From Turnera subulata (taxonomy: Eukaryota > Streptophyta > Magnoliopsida > Malpighiales > Passifloraceae): a DNA stretch of 64,000 bases. Position 1 is the first letter of the stretch, and each line of letters starts with the position of its first letter. The translations under genes were made by a program, and so were the position numbers. This document shows positions 1 to 64,000 of the stretch, in pieces. The stretch spans positions 62,001 to 126,000 of the forward strand of contig JAKUCV010005492.1 in NCBI GenBank assembly GCA_028386065.3, in the 5' to 3' direction. Below the pieces are notes generated by a model. That model had not been told where the DNA came from. It searched no databases and worked only from the letters and a program-made list of their open reading frames with translations.

Positions 1-1662
1 GGTGGATCCAGTTTCATGGCGGAGTCTTGGAGCGGTGGTTGTTGCTGTGGTTGCTGGAGGGTGGAAACTAAGGGGGCAGAGGGAGGATGATCGTGGGTGG
101 TTCCTCCTCCTGCTGCTGTACTTCTACTAGTACTAGTGGCCCCGGCCCCAAGTACTTTTCTTCTGTAAAGGGCATCGAGTTCGTGAAAATAGGGGCAGGT
201 CTTGGCATCTTCCGGGCGTTTCTTGCTGCTCTCCTTAACCTTCTTGAAGTACTTGTTGATATTCTCCCATTTCTCCTTGCACCTCTTGGCACTCCTGTTG
301 TATCCCATCCGCTGCATACCGGCAGAGATCTCTTCCCAGAGTGGACCCTTGGGCCCCGCCTCTTGGTATCTTGACTCCAGCCCGCTCCTCAGCTTTATCA
401 ATGCAAGCACTTCCACTTTTGGCCATCTCGAAGAAGACGAAGCAGCAGCTGCCTCTAGGCTTCCCCCGCTGCCTCCTACCACCACTACTCCCTGTTGCGG
501 CGGCGGCGTATGTTCTGGTGCCGCTAAAACTATTTCCGATGAAATGGGCGTTTGATGAACTTGAAGCTGCTGCTGCTGCTGCCGGGGTATTTGGGGTGGT
601 GGTGTTGACTGCGGCTGTGGCGGGGATGGTTGTGGCGCTGATGGAATCTGTGATGGATGCGTTGTGACGGTGATTAATGGTTGTTGCTGCGGTTGTGGTG
701 GGGACGGTGTTGGGATTGCTGTAACTGTTACCGCGGTGGAAGGTAGGTGGATGGTCTGACCAGTAATTTTTTGGAGGAAGGAAACAATAGCAGCGTCTCT
801 ATTGGCAGAAACGGCACGCTCTTGAGCCATCAGTTCATGCTCACGACTGAGTCTAGCCATCTCTTGCCTCTTCCAGGCTTCCTCTCTGATCATCCTGTCT
901 TGTTCTCTCTTCTCAATCGCCTCCAAGAACCTCTGTTGCATCGCCTCTTGCTTCTGCATGACCTGTTTCATTAGCCCTTCAAAGAATTCCATCATCCGCC
1001 GCGTCTCCCCCTTATTTGACGACGACGATGACTGCCTCTTACGTTTCCGGCTAGTACCCGCGGCCATGCTCGGCGGTGGCCGTCCTTCCATCTCTTCATC
1101 GTCGTCATCCTCATCGTCATCTTCCGAGCTCCGAGAAGAAGGATAGCCGTCCGAGGAGAAGCTGATCCCGGCAGAAGCTGCTGGCGGGGCAATACGGGTG
1201 CCAAAGTCCGCAGGGAACAAAGAGGAAGAAGCCACGCCCATGTTAGCGGCTGAGGTAGGAGGAGGAGGTTGAGGTTGATGGTGGGGAGGTGGTGGTGGGA
1301 TTCTAACAGAAGCCGACATGGGCAAAGGAATGCCAACAGAAACCGGAGCAACATCCAGAGTAGTACTAGTAGTGGTAGTGGTGGTAGTGGTGGTGGTGGT
1401 GGGGGCTGTTGTGGTGGGTGCAGTCATCGGGTGCAGGTGGGGCGGTGCAGCTGCTGACACGTTAACATCGCTCGCCGGCGCACCACCCATCAGCGCACCG
1501 CTGGTGTTATGCAAGGCCTCCAGTTGGCTGAAAAACCTGTAACTTTTGCCATCCTGACGGCCAGCCCGTCCTTCTTTCGTTCGCTTGTAGTATTTGTGAA
1601 CGTTCTCGAATTTCTCCTTGCATTTTTTGGCACTTCTCTTGTATCCCATCTCCGCTAGCTTT
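1..1662 (-). CDS. GTL1: GTL1-type trihelix transcription factor, exon 2 (3' end outside window)
   Basis: Second coding exon of a nuclear DNA-binding protein; the frame stays open from the splice acceptor (AG at 1663-1664) to the left edge, so the C-terminus is missing. In order on the minus strand: the rest of trihelix 1 (KRSAKKCKEKFEN, near 1620), a long Thr run encoded by ACC/ACT repeats (about 1365-1405), an acidic stretch (EDDDEDDDDEE, near 1100), a basic RKRKRQ nuclear-localisation-like motif (near 1050), a charged coiled-coil helix (about 745-1015, with EAWKRQEMARLSREHE), a Pro/Gln-rich linker, and trihelix 2 (about 150-430, starting RWPKVEVLAL and containing RSAKRCKEKWENINKY). Two trihelix domains around a central helix is the GT-2/GTL1 plan. 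In Arabidopsis GTL1 represses SDD1 and limits trichome and root-hair growth (family knowledge). About 714 residues are encoded here before the edge, more than the usual GTL1 length, because of the low-complexity runs. Confidence 0.93.
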
Positions 1663-2647
1663 CTGTGCCATATTGCAGGGTCATATTATTTTATTAGCGC
1701 ATACATCGTAAGACTACTATTTTTTGCAAAGGATAAAACAAAAGGAGTCACACCCCCTGACGCACATATAGCCGTTTTCTTGTATATATTATTAAAAAAA
1801 AAAATTCCTCTCCCATCTTAATCTAATTCTTGTCAAAAGAAAGAAAAGAAAACAATGGAGATGATGATCTGATGAAGCTAATTAGCTCTCTCCCTCACTT
1901 TCACAGCCCTAGGCCCACTTATTGCTTCTGGTTCTCTCCCTCCCTCCCATTCCTCCCTCCCATAAGTGAATTATCTAATCCTGTTAGTATAATAAGTGTA
2001 GAGAGAGAGAGAGAGGGGAGGGACACCCAAAAAGTGGATTGTCTCAATAGAAACAAAATACTAGGAAATGAAATGAGAGAGAATTGAATCCTATTCCTCT
2101 TGGGATTTTCAATTTGGCCATTGAAACTAACAAAGTGCAAAAGAAAAAAATATATATATAACGAAAACGAGAGGAGGAAGTAGAGGATTGGCTAGAATTC
2201 ATGCAGTGGATCTGCGAAAGATTAGAAAAAAAAAAATTTAAAAAAAAGGAAAAAGAGTGGGGAGAAAAAAAATGGTAAAGATGCCAAACTCGTGAGGTGT
2301 GATGGAAAGACATATAGAAGCCATGTGCGGGTGTTCGCAGAATGAGAGAGAAACGGAGATCTGAACAGCAACAAACAACCCTGTATTACTATTATTATTC
2401 TCTCCACTAGTACCGTGACAAACGAAAATTAGAAAGTATTAATGTTAATGCTTGATAATCAAGTTGTTTTTAATCCATAATTTAAAGAAGTTTAATTGCA
2501 GGAAAAAATTGTAAAAAGAAAAAACAGAAAAGGAAGAGAGAGAAATAAGGAGAAGAAAAAAAGGTTTCAGGTTACGGTGACAGGAGGAGGAGGATGGGTG
2601 ATGATTGCAGGAAGGGTTGGTGCATGAATCTTAGCTAGCTTAGCTAC
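1663..2647 (-). other. GTL1 intron
   Basis: 985-bp intron with GT donor (2646-2647) and AG acceptor (1663-1664), interrupting trihelix 1. It is AT-rich, with several poly-A/T runs and a GA dinucleotide run near 1999-2015. No ORF or RNA gene is supported inside it. Confidence 0.88.
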
Positions 2648-3126
2648 CTGGATACATCTTCCCAGAGCGGGCCTTTAAGGGTTGCATCGCGAAAAGCAGC
2701 ATCCATGTCAGACCTAATCTGGAGGAGCGCAAGAGTTTCTTGACGGGGCCATCTGTTGCCGCTTGCACCACCGCCTGCTCGATCCGCTTCCTCCTCATCT
2801 AGACCACCGCCCGCAGCAGCAGACAGTCTCATGAATTCATCCAAATTGGCCACGCCACTAGTAGAGGTAGCTGCAGTTGCGGGTGGTCGGCTGCTTATGG
2901 GCGATGCCTCTTCTACTACCTGTTGCTGCTGCTGCTGCTGCTCAGTGGCACCAACTCCCATCAGCATGTGGGTCGTTAATGCAGCAGTTGCAGGAGGATT
3001 CCTATCACCTTGTGCTGGTGCTGGTGCTGGTGCTGGTGGTGCTACTCCATAATGGGTTTGAGATTGAGACTGAGATTGGGATTGGGATTGGGACCCCCCT
3101 CCTCCTCCTCCTCCTCCTTGCTGCAT
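2648..3126 (-). CDS. GTL1: GTL1-type trihelix transcription factor, exon 1
   Basis: First exon, 160 codons including the split Arg codon. It begins MQQGGGGGGGG, closely matching the Gly-rich start of Arabidopsis GTL1, followed by alternating Gln-Ser pairs, an Ala-Pro run, a poly-Gln tract (TGC/TGT repeats on the plus strand, near 2920-2943) and VVEEASPISSRPPA, which is the diagnostic GTL1 N-terminal block. Trihelix 1 starts at about residue 124 with NRWPRQETLALLQIRSDMD and is cut by the intron after LWEDVSR. Splicing of AG|GTAGCT (donor at 2647) to CACAG|AAAG joins Arg to KLAEMGYKRS and restores the trihelix without a gap, which fixes both exon edges. The start ATG is the first in frame and is preceded by a pyrimidine/purine-rich leader. 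Orthology to GTL1 rather than a GT-2 paralogue is inferred from the N-terminal block. Confidence 0.93.
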
Positions 3127-4870
3127 CTTCCTTCTTGTTTTCTTTCTTTCTCTCTTTTTTTTTTTATTCTAAAAAGAAAAAAAGAATCTTGCTCTTGCTA
3201 AATCAATTCTCTAGGCTTCTAACGACCCTTTTGTCGATTTGATATTTTCTTGACCTGATGATTGGCGTGTGGGATCTCTCCTCTTCATTCATCTATCTAT
3301 GATAATAATTCATTCATTGATTGCTTCTCTGACCAAGCTTCCGCTTTCTTGCTTGCTCTCCCTCCTCGGGGGAGAGGGCTTGGAAGGAAATGGGATAGGG
3401 GAGAGAATTGAAGAGGAATTAAGAGGAAGGGAGAGAGAAAGAATTAGGAGGGAGAGAGGGGGTAAGGGGAAGCTTGGTGAAAGATGGAGGTGATGTTAAA
3501 AGAACCAAAAAGAGCAAGAGTAGACAACTGGAAAAGATAAAAGCCCACAAAGGGAGAGTTCCTATGAGTTAGTGCTGCCCTTCAAGATTTGATTTTTACT
3601 CTTTTTATTTTATTAATCTAAGCAACCAACAAAAATAGGTTTGTATTTAAAAAAAAAAAGGAAAAGGCCAGCAGAAAAGGAGGATTTAGCAGAAGGGCAT
3701 AATCATCATCAACAACAACTGCACTCTCTGCACTGCTGCAAAGTATGACAGAGTTTAAAAAAAAAAAAAAAGTTGGAAAGAGAAAGAAAAGAAAGATGGG
3801 CTGGAGAAATGGAGAGAGAAAGAGAGAAATGAATGGAGATGACGAATTATGAGGATGATGATGATTAAGAGAGAGAGGGAGGGAGGGGAAGAGAGAGACT
3901 GAGTGTGTATGTGTGTGAGTGAGTGAGTGTGTGATGTTGTTGTTGTTGTTGTGTGAAATGATAAAACAAACAAGATGCTGTGTTGTCAGCGGCTCTCACT
4001 TTGCAGCTAATAATTGTTAAAAACCCGTTTCTACCAATATTTATCAGCATACTAGGAGAGAGGAATATTATTATTGGAAGAAAGCAAAGCACACCCAACC
4101 CAACCCATCCCAACCCAATAGTCTCCATTTTTTTCCTATAATAATGCCATTATTATTATTATTATTTCAGTTTAAATAAAATAAAATAAAGAACAGTTTT
4201 TAGTTTATTTATACACAATTTGAAAAAGAAAGCTCAGGGATCGGGGGCACACAATCTGCCATCCCCACAACAAGTACACACCCATCACCTCATCCCTGGA
4301 GATTAAATTCCAGTGCGATTCATCCCCCCCTCCGCCTCCAGTAATGCTCCAATCACTTATCGTAGGCTCTTCGCCTTCCCTGACGTGCCCAAATTTTATT
4401 TGATCTTCTTCTTTTCTCCTCCCAAAACTGGCAGCACCACAACATGCCCTTCCTTTCCCATTACACAAAAAAAAGAAAACAATATATAAGTAAAACGACG
4501 GCAGATTCTTTTCCCTTTATTGCGATGTTTTACAATACAGAATAAGGTGCCACTGGTTTATTTGAATTGCATTATTTGCAGCTAATATTTTAAACAGGCT
4601 TCTCTTTTTCTTTTCTTTTTTGCAATACTCGATCTAGAGCAATTATGGAAACCCCAAGAATCAGAATTCAGAATATATACGCTCCTACTTAACTATAGTT
4701 TAAAAACAACTCCGCACCAAACCCAAGGAACCAGAAACACAAAACAAAACAATAAAAAGAGCTTATATGCCTTTACTGCGCCAGCCGTCCCCAAACGCAT
4801 ATCAACTCTGCCTGTAATATCTTTCTTTTTTTTTTTTTTTTCCTTTGCCAAAATCTCTTCATGTAATTTC
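3127..4870 (-). promoter_or_regulatory. GTL1 5' UTR and upstream region
   Basis: Upstream side of GTL1, with no gene of its own. It is strongly strand-biased: the plus strand is GA-rich (about 3405-3495 and 3775-3900), so the transcribed strand is CT-rich, as is common in plant 5' UTRs and core promoters. A (GT)n/(TTG)n microsatellite lies at about 3900-3955. A TATAAATA on the minus strand (4206-4213) is a candidate TATA box about 1.1 kb from the ATG, which would need a long leader or a leader intron. The transcription start cannot be placed from sequence alone. The rest, 4214-4870, shows nothing recognisable. Confidence 0.45.
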
Positions 4871-4878
4871 TGGCCTCC

Positions 4879-5345
4879 TATTAGGAGATAAGGATGATTT
4901 GACCATAGGATAGAGTAACCTACCTTTATATTGTACTCATCACATATCATCACACTATTTCGTTCAGTTGTAATACTATTAATATAATAGTAGTGGCCTA
5001 GTGGTAAAGCCTTTAGCCTGCCATCTCTAAGATTTGGGTTCGAGTCCCGGCGCTTCCAGTCAAGCCCCATTATAGTGTGATGTGGTCGAATATGGCCTTC
5101 CACACTGTGGGGTGGTGACCGTTGAGCCCGGGGTCTCCCCGACACTATGACGCGTAGCAGGCGAGGGTGTTCGTTGGTGCCCCGGTGGGCAATCTCTCTT
5201 ATGAGGAGGGTCTAATGCCAGGATGTAACCGGTATTGACCGGGACCTGGACCGACGGGGCGATGATGACACCACTGATGCCTTTTTTTCTTTCAACAAAA
5301 AAAAAGTAATACTATTAGTATAATACAAAGTATAGGAGACTATTT
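4879..5345 (+). mobile_element. Copia-1, 5' LTR remnant, split by a SINE
   Basis: Begins TATTAGGAGATAAGGATGAT and runs through TTGTACTCATCACATATCAT. The same text recurs at 13254 onward, next to the end of the Copia-1 RNase H region, so the two are the LTRs of one element. The 5' copy is interrupted at 4990-5305 by a SINE and resumes at 5326. Its last part and the primer-binding site are not visible, so this end has been eroded or deleted. The first bases are TATT where TGTT would be usual. Confidence 0.7.
4990..5305 (+). mobile_element. tRNA-derived SINE, full length
   Basis: A 316-bp retroposon with an internal pol III promoter: A box TGGCCTAGTGG (4994-5004) and B box GGTTCGAGTCCC (5037-5048), spaced as in a tRNA gene, followed by a tRNA-unrelated body and a T-rich then A-rich tail (about 5280-5305). 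It is flanked by a 20-bp target duplication with one mismatch (4970-4989 and 5306-5325), showing insertion by target-primed reverse transcription into the Copia-1 LTR. It is not a functional tRNA: the region between the boxes does not form an anticodon arm with matching acceptor ends. A truncated relative lies at 23975-24120. Family name not assigned. Confidence 0.85.
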
Positions 5346-5800
5346 AGAGTGGCATTTAGAGTGGTTGAGTTATTCTCAGAATATCTGTTTCTAAATGGTA
5401 GCGGAGTCTTCTTGTTTCAATGGCAACTGACTAAAAAATTCGGAGATCTTTCCCTCAAGTAAAACCTCCTCTTTCTCTTTTCTATGAGGGTCAGCCACTC
5501 AAAACACCATTTTTTATGCAGCCACTCACCCTTTGTCATATGCTCATCATCATATCTCGATCAAACTAGAGTCGTTCCTAGTTGGTCTGGGAGTCTTGGG
5601 TTATATTACAAGAGCCATCAAAATACACATGGCCTTGCAAAGTTGCAATGACTCAAGCAACAACCTGATGAGCCAGCCTTACGTTATCTTAGTCGGGCCA
5701 GGAGGCATGCTGATGAGATGACTGCCTCAAGTAAGTTATTCTCTACTAATGACTTTAATATCTATGTCTTTAGAAGTCCCAAGTTAGAATATAAAACCAC
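5346..5800 (+). other. Degenerate Copia-1 leader and gag start
   Basis: Lies between the 5' LTR remnant and the first recognisable gag text. Short ORFs here have no recognisable domain. By position it should be the leader and N-terminal gag of Copia-1, but the sequence is too decayed to confirm. Confidence 0.35.
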
Positions 5801-7610
5801 TTGTTTCTTCCCTTCGAGCATGGCCGGAACCTGCCACCTTTTCTGAGCTTCAGGGCTTTTTCAGTGAGTCATGAGTTTATATATGACGATACAATGAAGT
5901 CGTTGCACATTGATGTCACACCATCATCTACAGTCACACCTCTGCAACCTTTATCTTCTACCACACCCGCCGTCAATGTGATGCAACGGACCTTGTATAG
6001 AGAAAATAATCGTGGTCGTGGGGGCAAGAATGGATATCATGGACGTGGGCAGAGGTGGTCGAGGAGTAGGTCATGATGACTACCGCAATAACTGGTTACA
6101 AGAATCACCTATTCGAGTTCGTTACCAGATTTCTGGACGACAAGGTCATATTGCAGCATAATGTTATAATAGGAAGACCACATTCCAACCCAGTGCTCAT
6201 ACTACTAAATAGGTGTCGTCCACTCCTAGTGCTTATACTCCATCCACATGGTTCGCAGACACTAGTGCCAGCCATTATGTTATACCATAATTTCAATAGT
6301 ACGATGACTATCATGGTACTTATTCCCTACAAGTAGGTAAGAGTGCAAATCTTCATACGTATTGGTTCTCAAAACTTTCTCTACAACCTCTAAACCATTT
6401 CGATTAACTAATGTTCTGTATGTTCCTGATATAACTAAATCCCTTTTTTTTTACTTCAAAAATTCACCAAAGGCAACAAAGTTGATAAGGGTCGCGCATT
6501 GATGACCTTTATCAACTCTCTCCAGCCTAGTTCGTAGTTGGTTAGAAACTTACATTGTTATGCGTATGGAACCCCAAGTCTGGCATAAGAGCTGGGCCAC
6601 CCTCATCACAGAATCCAACAGTAAATAATCAATTATAGTTCTTTACCTGTTCAACATCCAAAAGAGTGTTCTTTATATCCTTATTGTACCATAGGAAAAG
6701 AGTTTAGAAAGCATCTTTTTTTTTTCAATAATCGGGCTACAAGCCCTTTAGAGTTAGTGTTTAGAACGTTTGGGTATCATCTCCTACATCCAGTTGTGAT
6801 GGTCATCTTTATTACCTTGTTTTCATTGATGATTTTAGTAAATTCATTTGGTTTTATCCTCTTAACTTGAAATCTGATGTCTTCTTCATTTTTACATTTT
6901 TCTAAAGACAAGTAGAATGACTATTTGACATGAAAATTAAGGCCACACAAACTGATTAGGATGGAGAATTTAGAAAATTACACAAACTTTTCAAAATAGT
7001 GGCATTCAATACCGCATTATGTGTTCACATGCACACGAACAATAAGGTGTTGTTGAAAGACGACATAGACATATTGTTGAAATAGGTCTTACTCTCATGG
7101 TCACAGCTCATATTCCACCACAATTTTGGCATTTCGCTTTTGAAATAGCCATCTTTTTAATTAATTGATTGCCTACACCAGTGAACAACAATGTCTCTCC
7201 TTATAAAGTTCTTTATTGACAAACTCCTGACTACTCCTTTTCGCGAGTCTTTGGCTGTCTTTATTCTATTTAAGGCCTTATAACAAGCACAAAATTGATT
7301 ATTGATCAACCTCAAGTGTGTTTTTAGTAAAAACATACCTCCAATCATATCTAATATCGTTGTTATGATTATTGCAATAAACGATTTTATAATGCCAGAC
7401 ATGTAATCTTTCATGAAAATATTTTCCCCTTTACTCTTAAACATGATGAGATAAGATCAAACCAGTGATTAAGGATTCTTGGAGTTTTGTACCACTCACT
7501 ATGTTCTTTCCTTCACTCTAGCAAGGAACGTTTCCTATTACCACTTCTCTATCGAACCATAATCCTGGTCCTTATACACTCCTAGTAGAACTTGTTGATA
7601 CCTTGCCATA
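5801..7610 (+). pseudogene. Copia-1 gag-protease-integrase, decayed
   Basis: Broken plus-strand frames of a Ty1/copia polyprotein. Recognisable blocks in order: gag tail with SHEFIYDD (near 5865), a basic Arg-Gly stretch (GRGGKNGYHGRGQRW, near 6020-6060), the aspartic protease signature as WFADTSASHYV (near 6250, Asp-Thr-Ser in place of Asp-Thr-Gly), integrase core text FIDDFSKFIWFYPL (near 6820-6865), and the integrase C-terminal region RVFGCL (near 7243) and YNARHVIFHENIFP (near 7400). Many stops and frameshifts separate them. The frame is cut at 7611-7615 by the nested Gypsy element and resumes at 11453. Confidence 0.8.
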
Positions 7611-7615
7611 CTCTT

Positions 7616-8593
7616 TGATACGACAAACGCCACTAGACAGAACTAGGAGCACCTCCGTCTAAATCAATCGTCCTAAAATCTCGAATCAAATCAACTAAAT
7701 ATTTACTGCAGCACCCCTCCACCTCAAAACACACATGGGTTAAGTAACAAAGGGAATAAAAAGTACAAGGAACCTTGAAAACGCCTTATATAATTGCTAC
7801 CTGATAAGTAATCTTAATTCCTAAAATAAACAAAGAAAGAATAATCTCACTTGAAAGAGTAACAAGGTCAACGACTCGAGGTATGGATAACCTCAAACTT
7901 TTATTTATGAATAATGATGTTGGTCCCCTGAAAAATAATATAAAGACACCCTATTTATACTAGCTATAGGTCGCCCACACCCTTAACCTAAACCTAATTG
8001 GATTGGACTTTATAAATCCAATGACATAATGGACTTAGGCCAAAATAATAAATAAATAATAAAATAAAAGGACTTGCGTGAATAGTAGCCGGCTTGCTAT
8101 AGTAGCGCGTGAACAGTAACTTGCTACAGTAGCATGTCAACAGTACCACGTGGACAGTAACCGACCCAACAAAATAAAATAAAATAAACAACATCTAGCC
8201 GAAATTTAATTAATTAAAACAATTCATGTCGGCTAATATAACTAAATAAAAATAAACCCAAGTCGACATTCGCCTATGTGAGCCCAAAGTTGACTCCTCC
8301 AATGTGTGCACATACTTGGACATCTCCGTAAGCTCCACTGCAAGCTTGATCACCATTTCCTCTAAAATTTCCTGTGAGAACGAATCTTGGACATGATTCT
8401 TAAAGTTAGCTTCTGAAAATGAGCTTTGTGCTTGTTGGAATATGTCATTGAGTTTGGAACCATCGGCATGGTTCAGTCGTCAATGCCATCTCCGTGCTTG
8501 TCATTGTCACCTCCAATGTAGCCTTGGCGTGCATCATTCTTCAAGTCTCCTAGCTTGCCTTGGCGAGTTTTATACCTTCGATGGTTGGCAACA
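7616..8593 (-). repeat. 3' LTR of nested Gypsy element
   Basis: 978-bp LTR, the longer of the pair. It contains a minus-strand TATAAATA (7952-7959) and, about 130-210 bp upstream of it, six degenerate copies of an AACAGTA-type motif (8089-8163). The segment 7734-8293, with the TATA box, is missing from the other LTR. Confidence 0.75.
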
Positions 8594-9059
8594 TTTCCTC
8601 CTTTCTAAAAAAGATTCGTCCTCAAATCGAGTCAAAAGGAGAAAATTCAGCAACATTGGAAGTAGTATGAACCCTATACATACCTTGTGAATCAAACATT
8701 ATGCACAGAAGATCAAGCTTGTGGTGCCTAGCTTCTCCTCCCGGATCAAGCAACATGGGACTAGCATTCGTTTGTTCCTTCCTAAAGAATAACTCAATAG
8801 CATGCATATCAAGTAATGTATTTAGAAGATAATCAATACAGCAAGCATATAAATTAGCATCATGTTGTCCAATCTAGGCAATATAGTCATAGAAAAGGAA
8901 CTTAACACATGATGCTCCTTTTTAGTTTTAATTGGAATTTGTTCCCTAGATGTAAGTTCTAATGCTTGTATAGGCACCATTCCCTTAGGATAAGCATTCC
9001 TATAAACCTGGAAAAGAAAAAAAAAACACAACTAGAAAGAGAAGGATTAAGGTTAGCTT

Positions 9060-10215
9060 GAATAAAAAAAACTCCTTTGTACTAATTTTGTACCAAAGCT
9101 CAAACAACCATCTCTTTCCCTTATATGCAACCCTCACATCTCTCTCTTTTGTAAATAAATTATGTTTCTTTTTACTCTCTCTCTCATTTGAGCCTTTTAA
9201 CATAATTTCTTTATAGGTTTCTTTGCTCTTTCTTCTTCTCTCCACAATGTCGACTCCTCTCTCTTTGCTCTCAGCCTTCCTCTCACGCTTTCCTTTTGCA
9301 ACGCTCTCAACCTTCTTCTTAAGCTCTCCTTTTGCAAGGCCCTCGGCCTTTCTCTCTTCCTCACTAAGTTTTTGTTGCATTTCAACCTTCTCTTATGGTA
9401 TTACCTCCGCAATTTTCTGAATATGTTTCTGATCCTCACAGACCTATTGTGGAGACAATATTTCTGATCCCTACAGTAAATGAGTACATGTTCTTACCCA
9501 TCAAGAACCACACGCCTGTCATACTGCCAAAGGCTACCAAGTAATATGTGACAAGTAAGCATAGGCACAATATCACGCAACACTTTGTCAGAATACTTGC
9601 CAATGGAAAAAGAAACAAGGACTTGTTTAGTTACCTTAATCTCTCCCATGTCATTCGTCCTTTGTAGCCAATAAGGTTTAGGATGTGTCAAACACTTCAA
9701 TCCAAACTTTTTCACCATATATGTACTCACAATCTTAGTATAGCTTTCCCCATCACTTTTTACGCAACAAAACTTCTCGTTACAAAGCATCTACCATAGA
9801 AAATATTCTCACTCCTTTTAACTGCCTCACTATTCTTTTGAGCTTCAATCAATTTTTTAATTCCTGCAATAACTTCCTTCAGGAATTTTTTGAGTTCACT
9901 AATCTTGATCCCAATTTTGTCATGCTTGTTGCTTTGGAAGCTTTCATCAGCACGATCAGTTCTACTAGCTTGATACTCCTCTCTTGCATAATCTTCTTGG
10001 CCGGCGTAGTATCTTCCTCTTTCATTGCGTCCTCTTCCTCCAATTTCGTCACGACGCCATACTTCATCTCCATACTCATCAAACTCATCTTCATCATAGC
10101 TATAGTGCACAGGAGTTGATTTTCGGGCTTTCTGCCTCCTCTTCGCACTATTAGCTGATGCCTCTCTGCGCCGTTCATCATTGTAACTCCCTTTAATGTA
10201 TCTAAAATATTCCAT
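9060..10215 (-). pseudogene. Gypsy gag fragment and aspartic protease, decayed
   Basis: Broken minus-strand frames. The upstream part (9760-10215) is a charged Arg/Glu/Asp-rich gag segment that starts MEYFRYIKG and has the acidic-basic block YDEDEFDEYGDEVWRRDE; the core retrotrans_gag domain and the CCHC zinc knuckle are not seen. It runs into a retroviral-type protease (9494-9790), recognised from SYTKIVSTYMVKKFGL, KVTKQVLVSFSIGKY and CHILLGSLWQYDR, where the active-site region reads KSDGES. A Lys/Glu-rich linker (9000-9380) follows, typical of the segment before reverse transcriptase in this Gypsy type. Between about 8600 and 9000 no polymerase domain is present. Confidence 0.72.
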
Positions 10216-11034
10216 GATGTTAACCTGAAAAACGCGCTAGTAGAAAAAAACTTCCCTCACCACTCCCTTACGTATATCACTCAAGAATTAGATTGTTTGC
10301 TCTCATGTTTGAACTCAATGCGGCTATAGGGTGTAAACACTCTGTCTTTTACCTCTCCTGATTCTTGCTTTGTTTATTCGTTGGGATTAAACCAAACTTG
10401 AACAAATAAACAACTACCTGCAACCAATTCATGAAAGAAGTAAACAACAACCTAATGAAAGAAAAATATAGCACAATTCTAGAGGCAAATATCAGCACTA
10501 GTAAAGAAATTATAAGCACAAACAAAGATGACTTATACTGCACGTGATGATTTTTGTAACGTTGAGCAATATGACACAAAGATCACTCAATTAGAAAAGC
10601 TAAAAGAAAACGGACAACAAACAAATAAGAATGCAAGAAATAATTCCAACTAGGTAATCAATAATCCAACCCTGCCGAAAACAACGTCAATCTCACAAAA
10701 AATTTTCTGCTGCACACCTCACCAAGGTGTTGTCAACTTTTCTTCCTTCTTCTCTTTTCTTTTTCTTTTAATATAATATCAACTGTAACAAGGATAATGC
10801 TTTTTTTTTTAACAACAACCACGGATGAACAGTAATAAGTGAACAGTAACGATAAACAGCACGCGATGACTAGTACTCGATGAACAGTAACGATGAATAG
10901 TACAATGAACAGTACTCGAAGAACAGTAATTCGACACTTTTTTAAAAAAAAATTGACAAAACAACAAAAAATTTAGAGAATAGAAAAGTAAAGATACGTA
11001 ATTGAACTTGATACCTAAGCTCCCCTACCAAAGA

Positions 11035-11452
11035 TGATATGATAACACCACTAGACAGAACTAGGAGCACCTCCATTTCAATCAATCATCCCAAAATCTC
11101 GAATCAAATCAACCAAAGATTTAGTGCAGTATCCCTCCACCTCAAAACACTCCTCCAATGTGTGCACATACTTAGACGTCTCCTTAAGATCCTCTCCAAG
11201 CTTGATCTCCTTCTCTTGTTGAATTTCTTTTGAGAAGGAATCTTGGACAGGATTCTGAAAGCGATCTTCTGAAAATAAGCTTTGTGCTTGTTGGAATATG
11301 TCCTTGAGTTTGGAACCATCGGCATGGTTGAGTTGTCAATGCCATCTCCATGCTTGTCATTGTCGCCTCCAATGTAGTCTTGGCATGCATCATTCTTCAA
11401 GTCTCCAAACTTGCCTTGGTGAGTTATGTTATGCCTATGATGGTTTGCATCA
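11035..11452 (-). repeat. 5' LTR of nested Gypsy element, internally deleted
   Basis: 418-bp LTR matching both ends of 7616-8593 but lacking about 560 bp in the middle. The junction is within CTCAAAACAC|TCCTCC at 11150/11151. The missing part includes the TATA box, so this copy should be unable to start transcription. Confidence 0.75.
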
Positions 11453-13245
11453 CTCTCCTCCAAAATCCTGTCCTGATACAAACTCTGTCTTGTATCCTAC
11501 TCCAGTGCAAAGTTCATGTTCTACTCTAATACAATTTCTAAGTCCTTTACCTACACCTACTTCCTCTGAAACCTTATCTCCACTCGCACCCCACAGTCCA
11601 CCATCCAGTCCTTCTCCTAGTCCACCACAGTAGCCCCCGAAAACACATAAGATGACTCTTCGAACAAATTGAAAACCTACAACCTGATACTCTCCATCCA
11701 CTCACTTTGTCAATTAACCACAAAGCCCACTAGTGAACCTAGCTCCTATACAGAGGCCAAAAAGTATAATGTTTGGAATCAAGTCATGTTAGAGGAGATG
11801 AATGCACTAATTGCCTACAACACTTAGGAACTAATACCATATGAGAATTCCATAAATCTAGTTGGTTTTAAGTGGGTATATCGAATCAAATGAAAATATG
11901 ATGGAACTATTGAACACTATAAAGCTCGACTAATGGCAAAAGGAATTCACCAACAAGAGTGTCTAGATTATAGAGAAATATTCAGTCTTGTTGTTAAGCC
12001 TATAACCATAAGAACTGTCTTATCACTTGCCTTGGGTCGCCAAATGGATCATTGGAGAACTAGATATTCACAATGCCTACATGGGCATCTGCAGGAACGA
12101 GCGTATATGACGCAACCACTAAGATTTTGTGATCAGCACAACCCTCACTTGTCTGCCTTCTCAAGAGGTATTTGTACGGTTTAACGCATGCTCCACGAGC
12201 TTGGTAATTCATGGCTAAGTGAGGCACTTGTTTCCTAAGGTTTTCAAATCTCTTGTTCAGATCCTTCCTTACTTATCTACAACCAGAACAATATTCAAAT
12301 TCAAATTTATTTACTTGTTGATGTAGATGACATTTTAGTTATAGGTAGTGATACTAGGGTTGTTCACAAACTAATTGAATTTTTAGGCGCCACCTTTTCA
12401 CTAATAGAACATGGAACACCTTCATACTGGCATTGAACTGCACTTTCTAAAGGATGGTGTGTGCTACTCACGTAACATAAATATACTCAGGCCTTGATTA
12501 GAAAAGTTGGGTTGGATCAATGTAAACCGGTGCTCATACCAGCCTCCGCAATGCAACATCAGCACACTGCTAAAGGTGTACCGATTCCTGATCCTATGAT
12601 CTACAGACAACTTGTCGGTTCTTTATAGTATCTTGCCATTATCAGACCTGACATTGCCTTTTCAATTAGCAAAGTTAGTCAATTTATGCATGCCCGACTA
12701 ATTAGCATCTAATTGTTGTCAAACATATTCTTAGGTATCTAAAGCGTACTGCCAGCTATGATCTACACATGCGACCAATGCTCTCCAATGATATTCATAT
12801 CTACACTGATGCAGATTGGGCAGGCAGCCCCGATGACAAGAAGTCAACTGTAGGTTTCTTTTTATTCTTAGACGAAAAATTGATAGCCTGGGCATCATGA
12901 AAGCAAAAAACAGGTCTTTGATGGAAGCAGAATACAAAGCAATTGCTGATGGAGCAACTAAAATGATGCGGGTTCAATCACTTCTGCTTGAGTTAGGAGA
13001 ATCAATACTGCCACCAACCATGTGGTGTGATAACTTGGGGGAACCTATCTTAGGTATAATTCAATACTACTTGCAAGAACTAAACATGTACAAATAGATT
13101 TGCACTTCATTAGAGAGCAAGTATAGCAGAGGAACCTACAAGTCCAATTCATTGGTTTGCGGATGTCCTCACCAAACCTTTGGCATCAACACGATTACTC
13201 TAGCTTCAAGACAAACTTAACCTAAGTACTATACAGGGTTAAGTT
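11453..13245 (+). pseudogene. Copia-1 reverse transcriptase and RNase H, decayed
   Basis: Continuation of Copia-1 pol beyond the nested Gypsy element. A Pro/Ser-rich linker (about 11520-11640) is followed by reverse transcriptase blocks GFKWVYRIK (near 11870), GELDIHNAYMG (near 12052) and LLVDVDDILVIGSD (12315-12360; the catalytic Tyr of YVDD reads Asp), then RNase H blocks DADWAGSPDDKKSTVGF (near 12810) and LMEAEYKAIADGA (near 12920). Stops and frameshifts are frequent. It ends just before the 3' LTR at 13254. Confidence 0.82.
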
Positions 13246-13253
13246 TGCAGGGA

Positions 13254-13435
13254 TATTAGGAGATAATGATGATTTGACGATAAGATAGAGTAATCTAGGT
13301 GTATATTGTACTCATCACATATCATCTAAGTGTTTATGTTTAGCTGTAATACTAATAGTGTTCGTATAATATAAGGTACTAGGACACCACTTGCATTGCC
13401 TCTATACCTCCCATGTAAAATTTACGCAAAACGCA
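13254..13435 (+). repeat. Copia-1 3' LTR
   Basis: Starts TATTAGGAGATAATGATGAT, matching the 5' LTR at 4879, directly after a purine-bearing stretch (TTTGCAGGGA) that may be the polypurine tract. The right end is placed at CGCA (13435) by comparison with usual CA ends; no flanking duplication was found, so this end is uncertain. Confidence 0.6.
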
Positions 13436-14041
13436 TTATTTTTTGGTAGTGTTAGATACTTCTTAATTACTATGTCTTTGATCTCTCTTAGCTTTTTTCT
13501 AATTAAATTTGGATTTTATCGATCAAATAGTGCTATAGCTCCTTGCTTATTATAATGCTATCGTGTTGTTTGTACCTAGAAGAAGATATAGATAGAGATG
13601 GGTCAACTGATTCAGAGGTACTAATGTGATTTTATCACGAACCATCCAATAGTGCTACGGTTCCCTTTTTTTTATGCCTCTTTTTTCTTGTACTAGTACT
13701 TGAAGTTTCCATTACTTCTGCTAATTTTTTGTCTACATTATTTCTGCTAATTAAGCGAACAAAAAATGTATATTATTAGCATCCAAAAACATGTAGATCC
13801 GATTAAAAAGTGTACAATAGCACCCAAACAAGTCATAACAGTTCGACACAAGTAACGCTCGCCTCATTCACTAAATTTATGAACGAATGATGTCCTACTT
13901 TTTTTTCCTAATCTAGATATGCTCTTTCTTCTTCTCATTCTCTTGCAGTGAAATGAGATATTTATATGATATGAATCCATGTCCAAAAGGAAAAATAATT
14001 TTTTAAAAAAGAGAAAATAAAAAGGATGTACGAATATATAC
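13436..14041. other. No gene recognised
   Basis: AT-rich spacer between Copia-1 and the LINE. No ORF, RNA gene or element ends were recognised. It ends at the LINE target duplication. Confidence 0.5.
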
Positions 14042-14056
14042 AAAGCTTACGGGACT
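14042..14056. repeat. LINE target-site duplication, left copy
   Basis: AAAGCTTACGGGACT, repeated exactly at 22932-22946. Upstream text (GATGTA, then an AT-rich stretch) is also similar at both sites, so the duplicated target may have been up to about 32 bp. Confidence 0.8.
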
Positions 14057-14455
14057 GAGAGGTCCCAAATCTGTTTAGGAGTCTCAAGGTTTCTCTCTGA
14101 CGGTGCCCGTAGGTTTAGGTTTTCCCTACATCTTCGGGTAGTCTAGGACAATGATTTCTGAGTTTTTTGTCATGATCTATGAGTTCTCCTTCATAGATTT
14201 ATTGTTATTGTCTCTCCTTTGAGAGTGTTTCTTTGACTCATTCGCTTTTCTTTTCAATCTTTCTATTTTTTCCTATCTCACTTTTACTCTTTGTGTTTTA
14301 ATGTTTCCTTCCAATTCTCTTATTCATTCACGTGTATTTATGTTCTTTGCTTCTCCATGGATTTCCATTCGCCACCATTTGGATCTGGGACCCTGCATTG
14401 AGGGGCATTTGCTTTCTTGGTGTGTGAATCCTAGATTTTTGGGGGATTGGTTTGG

Positions 14456-15304
14456 ATGGCGGCGGTGAGTTCTTCTGCGCAGATTGACAAAGGCAAAGTA
14501 ATTGTTATTGAATCAACCGATGATGAAGTGGTCTTGTTAGATGAAACATATATTGCAATTGCATATCCTTTCCATTATCTCTTGGTCAGGGTCCATGGAT
14601 CTAAGCATTTAAAGCCTCGTGCTTTCACTAATGTTATGCGAGATTTGTGGAACTCTACAAAAGGACTTGAGATTACTCAAATTGAATCAAACCTTTTCCT
14701 TCTTTAGTTTAATGCCAAGGGAGATTTATCATCAGTTCTGAAGGGAGAGCCTTGGTGTTTTGACAAACGTCTTATCCTTCTGAAACAGGTCTCTGGTGCT
14801 GAGCATTATCACAAAATCCCATTATAGGATTGTCCCTTCTGCCTTCAGCTTTATGATGTCCCTATGGCCTTCCGTACGAAACGTCATATTCAACTTCTGG
14901 CTACCCGTCTTGGTGCTTTCAGCGGGTTTGATGAGCGTAGTCCAATAGGCTGGGGGAAGTATATCCAGGTTCGTGTCATCCTAGATGTAACAAAACCATT
15001 AAAGTGAGAAATACTGGGTCGAAATTCTAACGGTCAGACCTTAAATTTTCCTAGTCAAGTAAGAGAAGCTACCTAATTTCTACTATGGTTGTGGTGCGAT
15101 TGGCCATCTGGTGCGAGAGTATGACAAATGAGGTGTTGCCAATTGTGATGATGATCAAGACTACCCTTATGGTGATTTCCTTAGAGCACCCCAGACAAAG
15201 GTTTTCATATCTCAAATTTCTACCATGGCACAGACATCGTTTCCTCTAACCTACAAAAATCCTACTCCTCGGCAAATCTCCACTGTTCCCTCTGGCTCAT
15301 TTTT
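14456..15304 (+). pseudogene. LINE ORF1, first part
   Basis: RNA-binding gag-like ORF1 of the LINE. From ATG at 14456 it reads through a DUF4283-type region (VMRDLWNSTKGLEITQIESN near 14630-14690, then GEPWCFDKRLILLKQ near 14745-14790 and WGKYIQVRVILDVTKPLK near 14950-15005) and into a decayed zinc-knuckle segment around 15070-15130. A TAG near 14705 and several later breaks make it non-functional. The frame stops at Copia-2 and resumes at 20007; joining the flanks after removing one copy of the ATTTT duplication keeps the phase. Confidence 0.78.
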
Positions 15305-15455
15305 GTAAAGAGTGAATACCAGGATGCCCTAATGTGACGATCTTGTGTTGTTTATATTGAGTTAGAGTACAAGTGTTTAATACAATGTAGACTTCTAATG
15401 ACTTAACATGATATGGTTACACAACTAATATACAGATAACACCTATCATCTAATA
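15305..15455 (-). repeat. Copia-2 3' LTR
   Basis: 151-bp LTR; matches 19856-20006 at 146 of 151 positions by eye. Confidence 0.88.
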
Positions 15456-17701
15456 CTCCCTCGCAATTTGAGGGTGGTGGAGCAGACCAAACTCAAATTG
15501 GTCTTAAGCAGCTGAAAGCTAGAAGTGCCCAACGATTTGGTGAAGATGTCTGCTATTTGCTTAGTCGAATCAATGCGTAGAACCTGTATTCGTTCCTGCT
15601 GAATGCGTTCGCGAATAAAATGGAGATCTATCTCCAAATGTTTTGTTCGTTGATGTTGAACCGGGTTGTTTGCTAGGAACGTAGCTGAGAGATTATCGCA
15701 GTGCACAGGTGTAGGCTGCAAAACAGGGCTGCGAAGCTCGTGGAGAAGATTGTGCAGCCAAGTTATGTTAGCCACCACACTTGCTAAGGCCCTGTACTCC
15801 GATTCAGCACTGCTGCGAGACACGGTTGGTTGCTTCTTAGCTGACCAGGAAACCAAATTGCTCCCGAGGAAAACACAATATCCAGTGGTTGATCGCCTTG
15901 TATCAATGCACCCTGCCCAATCCGCATCACTGTAAGCAACCATGGATTGGATGGCAGTAGGTCGAAGAAGAAATCCAGAAGTGCTAGTGCCGGCAAGATA
16001 ACGCAACACACGCTTGACCGCCTTCCAATGCTCCGTACTTGGGGCATGCATAAATTGACAAACCGAGTTGACAGTATAAGAAATGTCTGGCCGGGTAAAT
16101 TTCAAGTATTGAAGAGCTCCGACCACGGTGCGATATAACTTTTACTCATTAGCAGAAAGCAAGACACCGTGATTAATAGATAAAGAAAGTTTCGACTGCA
16201 TTGGTCTTGGTGCAGACTTGAGCTCTTCGAAACCCGCACGCTCAAAGATGGAGGTAAGGTACTTTTGTTGATGCAAGAATAACCCATCACGTACCCTGGA
16301 AACCTGAATGCCGAGGAAGTAATGGAGATCCCCGAGATCAGTCATTGAGAACTCTTGTTTGAGAAGAGTAAGCAAACTACACAAGAGAGCAGAAGTTGAT
16401 GCCGTTAAAATTATGTCGTCAACGTATAACAACAAATACGCGACACCCTTTGGAGAATGAAAAGTGAACAAAGATGCGTCTGAGTGAGTAACCGTGAACC
16501 CGTTTGCCACTAAGAATGATGCAAAACGTTGATACCAGGCACGCGGTGCCTGCTTCAATCCATACAAAGCCCTTTGTAACTTACAAACATACCCTGGGTG
16601 TGCGTGATCTTCAAAACCAGGTGGCTGGTGCATATAAACTTCTTCACGTAAAAAGCCATTTAAGAAGGCATTTTTAACATCTAATTGCCTTATAGCCCAG
16701 CCGCGAGAAATAGCTATGGAGAGAACCATGCGAATAGTGGCTGGTTTCACCACCGGGCTGTAGGTTTCTTCAAAGTCTTCTCCTGCCATTTGCGTGAATC
16801 CTTGGGCAACAAGGCGAGCTTTATGCCTTGCCAAACTGCCATCAGAATTGTACTTCTTGCGGTATACCCAACGTGAACCAACAATGTTCACAGATGGTGG
16901 TGGTAGTGGTACTAAAATCCAAGTGTGATTGTCTTTCAATGCCTGGTATTCATCATTCATGGCTTGGCGCCAAGACTCGTTCTTTGAGGCCTGAGTATAA
17001 GTGCGGGGAATAGAATCCGTAGTGGAGGTGATGTTGGCGTATTTTGGATTGGGTTTACGTATGCCATCTCGCAATCGAGTGATCATACACGTTGGAGCAG
17101 GAACCAAAGGAATAGATGCAGCGGGTTGAGAGGAGGAGGAGGACATGGGAGAAGTTGATGAAGTAGGATGTGGTGTCGAGGTATCTGGAGGTGAGGTCTG
17201 ATGTGTGTTGTTTGGAGCTGATGGAGGTGAATAGGATACGGGCGAAGAGAGGACAGGAGGAGAAGTGTATTGGTTTCGAATAGAGTTTGGTGAATCAGAT
17301 AAGGAACGTGGAGATTGTGGTGGAATAGAAGTGGAAGGTGTTGGGATTGGAGATAGAGATGGAACTAGTGCAGTAGATAGACGTGTCACTGCCATTGGGT
17401 CAAAAGATAAGTCTGGAGGTGGAGTTTGTATAGGAGAGGGTTTGTGGGCAGGAAAAGAATTCTCATTGAACACAACATTCCTGGAAATAACAACTTTGCG
17501 TGAGATAGGATTAAAACATCGATAGCCTTTGTGATCATGCGACAAACCGATAAAGATATGAGGATCAGATTTCGGTGACAACTTATGATGACCGGATCCC
17601 ATATTGAGAGGATAGCATTCGCATCCAAAAACACGTAGTTGATCAAACTTAGGTTCCCGACCATGAAGTGTTTGGAAAGGACTACACCACTTTAATGACA
17701 C
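15446..17701 (-). pseudogene. Copia-2 integrase C-terminus, reverse transcriptase and RNase H
   Basis: Two long minus-strand frames in the same phase separated by one TAA (near 16140): 17701-16142 (519 codons) and 16126-15446 (226 codons). Blocks in order: integrase tail (FQTLHGREPKFDQLRVFGCE), a Pro/Ser-rich linker, reverse transcriptase (GSRWVYRKKYNSDG; RQLDVKNAFLNGFL; LLLYVDDIILTAS with the YVDD catalytic motif intact), then RNase H (YSDADWAGCIDTRRSTTGYC; SSAESEYRALASV; QHQRTKHLEIDLHFIRER). Apart from the one nonsense codon the polymerase region looks intact, so the damage is recent or slight. The frame reaches the edge of the 3' LTR, as is normal for Copia. Confidence 0.92.
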
Positions 17702-18910
17702 ATGAGGTAAACGATTGTGAACAAAGGTGACATACTGTAAGGCCTCGACCTAAAAAATAGGAGATAAGTGAGCTTGGAAAAGCACAGCACGAATAGAGTT
17801 GAGTAAGGATCGATGTTTGTGTTCAGCCATTCCATTCTGTGGATGACTATAGGGACAAGATAGACGTTGTAGAATACCATGTTCTTGAAGATAAGAATCA
17901 AATTTGTTGTTACAAAATTCAACGTCCCCCGTCACTTTGCAGAAACCGTATAGAAAGATTAAAGTGGTTGCGAATCTCAGCATGCAAAAAACAAAATTTG
18001 TCAAAAACTTCATGTTTATTGCGCAATGGTTAAACCCAACAAAATTTCGAAAGCTCATCAAGAAACAAAACATAGTACTTGTAGCCACTAAAGGAAGAAA
18101 CAGGTGATGTCCAGACATCACAATGTAATACATGGAAAAGACCTAAACTAGGTTCTAAGGAAGAAGGGTAAGGCAATTGAGTTTGTTTCCCTTGTTGACA
18201 GGCAGAACAAAAATCACTCGCTTTATTATTAGAAGAAAACATTGTTGAAAATTGTTGAGAAAACTGCTGCATGACGGGAAAGCCGGGATGGCAAAGCCGA
18301 CGATGCTAGAGAGAACTGGAGACTTGAACACTAGAAAACACTTGAAAAGAGGAAACGCTTGGAACAGCAACTCGGATGGACTAAAGAGAACCAGGGTCAT
18401 TGCACCGTATCAGTTGATCCTGAAGTGTTGACCCTTCACAGAGAAACCAAGAGAGTCAAAGATAACATAACATGAGTTATCAAATTCAAACCGCTTAATA
18501 GAAATCAAATTCTTTGTTAAACGAGAAACAACCAGAACATTTAAAAAGCGAAAAATAGAAGAACCAATGCAGAAAAATTTTACACCAACATGAGTGATGG
18601 TGAGGAACATACCATCACCAACTTGAACCGAATCGGTTCCAGTGTATTCTTGATAGGAATCCAGGGAAGTGGTGGAGTTAGTCATATGACTAGTGGCTCC
18701 GGTGTCTGCATACCATACTGGATTTTGTTGTTCATGAAGGCCAGCATATGATCGCTGAGGATAGTGGCGAGTAGTGTGATTATAGGCATCACAAAGCTGG
18801 CACTGAACCGGAGGTGGACCAAGAACAGAATTGTGAGAACGAGATTGACGATCGAAGGAGTCAGTGGATGGCCGAGAAACACCATAGGAAGGAGGACGTG
18901 GAGAGGAGTT
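17702..18910 (-). pseudogene. Copia-2 zinc knuckle, protease and integrase core
   Basis: Broken frames between gag and the polymerase ORF. Visible are a CCHC knuckle whose last Cys is replaced (CQLCDAYNHTTRHYPQR, near 18760-18810), the protease active site VWYADTGATSHMTN (near 18680-18725, Asp-Thr-Gly intact), the GAG-pre-integrase/zinc region (SACQQGKQTQLPYP, near 18170-18210) and integrase core text (VLFLDELSKFCWV and SCPYSHPQNGMAEHKHRSLL). Frameshifts and stops split these, with the worst damage in the integrase between 17740 and 18130. Confidence 0.85.
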
Positions 18911-19774
18911 TCAGTTGGAACGAGAAGCATTATTAGAATAAGAACCGAATCCACGACCACCTCTCCCCCCTCGACCACCGCGCCCACCGCCTCCACGGCG
19001 TCCTTTTTGGTGAGTAAACAGAGCCTGAGAGGAGTCGATGAGAGGAGGAGTGGAGGAGGAAGAGGCTTTAACCTTACGAGCTTCCTGGGCAAGAAGCATG
19101 GACCGTAGTTCAAAGAAAGAAGGTAAAGGAGATTTGGAGGTGAGGAGAGTGACTATGTCATTGTAATCATCGGGTAAACCATCTAGAATTTGCATAATTA
19201 TATCATCGTCACTTAACCTACGACCAATAAACTCTAGATTATCCGCAATATTGCGAATGGAAAGAAGGTAATCAAACATAGACTGGGTGCCTTTCTTAGA
19301 GTTTATGAAAGCTGACCTATACTCCATATATCGGGCTTGAACATGATCATGGAAGAGCTGTTCAACCGATAACCATACCTCACGCACAGTAGGAAAAATT
19401 TCAGGACAAACAACATGTTTTAAAAGACCAGGGCTAATGGTGGCATAAATCCAAGTCACTAAGGTACTATTGATTTGCTGCCATTGAGTATATAAAGGGT
19501 TGGGTGTAGGTGGTGCGTCAGGAGTGGCAGAAGGGAGAAACGCGTCAGGCTGCACACCAGTTCCATCTATATGCTCCAACACCTGATGAGATTGGAACAC
19601 GATATAAAGGAGACTTTGCCATACGAGGAAGTTACTGAAGTCTAACCTAGCAGGGACATAATTTCGAATGTTGCTGACGCTAAGAACAGAGTGAGCAGGA
19701 GCAACAATGGAAACCATAATAGAAGCAGCAGAAGAAGAAAGAGAACCAGAAAGGGTGGAAGGCTGGGTAGACAT
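18911..19774 (-). pseudogene. Copia-2 gag (UBN2-type)
   Basis: 287-codon frame starting MSTQPSTLSGS. It has the plant Copia gag (UBN2) layout: NYVPARLDFSNFLVWQSLL near the start, TWIYATISPGLLKHV, ARYMEYRSAFINSKKGTQSM, and LDGLPDDYNDIVTLLTSK, followed by a Gly/Arg-rich nucleic-acid-binding tail (about 18950-19020). It forms the virus-like-particle shell in active relatives. A stop at 18911 falls before the zinc knuckle, where an intact gag would continue, so a frameshift or nonsense change separates it from the downstream part. Confidence 0.88.
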
Positions 19775-19855
19775 GACTAGGGAAAAAAAAAAGAAAAAAA
19801 GAAGGAGTAAAGAGTATAACAGGAGTCAAAGAACGAGCACCTGCTCCGCTACCAT

Positions 19856-20006
19856 GTAAAGAGTGAATACCAGGATGCCCTAATGTGACGATCCTATGTT
19901 GTTTATATTGAGTTAGAGTATAAGTGTTTAATACAATGTAGACTTCTAATAACATAACATGATATGGTTACACAACTAATATACAGATAACACCTATCAT
20001 CTAATA
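19856..20006 (-). repeat. Copia-2 5' LTR
   Basis: 151-bp LTR, followed (minus strand) by the primer-binding site at about 19843-19855. Such short LTRs leave little room for a promoter; no clear TATA box was picked out. Confidence 0.88.
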
Positions 20007-20935
20007 ATTTTTACCTCAAGAGGTTCCGACCCTTCACAAACCTCATCCACCTAAACCTCTGAACCTTGACTCTTTGCTTGGTGCTCTTCCTTCATCAGAT
20101 ACCCTACTTTCTCCCATCTCTACGTCCCTAGTTTTTTATATTCAGCTCACTTCCCCTCCTAATCCTTCAACTATCACTCTCCCTTGCAACCCCTCTACTA
20201 CTCTAATACCACCTACATCATCCCTACCTATTCCCTCTGAAACATCTTCTTTAACAGACAGACCTATACCCACCCCGCCAACTTCTGAACCAGTACCCCA
20301 AATGCCATTTACTCTAATCAAGTTACCAAAACTAGCAATCATACAGACTACAACCTTACTATTGGAGCCCAATCTCTCCAGCTCTCTTTCCCCGCTTTCC
20401 TTCTCGATTGGCTCCTTGTCCAACCCTAGTCCTGTCAAGAAAAGAGGCTCCAAAAAAGTTATTTAAAAAACCATCACTTCCATGGTCTCTCACACCATCT
20501 ACACCTTCGACACCCTCCAACCTGACCCCAAACATATATACAATTCACAATTCCACTTCATTACAGCAACCTACTACCTCTAACCCTCAATCTAGTCCTA
20601 TTTTACCATCACATGTTTCCTCAAACACCATTACTTCATCCACAACCCTCATCTCTCATCCCTCTCCATTGAGTGATATTCCTTTTGTTAACTCCATATT
20701 GAAGCGCACATGGCGTCGTTTGCCCAGGGTAACACCTTTGTCACACATAGTAGCCGAGAATACCTCATGGGGTAAGAGAAACTTGGAATTGATTGATATT
20801 GAGGTAGTACAAATGGATTTTGATCCAGTTCAAAAGCGCACCAAAGGTGGTATGAATGTCGGTGCATCGGTGGAAGATTCGGCGGAGCTGGTGGAGGCTG
20901 CTGGACAAACCCACCAGGCACAACGAGAGCTGTAG
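20007..20935 (+). pseudogene. LINE ORF1, second part
   Basis: Continuation of LINE ORF1 after Copia-2. Pro/Ser/Thr-rich linker over 20040-20700, then the typical plant L1 ORF1 tail with ILKRTWRRLPRV (near 20695), SWGKRNLELIDIE (near 20770) and a Lys-rich end. A stop near 20465 and a frame change separate two open stretches (20074-20466 and 20408-20935). The tail ends next to the ORF2 start. Confidence 0.72.
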
Positions 20936-22860
20936 CATAGAACTGCCGCGGGCTTCGGAATCTGCCGGTAGAGAGCGTTGCTTGAAATTCTTCGGTTTGA
21001 GTGTCCCGCCTTGGTCTTTCTTTCGGAAACCAAACTGTTCTCTTTAAAATTTCGTCGTTTGAATAATAAACTGAGATATGTTAATTCTGGTGGTGTTAGA
21101 CTGTGACACGTCCAGTGGTGGCCGTAGTGGTGGCTTGGCATTATTATGGTTGGATTCTCTGGACCTAACATTGCGCTCCATGCCCCTCCATCATATGGAT
21201 GCATAAGTCAAATGTGTCGATTCTACACTAGACTGAAGGTTTACTACTTTTTATGGGTGGTCTGATAATTCACAGAATTTTCAGAGTTAGTCTCTACTCA
21301 AATCACTTTCCTTGAATTGTTCCTTACCTTGGATTATCATGGGAGACTTCAATGAAATATTACATGTCCATGACAAGGTAGGTGGTCGAATATGAGATTA
21401 TCGAGCTATTGATGGATTTAGGGATGCGATGCGTGATTGTAACCTCGTGATTTGGGGTACTGTGGAAATCTTTTTACTTGGACGAATGGACAATTTGTCC
21501 CAGAAGATATTCAAGAAAGATTAGATAGGGGGTTGTCAATGCAATCTTGGTTGGATCAGTTTCCCAATGCCCGTATAATCCACTTAGCTCGCACACATTC
21601 TGATCATTCTCCCATTCTGTTGCGTACTGATAAGATTTTGCCATTTGAGGAGAAGAAAGAGAAGCCGTTCAGGTTTGAATCCATATGGGAAGGAGATGAT
21701 TCTTTTCATTCAGAGGTGATCACTGCTTGGGAGTTGTTTTCTTTTACCCGAGGGAACTTGTGAGGAGCTAAACCATGCAACCAGAAAATTCTGGTGAGGA
21801 AAGGATAATGGTGATAGAGGCATTCATTGGCTATCATGGGACAGATTATATCTGGCGAAGCAATATGGTGGATCGGGATTTAGACATTTGGGAGTCTTCA
21901 ATCAAGCAATGTTGGCAAAGCAAGCCTAGAGACTTATACAACATCCTTCATCTTTGGTTGCTCAAGGCTAGGTATTTTCCCCGGTCACATCTATTACATG
22001 GCAAGTTGGGATTTCAGCCGAGTTATGTATAGAGAAGTGTCCTGTCAGGGCGTGATTTGTTGCGTTTGGGTGGTGGATGGGTGATTGGAGATGGACATAT
22101 TGCACGAATCCTTAATGACAAATGGATCTTGCGGCATAACTGCTATTTACCCATTACTAATAATGCTCCAGTTTATCTTTTATTACAGGATTAGGCTAGG
22201 TCATGGGATCAACAATTAATTACAAAGGGTTTTGCTCGTGAGGAGGCACAAGCTATTTTGCAGATTCTGCTTTGCACATTCATTTTGGTGAATTTTTTTT
22301 TTTTTCTACTGGCCTCATACTTCTTCCGGCACATACACGGTCCAGAGTGGTTATCATCTTGCATTAACCAATCATCTCAATTATTCCTCAGATTCTACAC
22401 TCTAGAAAATTATTTGGTCCCTGTTCTTCTCACCGCGTGTTAAACACTTCTTTTGGCATTTAACACGCAGCATTCTCCCACTTCAGCCTCTGTTAGTTCA
22501 ACGGCACATCCTGATCTCATAGATTGTCTATTTTGTTCCCTTGAAGCTGAAACGATGACCCTTTTTTTTTTTTGGGAATGTAGTCTTGCTCAGAAGGTAT
22601 GGCACCAATGCGGAATTGTTTTTCCCGCGCCTCCTACTTAACAATTTTTGGGCATTGGTTACAGCTTGTTGAGCAACAACATACACACATGGAGATTTAA
22701 ATATAGATTATCAACCTATGGGCTCTATGGAAAGCGAGAAATGATCTAGTCTTTAATCTAAAGGCTGCTTCCTACAGTAATATTATTGCCATGGGAGCCA
22801 AAGACTATCAGTTCATGGTAGTCCGAATGAAAAGTCGGGATTCTTAAAAAGAAAAAAAAG
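20936..22860 (+). pseudogene. LINE ORF2: endonuclease and C-terminal part, polymerase core deleted
   Basis: ORF2 starts in the APE-type endonuclease with NCRGLRN near 20940 (the preceding Trp codon reads TAG) and continues through GRSGGLALLW (near 21120) to NLFTWTNGQF (near 21465) and SDHSPILLRTD (near 21600), which are C-terminal endonuclease motifs. At about 21765 it jumps straight to the region downstream of the polymerase (LWLLKARYFPRSHLLHGKLG, near 21955-22015), and then to the zinc-binding RVT region (CLFCSLEAETM, near 22530; ECSLAQKVWHQCGI, near 22580). The reverse transcriptase palm and fingers are missing. Several stops are also present. No motif of a C-terminal RNase H could be confirmed. 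Confidence 0.75.
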
Positions 22861-22931
22861 AAGCTTACGGGATTGTGGGGATTTGGGGGGTTGAGAGTTA
22901 TTTATGTAACTTTGATGTATATATATATTAA

Positions 22932-22946
22932 AAAGCTTACGGGACT
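22932..22946. repeat. LINE target-site duplication, right copy
   Basis: AAAGCTTACGGGACT, identical to 14042-14056. Confidence 0.8.
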
Positions 22947-23974
22947 TAATAATTTTTTTTGGTAAATAAAAACAGACGACTTTACTTAAAGCAAAGTTGT
23001 CGGGTCCCATCTGACCATCTTAATAAGTTCCATGTGATTGGGTCCGAAGGTTAATGGATGTGTTAAAATGTAGCATCCGTAACACTCATCACCACATTTT
23101 TATTGCTAACATGATCATCATTCAAGGATTTGAAGAATATATATATAATACATTGCCTGACAGCACATTACTGTTGTACCAGTTTATATTTATTTTCCTT
23201 TTTTTTTTCTTGTTTTTGTTTTCCTTTCTCCATTCTCTTTCTGTTACATTTGTTTGTTTTATCTCTCGACAATACATCACATTATTTCTGATCAAATCCC
23301 TCATCATACTCACATGATATTAGGCAGTCTAAGCTGCCAATTACCTAATTTATGTTGGGTTAAAGAGAAATAACATGGTACCCATTATTATTACTTAATA
23401 TAGTGTAGGCGGCAACCCTGATTTAATTAAAAGATCCCTGGACTCCACCCCAAACACATAATGGATACTTGGTTTAAATAAGCATATTGGAGACCCAAAC
23501 AATTGAAACCACACATATATTGCATGGAACAAGTAAAATATACATGATACAAATGTGGCATTGGCGACAAACCATCATATATCACTGTAGCATAGCTTAA
23601 CAATATTGTTTTCATATTATTACTCAAGTGTAAAGCATCGAGCAAAGGCTAGTTTTATTTTTTATTTTTTCACTATTGGTAAATATAACAAAATAATAAT
23701 AGTTAAGAATTGATGATTGTGATTAAAAGAGTAAGAAACTAGAGGGGGGAATTAATTAATTAATGAGAGGGAAGGGAGAGGAGAGGAGAGAAGAGGGACA
23801 GGAACACATTGGAACAGCTAGGAAGGGGTCCCATAATATGACGTGTAAGAACGTGCGTGGCGTTTCTCCTGGTTTTGTGAAACCCTCCCAACTGCCACCC
23901 ACACCACACCCACACCCACGCCCACGCCCACGCCCACACTGGTTCTCTCTCTCTCTCTCTTTCTCCTCATTATG
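22947..23974. other. No gene recognised; low-complexity runs
   Basis: AT-rich spacer. Contains a GA-rich stretch (23763-23800), a CCCACG-type hexamer run (about 23895-23938) and a CT run (about 23943-23963). No coding feature or element ends were recognised. Confidence 0.5.
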
Positions 23975-24120
23975 TGATTTTTTTTTTGTCGAAAAAAAAA
24001 AAGACATCAGTGGTGTCATCTTGGCCCCGTCGGTCCAGGCCCCGGTCAGTACCGGTTACATCCTGACATTAGACCCTCCTTATAGGTGAGACCGCCCACC
24101 GGGGCATCAGCGGACACCCT
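23975..24120 (-). mobile_element. SINE, 5'-truncated second copy
   Basis: Reverse-complement match to the 3' part of the SINE at 4990-5305: shared blocks include the tail, CATCAGTGGTGTCATC, GCCCCGTCGGTCCAGG, ACCGGTTACATCCTG and CCCACCGGGGCA. Homology stops at about 24120, so roughly the 5' half with the pol III boxes is missing, which is usual for retroposons that stopped reverse transcription early. No target duplication could be defined. Confidence 0.82.
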
Positions 24121-24208
24121 GATGCCTTCTTAGATTCACCCACCTCATATTACCTATAAAGACACCCTGATGCCTTCTTAGATTCACCCACCTCATATTA
24201 CCTGTAAA
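24113..24208. repeat. 48-bp tandem duplication (2 copies)
   Basis: Units 24113-24160 and 24161-24208 differ at one base. Each begins GACACCCTGATGCC; the first eight bases are the truncated end of the SINE and the rest is flanking DNA, so the duplication happened after the SINE inserted. Confidence 0.92.
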
Positions 24209-24298
24209 ATCCCTCCTCTCTTACGTCCCGCCATCCCACCCAAGTCCTATACCATACCTAACTATCCTGTATTCCTGTTTACCAAGACCTACTTAATG

Positions 24299-25988
24299 GG
24301 AGAAGTCCCCCTAAACCTTTGCACCATTTCTCAATTAAGTCCTACAACTCAAAAAATATATACTTAAGTCCTAAATCATTTATTAGTGATATAAATAAAT
24401 CTTAAACCATTTATTAGTGATGTAAATAAGTCCTAAACTAACTCTTGGCAGGTAAGTGTATAACTTTTTTATCCCTATAGCACTGTAAAATAATTATTAA
24501 GGTCCTTTAATTTTAATTTTTAAGTAATTAAATCCTTAAATCCTAAAAAGCTTCAGTTAAAAAAATTTAAACTCTAAACTTTATATAAACCTCAAAAAAA
24601 TCTTAAATTTAAACCTAAATACTAAAAAATTTAAACTTCGAATACTAACCTTAGAAAATTAAATTGTAAAACTCTAAATCCTAAACTTAAACCCTAAATC
24701 TTAAACCATCAATCCTAAAAATATTAAATAATAAATTCTAAATCTATGAACCACAAAATTCTAAATTTATAAATTCTAAAGAATAAAATCTCTATATTTT
24801 AAAACTCTAAATATTAAAATCTCTAAACTATAAAATATTATAAATCTCAAAACTTAAGCACTAAATCATAAAATTTAAAACTCTAAACTTTAAGGCTATA
24901 AAATTTACAGTGTAAACCCAACAAATTTAAGCATTAAACCATAAATCTTAAAATCCTCAAAATAGTAAATTTTAGAACTTTAAATCTTAAAATTGATAGG
25001 GAGTTCAATCACTACTTCCTTAAGGTTGATAGTTTAAACTCAGCTGATCATCTCTCTTGGTGGGTAATTTGTAAATATTACTGTAAGCTCTTGCTACATT
25101 TGTTGGTTTATCCTGACCCTAGACTATAGAACCTCCCTTGAACCTAAACTTTATTTTACCAAAAAAAATATCAGTAGTTTAATAGCTTTGGCAGATGTAC
25201 TTTAACCAATACATGGGGGGTTCAAATCGTGTTAGTGGCATTTTGACATTGGAGATTCGGAGTCATATTTTTTAGGTTCGACACTGGTTTATGATTCATT
25301 ATTTTAATGTAAGATTACAGGGTTAGGGATTTCAGAATTTAAAATTTTTAAGATTTAAGAATTTTAAGAATTAAATTTTTAGGAGATCAAAGTTTATGGT
25401 TTAGTGTTTAAATTTTAAGATTTATAGTATTTATGATCTAGGAATTTTAATTTTTGTAATTTTAAAATGCAAAAAGTTTTAAGGTGCAAGACTTTTAATT
25501 TTAAGAGTTTGGGGTTCATAAGTTTAGGATTTATGATTTGATATTTTTATGATTAATGGTTTAATGTTTAGGGTTTAAAATTATTTGCTTTAAGGTTTAG
25601 AGTCTACATTTAAGGTTTAAATTATATATTTTAATTTTTTAAAGTTAGGATTCAAGGTTTAAAGTTTAGAGTATCTAGGTTCAAAGTTTAGAATTTTTTT
25701 TTTGGGAGATTTCAGTAAATTTTAGAGTTTAAAATTTTTTATAATTTAGGTTTCTTAGGATTTAAGGACTTAATTAATTAAAATTAAAATTAAAGGACCT
25801 TAATAACTATTTTATAATGTCATGGGACCAAAAAGTTATACACTTAATGGTCATTGGTGAGGGAAAGTCAGTTTACGGCTAAGTTGAATCACTAATAAGT
25901 GGTTTATGACTTGAATATGCGTTTTTCAAATTATAGGACTTAGTTGAGAAATGAAATAAAGCTTTAGGACTTCCAGTGTATTTATCCC
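24299..25988. mobile_element. Mutator-like foldback element
   Basis: 1,690-bp non-coding element flanked by an exact 11-bp direct repeat CCTACTTAATG (24288-24298 and 25989-25999), close to the 9-11 bp TSD of Mutator-like elements. The two halves are imperfect inverted copies over about 700 bp: for example TCTCAATTAAGTCCTA near 24330 against its complement near 25940, CATTTATTAGTGAT against its complement near 25890, and TATTAAGGTCCTTTAATTTTA against its complement near 25795. The arms consist of degenerate TAAA/CTAAAC-type text. A loop of about 250 bp separates them. No transposase ORF is present. Family assignment rests on TSD length and long terminal inverted repeats. Confidence 0.78.
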
Positions 25989-26055
25989 CCTACTTAATGC
26001 TCCCATTCCTACCACACCAAAATGAATCCATCCATTTTCATGCCCTTTTCACCAC

Positions 26056-26104
26056 AACTCATATCATGTGTTCGAAAAAAAAAAAAAAAACTCATATCAT
26101 GTGT
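26056..26104 (+). mobile_element. Minimal retroposon tail with 16-bp target duplication
   Basis: AACTCATATCATGTGT occurs exactly at 26056-26071 and 26089-26104. Between the copies is only TCG plus 14 A. This is what an extremely 5'-truncated LINE or SINE insertion leaves. The TCGAAAAA text resembles the tail of the SINE at 23975. Confidence 0.65.
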
Positions 26105-26251
26105 AATGTAAGCCCCCCTTTTTTTTTTCTTTTACATGTCATTAGTTTGTACCATCTGCTCCTACATGTTTCCTATTTTCACATGCATGTGTCAAATTTA
26201 CAATTAAGACCACAAATAGTTATTTGGGCTTCATTATTTAGTAGTATTATA

Positions 26252-27784
26252 TGTTGGTAACCGGACATGCAAACTTGACAATCAAAACGCAGCGGAAAGA
26301 CCCGGTACTCATGGAGGATCCAAGTAAAGCTAACTAAACCGAATAACAATTTTTCGTACCTTGCTTGGTTGAGGTCTTTCACCTAACTGTAGTGTAGAAT
26401 CAGCAAGAACCCGACAAGAAATCCGGCTCCTCTACGGTATCCACACGAACCGTTGATGACTGCTAGCAACCGTCTCACGATCACTAACCCGAGCACTCCC
26501 GAACCGCAGTGCTAGCTGCAGAATTTTCGAGAGCTAGAAACTAGTGTTTATATGTGCTTCTTTCTTTCTCAAAGAATAAAGTGTGTAATCTAAATTGTGT
26601 GTGAATGTTGTGTGTGTTGATAATTTGATTATCAAGCCCTATTTATACACACAATTAATGCATAGATTAATGAGATAATGGCCAACATCGTCATGCATTA
26701 ACCATCATGATTATACTTTAAGCCTAATCATGTCTCCACTATATCTTAATGCTCTACTAAGCATTAATGGATGCTCCACTAAGCATTAATGGGATATGGC
26801 ATTAATTTTGGTTCAATAATTCTGATAATTAGTGAACCAAATCAGCCCAAAACGACCCGGTCCAACCAAGGTTCAACCATGATCCACCCACCTGGTCGAA
26901 CCACGATCCAACCATGGTTCAACCACCAGCTCGAATCAACAGTTCTAAGTGTGTGACCCTGTAGGCACTTGTAACGTTTGGCAATAATTGTAAAATCTCA
27001 TTTTACAATTATAAATAATGAGGGGTGTCTAGCAACACATCATTGCTACCCAAATGACAAGATCAGTACTGATTTATTATGCCTCGGAAACATGTCATCG
27101 TCCTTTCGTCCCATTATCAAGATTAAACACGAGACATGGAAAACGTCAATCTCGTATATGTTTAATCTTAGTTTCTTGATCCCCGAGTTGACTGTGTAAA
27201 ATCGGATACTCATGATATCACCATATCACATAATCCGAGCGTGGCCACGCATTTAGCAGTTCAACTCTATCAAGAGGCCCATCTGATAATATACCCGTTA
27301 TATGGGTTGGACGAATCCCATCTTGATCCATCAAAACCCACTACACATTACGTCATATACCCAATGATTACCCTTACGTCTACTCAGTTACGACTGACTA
27401 GGAATAATATCAAAGTATACGACTCATATGTTGGGAACCTTGATGATCTCAAGTCTAAAGACAATACAAATAAGAACCACTAATGACAATCATATAACGT
27501 TCCATGTAGGGTTCTTATGTGGGTCGGTCAAGTCTACAAGTTCTCTAACTTGTACCCGTATGTAGAATTTATATCTCAAATAATTCTCAACATACGCTAG
27601 TCTTAATTTATTATTACAACTCATCCATAATAATAGTCGACTAGGGACATTTAAGAATATAAAATATTCTAGAGTTGTAAATATGTGCAAGCGTTTATCT
27701 CATAAACATGTTTATTGGAATAACCTTAATGTATTTACATGACTATGTACAATCATCCAATGATTGGCTTTTGGGCGTATTACA
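26252..27784 (-). repeat. Copia-3 3' LTR
   Basis: 1,533 bp. Contains a minus-strand TATA box TATAAATA followed by GGG (26640-26647) and a local 21-bp direct repeat around GCATTAATGG (about 26748-26792). Matches 36164-37250 and 44883-45320. Confidence 0.9.
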
Positions 27785-27893
27785 CTAATAATCTCCCACT
27801 TGCACTAAAGCCAATCATTCAGGTATCTAATACCAATGGATGCAGTATGACCATCATGCTTCTGCTGTGAGAGTGGCTTAGTCAATAGATCTG

Positions 27894-28595
27894 CTACATT
27901 GTTCTCAGAAGGAACTTTGCACAGCCTGACATCGCCTCTATCAATGATCTCTCTAATAAGATATGTTTGGATCTCTGGTGGTATCTAGGTTCTTGAGCCT
28001 GTGCGATTGTCCTATTGTTGTCACAATAGAGCTTAATCGGACTGTCAATACTAGGAACCACCCCAAGTTCAGTTACGAACTTCTTAATCCAAACAGCCTC
28101 TTTCGCCGCATCTGAGGCGGCTATGTACTCAGCCTCAGTTGTAGAGTCGGCAACTGTCTCTTGCTTTGAACTCCTCCAGCATACAGCACCACCTCCAAGA
28201 CAAAACACATAACCTAACTGCGATTTAAAGTCATCCCTGTCAGTTTGGAAGCTAGCATCTGTGTAACCCTTTACAACAAGCTCATCAACGCTTCCATAAA
28301 CAAGGAACGCATCCTTAGTCCTTCTCAAGTACTTAAGGATGTTCTTAACCATTGTCCAGTGACTTTCACCAGGATCAGATTGGTATCTGCTTCTGACACT
28401 TAATGCATATGCAACATCCGGTCGAGTACATAGCATGGCATACATGATAGATCCTATTACTGTTGCATAAGGAATCTTACTCATCCGCTCTCTCTCCTTA
28501 GATGTTCTAGGACATTGATTCTTTGAGAGAGATACGCCATGTGACATGGACAAGAAACCTTTCTTGGAATCTTGCATGCTAAACCTCTTTAGCAC
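27894..28595 (-). pseudogene. Copia-3 RNase H region
   Basis: 233-codon frame with the end of reverse transcriptase (LKRFSMQDSKKGFL) and RNase H blocks YTDASFQTDRDDFKSQLG, STTEAEYIAASDAAKEAVW and LYCDNNRTIAQ. It is out of frame with the upstream ORF because of a small deletion near 28640-28660. The C-terminal end is shifted again after HQRSKHI (near 27990). Confidence 0.88.
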
Positions 28596-28647
28596 CTTGT
28601 CAATATATGTACTTTGACTTAGCCCAAGAAGCCTTTTGGATCCATCT

Positions 28648-30915
28648 CTATAGATCTTTATACCTGTAGGCAGCTTCTCCTAAGTCCTTCATTGAGAAAT
28701 TCTTTCCTAACCAAGTCTTTACAGACTGTAGTGTCGGTATATCATTCCCAATGAGTAGAATGTCGTCAACATACAATAACAAGAAAACAATTGTGCTCCC
28801 ACTAACCTTCTTGTAAACACATGGCTCATCTTCATTTTTAATGAAACCAAACTGTTTGATTACTTCATCAAAATGAAGATTCCAACTCCTAGAAGCTTGC
28901 TTTAATCCATAAAAGGATCTTTGCAACTTGCATACCTTGTTAGCATTTTCTGGAGTGACAAAACCTTCAGGTTGTGTCATGTACACATCCTCTAAAAGAT
29001 TTCCATTAAGGAAAGCGGTTTTGACATCCATTTGCCATATCTCATAATCATGGTATACTGCTACAGCCAATAAAATCCGGATGGATTTAACCATGGCAAC
29101 TGGTGAGAAAGTTTCATCATAGTCAATACCATGAACCTGCTTGAAACCTTTCGCAACCAATCGCCCTTTAAAGGTAATCACATTACCATCCATGTAGGTC
29201 TTTTTCTTAAAGACCCACTTGCACCCAATAGGTTTTACCCCTTCAGGTGGATCAACCAAGGTCCATACCTTGTTTTCATACATGGATTCCATCTCCGAAT
29301 TCATGGCTTCTAGCCACTTCTTAGAGTCTGGACCCGTAATAGCCTGCTGATAGGAAGTGGGCTCATCCTCTTCTATGAGCATCACGTCTCTAGTATGAGT
29401 CATAAGAAATCCATATTTCTCAGGCTCATGCCTAATCCTATCAGACCTACGTAGTCCATGTGTTACAGGCACAGGTTTTTCACCCACAACATCTTGTGGT
29501 TCCTGTCCTTGTTCCATCTCAGCCTCTATACCTCGAACTTCTTCGAGTTCTATTTTTCTCCCACTGATCTTTCTAGAAATGAATTCTCTTTCTAGAAAAA
29601 TAGCAGTACGAGCAACAAACACTTTGTGCTCTGCGGGATTATAGAAATAATATCCTTTAGTTTCCTTAGGATATCCAACAAAGAGGCACTTGGCGGATTT
29701 AAGGCCGAGTTTATCTGATGCTTCTCGTCTCACGAAAGCCTCACAACCCCAGATCCTCTTAAAAGACAAATTGGGACGCTTCCATGTCCATATCTCATAT
29801 GGTGTCTTTTCAACCGATATAGATGGAACACGATTAAGTGTAAAGGCAGCACTTAATAATGCATGTCCCCAAAATGAAGAAGGAAGGTCAGCTTGACTCA
29901 TCATAGAACGAACCATGTCTAACAAAGTTCTTTTCCTCCTTTCAGATACACCATTCCATTGAGGCGTACCTGATAGAGTAAGTTGTGATACGATACCACA
30001 TTGCTTTAGAAGATCAAGAAAATCTCGGTCTAAGTATTCACCTCCTTGATCGGATCGAAGCATTTTAATACTCTTGCCGAGTTGATTCTGTACTTCACTC
30101 TTGAATTCTTTGAACTTTTCAAAGGATTCTGACTTGTGTTTCATAAGATACACATAGCCATATCTACTGTAATCATCAGTAAATGTAATGAAGTACTGAA
30201 AACCACCTCTAGCCTGTGTTGACATAGGTCTACACACATCAAAATGTATAAGACCTAACAAGTCTGAAGCTCTTTCACCTTTACCAGCAAAAGGAGCCTT
30301 CGTCATTTTACCTAATAAACATGACTCGCATGTCTCATATGATTCAAAATCAAATGAGTTTAAGAGTCCATCTTTATGGAGTTTAGAAATACGAGTCTCG
30401 TTTATATGGCCCAATCGACAATGCCAGAGATAGGTTTCATTAGAATTGTTTAATCTAACCTTCTTCGTATTAATGTTATAGATTGGTGTTTCTAGGTTTA
30501 GAACGTACAAACTGTTGCTGAAATATGCACCACCATAATAAATATCATTGAAATAAATAGAACAACAATTATTCTTTATTACAAATGAAAAACCTTTCTT
30601 GTCCAGACAAGAGACAGAAATCAAATTCCTGCTTATAGTAGGTACATAATAGCAATCATCAAGTTCCAAAACCAAATCACTCGGTAAAGATAGATGGTAA
30701 GTCCCTACGGCTAATGCAGCAACTCTTGCTCCATTTCCAATGCGCAGGTCTATCTCTCCCTTTGCTAATCTTCTACTCTTTCTCAGTTCCTGCACATTTA
30801 CACAAATGTGAGAACCACATCCGGTATCTAATACCCATGATGCAGAGATAGAGATATTAGCTTCTATAACAAAAATACCTGAAGTGGTAGTCTTACTTCC
30901 CTTCTGTTTCTTCAC
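28648..30915 (-). pseudogene. Copia-3 protease, integrase and reverse transcriptase
   Basis: Open for 755 codons, the longest frame in the window. Domains in order: protease WVLDTGCGSHIC (residues about 27-38, Asp-Thr-Gly intact), GAG-pre-integrase WHCRLGHINETRI (about 165), integrase FITFTDDYSRYGYVYLM and SDQGGEY (first two catalytic Asp) with NGVSERRKRTLLDMVR (catalytic Glu), then reverse transcriptase CKWVFKKKTYMDG, WQMDVKTAFLNGNLLEDV and LLLYVDDILLIGND. The style matches the Tnt1/Retrofit-type Copia polyproteins. The frame ends at a small deletion just after SMKDLGEAAY. Upstream, the gag zinc knuckle has an in-frame stop, so the polyprotein as a whole is dead. Confidence 0.93.
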
Positions 30916-31240
30916 CTCTTCAAGGTAAACAGGGCAGTTACGTTTTCAATGGCCAGGTTTGTTGCAATGGAAACATTGTCCTTCCTTTGCAATACCACCT
31001 TTGGGTTTCAGCACATGGGAACAAGAAGATGCTCATGCACCAAACTTTTTGGCACATTTCTTCTTCTTGTAAAACTTGGCTTTACCCTTTCCTTTGCCTT
31101 TTCCAACCATTAAAATGTTATTGGATTTGTTTGCCTTCATTTGTTGCTCAACTGTTCCTAACATGTTAAGCAACTCAGACAAGGATTTGTCAAGATGATT
31201 TATATTGAAATTCATGACAAATTGGCTGTAACTATCCGGC
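30916..31240 (-). pseudogene. Copia-3 gag, C-terminal part
   Basis: Continues gag after the nested solo LTR: VMNFNINHLDKSLSELLNML, a Lys/Gly-rich stretch, and a CCHC zinc knuckle (CFHCNKPGH, one stop codon in place of an aromatic residue, KRNCP; about 30945-30985). Joined to 34456 after removing the insert and one copy of the CCGGC duplication. Confidence 0.85.
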
Positions 31241-34200
31241 TGAAATGCCCGTGTCCCAATTTATTAATATATAATAGAATTTGAATATAAAAATGACTAA
31301 ATTGCCCTTATCAATCCCGGGACACGAAAATCATGAACTAAACACCCGTATCCCAAATAACCCATTAATTTAATTACAACATGAGAAGTGACCAAAATGC
31401 CCTTCTACCCGAGATACGATATCAATAACATGATCAACATTTAATCAAATAATAAATAATACAATGGAATCAAGTACGCAACGGAAAAACCAAAAATACG
31501 TAGCAACATGTATGCAATGAACCCTATGGATCCGACCCGAGGAGGAAAGCACGGCCACCTGCTGATATGCACCACTGCTCAATGAGCAGTTAACCTGTAA
31601 AAGACTGTGAGGGGGTGAGACCAACCACTATCTCACCGCAAACAAATAAACCAGTGTATACAAATACAAATCAACTACAAGTACACCGGCATCAAGCATC
31701 AGCAACCACAATGCACAAACAAGTCACAATGATCAATACAAGTCAACATCAGACTTCTAACCAACACTGATCTTTAATCACTTAATTATCATTGTACTTT
31801 ATTGTTATTAGGGTTGAATGTTTTATTAGGGCCCTCTACTGTGTGCGTCGAGCTCGGTCCCGTCTCATAAGACAACCAGGGCATAAGCCCAATATAAACA
31901 GGACAAGGCCCAATACAATCAGTGAGAGAGAGAGACAGACAAAGAGAAAGAGGGAGGTAGAAAGGGGGAGATAGAAAGAGGGAGGTAGAACCGGTCATCA
32001 CAGGCCCATATGCTAAACCGCATATACCATGCTATCCCGCATGCAATCCCGAGGGGTTTCTCTTCCCGCTCGAACCAACCGGTCAACAGCCCCACAGTAG
32101 AATTATTATAATTTGTTATTTATGCTTAAAGAGTTTCGTGTACCATTACATACGAATGTCCAGGTTTGTGTGAATTTAAAATCTTATTCTCAAGTCCGGG
32201 CCTCTAGCCCACGGTCCACTACACAAACCACAAAACCATATATCAAGTTGTTTAACACACAAAACAAGTCATGCTCGACAGGCATATTATATCACACTGG
32301 TACACAGTTCACATGATCATGCACACTGCATTAGAGGTATCATAAAAAAGATACAAGGTGTAAGCAAGAACATCCACAAAGCAGGCAAGCATGCATACAG
32401 CATTCAAGACCAAACAAATAATACCACTTTATATACCAAGACAATTAACCGAGCATTGTAGGCAGTAATGCATACAAAGGTTTATAAGTCCTCACCTTAG
32501 CCATAATAATTGTCTCGGAAGCCAAAGCCTCGATCCGCCTCAACATATCCTATTTTAGAACTAAGATACGACCATACATAAGGTCCACATAAAAATATGA
32601 CAAAAGTACGCTAAAATGTGCTTATTCCGATATATCATTTTGAGTCCTTAAGCCCAGTCATTATCCTCAAGTCCTTTGATCTCAAGCCTATATTAATAAT
32701 AATTATCAGGTTAAATTATCCATTGGGCCTAAGGCCCAAATCATGCCTTAATCTTATTTAGGCCTAAAGCCCATATTAAATCAATTACACTTTATTAGGC
32801 TTAAAGCCCAAACCATGTCCAAGAATCATAGAGTTAATGGGCCTGGGCCCGGCCCGTCATAGACAAACTAACTCGTAAACCCGAGCCTAGTATTTCTGGC
32901 CTAACGATAGCACGTGCGTCGGACATGTACCGGCCACGCCACTCAACTCTCCAAACCCGATTTCCACTAAGTCTTTTTATTTTATAAATGTACATGTACT
33001 CGAAAATACCGGAGCATATACATAAAAATGAAAACGAGACTAAACCGGAATTACCGTGTAAAAGCTGGAAAGAAATTCTGTCTGCCGGAACTGAACCAGA
33101 GCACTCGCCGGAAAATTCCCGAGCTCGCCGGATTCCGGTCAGACCCGCCGGAAGAGTGACCCGAGACGTCGAAAAGAAAACCACAACAAACTGCCCAACC
33201 CGAAAGACAACCAATTCGTCAAAACAACCAACACAAAAAACGAAATTGAAAGGAAGCAGGAGGAAGGAGGTCGCATCCTTACCAGGAAAACCCAAATCCT
33301 CACTGTCCCCAGTTCAATTCTGCTCGGAACTGTGGCACAACACCCAAAATCAGTCCCTCACACCTTCTGTCCGTGAAAAACCCGAGCGAACACCACTGCT
33401 CGTCACCATCACTGAACCATCAGGCAAAGATGAAGACAAACGAAGAAGAGAAACAGAGGAGCGGCTGCAGCCACTTACCGGAAATCTAACCCCCACTGGC
33501 GGTCACTCGCCTGAACCCAACTCGCAACCGAGCCCTGTAACAGCACTGCCGAACCAACCACCAGCAACCACCACCATCAAACCATCCACCACTGAAACCG
33601 CCATCAACAACACCATCCCGGCCAAACACAACGAGCAGAAGCACCAAACGTCACCAACACGAACTGCAACATCACCGCCACAAGACAACCGCATCCACAA
33701 AATGCAAACCAAAGAAATCATCACAAACACACCCTGATTCGACAAGAACTTGAATTGAAGAGAAAGAGAAGAAGCAAAGAGAGTGGCGGGGCAAGCTTAC
33801 CAGACAGCGACACAAGCAACAACAGCAGCCCCGTCCTTCAATGGTGGCGGCGGCACCACGAAGAAGAAGAAGAACGGATGGTGGCGGCAAAAGAGCGAGA
33901 AGAGGAGAGGAAGAGTTGGGCAGTGAAGGAAAATAAAAGTAAAGAAAGAAAAAGAAGACAAAGAAGAGAGGAAGAGAAATTGGGTGTAACCGATTGGGAG
34001 AGAGAGGTCGTGCAGAGAGGAAGTCGGGAGGAAGCTCGTGGGCAGCGAAAGAGAAAAGAAAAAAGAAAGGAGAGAGAGGGAAGAAAAGAAAGAAGAGGTT
34101 AGGGTTTGGCCAGCCGAGGCCAAAACGACATCGTTTTGGTCTCTGGCTTGGTCAACCCGCCCTTCTTGGTCAAAACACAGCCCCTCAGTTGTGTTTAATG

Positions 34201-34455
34201 TCCTAGTACTCCCAAAACTACGTAGTGTCATACCATACTATGTCAAAGTTTGTGTTTCACACCAAAACACAATTAAATACTAAAAGAAACATGATTAAAG
34301 ATTAATGCCAACATAGCTGTAATATTCTTAAGGAAATAAATTATTTTCCTTAACCCTAAATTCCCGGAACACACCTCAAGCGTAAAAATGGAATTAAATT
34401 TCAAAAATACCGAAAATTATATAGAAATTAAATACTGAAAATTCGGGGCGTTACA
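31241..34455 (-). mobile_element. Solo LTR, Gypsy-type, family S1 (copy 1)
   Basis: 3,215-bp insertion in Copia-3 gag with exact 5-bp duplication CCGGC (31236-31240, 34456-34460). It starts TGAAATGCCCGTGTCC and ends GGGGCGTTACA. There are no internal LTR copies, primer site or pol, so it is a solo LTR left by recombination. Orientation (-) is chosen because the start then reads TGTAACGCCCCGAATTTTC, common for plant chromovirus LTRs. It includes a GC-rich segment (33050-34150) whose long ORFs on both strands have no family features. A related copy is at 50490-53555. Confidence 0.87.
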
Positions 34456-34984
34456 CCGGCAACGATTGCAGGACTAGATCAACAGCTAACTCCTTATGCA
34501 AAGGAAAACCTAGACCCTCAAGGCTCTCAATGTATCCAATCATTTTGAGCACATGAGGTCTCACCAGTGATGACTCAGCCATCTTGCATTGGAACAAAGC
34601 CTTAGAGGTCTCATACCTCTCATGCCTTGCTTGCTCTTCAAAGAGCATTTTCAGGTATTCGATCATATCGAAAGCACCCAAGTTCTCATGTTGCTTCTGA
34701 AGCTTAGAGTCCATGTTAACAAGCATAAGGCATGCAATATCCAATGCATCATCAACATGCTTCTTGTAAGCATCTCTTTCTGCCCTAGGAGCATTAGGCG
34801 CGGGTTCATTTGGAACGAGCCCTTCAAGGACATACAACTTCTTTTCTTGTTTGAGGACTATCTTCAAATTGCGATGCCACTTTAGGAAGTTATTCCCATT
34901 CAGCTTTTCCTTCTCAAGGACCGATCGCAGAGATTGTGTTGTTTTGTGCCATGATAACTCTACAACATTGATCAACTTGCACAA
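34456..34984 (-). pseudogene. Copia-3 gag, N-terminal part
   Basis: 177-codon frame. From SLRSVLEKEKLNGNNFLKWH it has the plant Copia gag (UBN2) pattern, with QARHERYETSKALFQCKM and VLKMIGYIESLEGLGFPL. The first 15 residues before this block are atypical and the true start may be internal. Broken after LQSLP by the nested solo LTR. Confidence 0.87.
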
Positions 34985-36163
34985 ATAAGAGTCATATATT
35001 CATAAAATCACTTAATAAGGAATTTTATTAAATGATGCTTCTACTACATAAATCAAGATAATTATGAGTAGGCCAAGATCCATATTTCACTACAAGATAA
35101 GTCAGCTTTGGCTGATCACTTATATCATAGTTATTTAAGTAGACAACTCTTGTCAATTACATCTCATGTAACTCTTGGATAGTTGAGTGAACAACACTTG
35201 TTCTTGTCTATCTCACAGACTTAGCTCAACTCCTTGCCTCTAAGTCCTCAATCCTATTGAGAAGACCTAGTTAAGTTCAACCCATAACAAGCAGTTCGGA
35301 TATTACAATTATCCCGTCGCACCTTGCTAGGATAAATATTGGCACCTTGCTTTGGCAAAACCTACCAAGTATTGATCTAAGCAATGATGAGTGCTTATCA
35401 TGGAAGGCAACACAAGAGGAACTTAATTTTTACATCAACATATTATTCCTATACATCTTATGCATGTTTTTGATAAATCATATATTAATGTTTTGTAAAA
35501 TTGGAAACCAAAAATACATAAGAACATCGATGTCGTGAGAATCTGATTCTCCCAACTACTTGGCAGTGTTTAATAACATCGATGTTTAACTCTTGACATC
35601 GATGTTTAACTTGTGATCAAAGACTGACTAGCTCCTCGATCTAGGAAATTTCTTGTGGTGAATAGTGCCCGTACAAGAAGTGAATTGAACTGATTCGATA
35701 ATTCCCAGGAAAGATGGCGTAGCCGATCTCCTAAGACAGAATTATCATTCCAAGATAAATCCCCAAGAAAGACTGGAGAAATAAAGGTTCACTTAAAACC
35801 CAACCACCTAGACAGGACTCACTTGCACAGTGTATTAATTCACAACCTTGCACCTGACAAAGGACGACAATCGTACTAGAACGACAATCGATCTATACGA
35901 AAACCGACAATCGATTTTCCTTGTCGAACTCATTCGACTTACTGCCAAAAACACCTTTATTGATATCACATACCAATCAAGTACTTGTTGTCAAACACTT
36001 TTGACAAAAACAAACCTCAACATATATCACACATACAAAAACAAATTCAACATATCATGAACATGCTACATCACATACAGCATATCATATATATCAATAT
36101 GAGCATATCATACATATGCACAACAAATTCGGTTTAGCGTTTCACAAGAGGCTCCGCCACCAC
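34985..36163 (-). other. Copia-3 leader, with palindrome cluster
   Basis: 1.2-kb region between gag and the 5' LTR, without coding signs. It holds three copies of the palindrome AACATCGATGTT (35523, 35575, 35595; one exact, two with one mismatch) and three copies of CGACAATCG (35865, 35882, 35905). The stretch next to the LTR is rich in CATATCA repeats (about 36020-36120). Confidence 0.6.
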
Positions 36164-37250
36164 TGTTAGTAACCGGACATGCAAACTTGACAATCAAAAT
36201 GCAGCGGAAAGACCCGGTACTCATGGAGGATCCAAGTGAAGCTAACTAAACCGAATAACAATTTTTCGTACCTTGCTTGGTTGAGGTCTTTCACCCAACT
36301 GTAGTGTAGAATCAGCAAGAACCCGACAAGAAATCCGGCTCCTCTACGATATCCACACGAACCGTTGATGACTGCTAGCAACCGTCTCACGATCACTAAC
36401 CCGAGCACTCCCGAACTGCAGTGCTAGCTGCAGAATTTTCGAGAGCTACAAACTAGTGTTTATATGTGCTTCTTTCTTTCTCAAAGAATGAAGTGTGTAA
36501 TCTAAATTGTGTGTGAATGTTGTGTGTGTTGATAATCTGATTATCAAGCCCTATTTATACATACAATTAATGCATAGATTAATGAGACAATGGCCAACAT
36601 CATCATGCATTAACCATCATGATTATACTTTAAGCCTAATCATATCTCCACTATGTCTTAATGCCCCACTAAGCATTAATGGATGCTCCACTAAGCATTA
36701 ATGGGATATGGCATTAATTTTGGTTCAATAATTCTGATAATTAGTGAACCAAATCAGCAAAACGACCCGGTCCAACCATGGTCCACCCACCTGGTCTAAC
36801 CACGGTCCAACCATAGTTCAACCACCAGCTTGAATCAACAGTTCTAAGTGTGTGACCCTGTAGGCATTTGTAACGTTTGACAATAGTTGTAAAATCTCAT
36901 TTTACAATTATAAACAATGAGCGGTGTCTAGCAACACATCATTGCTACCCAAACGACAAGAACAGTACTGATTCATTATGCCTCGGAAACATGTCATCGT
37001 CCTTTCGTCCCATTATCAAGATTAAACAGAAGACATGGAAAATGTCAATCTCGTATATGTTTAATTTTAGTTTCTTGATCCCCGAGTTAACTGTGTAAAA
37101 CCGAATACTCATGATATCACCACATCACATAATCCGAGCGTGGCCACGCATTTAGCAGTTCAACTCTATCAAGAGGCCCATCCGATAATATACCCGTTAT
37201 ATGGGTTGGACGAATCCCTTCTTGATCGATCAAAACCCACTACACATTAC
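36164..37250 (-). repeat. Copia-3 5' LTR, part a
   Basis: Matches 26252 onward; broken after CACATTAC by the LARD-like insertion. The rest of the LTR is at 44883-45320. Confidence 0.9.
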
Positions 37251-39662
37251 TGTCACGCCCCCGCTAAGCGCGACCGGCCAGGTGCCATGTGCACCCATCA
37301 CGTGCCACAAGGCACCCAAAGGCCTTTCATCGACACAACCAAAAGCTCGTTGCCTCTGCTCGGCGGGTCACCAACCAAGAAAATGCGCAGCATAAAAGGA
37401 AGCAACAACAACGAATGCAAAGGCAATAAAGATGATAAAAAGTACCAAGACTCATTTATAAAGACAACTTCACTAGTGTCATTAATTCGTTGCTACAAGG
37501 GGCACTAACTCTTACTTACAATGACACAACCTCCATGTAAAAATAATACAATAATATAATTAAAGAAGACCGACTCGGCAATACCCATCGACCTACTTCC
37601 CATACTCTCATTCTTGCACCTGTAAGACATGGGGAGGAAATAGGAGGGGTGAGTATAAAACTCGGTAAGTAAATAGGCCATGCAAGAAAGCAACCACATA
37701 CTACACACAAGGCTGGACATGGGCAACACACAGTCATGCAACACATACAGTAATGCATAATGCACAAATACCGGGCACTCACGCCATGGAACAAGCACGA
37801 TCGTTTTACTCCTAGCGGCCATCTAGCACCGCAAGGCCCGTCAAATAATCACGACCGTTTTACTCCAAGCGGCCATCTAGCACCGCAAGGCCCGTCAAAT
37901 TATCATCAATATGGTAAGTGCCACATCTTAAGCACTACCTGTGCACCACCTCCCAACTGGCCAGTGGGTCCACAATCACAAGCACAATCAAGGCAAACAC
38001 ATGCCATCCCAAGCACATCAGTGCGATGCCAAACATCAGCACAACAAGTGCAATGCAATGATGCCAACAAGGGCAGCAAGTATTTCCAAGCACACAGCTC
38101 AATCATAATGTACCAACAAGTCACCAATATATCACAATTACGCATAAATAACCAACAAGGCAACAAGTAGCCATGATCAGCCAACAATGGCTAGTTAACC
38201 AACAATGACCAGCAAGGTGACCCCGCACAAATACACACACAGCAAGCACACACAAATGGCCTTTCGCCCAACAAAGGGTGCACAAGCAATCACTACCCGC
38301 ATAACAAACTTACTTACCATCACCTAGGTATTCCTAAACCAATTCCTCTCCTTTATAGCCTTTAGGCCTCTTGGAACCTCAGTCCCTGTTTTAAACACAC
38401 AATTAGACATCACAATCAATCCACAGCAATAATAGCTTGTGAAACACAATCCTACCCACAATACTTATCTTTTCTCAATTCGGGCAGAAGCTGCCCTGCA
38501 CCAACAGAAACTTCACCGAGATTAAACAGGAAGCTACAGGCCGACTCAGCCTTGGTCATAAATATAAAGGATGTATCCCTGTCTCTTAGCTTTCCAGAGA
38601 CACCAAGAACACTCAATTCCAAGCTTTCTAGCTCCAGTTATCGTTCCTATATCAACTCTGGGTCTAGCAGCAGGTCTGCTGCAGAACAGTGAACTTGGAG
38701 AGTGCATAACTCTCTCCGTTCAGCTCCAAAATCCACCAAACCGGTTTCCAACTAACGCTATGGAAGTTAGCTAACTCTGGATTTTGGTTTCACTCAATTC
38801 TAACCGGTGGTTCGGCCGAAATCCCTATTTTAGTGGCCAGGGGTCTGTCTGGCCGAGAGCAGAACCCCTAGGCTCACTTCTCCCCTTTCCCCACTTTTCT
38901 CTCTTTCTCTCTCTCTTTTCTCTCCAGGACCTAGCCACGAATTTAGCTGATAAGAGTGCGGGAGAGGTGCTTGTTTTCACCTCTTAATCCCTGCCCAAGT
39001 AGGTGAGTCACCACCCCAATTGCCACCAATACACAACTAGGTGCCACTTGCACCTAAATTGCCACCTCGTGCTTATTTTCCATCCAATTGGTTTGTGGCA
39101 ACCAACCTGCTAGCTTTCACACCCAAACCACCAGAAGCTTATTATCGAGCCACATGTCTCATCCTAATTGGTCGGTTTGGCCAATTACGTATGTACCCTC
39201 ATCGAGCCCAATTGCGCACCGACGGGCACACCATTGCCCCGGTTGTGCACTATTTCGCACCAAATCGAGCCAACCGATATCTCCATTGGCCAATTGTGCC
39301 TCTAATGAATCTGTTACATCAAGTAATCACATTCCTATCATTTCCGACCATTTATTGGCCCATTAGACAAGTCGAGCAATCGGGACACCAAACTAGGCCA
39401 ACCGTGCCATCGGATCACTACGAACCCACTTGAGTGCACTAGTCCGAGCCTATGCTAACCATTTCATCTCAATCTAACATCAACACATATCACCAAGCCA
39501 TAACCTAACCTATACCAACTTTTACACCAAGAATTTGAACATCCCTCACAAACTCCCGAATATAGTATCCAACCTACACGAACATCACGGGAGGACAAGC
39601 AACACCCGACTCTCTTCATGCAAATACTTCTCTATATTCTAGGGTGCACCTGGGGTATCACA
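37251..39662 (-). repeat. 3' LTR of LARD-like element
   Basis: 2,412 bp. Contains a near-perfect tandem repeat of about 57 bp (about 37795-37905, each with GGCCATCTAGCACCGCAAGG). The segment 38070-38698 is absent from the other LTR. Confidence 0.88.
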
Positions 39663-42600
39663 TCATCCCCTCCTTCAAAGAATTTCGTCCTCGAAATTAG
39701 ATGCCACTATGATCTCAAAGATAACATCAATCCTTATATGTAATTTCCGATCATCTTCTCAAATATACCCATGTGCCGTCCTATTGTTCCTCAATCATTT
39801 CAAGCTCTACCTTTAGTAGATCATTCAACCATAACTCAATCCAGTATATCTCCGACTTGTTTACCTCGAAATCCATACCCAAGTTCTACCTTAGCTTTTA
39901 AATATCTCCCAAATTATGGTACTTCAATTCATCATGCTTTTTGCACTTGTAATTCTCACACCAATCTATTCCACATGCCTTGGCGACTCAATCGTAATCT
40001 GGTAGATTATAGTTCTCTCAACTATCTATCACTTCTGACCACGGTACAAGTGGATAGGCTAAACGGTACTAATGCAAAACTTGCTCAATTCATTCCTTTA
40101 AAGATATTTTCCAAAACAATAATTTGTAAACCATTATAAACTGTGGCGCCACGTAGTCAAAGTAGTAAAACTTGCAATGTACCGTTAGCCTTCTAAATGT
40201 AACCATATATGCCTCCACTTAACTCTTCTCATAACACATCTCTCATTAAGCTACTACAATACATACACCCATTCTCTCTTCAGTAATGGCTTCTACGTCA
40301 TATTCACTCCACTAAAGCGCACTACTGGCACACTACTATGCCAATTGGCCAACAAGGCCAATTACCCCAACGGAGCCACAAATTATACTACTCGCATACT
40401 AGTACTCGCATGAGCACAACAATTATACTAACTAAACTAACAAAATATCCACTAGGACCAATTGGACAACCGTAGGCCCAATTGCTTCTCAAATAAGAGA
40501 GTCGTGCTTTTACTGCATCATTTCGTCTATACCTCAACTTCTTACTACGTCTTTAGATAATTCAAACCCTAATCCTAGTATCATTCACCAAACAGTGCTA
40601 ACCTCATGTGTTTCCTATGACGAGATACCTTAAACTTCTTTTGAATTTAGATAATCACTTATCAAAAAAATATATATAGCTCAATACTCATTTCATGCGC
40701 TTCAACATACTTAGCACTTCAAAATCTAACTCCAAACAATACAAATCTAACTCTAAACAAATCAAAGAGGTTAACTACACTCTTGTGTATACTAATTGTT
40801 CATAATGTTCATAACACATCATCTTCCTTCATTACTACTTCAAACGCTTATAAGGCTTAACATAATCATTATTATACCTTAGTCACAAGCTCTAAACAAA
40901 AACTCCATAATCACAACCTATTCCTTCACACTGTACTCATCCTTAGATAACACAAGATTATCCATTGCACTTTACTTGTGAGTGTCAAGCTACGGCCTAA
41001 AAAATTGCAAACCTACTCTTGTATACTTAGACATCCTCCTCTCAGAAAATTTTCCTCCAATACATCAACTCTTCGCTCCAACTATCTCGATCCAAGGTTG
41101 AACTTAACCCCACTATCATTTACACATCTTTGACTTCACAAGACCAATTATTTCACTTTACCAAATGCTTTATTCTCAGTTTCCCAAACTGCATATGATT
41201 TTATCCGCAAATTTCTTGGCAGTATACCAAGCCATCACAAGACTATCATAACCAATTCAACTTACACCATAGGTACTTAATAAGGTAACAATAGACTTTC
41301 TTCCCCAGCAAGGATGCATAATAAGCATTTCAAATATGAATACCTTATTCACCATGTAGCTATGGACCTTTATATAGTATGAGAAATCTATATATCAAGC
41401 AATAATTTCATATTATCAAAAACCATGTAATACACATGCTCAAATGTAGTTTCAGCAAAATTTTATATATAATACACTTAGTTCAACAACAACATAATCA
41501 TCTCATCGTGTTTCTCTCTTCTCACGATCTAGATCCCCAAAAGACTAAGAAACATATTACCCCCACAGAAACATTTTTCCTCCACACAAAAATCATGTAA
41601 GACAAACACAACACATATTGCAGATAATTCTAAAACATTTACATCTCAAGCCTTCAGCATGCATTACCCCATTAAACATCCATGAAACAAGTGACCTGAA
41701 TCTCATCCAACTCACTATCACCACTCTTATTTGCTCACTCAAGCACCTAAGCTAAATGCACCTAACCATTTATTCCACAGTAATCACGATCTCCAAATTT
41801 TTCCTTCAATTACTAAATCATGTACTTATCATATCTTTAACATATAACATAACTTCATATGTACTCTTACAGATCCATTGTTCATCCACATGACCAGGGA
41901 ATACCTCACAAGCCAACTTTAAAATAAGTATATTATCATGTCACTCTCATCATCAATATCTCTTAATTATTTACCATACTAACACTTTCTATAACTAATA
42001 TCTTAGTTATTATTCCTATCATAAAATGCCATCTTATCTATCACCGAGATCAATTTTAGTTAATCAAACAAACAAGTTACCAAGCACCCAGGGTATATCA
42101 GCAACATCATGTCAATCGGACATATAACATTAAATCTCCAAGCTAACCAAACCAGTGATGACTTTAATTGTAATTATCACCCTTAGATGATTCTCTAATA
42201 TACTAAATAATCAAATTCAAAAACAATTTAAAATTTCATAACCTCTGCCTCAAAGGGAAATTATGTCAAAGTATTAAACACATGCAACTTAAATCCTGAA
42301 GATGCAAACATCCCATACGATTATTCGTAAATTTAGTTATTAAATCATATTAACCTTCATCATCACAGTTCTATTTGATTAAGAACTCAAACTATAACTT
42401 GATCAGACTAAAATAACTTTATAATCCTATACATGTGCATCCTTTAGGCCAAAGGAAACCAAGTTAGTTACCACTTAGCTCTAACCATGTAACCAACCAG
42501 AATGCAAAATTCTAGTTCTAAACACCCTTTCCACATGTATAACGTCTAGGCCTTCCTACATATGAAGTCAGCAACAATTAATTACATATCGGACGTTTCC

Positions 42601-43078
42601 TAAGAAACAGCCATGTCACAAGATTATATTCTCATATCTAGAGCATTTTCCTCCTAGCTTACATCTTTAGGCAATCCACGCATGCTTGTATACTCTTAGT
42701 ATGCTCACAGCCAAAAGGCCTCAACTATATGTTCAGCAAGATTTTAACCATATTTTTCACAATGGAATGTCATATTTTCACAGTCACAAACATAATACAA
42801 CATATAAGATAAACAAAATACAAATTTGTGACACACGTCTCTCACCAACCAACGGTCTCTAACTTGATGGGTACTAGCCACTAGACTCAACACCCTACTG
42901 CCCCTATAGTAAGAACATTACAACCACGATTTGTAATTATATATATTCCACCCATACGACAAATATGACACCTAGCATCCTCACGAAAACATCCTCCACC
43001 ACCACAACTATTACACTCTACGACATAAATGTCAAGACACTAAATTCCTGCAAAATAATCATGCTTTGCTACCACAAC
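39663..43078 (-). other. Interior of LARD-like element, non-coding
   Basis: 3.4 kb, AT-rich, dense in stops on both strands. The one ORF above 100 codons (39771-40139, +) has no recognisable feature and is antisense to the element. Only the decayed pol end near 39663-39710 can be named. Confidence 0.65.
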
Positions 43079-44882
43079 TGTCACGCCCCTGCTAAGCGCG
43101 ACCGGCCAAGTGCCATGTGCACCCATCACGTGCCACAAGGCACCCAAAGGCCTTTCATCGACATAACCAAAAGCTCGTTGCTTCTGCTCGACGGGTCACC
43201 AACCAAGAAAATGCGCAACATAAAAGGAAGCAACAACAACGAATGCAAAAGCAATAAAGATGATAAAAAGTACCAAGACTCATTTATAAAGACAACTTCA
43301 CTAGTGTCATTAATTCGTTGCTACAAGAGAAACTAACTCTTACTTACAATGACACAACCTCCATGTAAAAATAATACAATAATATAATTAAAGAAGACCG
43401 ACTCGGCTATACCCATCGACCTACTTCCCATACTCTCATTCTCGCACCTGTAAGACATGGGGAGGAAATAGGAGGGGTGAGTATAAAACTCAGTAAGTAA
43501 ATAGGCCATGCAAGAAAGCAACCACATACTGCACACAAGGCTGGACATGGGCAACACACAGTCATGCAACACATACAGTAATGCATAATGCACAAATACC
43601 GGGCACTCACGCCACGGAACAAGCACGACCGTTTTACTCCTAGCGGCCATCTAGCACTGCAAGGCCCGTCAAATAACCACGACCGTTTTACTCCAAGTGG
43701 CCATCTAGCACTGCAAGGCCCGTCAAATTATCATCAATATGGTAAGTGCCACATCTTAAGCACTACCTGTGCACCACCTGTGCACCACCTCCCAACTGGC
43801 CAGTGGGTCCACAATCACAAGCACAATCAAGGCAAACACATGCCATCCCAAGCACATCAGTGTGATGCCAAACATCAGCACAACAAGTGCAATACAATGA
43901 TGCCAACAGTGAACTTGGAGAGCGCATAACTCTCTCAGTTCAACTCCAAAATCCACCAAACCGGTTCCCAATTAACGCTATGGAAGTTAGCTAACTCTGG
44001 ATTTTGGTTTCACTCAATTCTAACCAGTGGTTCGACCGGAATCCCTATTTTAGTGGCCAGGGGTCTGTCTGGCCGAGAGCAGAACCCCTAGGCTCACTTC
44101 TCCCCTTTCCCCTCTTTTCTCTCTTTCTCTCTCTCTTTTCTCTCCAGGACCTAGCCACGAATTTAGCTGATAAGAGTGCAGGAGAGGTGCTTGTTTTCAC
44201 CTCTTAATCCCTGCCCAAGTAGGTGAGTCACCACCCCAATTGCCACCAACACACAACTAGGTGCCACTTGCACCTAAATTGCCACCTCGTGCTTATTTTC
44301 CATCCAATTGGTTTGTGGCAACCAACCTCCTAGCTTGCACACCCAAACCACCAGAAGCTTATTCCCGAGCCACATGTCTCATTCTGATTGGTCGGTTTGG
44401 CCAATTACGTATGTACCCTCATCGAGCCCAATTGCGCACCGACGGGCACACCATTGCCCCGGTTGTGCACTATTTTGCACCAAATCGAGCCAACCGATAT
44501 CTCCTTTGGCCAATCGTGCCTCTTATGAATCTGTTACATCAAGTAATCACATTCCTATCATTTCTGACCGTTTATTGGCCCATTAGACAAGTCGAGCAAT
44601 CGGGACACCAAACTAGGTCAACCGTGCCATCGAATCACTACGAACCCACTTGAGTGCACTAGTCCGAGCCTATACTAACCATCTCATCTCAATCTAACAT
44701 CAACATATATCACCGAGCCATAACCGAACCTATACCAACTTTTACACCAAGAATATGAACATCCCTCACAAACTCCCGAATATAGTATCCAACCTACACG
44801 AACGTCACGGTAGGACAAGCAACACCCGACTCTCTTCATGTAAATACTTCTCTATATTCTAGGGTGCACCTGGGGTATCACA
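43079..44882 (-). repeat. 5' LTR of LARD-like element, internally deleted
   Basis: 1,804 bp. Same ends as 37251-39662, but 629 bp are missing at GATGCCAACA|GTGAAC (near 43907), with 4-bp microhomology AACA at the breakpoint. It also has a 12-bp local duplication of GTGCACCACCT (near 43768-43791). Confidence 0.88.
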
Positions 44883-45320
44883 ATTACGTCATATACCCAA
44901 TGATTACCCTTACGTCTACTCAGTTACGAGTGACTAGGAATAATATCAAAGTATACGACTCATATGTTGGGAACCTTGATAATCTCAGGTCTAAAGACAA
45001 TACATATAAGAACCACTAATGACAATCATATAACGTTCCATGTAGGGTTCTTATGTGGGTCGGTCCAGTCCACAAGTTCTCTAACTTGTACCTGTATGTA
45101 GAATTTATATCTCATATAATTCTCAACATACGCTAGTCTTAATTTATTATTACAACCCATCCATAATAATAATCGACTAGGGACATTCAAGATTATAAAA
45201 TATTCTAGGGTTATAAATATGTGCAAGCGTTTATCTCATAAACATATTTATTGGAATAACCTTAATGTATTTACATGACTATGTACAATCATCCAATGAT
45301 TGGCTTTTGGGCATATTACA
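44883..45320 (-). repeat. Copia-3 5' LTR, part b
   Basis: Remainder of the 5' LTR after the LARD-like insertion; starts with the duplicated ATTAC and matches 27347-27784. Confidence 0.88.
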
Positions 45321-45748
45321 CTAGCATAATATATATATCAAATCGATATTAGATAGTTTTCTACTTGAGGAGAGTTCATTTTTTATCGGAGTTCCATGCC
45401 TCACGGACGGCCATAAATATAATGATCTTCAAGCTTGCCCAAAGATATATAGTCATGTTTATCCGATAATAATACTATTTAAAATTAAAAACTTACAACG
45501 CGATTGAGAAATGACTGGCGACCTTGACTTGTGGTTGTAAATTCTATAAAATCAATTAGCAACTGTGTTACCTTGTTTATTTATTTATTTTGGGTGAAAA
45601 AATGAGCGCAACAGATAACCCTTAGTTTGGTTTGGGTGCGCCCACAGCGTCCATAAATAATATTTGCATGAGGGAAGTAGCAGGAGGATCCTTTAAAACA
45701 TAAATTCTGTGCTGCCCTGAGATAGTAAAGATGAGCCAAGTTTTCTTT
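45321..45748. other. No gene recognised
   Basis: AT-rich spacer between Copia-3 and the second Mutator-like element; nothing recognised. Confidence 0.5.
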
Positions 45749-45757
45749 TTTAAACAA

Positions 45758-46944
45758 GGCTTAATAGGGCATTTACCCCTCCAATGTGGCAGCCATTTTG
45801 ATTTTGGCCCACCAATTTTCAAAAATTCGATTTTGCACCTTAAGTTTGGCACTCACCAGAAATTTGAACCCGATCTTCCTATCAACCGGATATTGTGATG
45901 ACATGTCAGTTTTATGACACACCTTAAGTTTTAATTTGTTATTGCCCAGACAGGTAAGTGCCTTTGGAAGTTGGAACAAATTCTCTCATCTAACCCATCT
46001 ACCCGGTCTTTTTCATAAAATAAAAAAAAAATTCAAAAATAAATACTGGTGGCAGTCTCCAATAGGGCTTGCTCCCTTCTGCCTTGTCGTCACTTAAAAG
46101 GTTTTTCCTTTAGAGTTTTGAAGTTAGAAAAATACACAGAAAAAATGGCCATGTAGATTGCAAAAGAAAGCTTGTAAATGTATGGAAATATTAAGAAGTA
46201 GAAGAGTTAAAGTGCAATTAATGTTTTTTTCTAGTAAATTATTTTGTTCAAAATCTATGACCACTCTATGTTTTATGCAGTAAAGATAGGCAAAAATTTA
46301 GTGGGGTGAATTCATATATCACGAAAAAAAAAAGATGAAATCACTAACTTGACAAACTGAAATAGAAAAATTTGGTAGAGAACTAAGTGTATTATACAAT
46401 AAGCCACCGATAATTTTCCACAAAAAAAGCATATCCACCCAAAAAAAATAAGCCAACGAAAATAATTATCACTTTTATCATATTTATCCATAATTGTTGT
46501 AGAAATTTTTTTTAAAGCAGATGTTTAAATGAAGAGGGACTATAACCCTAATGGAGAATATAGGATGTTCTCAACGAAAAAAAAAAAAAGAGGATGGGTG
46601 AGTAGAGGAAGAGAGCTGAAATAAAAAAAAAAAAAAGAGAGTGGTATCAGAGCTGGAATTAATTCGGAATGGAATTAGGTTTTGGTGGATGGGTTTGAGT
46701 AGATGAGTTTGTGCGAGATATGGGAGTCTATGGTGCACTTACTTGGGTGGGTTGGCTTGATAACGAATTAAATCTCTACACGTGTTCTAGAACTGACATG
46801 CCATGATAATATGCCATTGATATGGGAGAATGGGTAAAAAATCCCGGTCGGTGCCAAACTTAAGGTGCAAAATCGAATTTTTTAAATTTGGTGGGCCAAA
46901 ATCAAAATGGCTCCCAAATTGGAGGGGAAATGCCCTTTTAAGCC
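45758..46944. mobile_element. Mutator-like element with long inverted repeats
   Basis: 1,187 bp, flanked by an exact 9-bp duplication TTTAAACAA (45749-45757 and 46945-46953), the TSD length of Mutator-like elements. Terminal inverted repeats of about 165 bp start GGCTTAATAGGGCATTTACC (left) and GGCTTAAAAGGGCATTTCC (right, complemented), and share CCATTTTGATTTTGGCCCAC and TTTTGCACCTTAAGTTTGGC. No transposase is encoded. The interior contains a perfect retroviral-type primer site TGGTATCAGAGC (46642-46653). Confidence 0.85.
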
Positions 46945-46953
46945 TTTAAACAA

Positions 46954-47201
46954 TTCATTAGCTTATGAAGAACAACCATTTTTCTATTCTCTTTTTTTTT
47001 TCTTAGAAAACCTTAGGTCGGTGACCGACGACTTTCTTTCTCACTATAAGTCTCCCAATAAACTTCTTTTCACTTGATTTTTTTCTTCCTAGTTTTACAC
47101 AGTTTTGTTGTTAGTCCCATTTCTGTGGGTTTTTTTTTTTTTTTTCCTTTGAGTCCTTTTTACTTTTGGATGATTCAAATAAGACTATGGGAGTCACAAG
47201 C
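46954..47201. other. No gene recognised
   Basis: T-rich spacer; continues after the solo LTR at 49002. No coding or element signal recognised. Confidence 0.45.
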
Positions 47202-48996
47202 TGTGAGAACCCGACCCAAAATCACTTGGGGCTCCTTACCTTTTCCTTTACACCTTCTTCTTAACCAACACCCATTATCATTGGGGTCGCCACCCGAATT
47301 TTATTATGGAACAAAGTTCGAGAAAAACTCGTTCTTGAATCCCAATGACTCCATTTAAGAAAACTATGTAGCGAACCAAAGATAATGGGCCCGAGGATTC
47401 GTCATGGATTGGAAGGTGTTAGGCACCCATCCATGTTGGGGCGAAACTTTGTGCAATTGAAGAACATAAGTATGCCTTGTGCAAGTGTATGTATCGTGTG
47501 AAAACAAGTTACATAAAATAACAAAATTGAATTGAAACAAAAGGAAAATAAAAACAATTCGGCTTGAGTTTCCACCACTAGAAACCGCCTACGTACTCCG
47601 GCGACCGGGTTCAAAGCTCACGTAGTTCTTGTCATGGCATCACAACACTCACATCATCATAAGCATAGTCAAATCATCACCAAACAGCAATTGATACGGT
47701 TCACAATCAAAGAGGGATTAGAGTACTTATCTCGGTTGTTAGACCGAATCTTTGGGTCGTCTTCCACTGGATTTTAGACAATGACAACGGCCGATCCGGC
47801 TTCTTGTCTCAATAGCAAAGTTATAGATCTCCCTCTTAGCTTTCCAGAGAGTCTAAGATCACAGCAATCCAACTTCTAGAACTCGAGATATGAATTATTT
47901 TCTGAGACTGCTCGAATCAGGTCCCTCTACTCGGATTGTCCACCTTCTTGGCTCCTAGATTGCTTTTGATTGCTTCATCCTCTTCATCTCCTCTTGATGT
48001 CCTCTTGTTGGCTTCTTTCTTGATACTTTCCCACAAAATCTCTCCAGAGTTTCTACCTACAGAAATGTTTCTAGGCTTGGCTTGGAGAAGTAGAGTTTCT
48101 CCAAGCAACAAAGCTTATGGGAGTGTGTGTGTAGTGAGAGATTGATCCTTTACAATGTGAATGGGGGGCCCTATTTATAGAGTTTTGGGGTGTATAGGGG
48201 TGTGGACCTGCTTAATCACCAAGGTCTCAGCCAAAAATCTGGGCCAAAACCGTGTAGAATCAAATTAGGGGAGAAAATAGGGGAAATCGGGCTTTTCTGG
48301 GCGCCAAGACCGCCAGGCCCGGCGGTCAAGGGCTGGATGGTCGCCATGGCCACCCGACACCCCGCATTTCCCCCATTCTTTCTTTTTTTGCTCTCGGTTT
48401 CCCTTAATTCCTCCCTGATTTGATTCCACCGGGTAGTTAACCCCTAATCAATCCAAAATCACCTCCTTTCTTGATTAGTACTCCCCCCAATCATCTCCTA
48501 ATTGATTGATTACATATTAAGTCCCCATTTTGTGCCCAAATCATACCAAAAATACATTTACCATTAAGGGATGTTTTAACTCTGATTTTCCACTAAAATC
48601 AGAGCTAAAATTAGTCTGCAAATAATGTGTTTATGGGCTACTCAACTCTGGAAAGTCCATTCTTTATTAGCTTAGGCCCTCAAATTCATCCTTAACCCAA
48701 AAAATAAATCATCTCATTATAATCGGGTTAAAATAAACAAGAAAGCCCAAATAAATAAAATAGGATGATATTTTAATGAACTGGACTTTAGTATATTTTT
48801 ATCGTAAGAATAAATCATCTCATTAATCCTAAGGTTCAAACATATAAACCCCAATTCATAAAATATGCATTCCACTAAAATAAATTCTAAGTGTGCCTTA
48901 GCCAAAGACCAAATCATCTCATCATTCTTATGGTTTGAGCATGCCTAAAATCTAAGTTAGAAGAATATTCATGGGTCAAATTTGGGTGTTCACACA
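47202..48996 (-). mobile_element. Solo LTR, family S2
   Basis: 1,795 bp with exact 5-bp duplication CAAGC (47197-47201, 48997-49001). Plus strand starts TGTGAGAACCCGACCC and ends GGGTGTTCACA; read on the minus strand it starts TGTGAACACCCAAATTTG, a common plant Gypsy LTR start, so the minus orientation is preferred. A minus-strand-irrelevant TATTTATAG lies at 48171-48179, which read on the minus strand gives CTATAAATA, a good TATA box. No internal genes. Confidence 0.82.
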
Positions 48997-49001
48997 AGCC
49001 A

Positions 49002-49530
49002 TAAAGGAAGATTCGGCTATTCTCTATCTACAACAAAAACTTACCAACAAAGAAATGTTTCCCCCACATGTCTGCCTCACCTTCACCTATTGGCTTTGTG
49101 GTTGTTGCACTGACTACACAAGTTATGACATCCGCTAGAGCAGTGTGCTTTTGTAAATCATCTTTTGAAGAATATAAATCTTGTTATGTATTTCTGTATA
49201 ATAGGCTGAGAAGAATTCCTATGTTAAATTTTCCTTATACTTGTTCGATTAAATCTTGTATTCTTATATCTCTTGATTTGTTTATGTGAATTAAAAATAA
49301 TTTTTTTTCTAAAAAAAAATGACCAAGTTCCTTCCCATGGTAAACAACATAACCATCATTGCCAATAACTCCTGCAGACTAATGAATTTCATCAAAAGCG
49401 AGAAAAAGAAAATAGGCCCACATAGTGGTCGCCTCTCTGCAATCATGCAAGTTTCTAATTTCTTCATTAAATGAAATAAACCTGAAAATTTTACCCGAAA
49501 TCAAAAGATTACAAAGCAAATAAGTGTTAA
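49002..49530. other. No gene recognised
   Basis: Unclassified spacer following solo LTR S2. Short ORFs only. Confidence 0.4.
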
Positions 49531-50340
49531 TCCGATGATGATTAGCAACTAATTAAGTAACATACTTATTATGCTTAATATGTTTCTATGACTTATTCTA
49601 GTCGAATGGTTTTGACAATGACAAACCTTATGCCTATCTAATGATTCCTCTTCTTAGCCATCATCCATCATGTGAGCTGATCAGTAAGTGGGATTGAATA
49701 ATGTGTTGTGTGGTTGTGAGAAGTCACTTTCACCATCTTTTCTAAACCTTATTGTTGTGTGTTATGGATACTCTTTGCCAGTAATCAAAACAACTTAGTA
49801 TCCTACTTGTTTCTGACCTTGCAATATATGGTAAAAGATCTAAGATCCTTGTCAACGGATTCAAATTGATTGAGTCTACATTGGACCAAATAAAAATCGA
49901 GGAATTGGCCAACATGTGCAGAAAGAGAATGTCATCTCCTCATGCCAAATCTTGAAAGCGATCACAGGTAGTGAACATGTACAGAAAGAGAAATGTCATC
50001 TTCCATACCAGACCCTGAGAACAACCAAAGCAAAATTTTAAAGTTAATGAGTGGCACCTTTCATGCTAATCCCAACGTGAATGACAATGATGGTTGGACA
50101 TGAACACTTTGAGGCTTCCCCCCTCCTTCCTTGGCTCTATATAAGGAAGATCAATTGATGAAGAAAGTTAGAGCTGCCAACTGAGAAGTTCAAGCTTACT
50201 TTAAGCATGACTAATTGCAGTTCTCAATCTTTCTTGAGTGATAGGAAATTTTTCAATTGTTATTAGTTGAGTGCTCCATCTTGAGAAGATTGTATTGGTT
50301 GCCACCGTGAGAATTAATTAGAAGACTAAGGGTAGTGTGA
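49531..50340 (+). repeat. Possible SIRE-type Copia LTR fragment
   Basis: Contains a well-formed TATA box, CTATATAAGG (about 50138-50147), in a promoter-like context, and an upstream stretch (GGTTTTGACAATGACAAACC, near 49609) similar to the U3 of the SIRE-type LTR near 61210 (GATTTTGATGACTAACAAACC). Ends could not be defined. Confidence 0.35.
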
Positions 50341-50484
50341 TTACCTAAATTTAGACCACTCATATTTGGTTAATTTAAACTTTTGATGTGTTTTAAACCC
50401 AAGGTTAATAAAATGTCTTAATTCTGTGCTAGAATTTTTTTTTGGAGTTTGGAATAATAGACTATGGTATTTTGTTAATTTGGA
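50341..50484. other. AT-rich spacer up to solo LTR S1 copy 2
   Basis: 144 bp of AT-rich sequence with no recognisable feature, ending at the CTTTA duplication at 50485-50489. Confidence 0.4.
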
Positions 50485-50489
50485 CTTTA

Positions 50490-51388
50490 TGAAACACCCA
50501 TATCCCAATTCAATAATATAAATACAAATAAAATGTGAAATGACCAATTTACCCTTTTACTATCCGGAGACATGGAAATCATTGTGCACAACATCTTATC
50601 ATATAAACAAATTCAACCAGCAATACCGCCAATTAAACAGCATGACATGATCATACCGAGCAATAAACTCACAAAGAGTCGCAGCGGAAGATAAGCACAA
50701 ATAAAAGATTAAACATCATCAATTATGCATGCCGACTATGGATCTGATCTGAAACTAAATAGGCACAGTTACCTGAATGCATCCCTGATCCACGATCAGC
50801 CAACCTGTGTGGAAAAAGTGAGGGGGCGAGACGAACCATTGTCTCACCACAAACAAATAAATCAAAGTATAAAATTACAAATCAACTACAATCACACCGG
50901 TACCTGACAGTCACAGCCACAGTGCACTAACAAGCCACCGTGCACAACACAAAATCATCTGTTTATTATGATGCTTGAATCAGTTATCAGTGATGAAAGT
51001 TTATTATCACTAAATATTTTATTAAGGTTTGAGTATTTTATTATCAGGGCCCTCTACTGAGTGCGTCGAGCTCGGTAGCATATCTGGCCAGATCGGGGAC
51101 TGAGCCCAAGTGTCGTACCTCGGAAGGGGTAGATTCTGAGGCGTAAGAACCACCGATAAACATTGAAGTGGTCGCCGGCTCCCTGAGGCTGTGGTCAGAC
51201 ACACCTAACTGGTGCAAGTTTTCTAGGGGTGCACCGACCTTTTCTTGGGAAAACCATGCTAAACCGCATAAAATGTCCCGGGAGGTACCCAACCCTCCCC
51301 TCGGTGCTACCTGTCAACAGCCCCACAGTAATATTCCTTCATTTGTTCTTAGTTTGTATTAATTTTTCCTCTAGTTATGTTTCCTGAA

Positions 51389-51458
<70 letters not shown>

Positions 51459-53555
51459 CTTACTGAGTCCTCACATTAAGTTTTCAGAGTTGTGTGCCTT
51501 GACAGTGATAATCCTCACATCCGAGCCTTTGGCCCAAAATCCAAAAACATGTGATAATCCTCACACAAACTCATGTCAACAACCACGGCATAATCAAAAC
51601 AACAATTCAACAACAGGCACACAATGATAAATAGATCTTAATCATAGTACACAATGTAAACAAATTAGTAGCACAACAGGCATACAACATTCAACACCAA
51701 ACAAAAATTCCACATCAATTACCATTACTATTATTTCCGAGTGTTGTAGGCAGTAAAGCATACAAATGTTTATATATCCTCACCTGGGCCATAATAATTA
51801 CCTCAGAAGCTGAAGCCTCATGACATACACATCATATAAGATGTTTATTCACGACAAATGCATGCCAATGATATGATCTCGAGCTTAACCCGCAATGCTA
51901 GGCCCGCTACAAAATGATTATAACTTAAATCCAGATTATAATCGATTGGGCCTAAAGTGTATTATCTAAATCACCAATTTCACATTAAGCCTAAAGCCCA
52001 TATCCTTGATAGTCATTGGGCTTAAAGACCATACATACTTAATATAACATTAATTGAGCCTAGATCTGGCCCGTTCATATAATTGTATTAAACCAACTCC
52101 CGAGCCTTGCTTTTCTGGCCAAAAGTTCCATCTGCGTCGGTAGATCTCATCTCTCCACAACCGATTTCCACTAATTTCATCTCATTTTAATACACTATTT
52201 CAATGCAGTTATAGTGCATGATTTGAACAAAAACTGAACACACATCATCGCTTGAGAATTACCGTGTCATGCCGGAAATTACACTATCTCACCGGATTCC
52301 AGTCAGGCCTTGCCGGAAAGTAAACCGAGACGCCAAAAACACCACAACATTCTTCCTAGAATCCGAACACCAACCAAAAACGACATTCAATCCTCAAACG
52401 GAGCACAGAACATACAACATCTGAATTGAATACAAAATAGAGTTGCCAGAAAACTTAGCGAAAAATCGGACCTCACTGCCTGATGCCGGATCTGTGCTCA
52501 AACACCAAATCTAAGCCTAACCAACCCGTTGCCAGAAGACACCAACAACACAAACCACTGCCGGAAGCAACAACCACACTGTCGGCGCACCCGAAGCCAG
52601 CAGAAACCTGCCTCTAACCAACAATTCAGCAACACACACCACCAACCCGCCACCACAACAACACAGCAACAACTTACCCATCCAAAAATAAAACCCGATT
52701 AGTCACAGATTCTAACCAATCGAAGAGAAAGGAAAAAAAATAAAAAATAAGAAAGGAGGGAGAACATGGAAGAGTGGTGAGGGCGGCGCGAGCTTATCGA
52801 CATGGCAGCACAAGATGCAGCGACGGAGGCTCCTCGTCGCATTCCAAGTCCACGCCCAAGCCAAGCCTCGCATCCATGCACAGGCTTTAGTCTCGCGCCG
52901 AGCCTCCATGGCCACCCCACCTTTGGTGCAGTGAGCGCGGTGACGCTTAATGGTAGCGATTCACAACGACGAAGAAGAAGAGCATGGTAGTGGCGTGTAG
53001 TCACGGCGACAACGACATGGAGGGGAAGAGAAGGGAAAAGGAGAGGAATCAGGTGCGGGTGCGGGTGGTTACCAGAGAGAAAAAGAAAACAAAGAAGGGA
53101 GTGGGGGGAAGAGGTAATCGTCGAGGCACGAATCAGGGGAGAGGAGAGTGCGCCCAAACTCGGCAAGGAGAAAGGAAGGGAAAAAGAGGAGAGAGAGGGA
53201 AAAGTATGGGTTTTATACCCAAGCTCTAGGTTTAGGGTTTCCTCCAAAATCAAAACGACGTCACTTTAAGCATAGTTCCCTCCTCAAGTCAAACCTCATG
53301 TCAAAATACACTATTATGTGTGTTTTATGTTTTGGTTCATCCAAAACTACGTAGTTTTAGGTAAAACTACTGCCAACACTGTGTTTTACTCCCCAAACAT
53401 TCTTTAATTCCACATAAAAGAAAACACTTATGGACAAAGATTATTTAGTTCCAGAAATAATTTCCAAGAATTCCGTGAGGGCCTAATTGTGAATTAAATT
53501 ACAAAAATTATAAAAACTCCACAGAAAATAATTAACGAAAATTCAGGGCGTTACA
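50490..53555 (-). mobile_element. Solo LTR, Gypsy-type, family S1 (copy 2)
   Basis: 3,066 bp with exact 5-bp duplication CTTTA (50485-50489, 53556-53560). Starts TGAAACACCCATATCCCAAT and ends CAGGGCGTTACA, and shares with 31241-34455 blocks such as GGGCCCTCTACTG, GTGCGTCGAGCTCGGT, CAACAGCCCCACAGTA and CCATAATAATT. Minus-strand TATAAAA at 53211-53217 may be its promoter; the corresponding TATA is not seen in copy 1. Contains a (TA)n run at 51391-51457. Confidence 0.87.
51391..51457. repeat. (AT)n microsatellite
   Basis: 67 bp of uninterrupted AT dinucleotide repeat inside solo LTR S1 copy 2; absent from copy 1. Confidence 0.97.
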
Positions 53556-53560
53556 CTTTA

Positions 53561-53989
53561 TGTGTGTTTTGACCTATATTCTTTCAAAAGTGGATTCTTG
53601 ACAAAGGCATCTTGTGTTTGGAAAACAAAGTTTTAAAGATTTTTTTTTTTTAAAAAAAGTACAATTTGGAGAAATTGGTTCTTTATCCATCAAAACTCTC
53701 TTTGGATAAAAGTGGGTGAATTTGACAAAAGCTTGCATCTATAAAGATTTTTATGCCGAAAAGGATTCGTAAAAAGCATCTTTGGAAATCATTGAAAACA
53801 TTTCTCATTCTTGAGAGACACTTAGTATCATCATTGAAGTTACCATCATTGATTGAGGGCACTATCTTTGACGATTTGATCATCATCGAAGGAAAAGCAT
53901 CTTGAAAAACCAAGTTTGAAAAATTATTGAATCGAGCATAGAAGTTGGTTTAGGGCTTATCGTAGAAGACATACCCATTTTAGAGTTGG
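53561..53989. other. No gene recognised
   Basis: Spacer between solo LTR S1 and the next LTR-like block; AT-rich, no element ends seen. Confidence 0.4.
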
Positions 53990-55243
53990 AGACCCCTCTA
54001 ATATGCGAACTAACACATAAACAAACAATCAAAAAAATATATATAAAAATAAAAACAATCAAACAAATATGCAAACAAAAGATGCAAAGATGCAAACATA
54101 ATATTTATAATGGATGTAAAACAAACAAACAAACAAGTGCATAAAAGTAAATGGGTTTCCATACGTGTTAGCGAGTACCGAAACCATTTTAGCGTTTTTC
54201 GGGTCAAAATGGGATGCCGACGAACGATTCAGAGAAATTCTGGCATACGACGGCATAGAACGGCAAAAATACTGGTTAACTACACGGCATTACAACAGCC
54301 TACAACGACGAAAATGCAAGAGATAATTTCGGCATTACGGCGGCATAGCATCAATGATTGCTAAAATAGTTTCAGCACCACAACTACAATGGAAATCCGA
54401 AAGCAAACCTTATACAGAGAGAGAGAGAGCTCTACCTGTAAAAGGATGATTAGGAAGACGACGACTTTGCGCCCGAGTTCCAACTTATAGGGGGACAATA
54501 GAGGTAAAATAGGGCAAATATGAAACCCTTTATTATCAACTTTGAGCAGGACAGTGAGGGAGGTAGAAAACTGCAAAAACATGTACTGAACGACTCCTGG
54601 GTGTAGAAAAATAAAGGTAGGGGATCCCAATTTATAGTATTGGGCTATGGCATTTCTATAAATATTCTTTGGTCTATGGTTTGGCTGGTTGGCATGTCCC
54701 TACTAGTCACCTGTCATGGCTTGCTGGTCACTTGTCATGGCCTGTTGTTCACTTGTCATGGCCTGTTGTTCACCTGTCATGGCTTGTTGGCCACCTATCA
54801 TGGCCTGCTGGTCACCTGTCATGGCCTGCTGGCCAAGGTTCAAAAAACTCTTAATCGCACAAACGGGGCCCACTGGGACCTAAAAAGTTCTTGGAAAAAT
54901 ATGGGAGATCCATCTTGATGTCTGGGATATTCCCCTAAAGTTTCGTGAAATTCTAAAAACCCAATCTTTTATGGCTTGCACAAGATTCGGGGGGGTGGTG
55001 ACTAGAACGTGGCCAGAGGGTGACTAGAGTGTGGCCGGGACCTCAGAAAATCTCTGAAAAAATTCAAGAGAAACCCGGGAAGTCTCGGAATACTTTTAGC
55101 ACAAGAATTTGATGGATAAATGGTCTCCATGACCCTCAGAAAATATATTTTTTGAATTTTTCTGACTCTAAGGGATGGTGGAGTTCGGACGCGATATTAC
55201 ACAAAAATACAAGAAAAGGGTGGGCAAAATTTGGGTGCTAGCA
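53990..55243 (-). repeat. LTR-like block disrupting the SIRE-type element
   Basis: Ends on the plus strand with GGGTGGGCAAAATTTGGGTGCTAGCA, so on the minus strand it starts TGCTAGCACCCAAATTTTGC, a typical plant Gypsy LTR start; a minus-strand CTATAAAT (about 54631-54638) is a fair TATA box. It abuts the SIRE-type integrase frame exactly at 55243/55244. The left end and TSD could not be found, so whether it is a solo LTR or part of a larger insertion is open. Confidence 0.45.
54706..54831 (+). repeat. 21-bp minisatellite, 6 copies
   Basis: Six units of the type GTCACCTGTCATGGCCTGCTG, each exactly 21 bp with one to four substitutions. The unit is a multiple of three and is open in two plus-strand frames, but no start or domain supports translation. 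Confidence 0.92.
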
Positions 55244-57450
55244 TGCGCTTACAAAATGAAAAAGGTTATATGATTTCAAAAATAAGAAGTGATGATGGAG
55301 GAGAATTTGATAATCTTGTCGTCAATCACTTCTGTGAGCAAAGTGACATTGTACACACCTTATCGACTCCTAGAACACCTCAACAAAATGGGGTTGTTGA
55401 AAGGAAGAATCGATAGAGTATCCATGCGTCCTTTGATTGAAAAGACCCCTTATAAGATATGGTTTGATAAGAAACTAAGCATTGGTTATTTTCGGGATTT
55501 TGGTTCTAAGTGCTATATTCTTAATACAAAGGATAATCTGGGTAAATTTGGTGCTAAATCAAATGATTGAATATTTCTTGGTTACTCTATAACAAGTAAA
55601 GCCTATCGAGTCAATAACAAGAGAACTATGGTTATTGAAGAAACCATGCATGTTGCTTTAGATGAGATTGACCCGTGTGATCTAAGTGATGAAACAGATT
55701 AAGATTTTATTCCTGAAGATCAACCACAGGTCATTAGCATTAATGATACACCTGGAGAAAAGGAGAAGGAACCACCTGAGTTGATTCAACCTCAACTGCC
55801 TTCTCAAGAACCAGATGTGCAACCAAGCATGGCTAGTGAAAAATCAAATGTGACAGAGCAAGGATCAACTTCATAGCACAATCATGAAAATTTTAGAGCA
55901 CCTAAAGGGCTCTCAATAGGGGCCATTCTTGGTGACATCTCTATAGGTGTGACTACAAGATCCTCACTGCATAATCTGAACTTACATCTTGCATTCTTGT
56001 CACAAGTGGAACCCAAAAACGCAAATGAAGCTATTCTTGATGAAAATTGGGTCAATGTCATGCAAGAAAAGTTGAACCAATTCAAGAGAAGTAATGTATG
56101 GGAGCTATGGGTCTTTAGGAACAAGCCTGATGAAACCGGCATTGTGGTAAGAAACAAAGCAAAGTTAGTTGCTCAATGGTATAATCAAGAAGAAGGTATA
56201 GATTATGATGAGACCTTCGCCCCTGTTACTAGGCTAGAGTGCATCCGCATGTTGCTTGCATTTTCATCATATAGATCATTTAAGTAATATCAAATGGAGG
56301 TTAAGAGTGCACTCTTAAATGGTTTCATTATGGAAGAAGTTTATGTAGAGTAGCCACCTAGTTTTGAAAGTTATTAGCACTTTAACCAAGTGTATAAGCT
56401 TAAGAAAGCATCCTATGGACTTAAACATGCACTTAGAGCATGGTATGATAGGCTAAGTTCATATCTTGTGTCTAAAGGCTTTAGGAGAGACAAAGTACAT
56501 TCAACATTATTTGTTAAGATGAGTAAGAATGATGTGATCATTGCACAAATATATGTTGATGATATCTTATTTGGTGCTACTAATGATTCTCTTTGTAAGG
56601 AATTTGAAAGCCTTATGCACAGTGAATTTGAGATGAGTATGATGGGTAACTCACCTATTTTCTGGGCTTTCAAGTGAAACAACTTGATGATGGTATCTTT
56701 ATCAATCAAGCTAAGTATACTCGAGAACTACCAAAAAGATTTGGTTTGGACGAAACCAAGCCAAGTCCGACACCTATGAGTACATCCACAAAACTTGATA
56801 AAGATATGAATCGTAAGGATGTTGATATAAAGATGTACAGAGGCATGATAGGTAGTCTTCTATATCTCAATGCTACATGGCCTGGTATAATATTTAGTGT
56901 GTATTTATGTGCTCGATTTCAATCTTGTCCTAAAGAATCTCATCTTAGAGCCATAAAACGCATAGTTAAGTATCTAAAAGGCACACCTTCATTAGGTCTA
57001 CGGTACCCCAAAGTAAACACCTTTACTTTGACAAGCTATTCAGATGCTAATTTTGCAGGGTACACATTGGACAGGGAAAGCACAAGTGGGACTTGTCAAT
57101 TGCTTAGACAATCCCTTGTGTCTTGGTCAAGCAAGAAGTAGAATTTGGTTGCAACATCAGCCACAGAAGCAAAATATGTTGCAGTTGGAGCATGTTATGC
57201 TCAAGTCCTATGGATAAAACAAGCCTTATCTGATTATGGACTAACCTTTAACTGTATGCCTATCAATTGTGGCAGTTCTAGTGCAATAAACTTGACCAAG
57301 AAGCCTATGCAACACTCTCGGACAAAGCACATTGAAGTTAGGCATCATTTCATCTGAGATCATGTGTTGAAAAAGGATGTGGCAATTGAGTTCGTGAAGT
57401 CTGAAAAGCAACTTGTTGACATCTTTACCAAGCCAATTCATATGTGTTAA
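55244..57450 (+). pseudogene. SIRE/Maximus-type Copia pol (integrase to RNase H)
   Basis: 5'-truncated, decayed pol. It starts in the middle of integrase (RLQNEKGYMISKIRSDDGGE, then TPQQNGVVERKNR with the catalytic Glu). Reverse transcriptase blocks follow: NKAKLVAQWYNQEEGIDYDE (near 56155), YKLKKASYGLKHALRAWYD (near 56390) and AQIYVDDILFGATND (near 56545), the FGAT after YVDD being typical of the SIRE/Maximus lineage. RNase H blocks are YRGMIGSLLYLNA, RFQSCPKESHLRAIKRI, SYSDANFAGYTLDRESTSG and SATEAKYVAVGACYAQ. Several stops (for example near 55415, 55568, 56286, 57139) and at least one frameshift (near 56670) inactivate it. Gag and protease are missing to the left. Confidence 0.9.
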
Positions 57451-57523
57451 GTGTTCATGTATACTCATACATTAGTATAGTGCAATCATAACACTCACAC
57501 ACGAACACTAAGTACATTAGCAG

Positions 57524-60490
57524 ATGAGTGTTCAAGAGGAATTTATGTCATCAAAAAGGCAAAAAGGCAAAAGTGGAGAAAATCTGGTTTCTATGGAAAC
57601 CATCCATCTGTGTGCTACACTCGTCAGGAGAGAAGATCTAGTTTCAGAAAAACCATCTGGTTGTGTCCAACGGTTAATATTCAGCAGTTACATGGAAAAG
57701 TACAACGGGGCGTTTTGAGTTCTGCAAAGGTGGTTAGTTTTGAACTACCACGTCTGACAAAAGCGAAAACGTTGGAAGAGGAGTTAATGGTCATCAACGG
57801 CTCCTTCAAACCTATGAACTCCTTAAACAATCTCTTTCCTTCATTATTTGAAGTTTTCATCATTAACTCAAACAATCAAAAATCCGGCATTATCTCTCTC
57901 TCACATAAAAACCTCTCAAACTTCAAACACTTCAAAGAATCCATCTTCANCCCCCCCCCAAAACACCTAAAACTGGAGCTACATCGAAGCTTAAGGGACG
58001 GACCATGCTTCAAGCAGCTAGAGAATAGAAGGGAAAAGGAATTAGGTTGAGCACTGGTCCAGACCTGACCTCGACCAAGAGGAATGTTGCTGAGTGCTTA
58101 GAAAGTTTTAGAACTCATGTGCCTCCCGATTTCATCAAAGAAGCTTTGGAGAAGGCAAAGGCACAAAAGCAACTTGAAGTGGAACCCAGCCTTAAGACCA
58201 CTACATGCAACCATTGGCAGGAGTCCAATCCACCGGGTAATATTTTTGACTCAGGTGTTCTACGTGTTAATCCCATAAGTTAATTTATACCCAACACTTT
58301 GGTTTCTACCCAAACTACACCTATAGGACAGAAACCCTTATCAACTACAAAAGAGAGGGTGTTAAAACAATCTGTTGATGTGGATAAGTCAATTGTTGAG
58401 TGCGTTGCTAAGGTTGATTCTAGTCCTTTAATTGATGTCAATACTACTCAAAACAGTTTATTGAGTAAGTTGAAAGTACCTTCAGGTCAAGATGCTAGTG
58501 TTTTTCTTGAGATGAAGAAGAAAGAGATCGGTGGCTTGTTCCCTAGATTGTTGGTTGATGAATCTAGACCATCTATGGGTCCAAGAGTGGCTTTAACTGA
58601 GAAGCTTATGATGGCTGAGTTGGAGCAAGTCAATGTGGAAACCTAGAAACTGAAAGATTTGGTTGCTCTATAAACAAAATATGCGGCCAAGGAAGCAAAG
58701 ATTGTGGTTGTGGTTCCTAATGAAACCATGCAGAATGAGAAGAACCAGCACGAGAAAGAGCAAGTTAAGAAGGAACCTATGGTAGATTTGAATGTTGCTC
58801 TGACTGAAGGTTCTAAAGATGATGGCATAACCTTGACAGAGGTGATGAAGATAGCTGAGGAAGCCGCAAAAGTAGCCCAACAACCATAAGTTGATGATGT
58901 GGTGGTCTAGAACAAACTAGCAGACAAGCAGAATGACCAAGACAAAGAAGATGATTGAGAATCTGAGTCTGACAACAAGAAGGCTTTTGAAGAGAAGAAA
59001 GATGAAGAACAAGAGCAATCCGCTTTTGTCAGAAAACTAAGAAGAAGAAGAAGGTTGTGGTTCTTGCAAAAACCACACAGCTGGTTTTGAGGAAGCCAAG
59101 TACCCATTCCCAGTTCAAAACCGTGAGCAAGAAGAGTGGCAAGCAAAAGGCCATTTAGAATAACATTGATGATTCTGATGGTGATAACAATTTGTCTAAG
59201 GCAGTTAATAAAGAACGAGAGGCTGAGAAGTCTAAGAAGAAAAAGAGAACCGATGAAGAACATGATGTTGATGATGGTTCTAAGAAAACCATTAGTGAAG
59301 AACATGAAAACAATGATGATGCCGAAGATGAACATGCTGATGATAGTAACCGTGATGAAGAAACAGATGATGATGAAGATGTTGGTAAAGCATCAGATGA
59401 TAATGAGGATGATGAAGAAGAGTATGACCAAGAGAAAGTGGAAGAAGAAATTAAGGAGGATCCGGCATATGATGAGGAAGAAAAGAAAAATGAAAAAGAA
59501 AGTATTGTTCCTGTGCTTCTAAAGAAAGAGGCCAAAACTGACTTAAAATCCAAGAAGAATGGAAAGCCAAAGAAGAAAGAGAAAGAAGGTGATGAAGTAC
59601 TAAATTTTATGAACACCTTCAGTGTGAATCTTGATGACTTTGAAGCTCTTCGGGTCACATAAATTCTAAGGTAATTCAAGCTTGATTACTTGGCCACCTT
59701 GAAGAAACTGGCCTATGAGAAGCTAGTGAAGGAATTCTACACCAATATGCTTGTGAAGAAAGATGCTGAAGGGAATGTGGTGTACTTCACGACCAAATTA
59801 AAGGGAAAATCCATAAAAATTACTGCTGAGATAATCCAAGATGAATTGAAGCTCAAAAAGGGGTCTATCAAGCACTATGACACTTTATCCGGGAAACCTG
59901 TCAACATAGCTCGTACTCCTAACTTTGCCCAACAAATGAAGTTGATTTTTGGGAATGCGAGAAAGAAGGGAGACTACAGGGATGCGAATCCACTAGCAAG
60001 AGGACTTATGTTTATGCTTACCAGGGTGATTTTGTTGCGACCATGGCACAAGACCGGTACCAAAACTCAAGACTTGTGGATTCTCACTTGTGTGAAGAAG
60101 AAGAGTTCCAATTGCTTTGCTCATCTGATCCTACATCACATGGCACTCTATAGGGAGCGAAGTCATAGGCTGCTTATTACTCTTCTTGCAAAGAGATTTG
60201 GTGTGAAACCATCCAAGTCGGATATTCCTATTCCCATTGACTCCATTAATAGGAAAACTTTATCCAATATGGGGATAAAACTGAATGTTGAGGGTAAGTT
60301 TCAGGTCACAAAGGCTATTGATGGCAGTGGAATGGATGCAAAGTATGATGACCTTACTACCCGAGTCAATTATGTGGAGAAGGATGTTCAAGCTTTGCGC
60401 GAGGATTTGAAGACATTTGAAGCCAATGTGATGGAAAAGCTTGACCAGATTATCTCTGCTATGTCTCCTACCGCCTCTGATGAAGAATGA
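57524..60490 (+). pseudogene. Third ORF of SIRE-type element (env-position, acidic), partly open
   Basis: Downstream of RNase H and before the polypurine tract, where SIRE/Maximus elements carry an extra ORF sometimes called env-like. Open pieces: 58299-58646 (115 codons), 59192-59662 (156 codons, more than half Lys/Glu/Asp) and 59690-60490 (266 codons). The last has YEKLVKEFYTNMLVKKDAEG near its start, resembling plant proteins labelled putative plant transposon protein, and ends in a heptad-like coiled coil (residues about 218-258, TTRVNYVEKDVQALREDLKT). No signal peptide or convincing membrane helix is visible, so an envelope function is not supported. Stops near 58270, 58645, 58888 and 59160 break it. 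One N lies at 57950. Confidence 0.7.
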
Positions 60491-61110
60491 AACCTTTTTA
60501 AGATCTGATGCACCTAGTTTCATGCAATACAACTAGATTAGAACATGGTTTCTATTATGGTTCTGTTATCTGGTTTTTATTATGGTTTCTATCTTTTGGG
60601 AATTTGCTTATGTTTATTTATGGATATTTGCATTACTCTTTTGGATATTATGTTATGTTTCTGCATGGATGAAGGATATTCTGTTCCTATATATTATGAT
60701 GATCATCCCTTGTTTGTTGATGTCAAAAGGGAGAGAAAAATATATATGTTGGTCTTATGCAGGATATATGGCATGGTTTCGATAAAACCATGTGATTAAG
60801 ATTTGTGGTATGGTTTCAATAAAACCACACTGTACTTTGAGAGATTGTGTGCTAGTTCGTTGTATACTTGTTAAATCTCTCATGCAGGAATTGAAAATCA
60901 CAGGGGGAGTTTTTGGGTATGTAAGCCAAATGAAGCTTACACAAAAAATTGTTGGCTAAATTAAGCCAAATGCGATTACATGTTTGAACTTAAAATCCGT
61001 ATCGAATTGTAAAATCACATTAAATAGGGAGAGCAACAAAATAGGGGGAGTTTGTAAAACTTTGGATGAATGTTTCTTCTAACCATGGTTTTGGAGAAAT
61101 CAACACATGT
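60491..61110 (+). other. SIRE-type 3' untranslated region
   Basis: Non-coding segment with GT/AT-rich text, several TGGTTT/AAACCA hairpins (60772-60792, 60811-60827) and a palindrome AACCATGGTT (61081-61090). Two G-rich purine runs (ACAGGGGGAGTTTTTGG near 60900 and AATAGGGGGAGTTTG near 61035) resemble extra polypurine tracts. Confidence 0.6.
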
Positions 61111-61128
61111 CATCAAAAAGAGGGAGAT
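61111..61128 (+). other. Polypurine tract of SIRE-type element
   Basis: CATCAAAAAGAGGGAGAT directly before the LTR start TGTTG at 61129. This matches the strongly conserved plus-strand primer of SIRE-type Copia elements. Confidence 0.8.
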
Positions 61129-61655
61129 TGTTGTGTTAAATATGGGCAAATCACTCTCTTAAGCTTAATTAGTAATTTAATCATGTTTAACAATAGTTTA
61201 CGATTGATTTTGATGACTAACAAACCACTTGGATAAATGCTTGTATACATGTATTGTGTTGATTAAGTATACAAGAGGATGCATGGTTTCAAGAAAACCA
61301 TATGCTTATGAAGGATGGTTTTCGAAGCAACCACATGAACACGAGTTGTCATTTATCACATTATTTCTGCAACTTGTGTGTGGTCCTTCCAGCATTAAAA
61401 CTCCACTCCTAACGGCCAATATTGGAAAACAAGCAAGAGAAAAGGTTCAGAAAAGTGCAGAAGATGTTCTCTCTTCACTCCCACTTCACTTTAGTGAAGG
61501 TGGTCCCCTTAGTGGTCCAAACTTTCCAGATTTGGTATTTCTTTGCAATCAAGGAGTTAACAAGCTGTTGTGGTCCCAACTTGAATTGCAAGTGAACTGA
61601 AGTCAACTAAGGGATTCAAAGAGTCGTTGAGACACTTCCCCCCAAAACTCAAAAA

Positions 61656-61663
61656 TATATAAG
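61656..61663 (+). promoter_or_regulatory. TATA box of SIRE-type LTR
   Basis: TATATAAG followed by AGGG, about 530 bp into the LTR, the usual U3 position. Confidence 0.55.
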
Positions 61664-62404
61664 AGGGTTCAAAATACATCTGAAGATAATTCTAGCCATT
61701 TGAGCAAATCTGAGTTTGAAATTTGAGCTTACACATTGTTCTGGTTTCACTATTTTATCCAAATCCATTGAAAGGTTAGTTTATAAGCAAGACTTGGTTT
61801 AGTTTTGCTAGGAATTCAAGTCTAGGATGTTAGGAACAATAGACTTAAGCTAGAGGGGGGGTGAATAGCTTATGATCGAAAATTAAAAACTTTGCAGGAA
61901 ATAAGTGCGGAATTAAAAGAATGAAGGATACAAGAGATTTATCCTGGTTCACACACACTCTACTAGTGTGGCTAATCCAGCCCTTCAAGTCTCACTTGAA
62001 GATTTCACTATCTACGTTAAGCTTACGGGTGCTTAACAAACCGCTACAACCTAGGAATTCTAGTCACAAGAATCCTAAACCCTGAAAGTTCAAGTCACAT
62101 GAACTTCAGCTCTCTTGCTTGAAGATACCTCACTTCAAGACTTCTCACACAAGAAGATATACTCCTCTTCTTATGAATCTAACCAAGGGAACTAACCTCC
62201 CTCAAGGTGTGTATAACAACACAATAATCACTCAGAACAAAAGACTCTCTCAAAGAGCAGGTGTGAGTGTACAAGTGAAGCTCTAAAAGGCAACTCTCAA
62301 ATCCTCAATAGGATATTGGCTCAACAAAGATTTGATGAATGTATGAATTGAATGCATGTAAGTAGAGAGTTGATTCACTTTTGAAACACAGCTAAAAATG
62401 CTCA

Positions 62405-62412
62405 ATTTATAG
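62405..62412 (-). promoter_or_regulatory. TATA box of solo LTR S3
   Basis: Minus-strand CTATAAAT followed by TGAGC. The nearest palindrome of the array is 93 bp upstream. Confidence 0.5.
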
Positions 62413-62505
62413 CTTTGAAAAGTTATAGAGCCGTTTTAAATCCACCCAAAAACAGCCTTAAACAAAACATAGTGGGTGCTGAAAAGTTGTCTGCTACAAC
62501 GGCAA

Positions 62506-62966
62506 AACATCGATGTTTTAACTCTAAACATCGATGTTTTAGCCAACAATTTTAAATTATTGCTCCAACGGCTAGTAGAACATCGATGTTGCATTTTAGA
62601 ACATCGATGTTTTCGTACTCAACATCGATGTTCTTCAATTCAACATCGATGTTTTTTGGCTTCGCAAAAATATGATGAAAAAGGGTCTATGCCAGAACAT
62701 CGATGTTGGAAAATGGAACATCGATGTTTTGTGAAACATCGATGTTTGATCAGCCAACATCGATGTTTTTTGGCTTCGGCAAAATTCTATTTCTAAGACA
62801 AGTTTTCATGAACATCGATGTTGGATTGGAAACATCGATGTTTTGACCAACGGTCACAAGAACATCGATGTTTTGTAGTCCAACATCGATGTTTTAGAGC
62901 TACTGCCAATATTTTGAAAAACTTGAAAAACAGAACATCGATGTTGGCTTTCAGAACATCGATGTT
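62506..62966 (-). repeat. Array of 16 identical 12-bp palindromes
   Basis: AACATCGATGTT occurs exactly at 62506, 62527, 62579, 62600, 62621, 62642, 62696, 62717, 62735, 62756, 62811, 62831, 62861, 62882, 62934 and 62955. Start-to-start steps are 21, 52, 21, 21, 21, 54, 21, 18, 21, 55, 20, 30, 21, 52, 21. The array has a weak higher-order unit of about 117 bp holding four palindromes and a shared TTTTTTGGCTTCG block after two of them. Spacers otherwise differ. No function is known to me for this motif in plants. Confidence 0.97.
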
Positions 62967-63063
62967 TTGGACTAAAAACAAATCTTTTTGTTTGAAATCG
63001 TGCTAATGAATTGTATGATTGAAATGTGTTTTGTTTGAGCCAATGCCTAAGAGAAGTTGAGTG

Positions 63064-63209
63064 TTTTACCTTGTACAAATGGGTCCTAACTTCTCTTGCT
63101 CTTCTTTGCACTTCAACTCTTGATCATATCTTCACTTGAGTACTTGATCACTTTGGTTGAGTGCTTGTTTGCTTGATTTCTTTTTGCTTCATCTTGGTTA
63201 TGATCTTGG
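63064..63209. repeat. 146-bp repeat left of sequencing gap
   Basis: Identical to 63484-63629 as far as can be read. Confidence 0.95.
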
Positions 63210-63483
63210 NNNNNNNNNNNNNNNNNNNNNNNNNNNNNNNNNNNNNNNNNNNNNNNNNNNNNNNNNNNNNNNNNNNNNNNNNNNNNNNNNNNNNNNNNNN
63301 NNNNNNNNNNNNNNNNNNNNNNNNNNNNNNNNNNNNNNNNNNNNNNNNNNNNNNNNNNNNNNNNNNNNNNNNNNNNNNNNNNNNNNNNNNNNNNNNNNNN
63401 NNNNNNNNNNNNNNNNNNNNNNNNNNNNNNNNNNNNNNNNNNNNNNNNNNNNNNNNNNNNNNNNNNNNNNNNNNNNNNNNNNN
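63210..63483. other. Sequencing gap (274 N)
   Basis: Run of N between two identical 146-bp sequences inside solo LTR S3. Confidence 1.
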
Positions 63484-63629
63484 TTTTACCTTGTACAAAT
63501 GGGTCCTAACTTCTCTTGCTCTTCTTTGCACTTCAACTCTTGATCATATCTTCACTTGAGTACTTGATCACTTTGGTTGAGTGCTTGTTTGCTTGATTTC
63601 TTTTTGCTTCATCTTGGTTATGATCTTGG
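63484..63629. repeat. 146-bp repeat right of sequencing gap
   Basis: Identical to 63064-63209. Confidence 0.95.
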
Positions 63630-64000
63630 TTTGTCATTTATCAAAACCTGTAATAAGTGAACCATGAAGACATAGGTTCTAACATAGGATTAGATTTGAG
63701 GGTAGTTTAGAGCTTAGCTTGTGAAAAACTTGTAAAGGTTTGAGCTTAGTCTAGCAAAGCTTGTGAATTGTAAAGGTTAAGGTTGAACCCGCAAAAACCT
63801 AAGGATAGTGAGTGTTTGAAATCCTAAAGGAGGATCCTTTAGGTATTGGAGATACCTGGTGAGGGGGAACCACTCTAAAAATCGCTTGTGTTCACTTCTC
63901 TTCCCCAATTTACTTTTGTTCTTTGTTTGAATCTCACTACTACAGTCCAACACGTGGTTTCAGCAGAAACCATATCCGAACTTAAGTTAAAAAAGTTTAA

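Follow-up and report, generated by a model that had tools for sequence, protein, structure and literature searches.

The stretch analyzed here (the window, 64,000 nucleotides of the Turnera subulata genome) holds within 461 bp sixteen copies of a single perfect 12-bp palindrome, and it raises the question of what kind of element carries them, what has kept them identical while the sequence between them changed, and whether they are best understood as docking sites of a protein, as nucleic-acid structure or as the by-product of repeat duplication.

Anatomy of the palindrome array

Exact copies of the box, AACATCGATGTT, number 17 in the window: 16 at 62506-62966, as the initial annotation had it, and one at 35575; none occurs in 100 dinucleotide-preserving shuffles of the window. 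The steps from box to box are 21, 52, 21, 21, 21, 54, 21, 18, 21, 55, 20, 30, 21, 52 and 21 bp. Eight of these are exactly 21 bp, not nine as first counted, while the four steps of 52-55 bp and those of 18, 20 and 30 bp are as originally listed. The boxes are laid out as a four-box module that repeats roughly every 115-123 bp, in the register c d / a b c d / a b c d / a b c d / a b, a pattern that the earlier description lacked:

62506..62966, minus strand: array of 16 exact AACATCGATGTT boxes, palindromic, on the LTR sense strand (exact count, step list)
62506..62538, unstranded: boxes 1-2, module positions c, d (box count, module register)
62579..62653, unstranded: boxes 3-6, module a-d (box count, register; BLAST match to the next stretch, 77%)
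62696..62767, unstranded: boxes 7-10, module a-d (box count, module register)
62811..62893, unstranded: boxes 11-14, module a-d (box count, module register)
62934..62966, unstranded: boxes 15-16, module positions a, b (box count, module register)

All 192 box bases of the array are identical and the spacers are near random between modules. Twenty pairs of same-register spacers average 48% identity, against about 35% (short spacers) and 48% (long spacers) after shuffling, in agreement with the spacer divergence that had been claimed. The positions of the boxes in the window alone give a period peak at 10.4-10.5 bp (vector strength 0.79 and 0.78). The array, with a G+C content of 36%, has a CpG observed/expected ratio of 1.42, versus 0.28 and 0.14 on its two sides.

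The array lies in a solo Sirevirus-type LTR

The carrier of the array is a minus-strand LTR that has TG...CA ends and is flanked on either side by the target duplication TAGGA. Its borders have no PPT or PBS, and it is therefore a solo LTR, of a Sirevirus-type Ty1/copia element:

61828..63684, minus strand: solo LTR, Sirevirus-type Ty1/copia, TG...CA; length includes an assembly gap (ends, 5-bp target-site duplication, PPT/PBS junctions of relatives)
61823..61827, unstranded: target-site duplication TAGGA, left (sequence)
63685..63689, unstranded: target-site duplication TAGGA, right (sequence)
63628..63646, minus strand: TTTTGATAAATGACAAACC, the right-hand arm of the inverted repeat found around the PPT of related elements (comparison with relatives)
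62406..62411, minus strand: TATA box, TATAAA within GCTATAAATTG, lying downstream of the array by 94 bp, read in LTR sense (sequence)
61849..61867, minus strand: poly-C motif CACCCCCCCTCTAG, resembling the 'integrase signal', C-run 27 nt from the LTR end (comparison with the printed motif)
63210..63483, unstranded: 274-N assembly gap inside the LTR (sequence)
63064..63209, unstranded: 146-bp stretch with an identical copy at 63484-63629 (sequence repeat)

The identical 146-bp duplicate flanking the gap is probably a scaffolding artefact, and gap and duplicate together inflate the LTR to 1857 bp; two other copies in which both the start and the end strings were found measure 1427 and 1548 bp. 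In LTR sense, the start is followed by the TTTTGATAAATGACAAACC arm, the array, the TATA box, the poly-C motif and the end, with the array beginning 299 bp into the LTR (gap and duplicate excluded from the count). The minus-strand TATA string is GCTATAAAT, and the 5' end of TATAAA is at 62411. Hence, the earlier assignment of the array to an LTR is supported by the ends, the target duplication and the junctions of relatives, as is its U3 position upstream of the TATA box in the window LTR; the box lies on the side that had been given for it, 94 rather than 93 bp away.

Membership in the Sireviruses was examined using the junctions and coding regions of related loci. Their PPT junction reads AAAAAGGGGGAAAT/TG and is bracketed by TTTGTCATTATCAAAA / TTTTGATAATGACAAA or close variants; this AT/TG junction with its inverted repeat was found at 11 of the 30 loci related to the window LTR (L033-L062) as well as in L024 and L032. 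The PPT octamer is AGGGGGAA, the terminal-A variant that is known for Tnd-1 and ToRTL1 (PMC2829016). At the 5'LTR junction Sireviruses have CA/ATTGG with the PBS TATCAGAGC (PMC2829016); ATTGGTAGCGGAGC follows the LTR in 14 of 29 tabulated loci, its PBS differing from the printed one at two bases. The Sirevirus poly-C integrase signal lies on average 21 bp from the LTR end (PMC2829016), and the CACCCCCCCTCTAG motif of the window LTR corresponds to it. The reverse transcriptases (RTs) of L024 and L029 cluster with that of the envelope-bearing element of the window (support 0.995; ten sequences, no named reference RT). The large gag with a downstream coiled coil is seen in the relative L029, not in the solo LTR itself: its gag frame runs 648 codons from stop to stop, with a zf-CCHC at 269-284 and coiled-coil-type matches, below the cut-off, at 329-436.

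In Sireviruses, the palindromic repeated motifs (RMs) are described as at least 8 palindromes starting 200-400 bp into the LTR, spread over 300-500 bp and upstream of the TATA box (PMC2829016). The array of the window, with 16 copies, a start at 299 bp, a span of 461 bp and a TATA box 94 bp beyond it, conforms to each of these. RM clusters also precede ENV in envelope-bearing Sireviruses (PMC2829016), and two relatives have the box in the corresponding place. In L032, the array at 7241-7700 is followed by an envelope-like ORF at 7792-8913 with PF20167; the only two named homologues of this protein come from Turnera subulata (Passifloraceae), at 60% identity. In L029, an array at 9570-9944 after the pol ORF is followed by the L063 ORF (284-628), which has no Pfam match; over 110 aa it shares 95% identity with P0122, one of these Turnera subulata homologues of the L032 envelope-like protein.

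The solo LTR itself sits antisense inside the 3'LTR (from 61129) of an envelope-bearing Sirevirus, which has PPTs at 60902 and 61043 and a terminal PPT with AT/TG at 61119-61130:

59690..60490, plus strand: envelope-like ORF of the interrupted Sirevirus (Pfam match to PF20167, 39.3 bits, under the cut-off of 45)

This interrupted element has imperfect palindromes of its own, TGGTTTCnnn(n)AAACCA, at 60774, 60811, 61284 and 63955, forming a second, different repeated motif of the window around the Sirevirus linker and 3'LTR. Elsewhere in the window, 26252-45323 holds nested LTR elements: 26252-27787 resembles 36164-37255 plus 44879-45323, and a further element seems to have inserted between these similar stretches.

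Box and spacer conservation across LTR copies

The check proposed in the initial annotation, a comparison of substitution in palindromes and in spacers across LTR copies, shows the boxes to be conserved far more than the spacers. Copies were chosen by a box-free part of the LTR (61828-62480): 40 of 3,209 candidates were scored and 30 loci cut, the window's own included, of which 29 were aligned, L062 being left out as its TATA string was not found. Among the aligned boxes of these 29 copies, 457 of 464 are exact. Variants shared by at least two copies occur at none of the 192 box sites, as against 113 of the 267 spacer sites (Fisher 7e-33, where shared variants count inheritance and not separate events). 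The U3 before the array has such variants at 42 of 87 sites and the downstream part at 40 of 675, a low value that partly reflects the choice of copies. Per-site diversity is 0.0032 in boxes and 0.145 in spacers.

Variants confined to a single copy behave differently, being found at 9 of 192 box sites, 30 of 581 sites of the downstream flank and 50 of 267 spacer sites; six of the nine in boxes fall in one box of one copy. Thus, inherited change is absent from the boxes while recent change reaches them about as often as the flank. Single inserted copies are unprotected (9/192 versus 30/581), and selection therefore acts on the replicating lineages.

Outside this family the boxes do vary. In 19 other arrays of at least 3 boxes, from nine other regions, 128 of 179 boxes (called with up to 2 mismatches) are exact, and the array in the old LTR of L029 retains only 4 exact boxes of 16, with changes mostly to C at position 12.

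Across the 29 copies from L033-L062, the U3 spacers differ by a median of 17% and the R-U5 by 2.4%, a contrast that is partly an effect of choosing copies by their R-U5; either recombination uncouples the two halves of the LTR or the U3 evolves faster.

Helical phasing and genome-wide occurrence

We examined the spacing of the boxes in 13 arrays, hand-picked as non-duplicates, with 169 boxes (127 exact, the rest with up to 2 mismatches, a calling rule that hides strongly changed boxes) and 156 steps. The lengths concentrate at 20-22 bp (86 steps), 30-32 bp (6), 42-45 bp (12), 51-55 bp (46) and 74 bp (2), with the remaining four at 18, 18, 19 and 58 bp; none of the 156 measures 23-29, 33-41 or 46-50 bp. 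The arrays use several different helical multiples, with steps near 2, 3, 4, 5 and 7 turns. Vector strength at 10.5 is 0.83 for the sample and 0.59 for the 14 distinct lengths above 25 bp, for which a random-length test gives p 0.001. As modules duplicate, the steps are not independent and a Rayleigh p is not a fair probability. The best scan period is 10.8-11.1 in the 13 arrays versus the 10.4-10.5 of the window positions. The helical phasing first proposed for the window is hence also seen in the wider sample.

This phasing rests on the sampled steps together with pair counts from the whole genome, which was searched over 518.7 Mb in 7,125 contigs. There are 76,101 exact boxes, compared with 63 matches of a reversed-pattern control. 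Pairs with 5-20 bp between the boxes number 34,748 (control 16), those with 8-10 bp 30,184 (control 15), and those with 39-43 bp 20,973, including pairs that span a third box (control 5). In nine fetched regions, picked for holding box pairs, 126 of 129 exact boxes have another one no more than 120 bp away.

At five places of the genome (C4457, C757, C2454, C1944 and C1712), matching LTRs form pairs only about 3.2-3.4 kb apart, which suggests short non-autonomous elements carrying the array. In public contigs, box pairs turned up in 1 viral and 7 bacterial stretches: four are from the uncultured bacterium Kiruna_bin-04925, one from a Tannerella bin, two from actinomycete contigs and one from an IMG/VR contig. 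Judging from the neighborhood of the boxes alone, we consider them unrelated. The Kiruna_bin-04925 loci (L004, L006, L007, L008) are regular 21-bp CATCGATG repeats, possibly coding, and the Tannerella stretch has similar ones.

The box in other Ty1/copia lineages

The nine fetched regions are those around the first-listed box pairs of the genome, and among them the box occurs in three groups of copia elements. The first comprises the Sireviruses (the window, L024, L025, L029 and L032). The second is the C8/L031 lineage, in which the PPT AAGGGGGAG abuts TGTTGATT with no AT. Its LTR is 563 bp long in one copy. A TATA-like string is seen at 234-290 in 4 of 6 LTR stretches and was not found in the other 2, the first box is at 417-501, and the boxes reach to shortly before CCAACA/ATTGG, so that the array is downstream of the TATA box; L030 has this ending too. 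The third group is the lineage of the pol ORF at 28648-30915 of the window and includes L028, whose 19 boxes (3121-3777) follow the LTR end and PBS, near 2800, and precede the gag-pol region. Downstream of the array, 84-87% of the DNA is shared by L028 and the window element, which has a relic of the array in the corresponding place:

35523..35606, minus strand: 3-box relic of the array, with one exact box and steps of 52 and 20, within the 5' leader of a different copia element (match to the place in L028)

RT identity is 65-77% within the Sirevirus group, 45-51% from it to group 2, 34-39% to group 3, and groups 2 and 3 are 40-43% identical to each other; the L028 stretch that was fetched ends before the RT. 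The window LTR matches L026, L027, L028, L030 and L031 only inside the array. The arrays thus occupy four sites among the elements: the U3, the late LTR, the 5' leader and the region before the envelope-like gene. Since the array is downstream of the TATA box in one lineage and in the 5' leader in another, the original label of U3 enhancer, apt for the position in the window LTR, is too narrow overall.

With respect to the origin of this distribution, the L028 spacers show a similarity to antisense spacers of Sireviruses (12.3 versus a null of 8.7, sd 0.4). For C8, L031 and L030, the excess is absent in L031, reaches about four sd in one C8 copy and is mixed in orientation, and on account of this inconsistency we rejected a single homologous 73-bp unit across all lineages. 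It is conceivable, though we regard it as doubtful, that at least three Ty1/copia lineages exploit a single DNA-binding factor through one phased array at the four sites, with the array spreading either as a cassette or by convergence, and that this factor may be element-encoded, acting in trans against silencing as a shared public good. If such sharing is true, retrotransposons would converge on, or trade, a single control switch.

A putative binding-site array and its alternatives

What, then, might the boxes do? We infer that the array is probably a cis-regulatory palindrome cluster of the Sirevirus LTR, its boxes being putative sites of one symmetric DNA-binding protein that are kept by selection on replicating elements. 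The pattern of change in the 169 boxes of the 13 arrays points in this direction: 31 of 47 box changes affect the outermost pair (9 at position 1 and 22 at position 12), which suggests a consensus site (A/G)ACATCGATGT(T/C). Outside the box, there is symmetric avoidance of T at -1 (16/169, p 3e-11) and of A at +1 (15/169, p 2e-10). The -1 and +1 flanks are complementary in 45 boxes versus 42.3 expected, and hence give no sign of pressure for a longer palindrome. Going by these sequence patterns, a dimer in contact with about 14 bp would account for the flank rule better than would selection for a longer hairpin, and the dimeric DNA-binding protein proposed in the initial annotation, as a symmetric protein site, appears to be the best fit.

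According to this interpretation, each 12-bp box would be a docking site for one symmetric (dimeric), sequence-specific protein that recognizes the core ACATCGATGT and tolerates changes in the outer bases. The boxes are mostly paired about two turns apart, with the longer steps near 3, 4, 5 or 7 turns, such that the bound proteins would face the same side of the DNA and be able to act together. Binding would promote transcription of the element or keep the region open; replicating elements under selection would keep the boxes as the spacers drift, and inserted copies would decay like other DNA. In the Sirevirus U3, the phased sites would serve as an upstream activating array. In two lineages the boxes are not upstream of the TATA box, so a plain promoter-proximal activator fails to account for all positions; those in groups 2 and 3 would need an activator, insulator or anti-silencing factor working from either side. 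Our literature search found no transcription factor for the box.

The source of such a protein could lie in the elements themselves. In this alternative, which we rate as unlikely, a transposable element would encode the binder, an anti-silencing factor working in trans as VANC does for VANDAL elements (VANDALs are DNA transposons), with the other copia lineages hitch-hiking by means of the motif. VANC proteins target short motifs within non-coding tandem repeats that are dense and diverge rapidly (PMC5735166), and the VANC6 motif is also present in AT9TSD1, which is unrelated to VANDAL (PMC5735166, PMC10398659); here too the motif is dense, the spacers diverge and three lineages share the box. 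Moreover, the array is just upstream of the envelope-like ORF in two Sireviruses (L032; L029/L063), but an array before ENV is a trait of Sireviruses with other motifs as well (PMC2829016). The elements yielded no candidate for a DNA-binding protein. The envelope-like protein was considered as the binder and abandoned, as its model was unusable (pLDDT 38, from two homologues and a 4-row alignment).

The palindromes might instead matter as nucleic-acid structure, with box pairs forming transcript hairpins that affect RNA function or, as has been suggested in maize Sireviruses, supply small-RNA silencing; we hold this to be rather improbable. The array does fold far better than shuffled sequence (RNA z -14.9, DNA z -16.6), and in maize Sireviruses the palindromes are small-RNA hotspots with predicted structure (PMC10760457, PMC5311732). 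Most of this folding comes from the boxes: when they are held fixed and the spacers shuffled, the sense strand of the window is unremarkable (25 of 200 shuffles fold as well), but its antisense spacers beat all shuffles (0 of 200 fold as well). Across 17 arrays with 60 shuffles each, z is -2 or lower for the antisense strand in 11 (range 1.87 to -5.87) and for the sense strand in 4 (range 1.06 to -3.77), seven of these arrays being of one LTR family and hence not independent. The antisense excess may itself stem from flanks capable of G-U pairing, present at 42 of 169 boxes on the antisense strand versus 6 on the sense strand. Selection on hairpins would tolerate compensatory change, yet the 29 copies hold no inherited box variant, and the palindrome is not lengthened by its flanks. 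As the main cause, RNA structure is weakened by the shuffles with fixed boxes and is kept as an alternative because of the antisense folding; protein binding and structure could also hold together.

A neutral tandem repeat, identical through recent duplication or homogenization, finds some support in the four-box module and the partial spacer similarity between modules, but is very nearly negligible given the near-random spacers between modules beside 192 identical box bases, the restriction of shared variants to spacers (113 of 267 sites and no box site in the 29 copies), and the presence of the box in lineages whose fetched stretches match the window LTR only within the array.

Comparison with known systems

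The array is of a kind already in print, namely the palindromic repeated-motif cluster of Sireviruses: as here, these are many near-identical dyad palindromes in the upper half of the LTR, upstream of the TATA box, with 8 to 32 copies per element (PMC2829016). Their core is CGG-CCG, with Tnd-1 as the sole exception (PMC2829016, Bousios et al. 2010), whereas the core here is ATCGAT. RMs are reported there as absent from classic copia elements, whereas we find box arrays in two non-Sirevirus lineages, that of C8/L031 and that of L028 and 28-36 kb of the window. The 2010 authors found no common factor for the palindromes and called for promoter tests (PMC2829016). Helical phasing and box-versus-spacer rates, as described here, were not found in the portions of that report available to us, and the literature searched did not associate the AACATCGATGTT box with retrotransposons, its letters turning up in two papers whose titles lie outside that field. 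Relative to that literature, the ATCGAT box at this scale, its phasing, the box-versus-spacer rates and the sharing beyond Sireviruses are new.

Maize Sirevirus LTRs likewise have palindrome clusters in the regulatory region, with fast evolution and predicted structure, but with a different motif, CACCGGACNNNGTCCGGTG, that is discussed in terms of small-RNA hotspots (PMC10760457, PMC5311732); a passage citing Bousios et al. 2016 notes high variability and rapid evolution of the palindrome-rich region (PMC5311732 / PMC10760457). In ONSEN and other Brassicaceae COPIA elements, clusters of host-factor sites were gained separately by several families at different LTR positions (PMC5059998), although there the factor, HSFA2, is known and the motifs are nGAAn (PMC5059998). 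The VANC target arrays share with the present ones a dense short motif, diverging tandem repeats and occurrence of the motif in an unrelated element, but the VANC motif YAGTATTAY is arrayed in one orientation and has a known element-encoded binder (PMC5735166).

One exact 12-mer that is conserved, phased and present in tens of thousands of copies offers a clean bait for naming the factor. The 76,101 sites could titrate a factor or provide enhancers to host genes.

The nearest printed motif is that of Tnd-1, a tobacco Sirevirus with eight 100% identical copies of ACAATCGATTGT (PMC2829016). It is the only RM in Table 3 of that report with the ATCGAT core found here, and the PPT of Tnd-1 ends in A rather than G, as in the relatives of the window LTR. 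Its flanking triplets are ACA/TGT, as opposed to AAC/GTT here, and it is listed without CpG islands (PMC2829016). A search of this genome for exact pairs of the Tnd-1 box at N5-20 gave 0 matches. Three GACAATCG repeats at 35866-35915, two of which extend to ACAATCGAT, lie in the same leader as the relic array and are close to the Tnd-1 motif.
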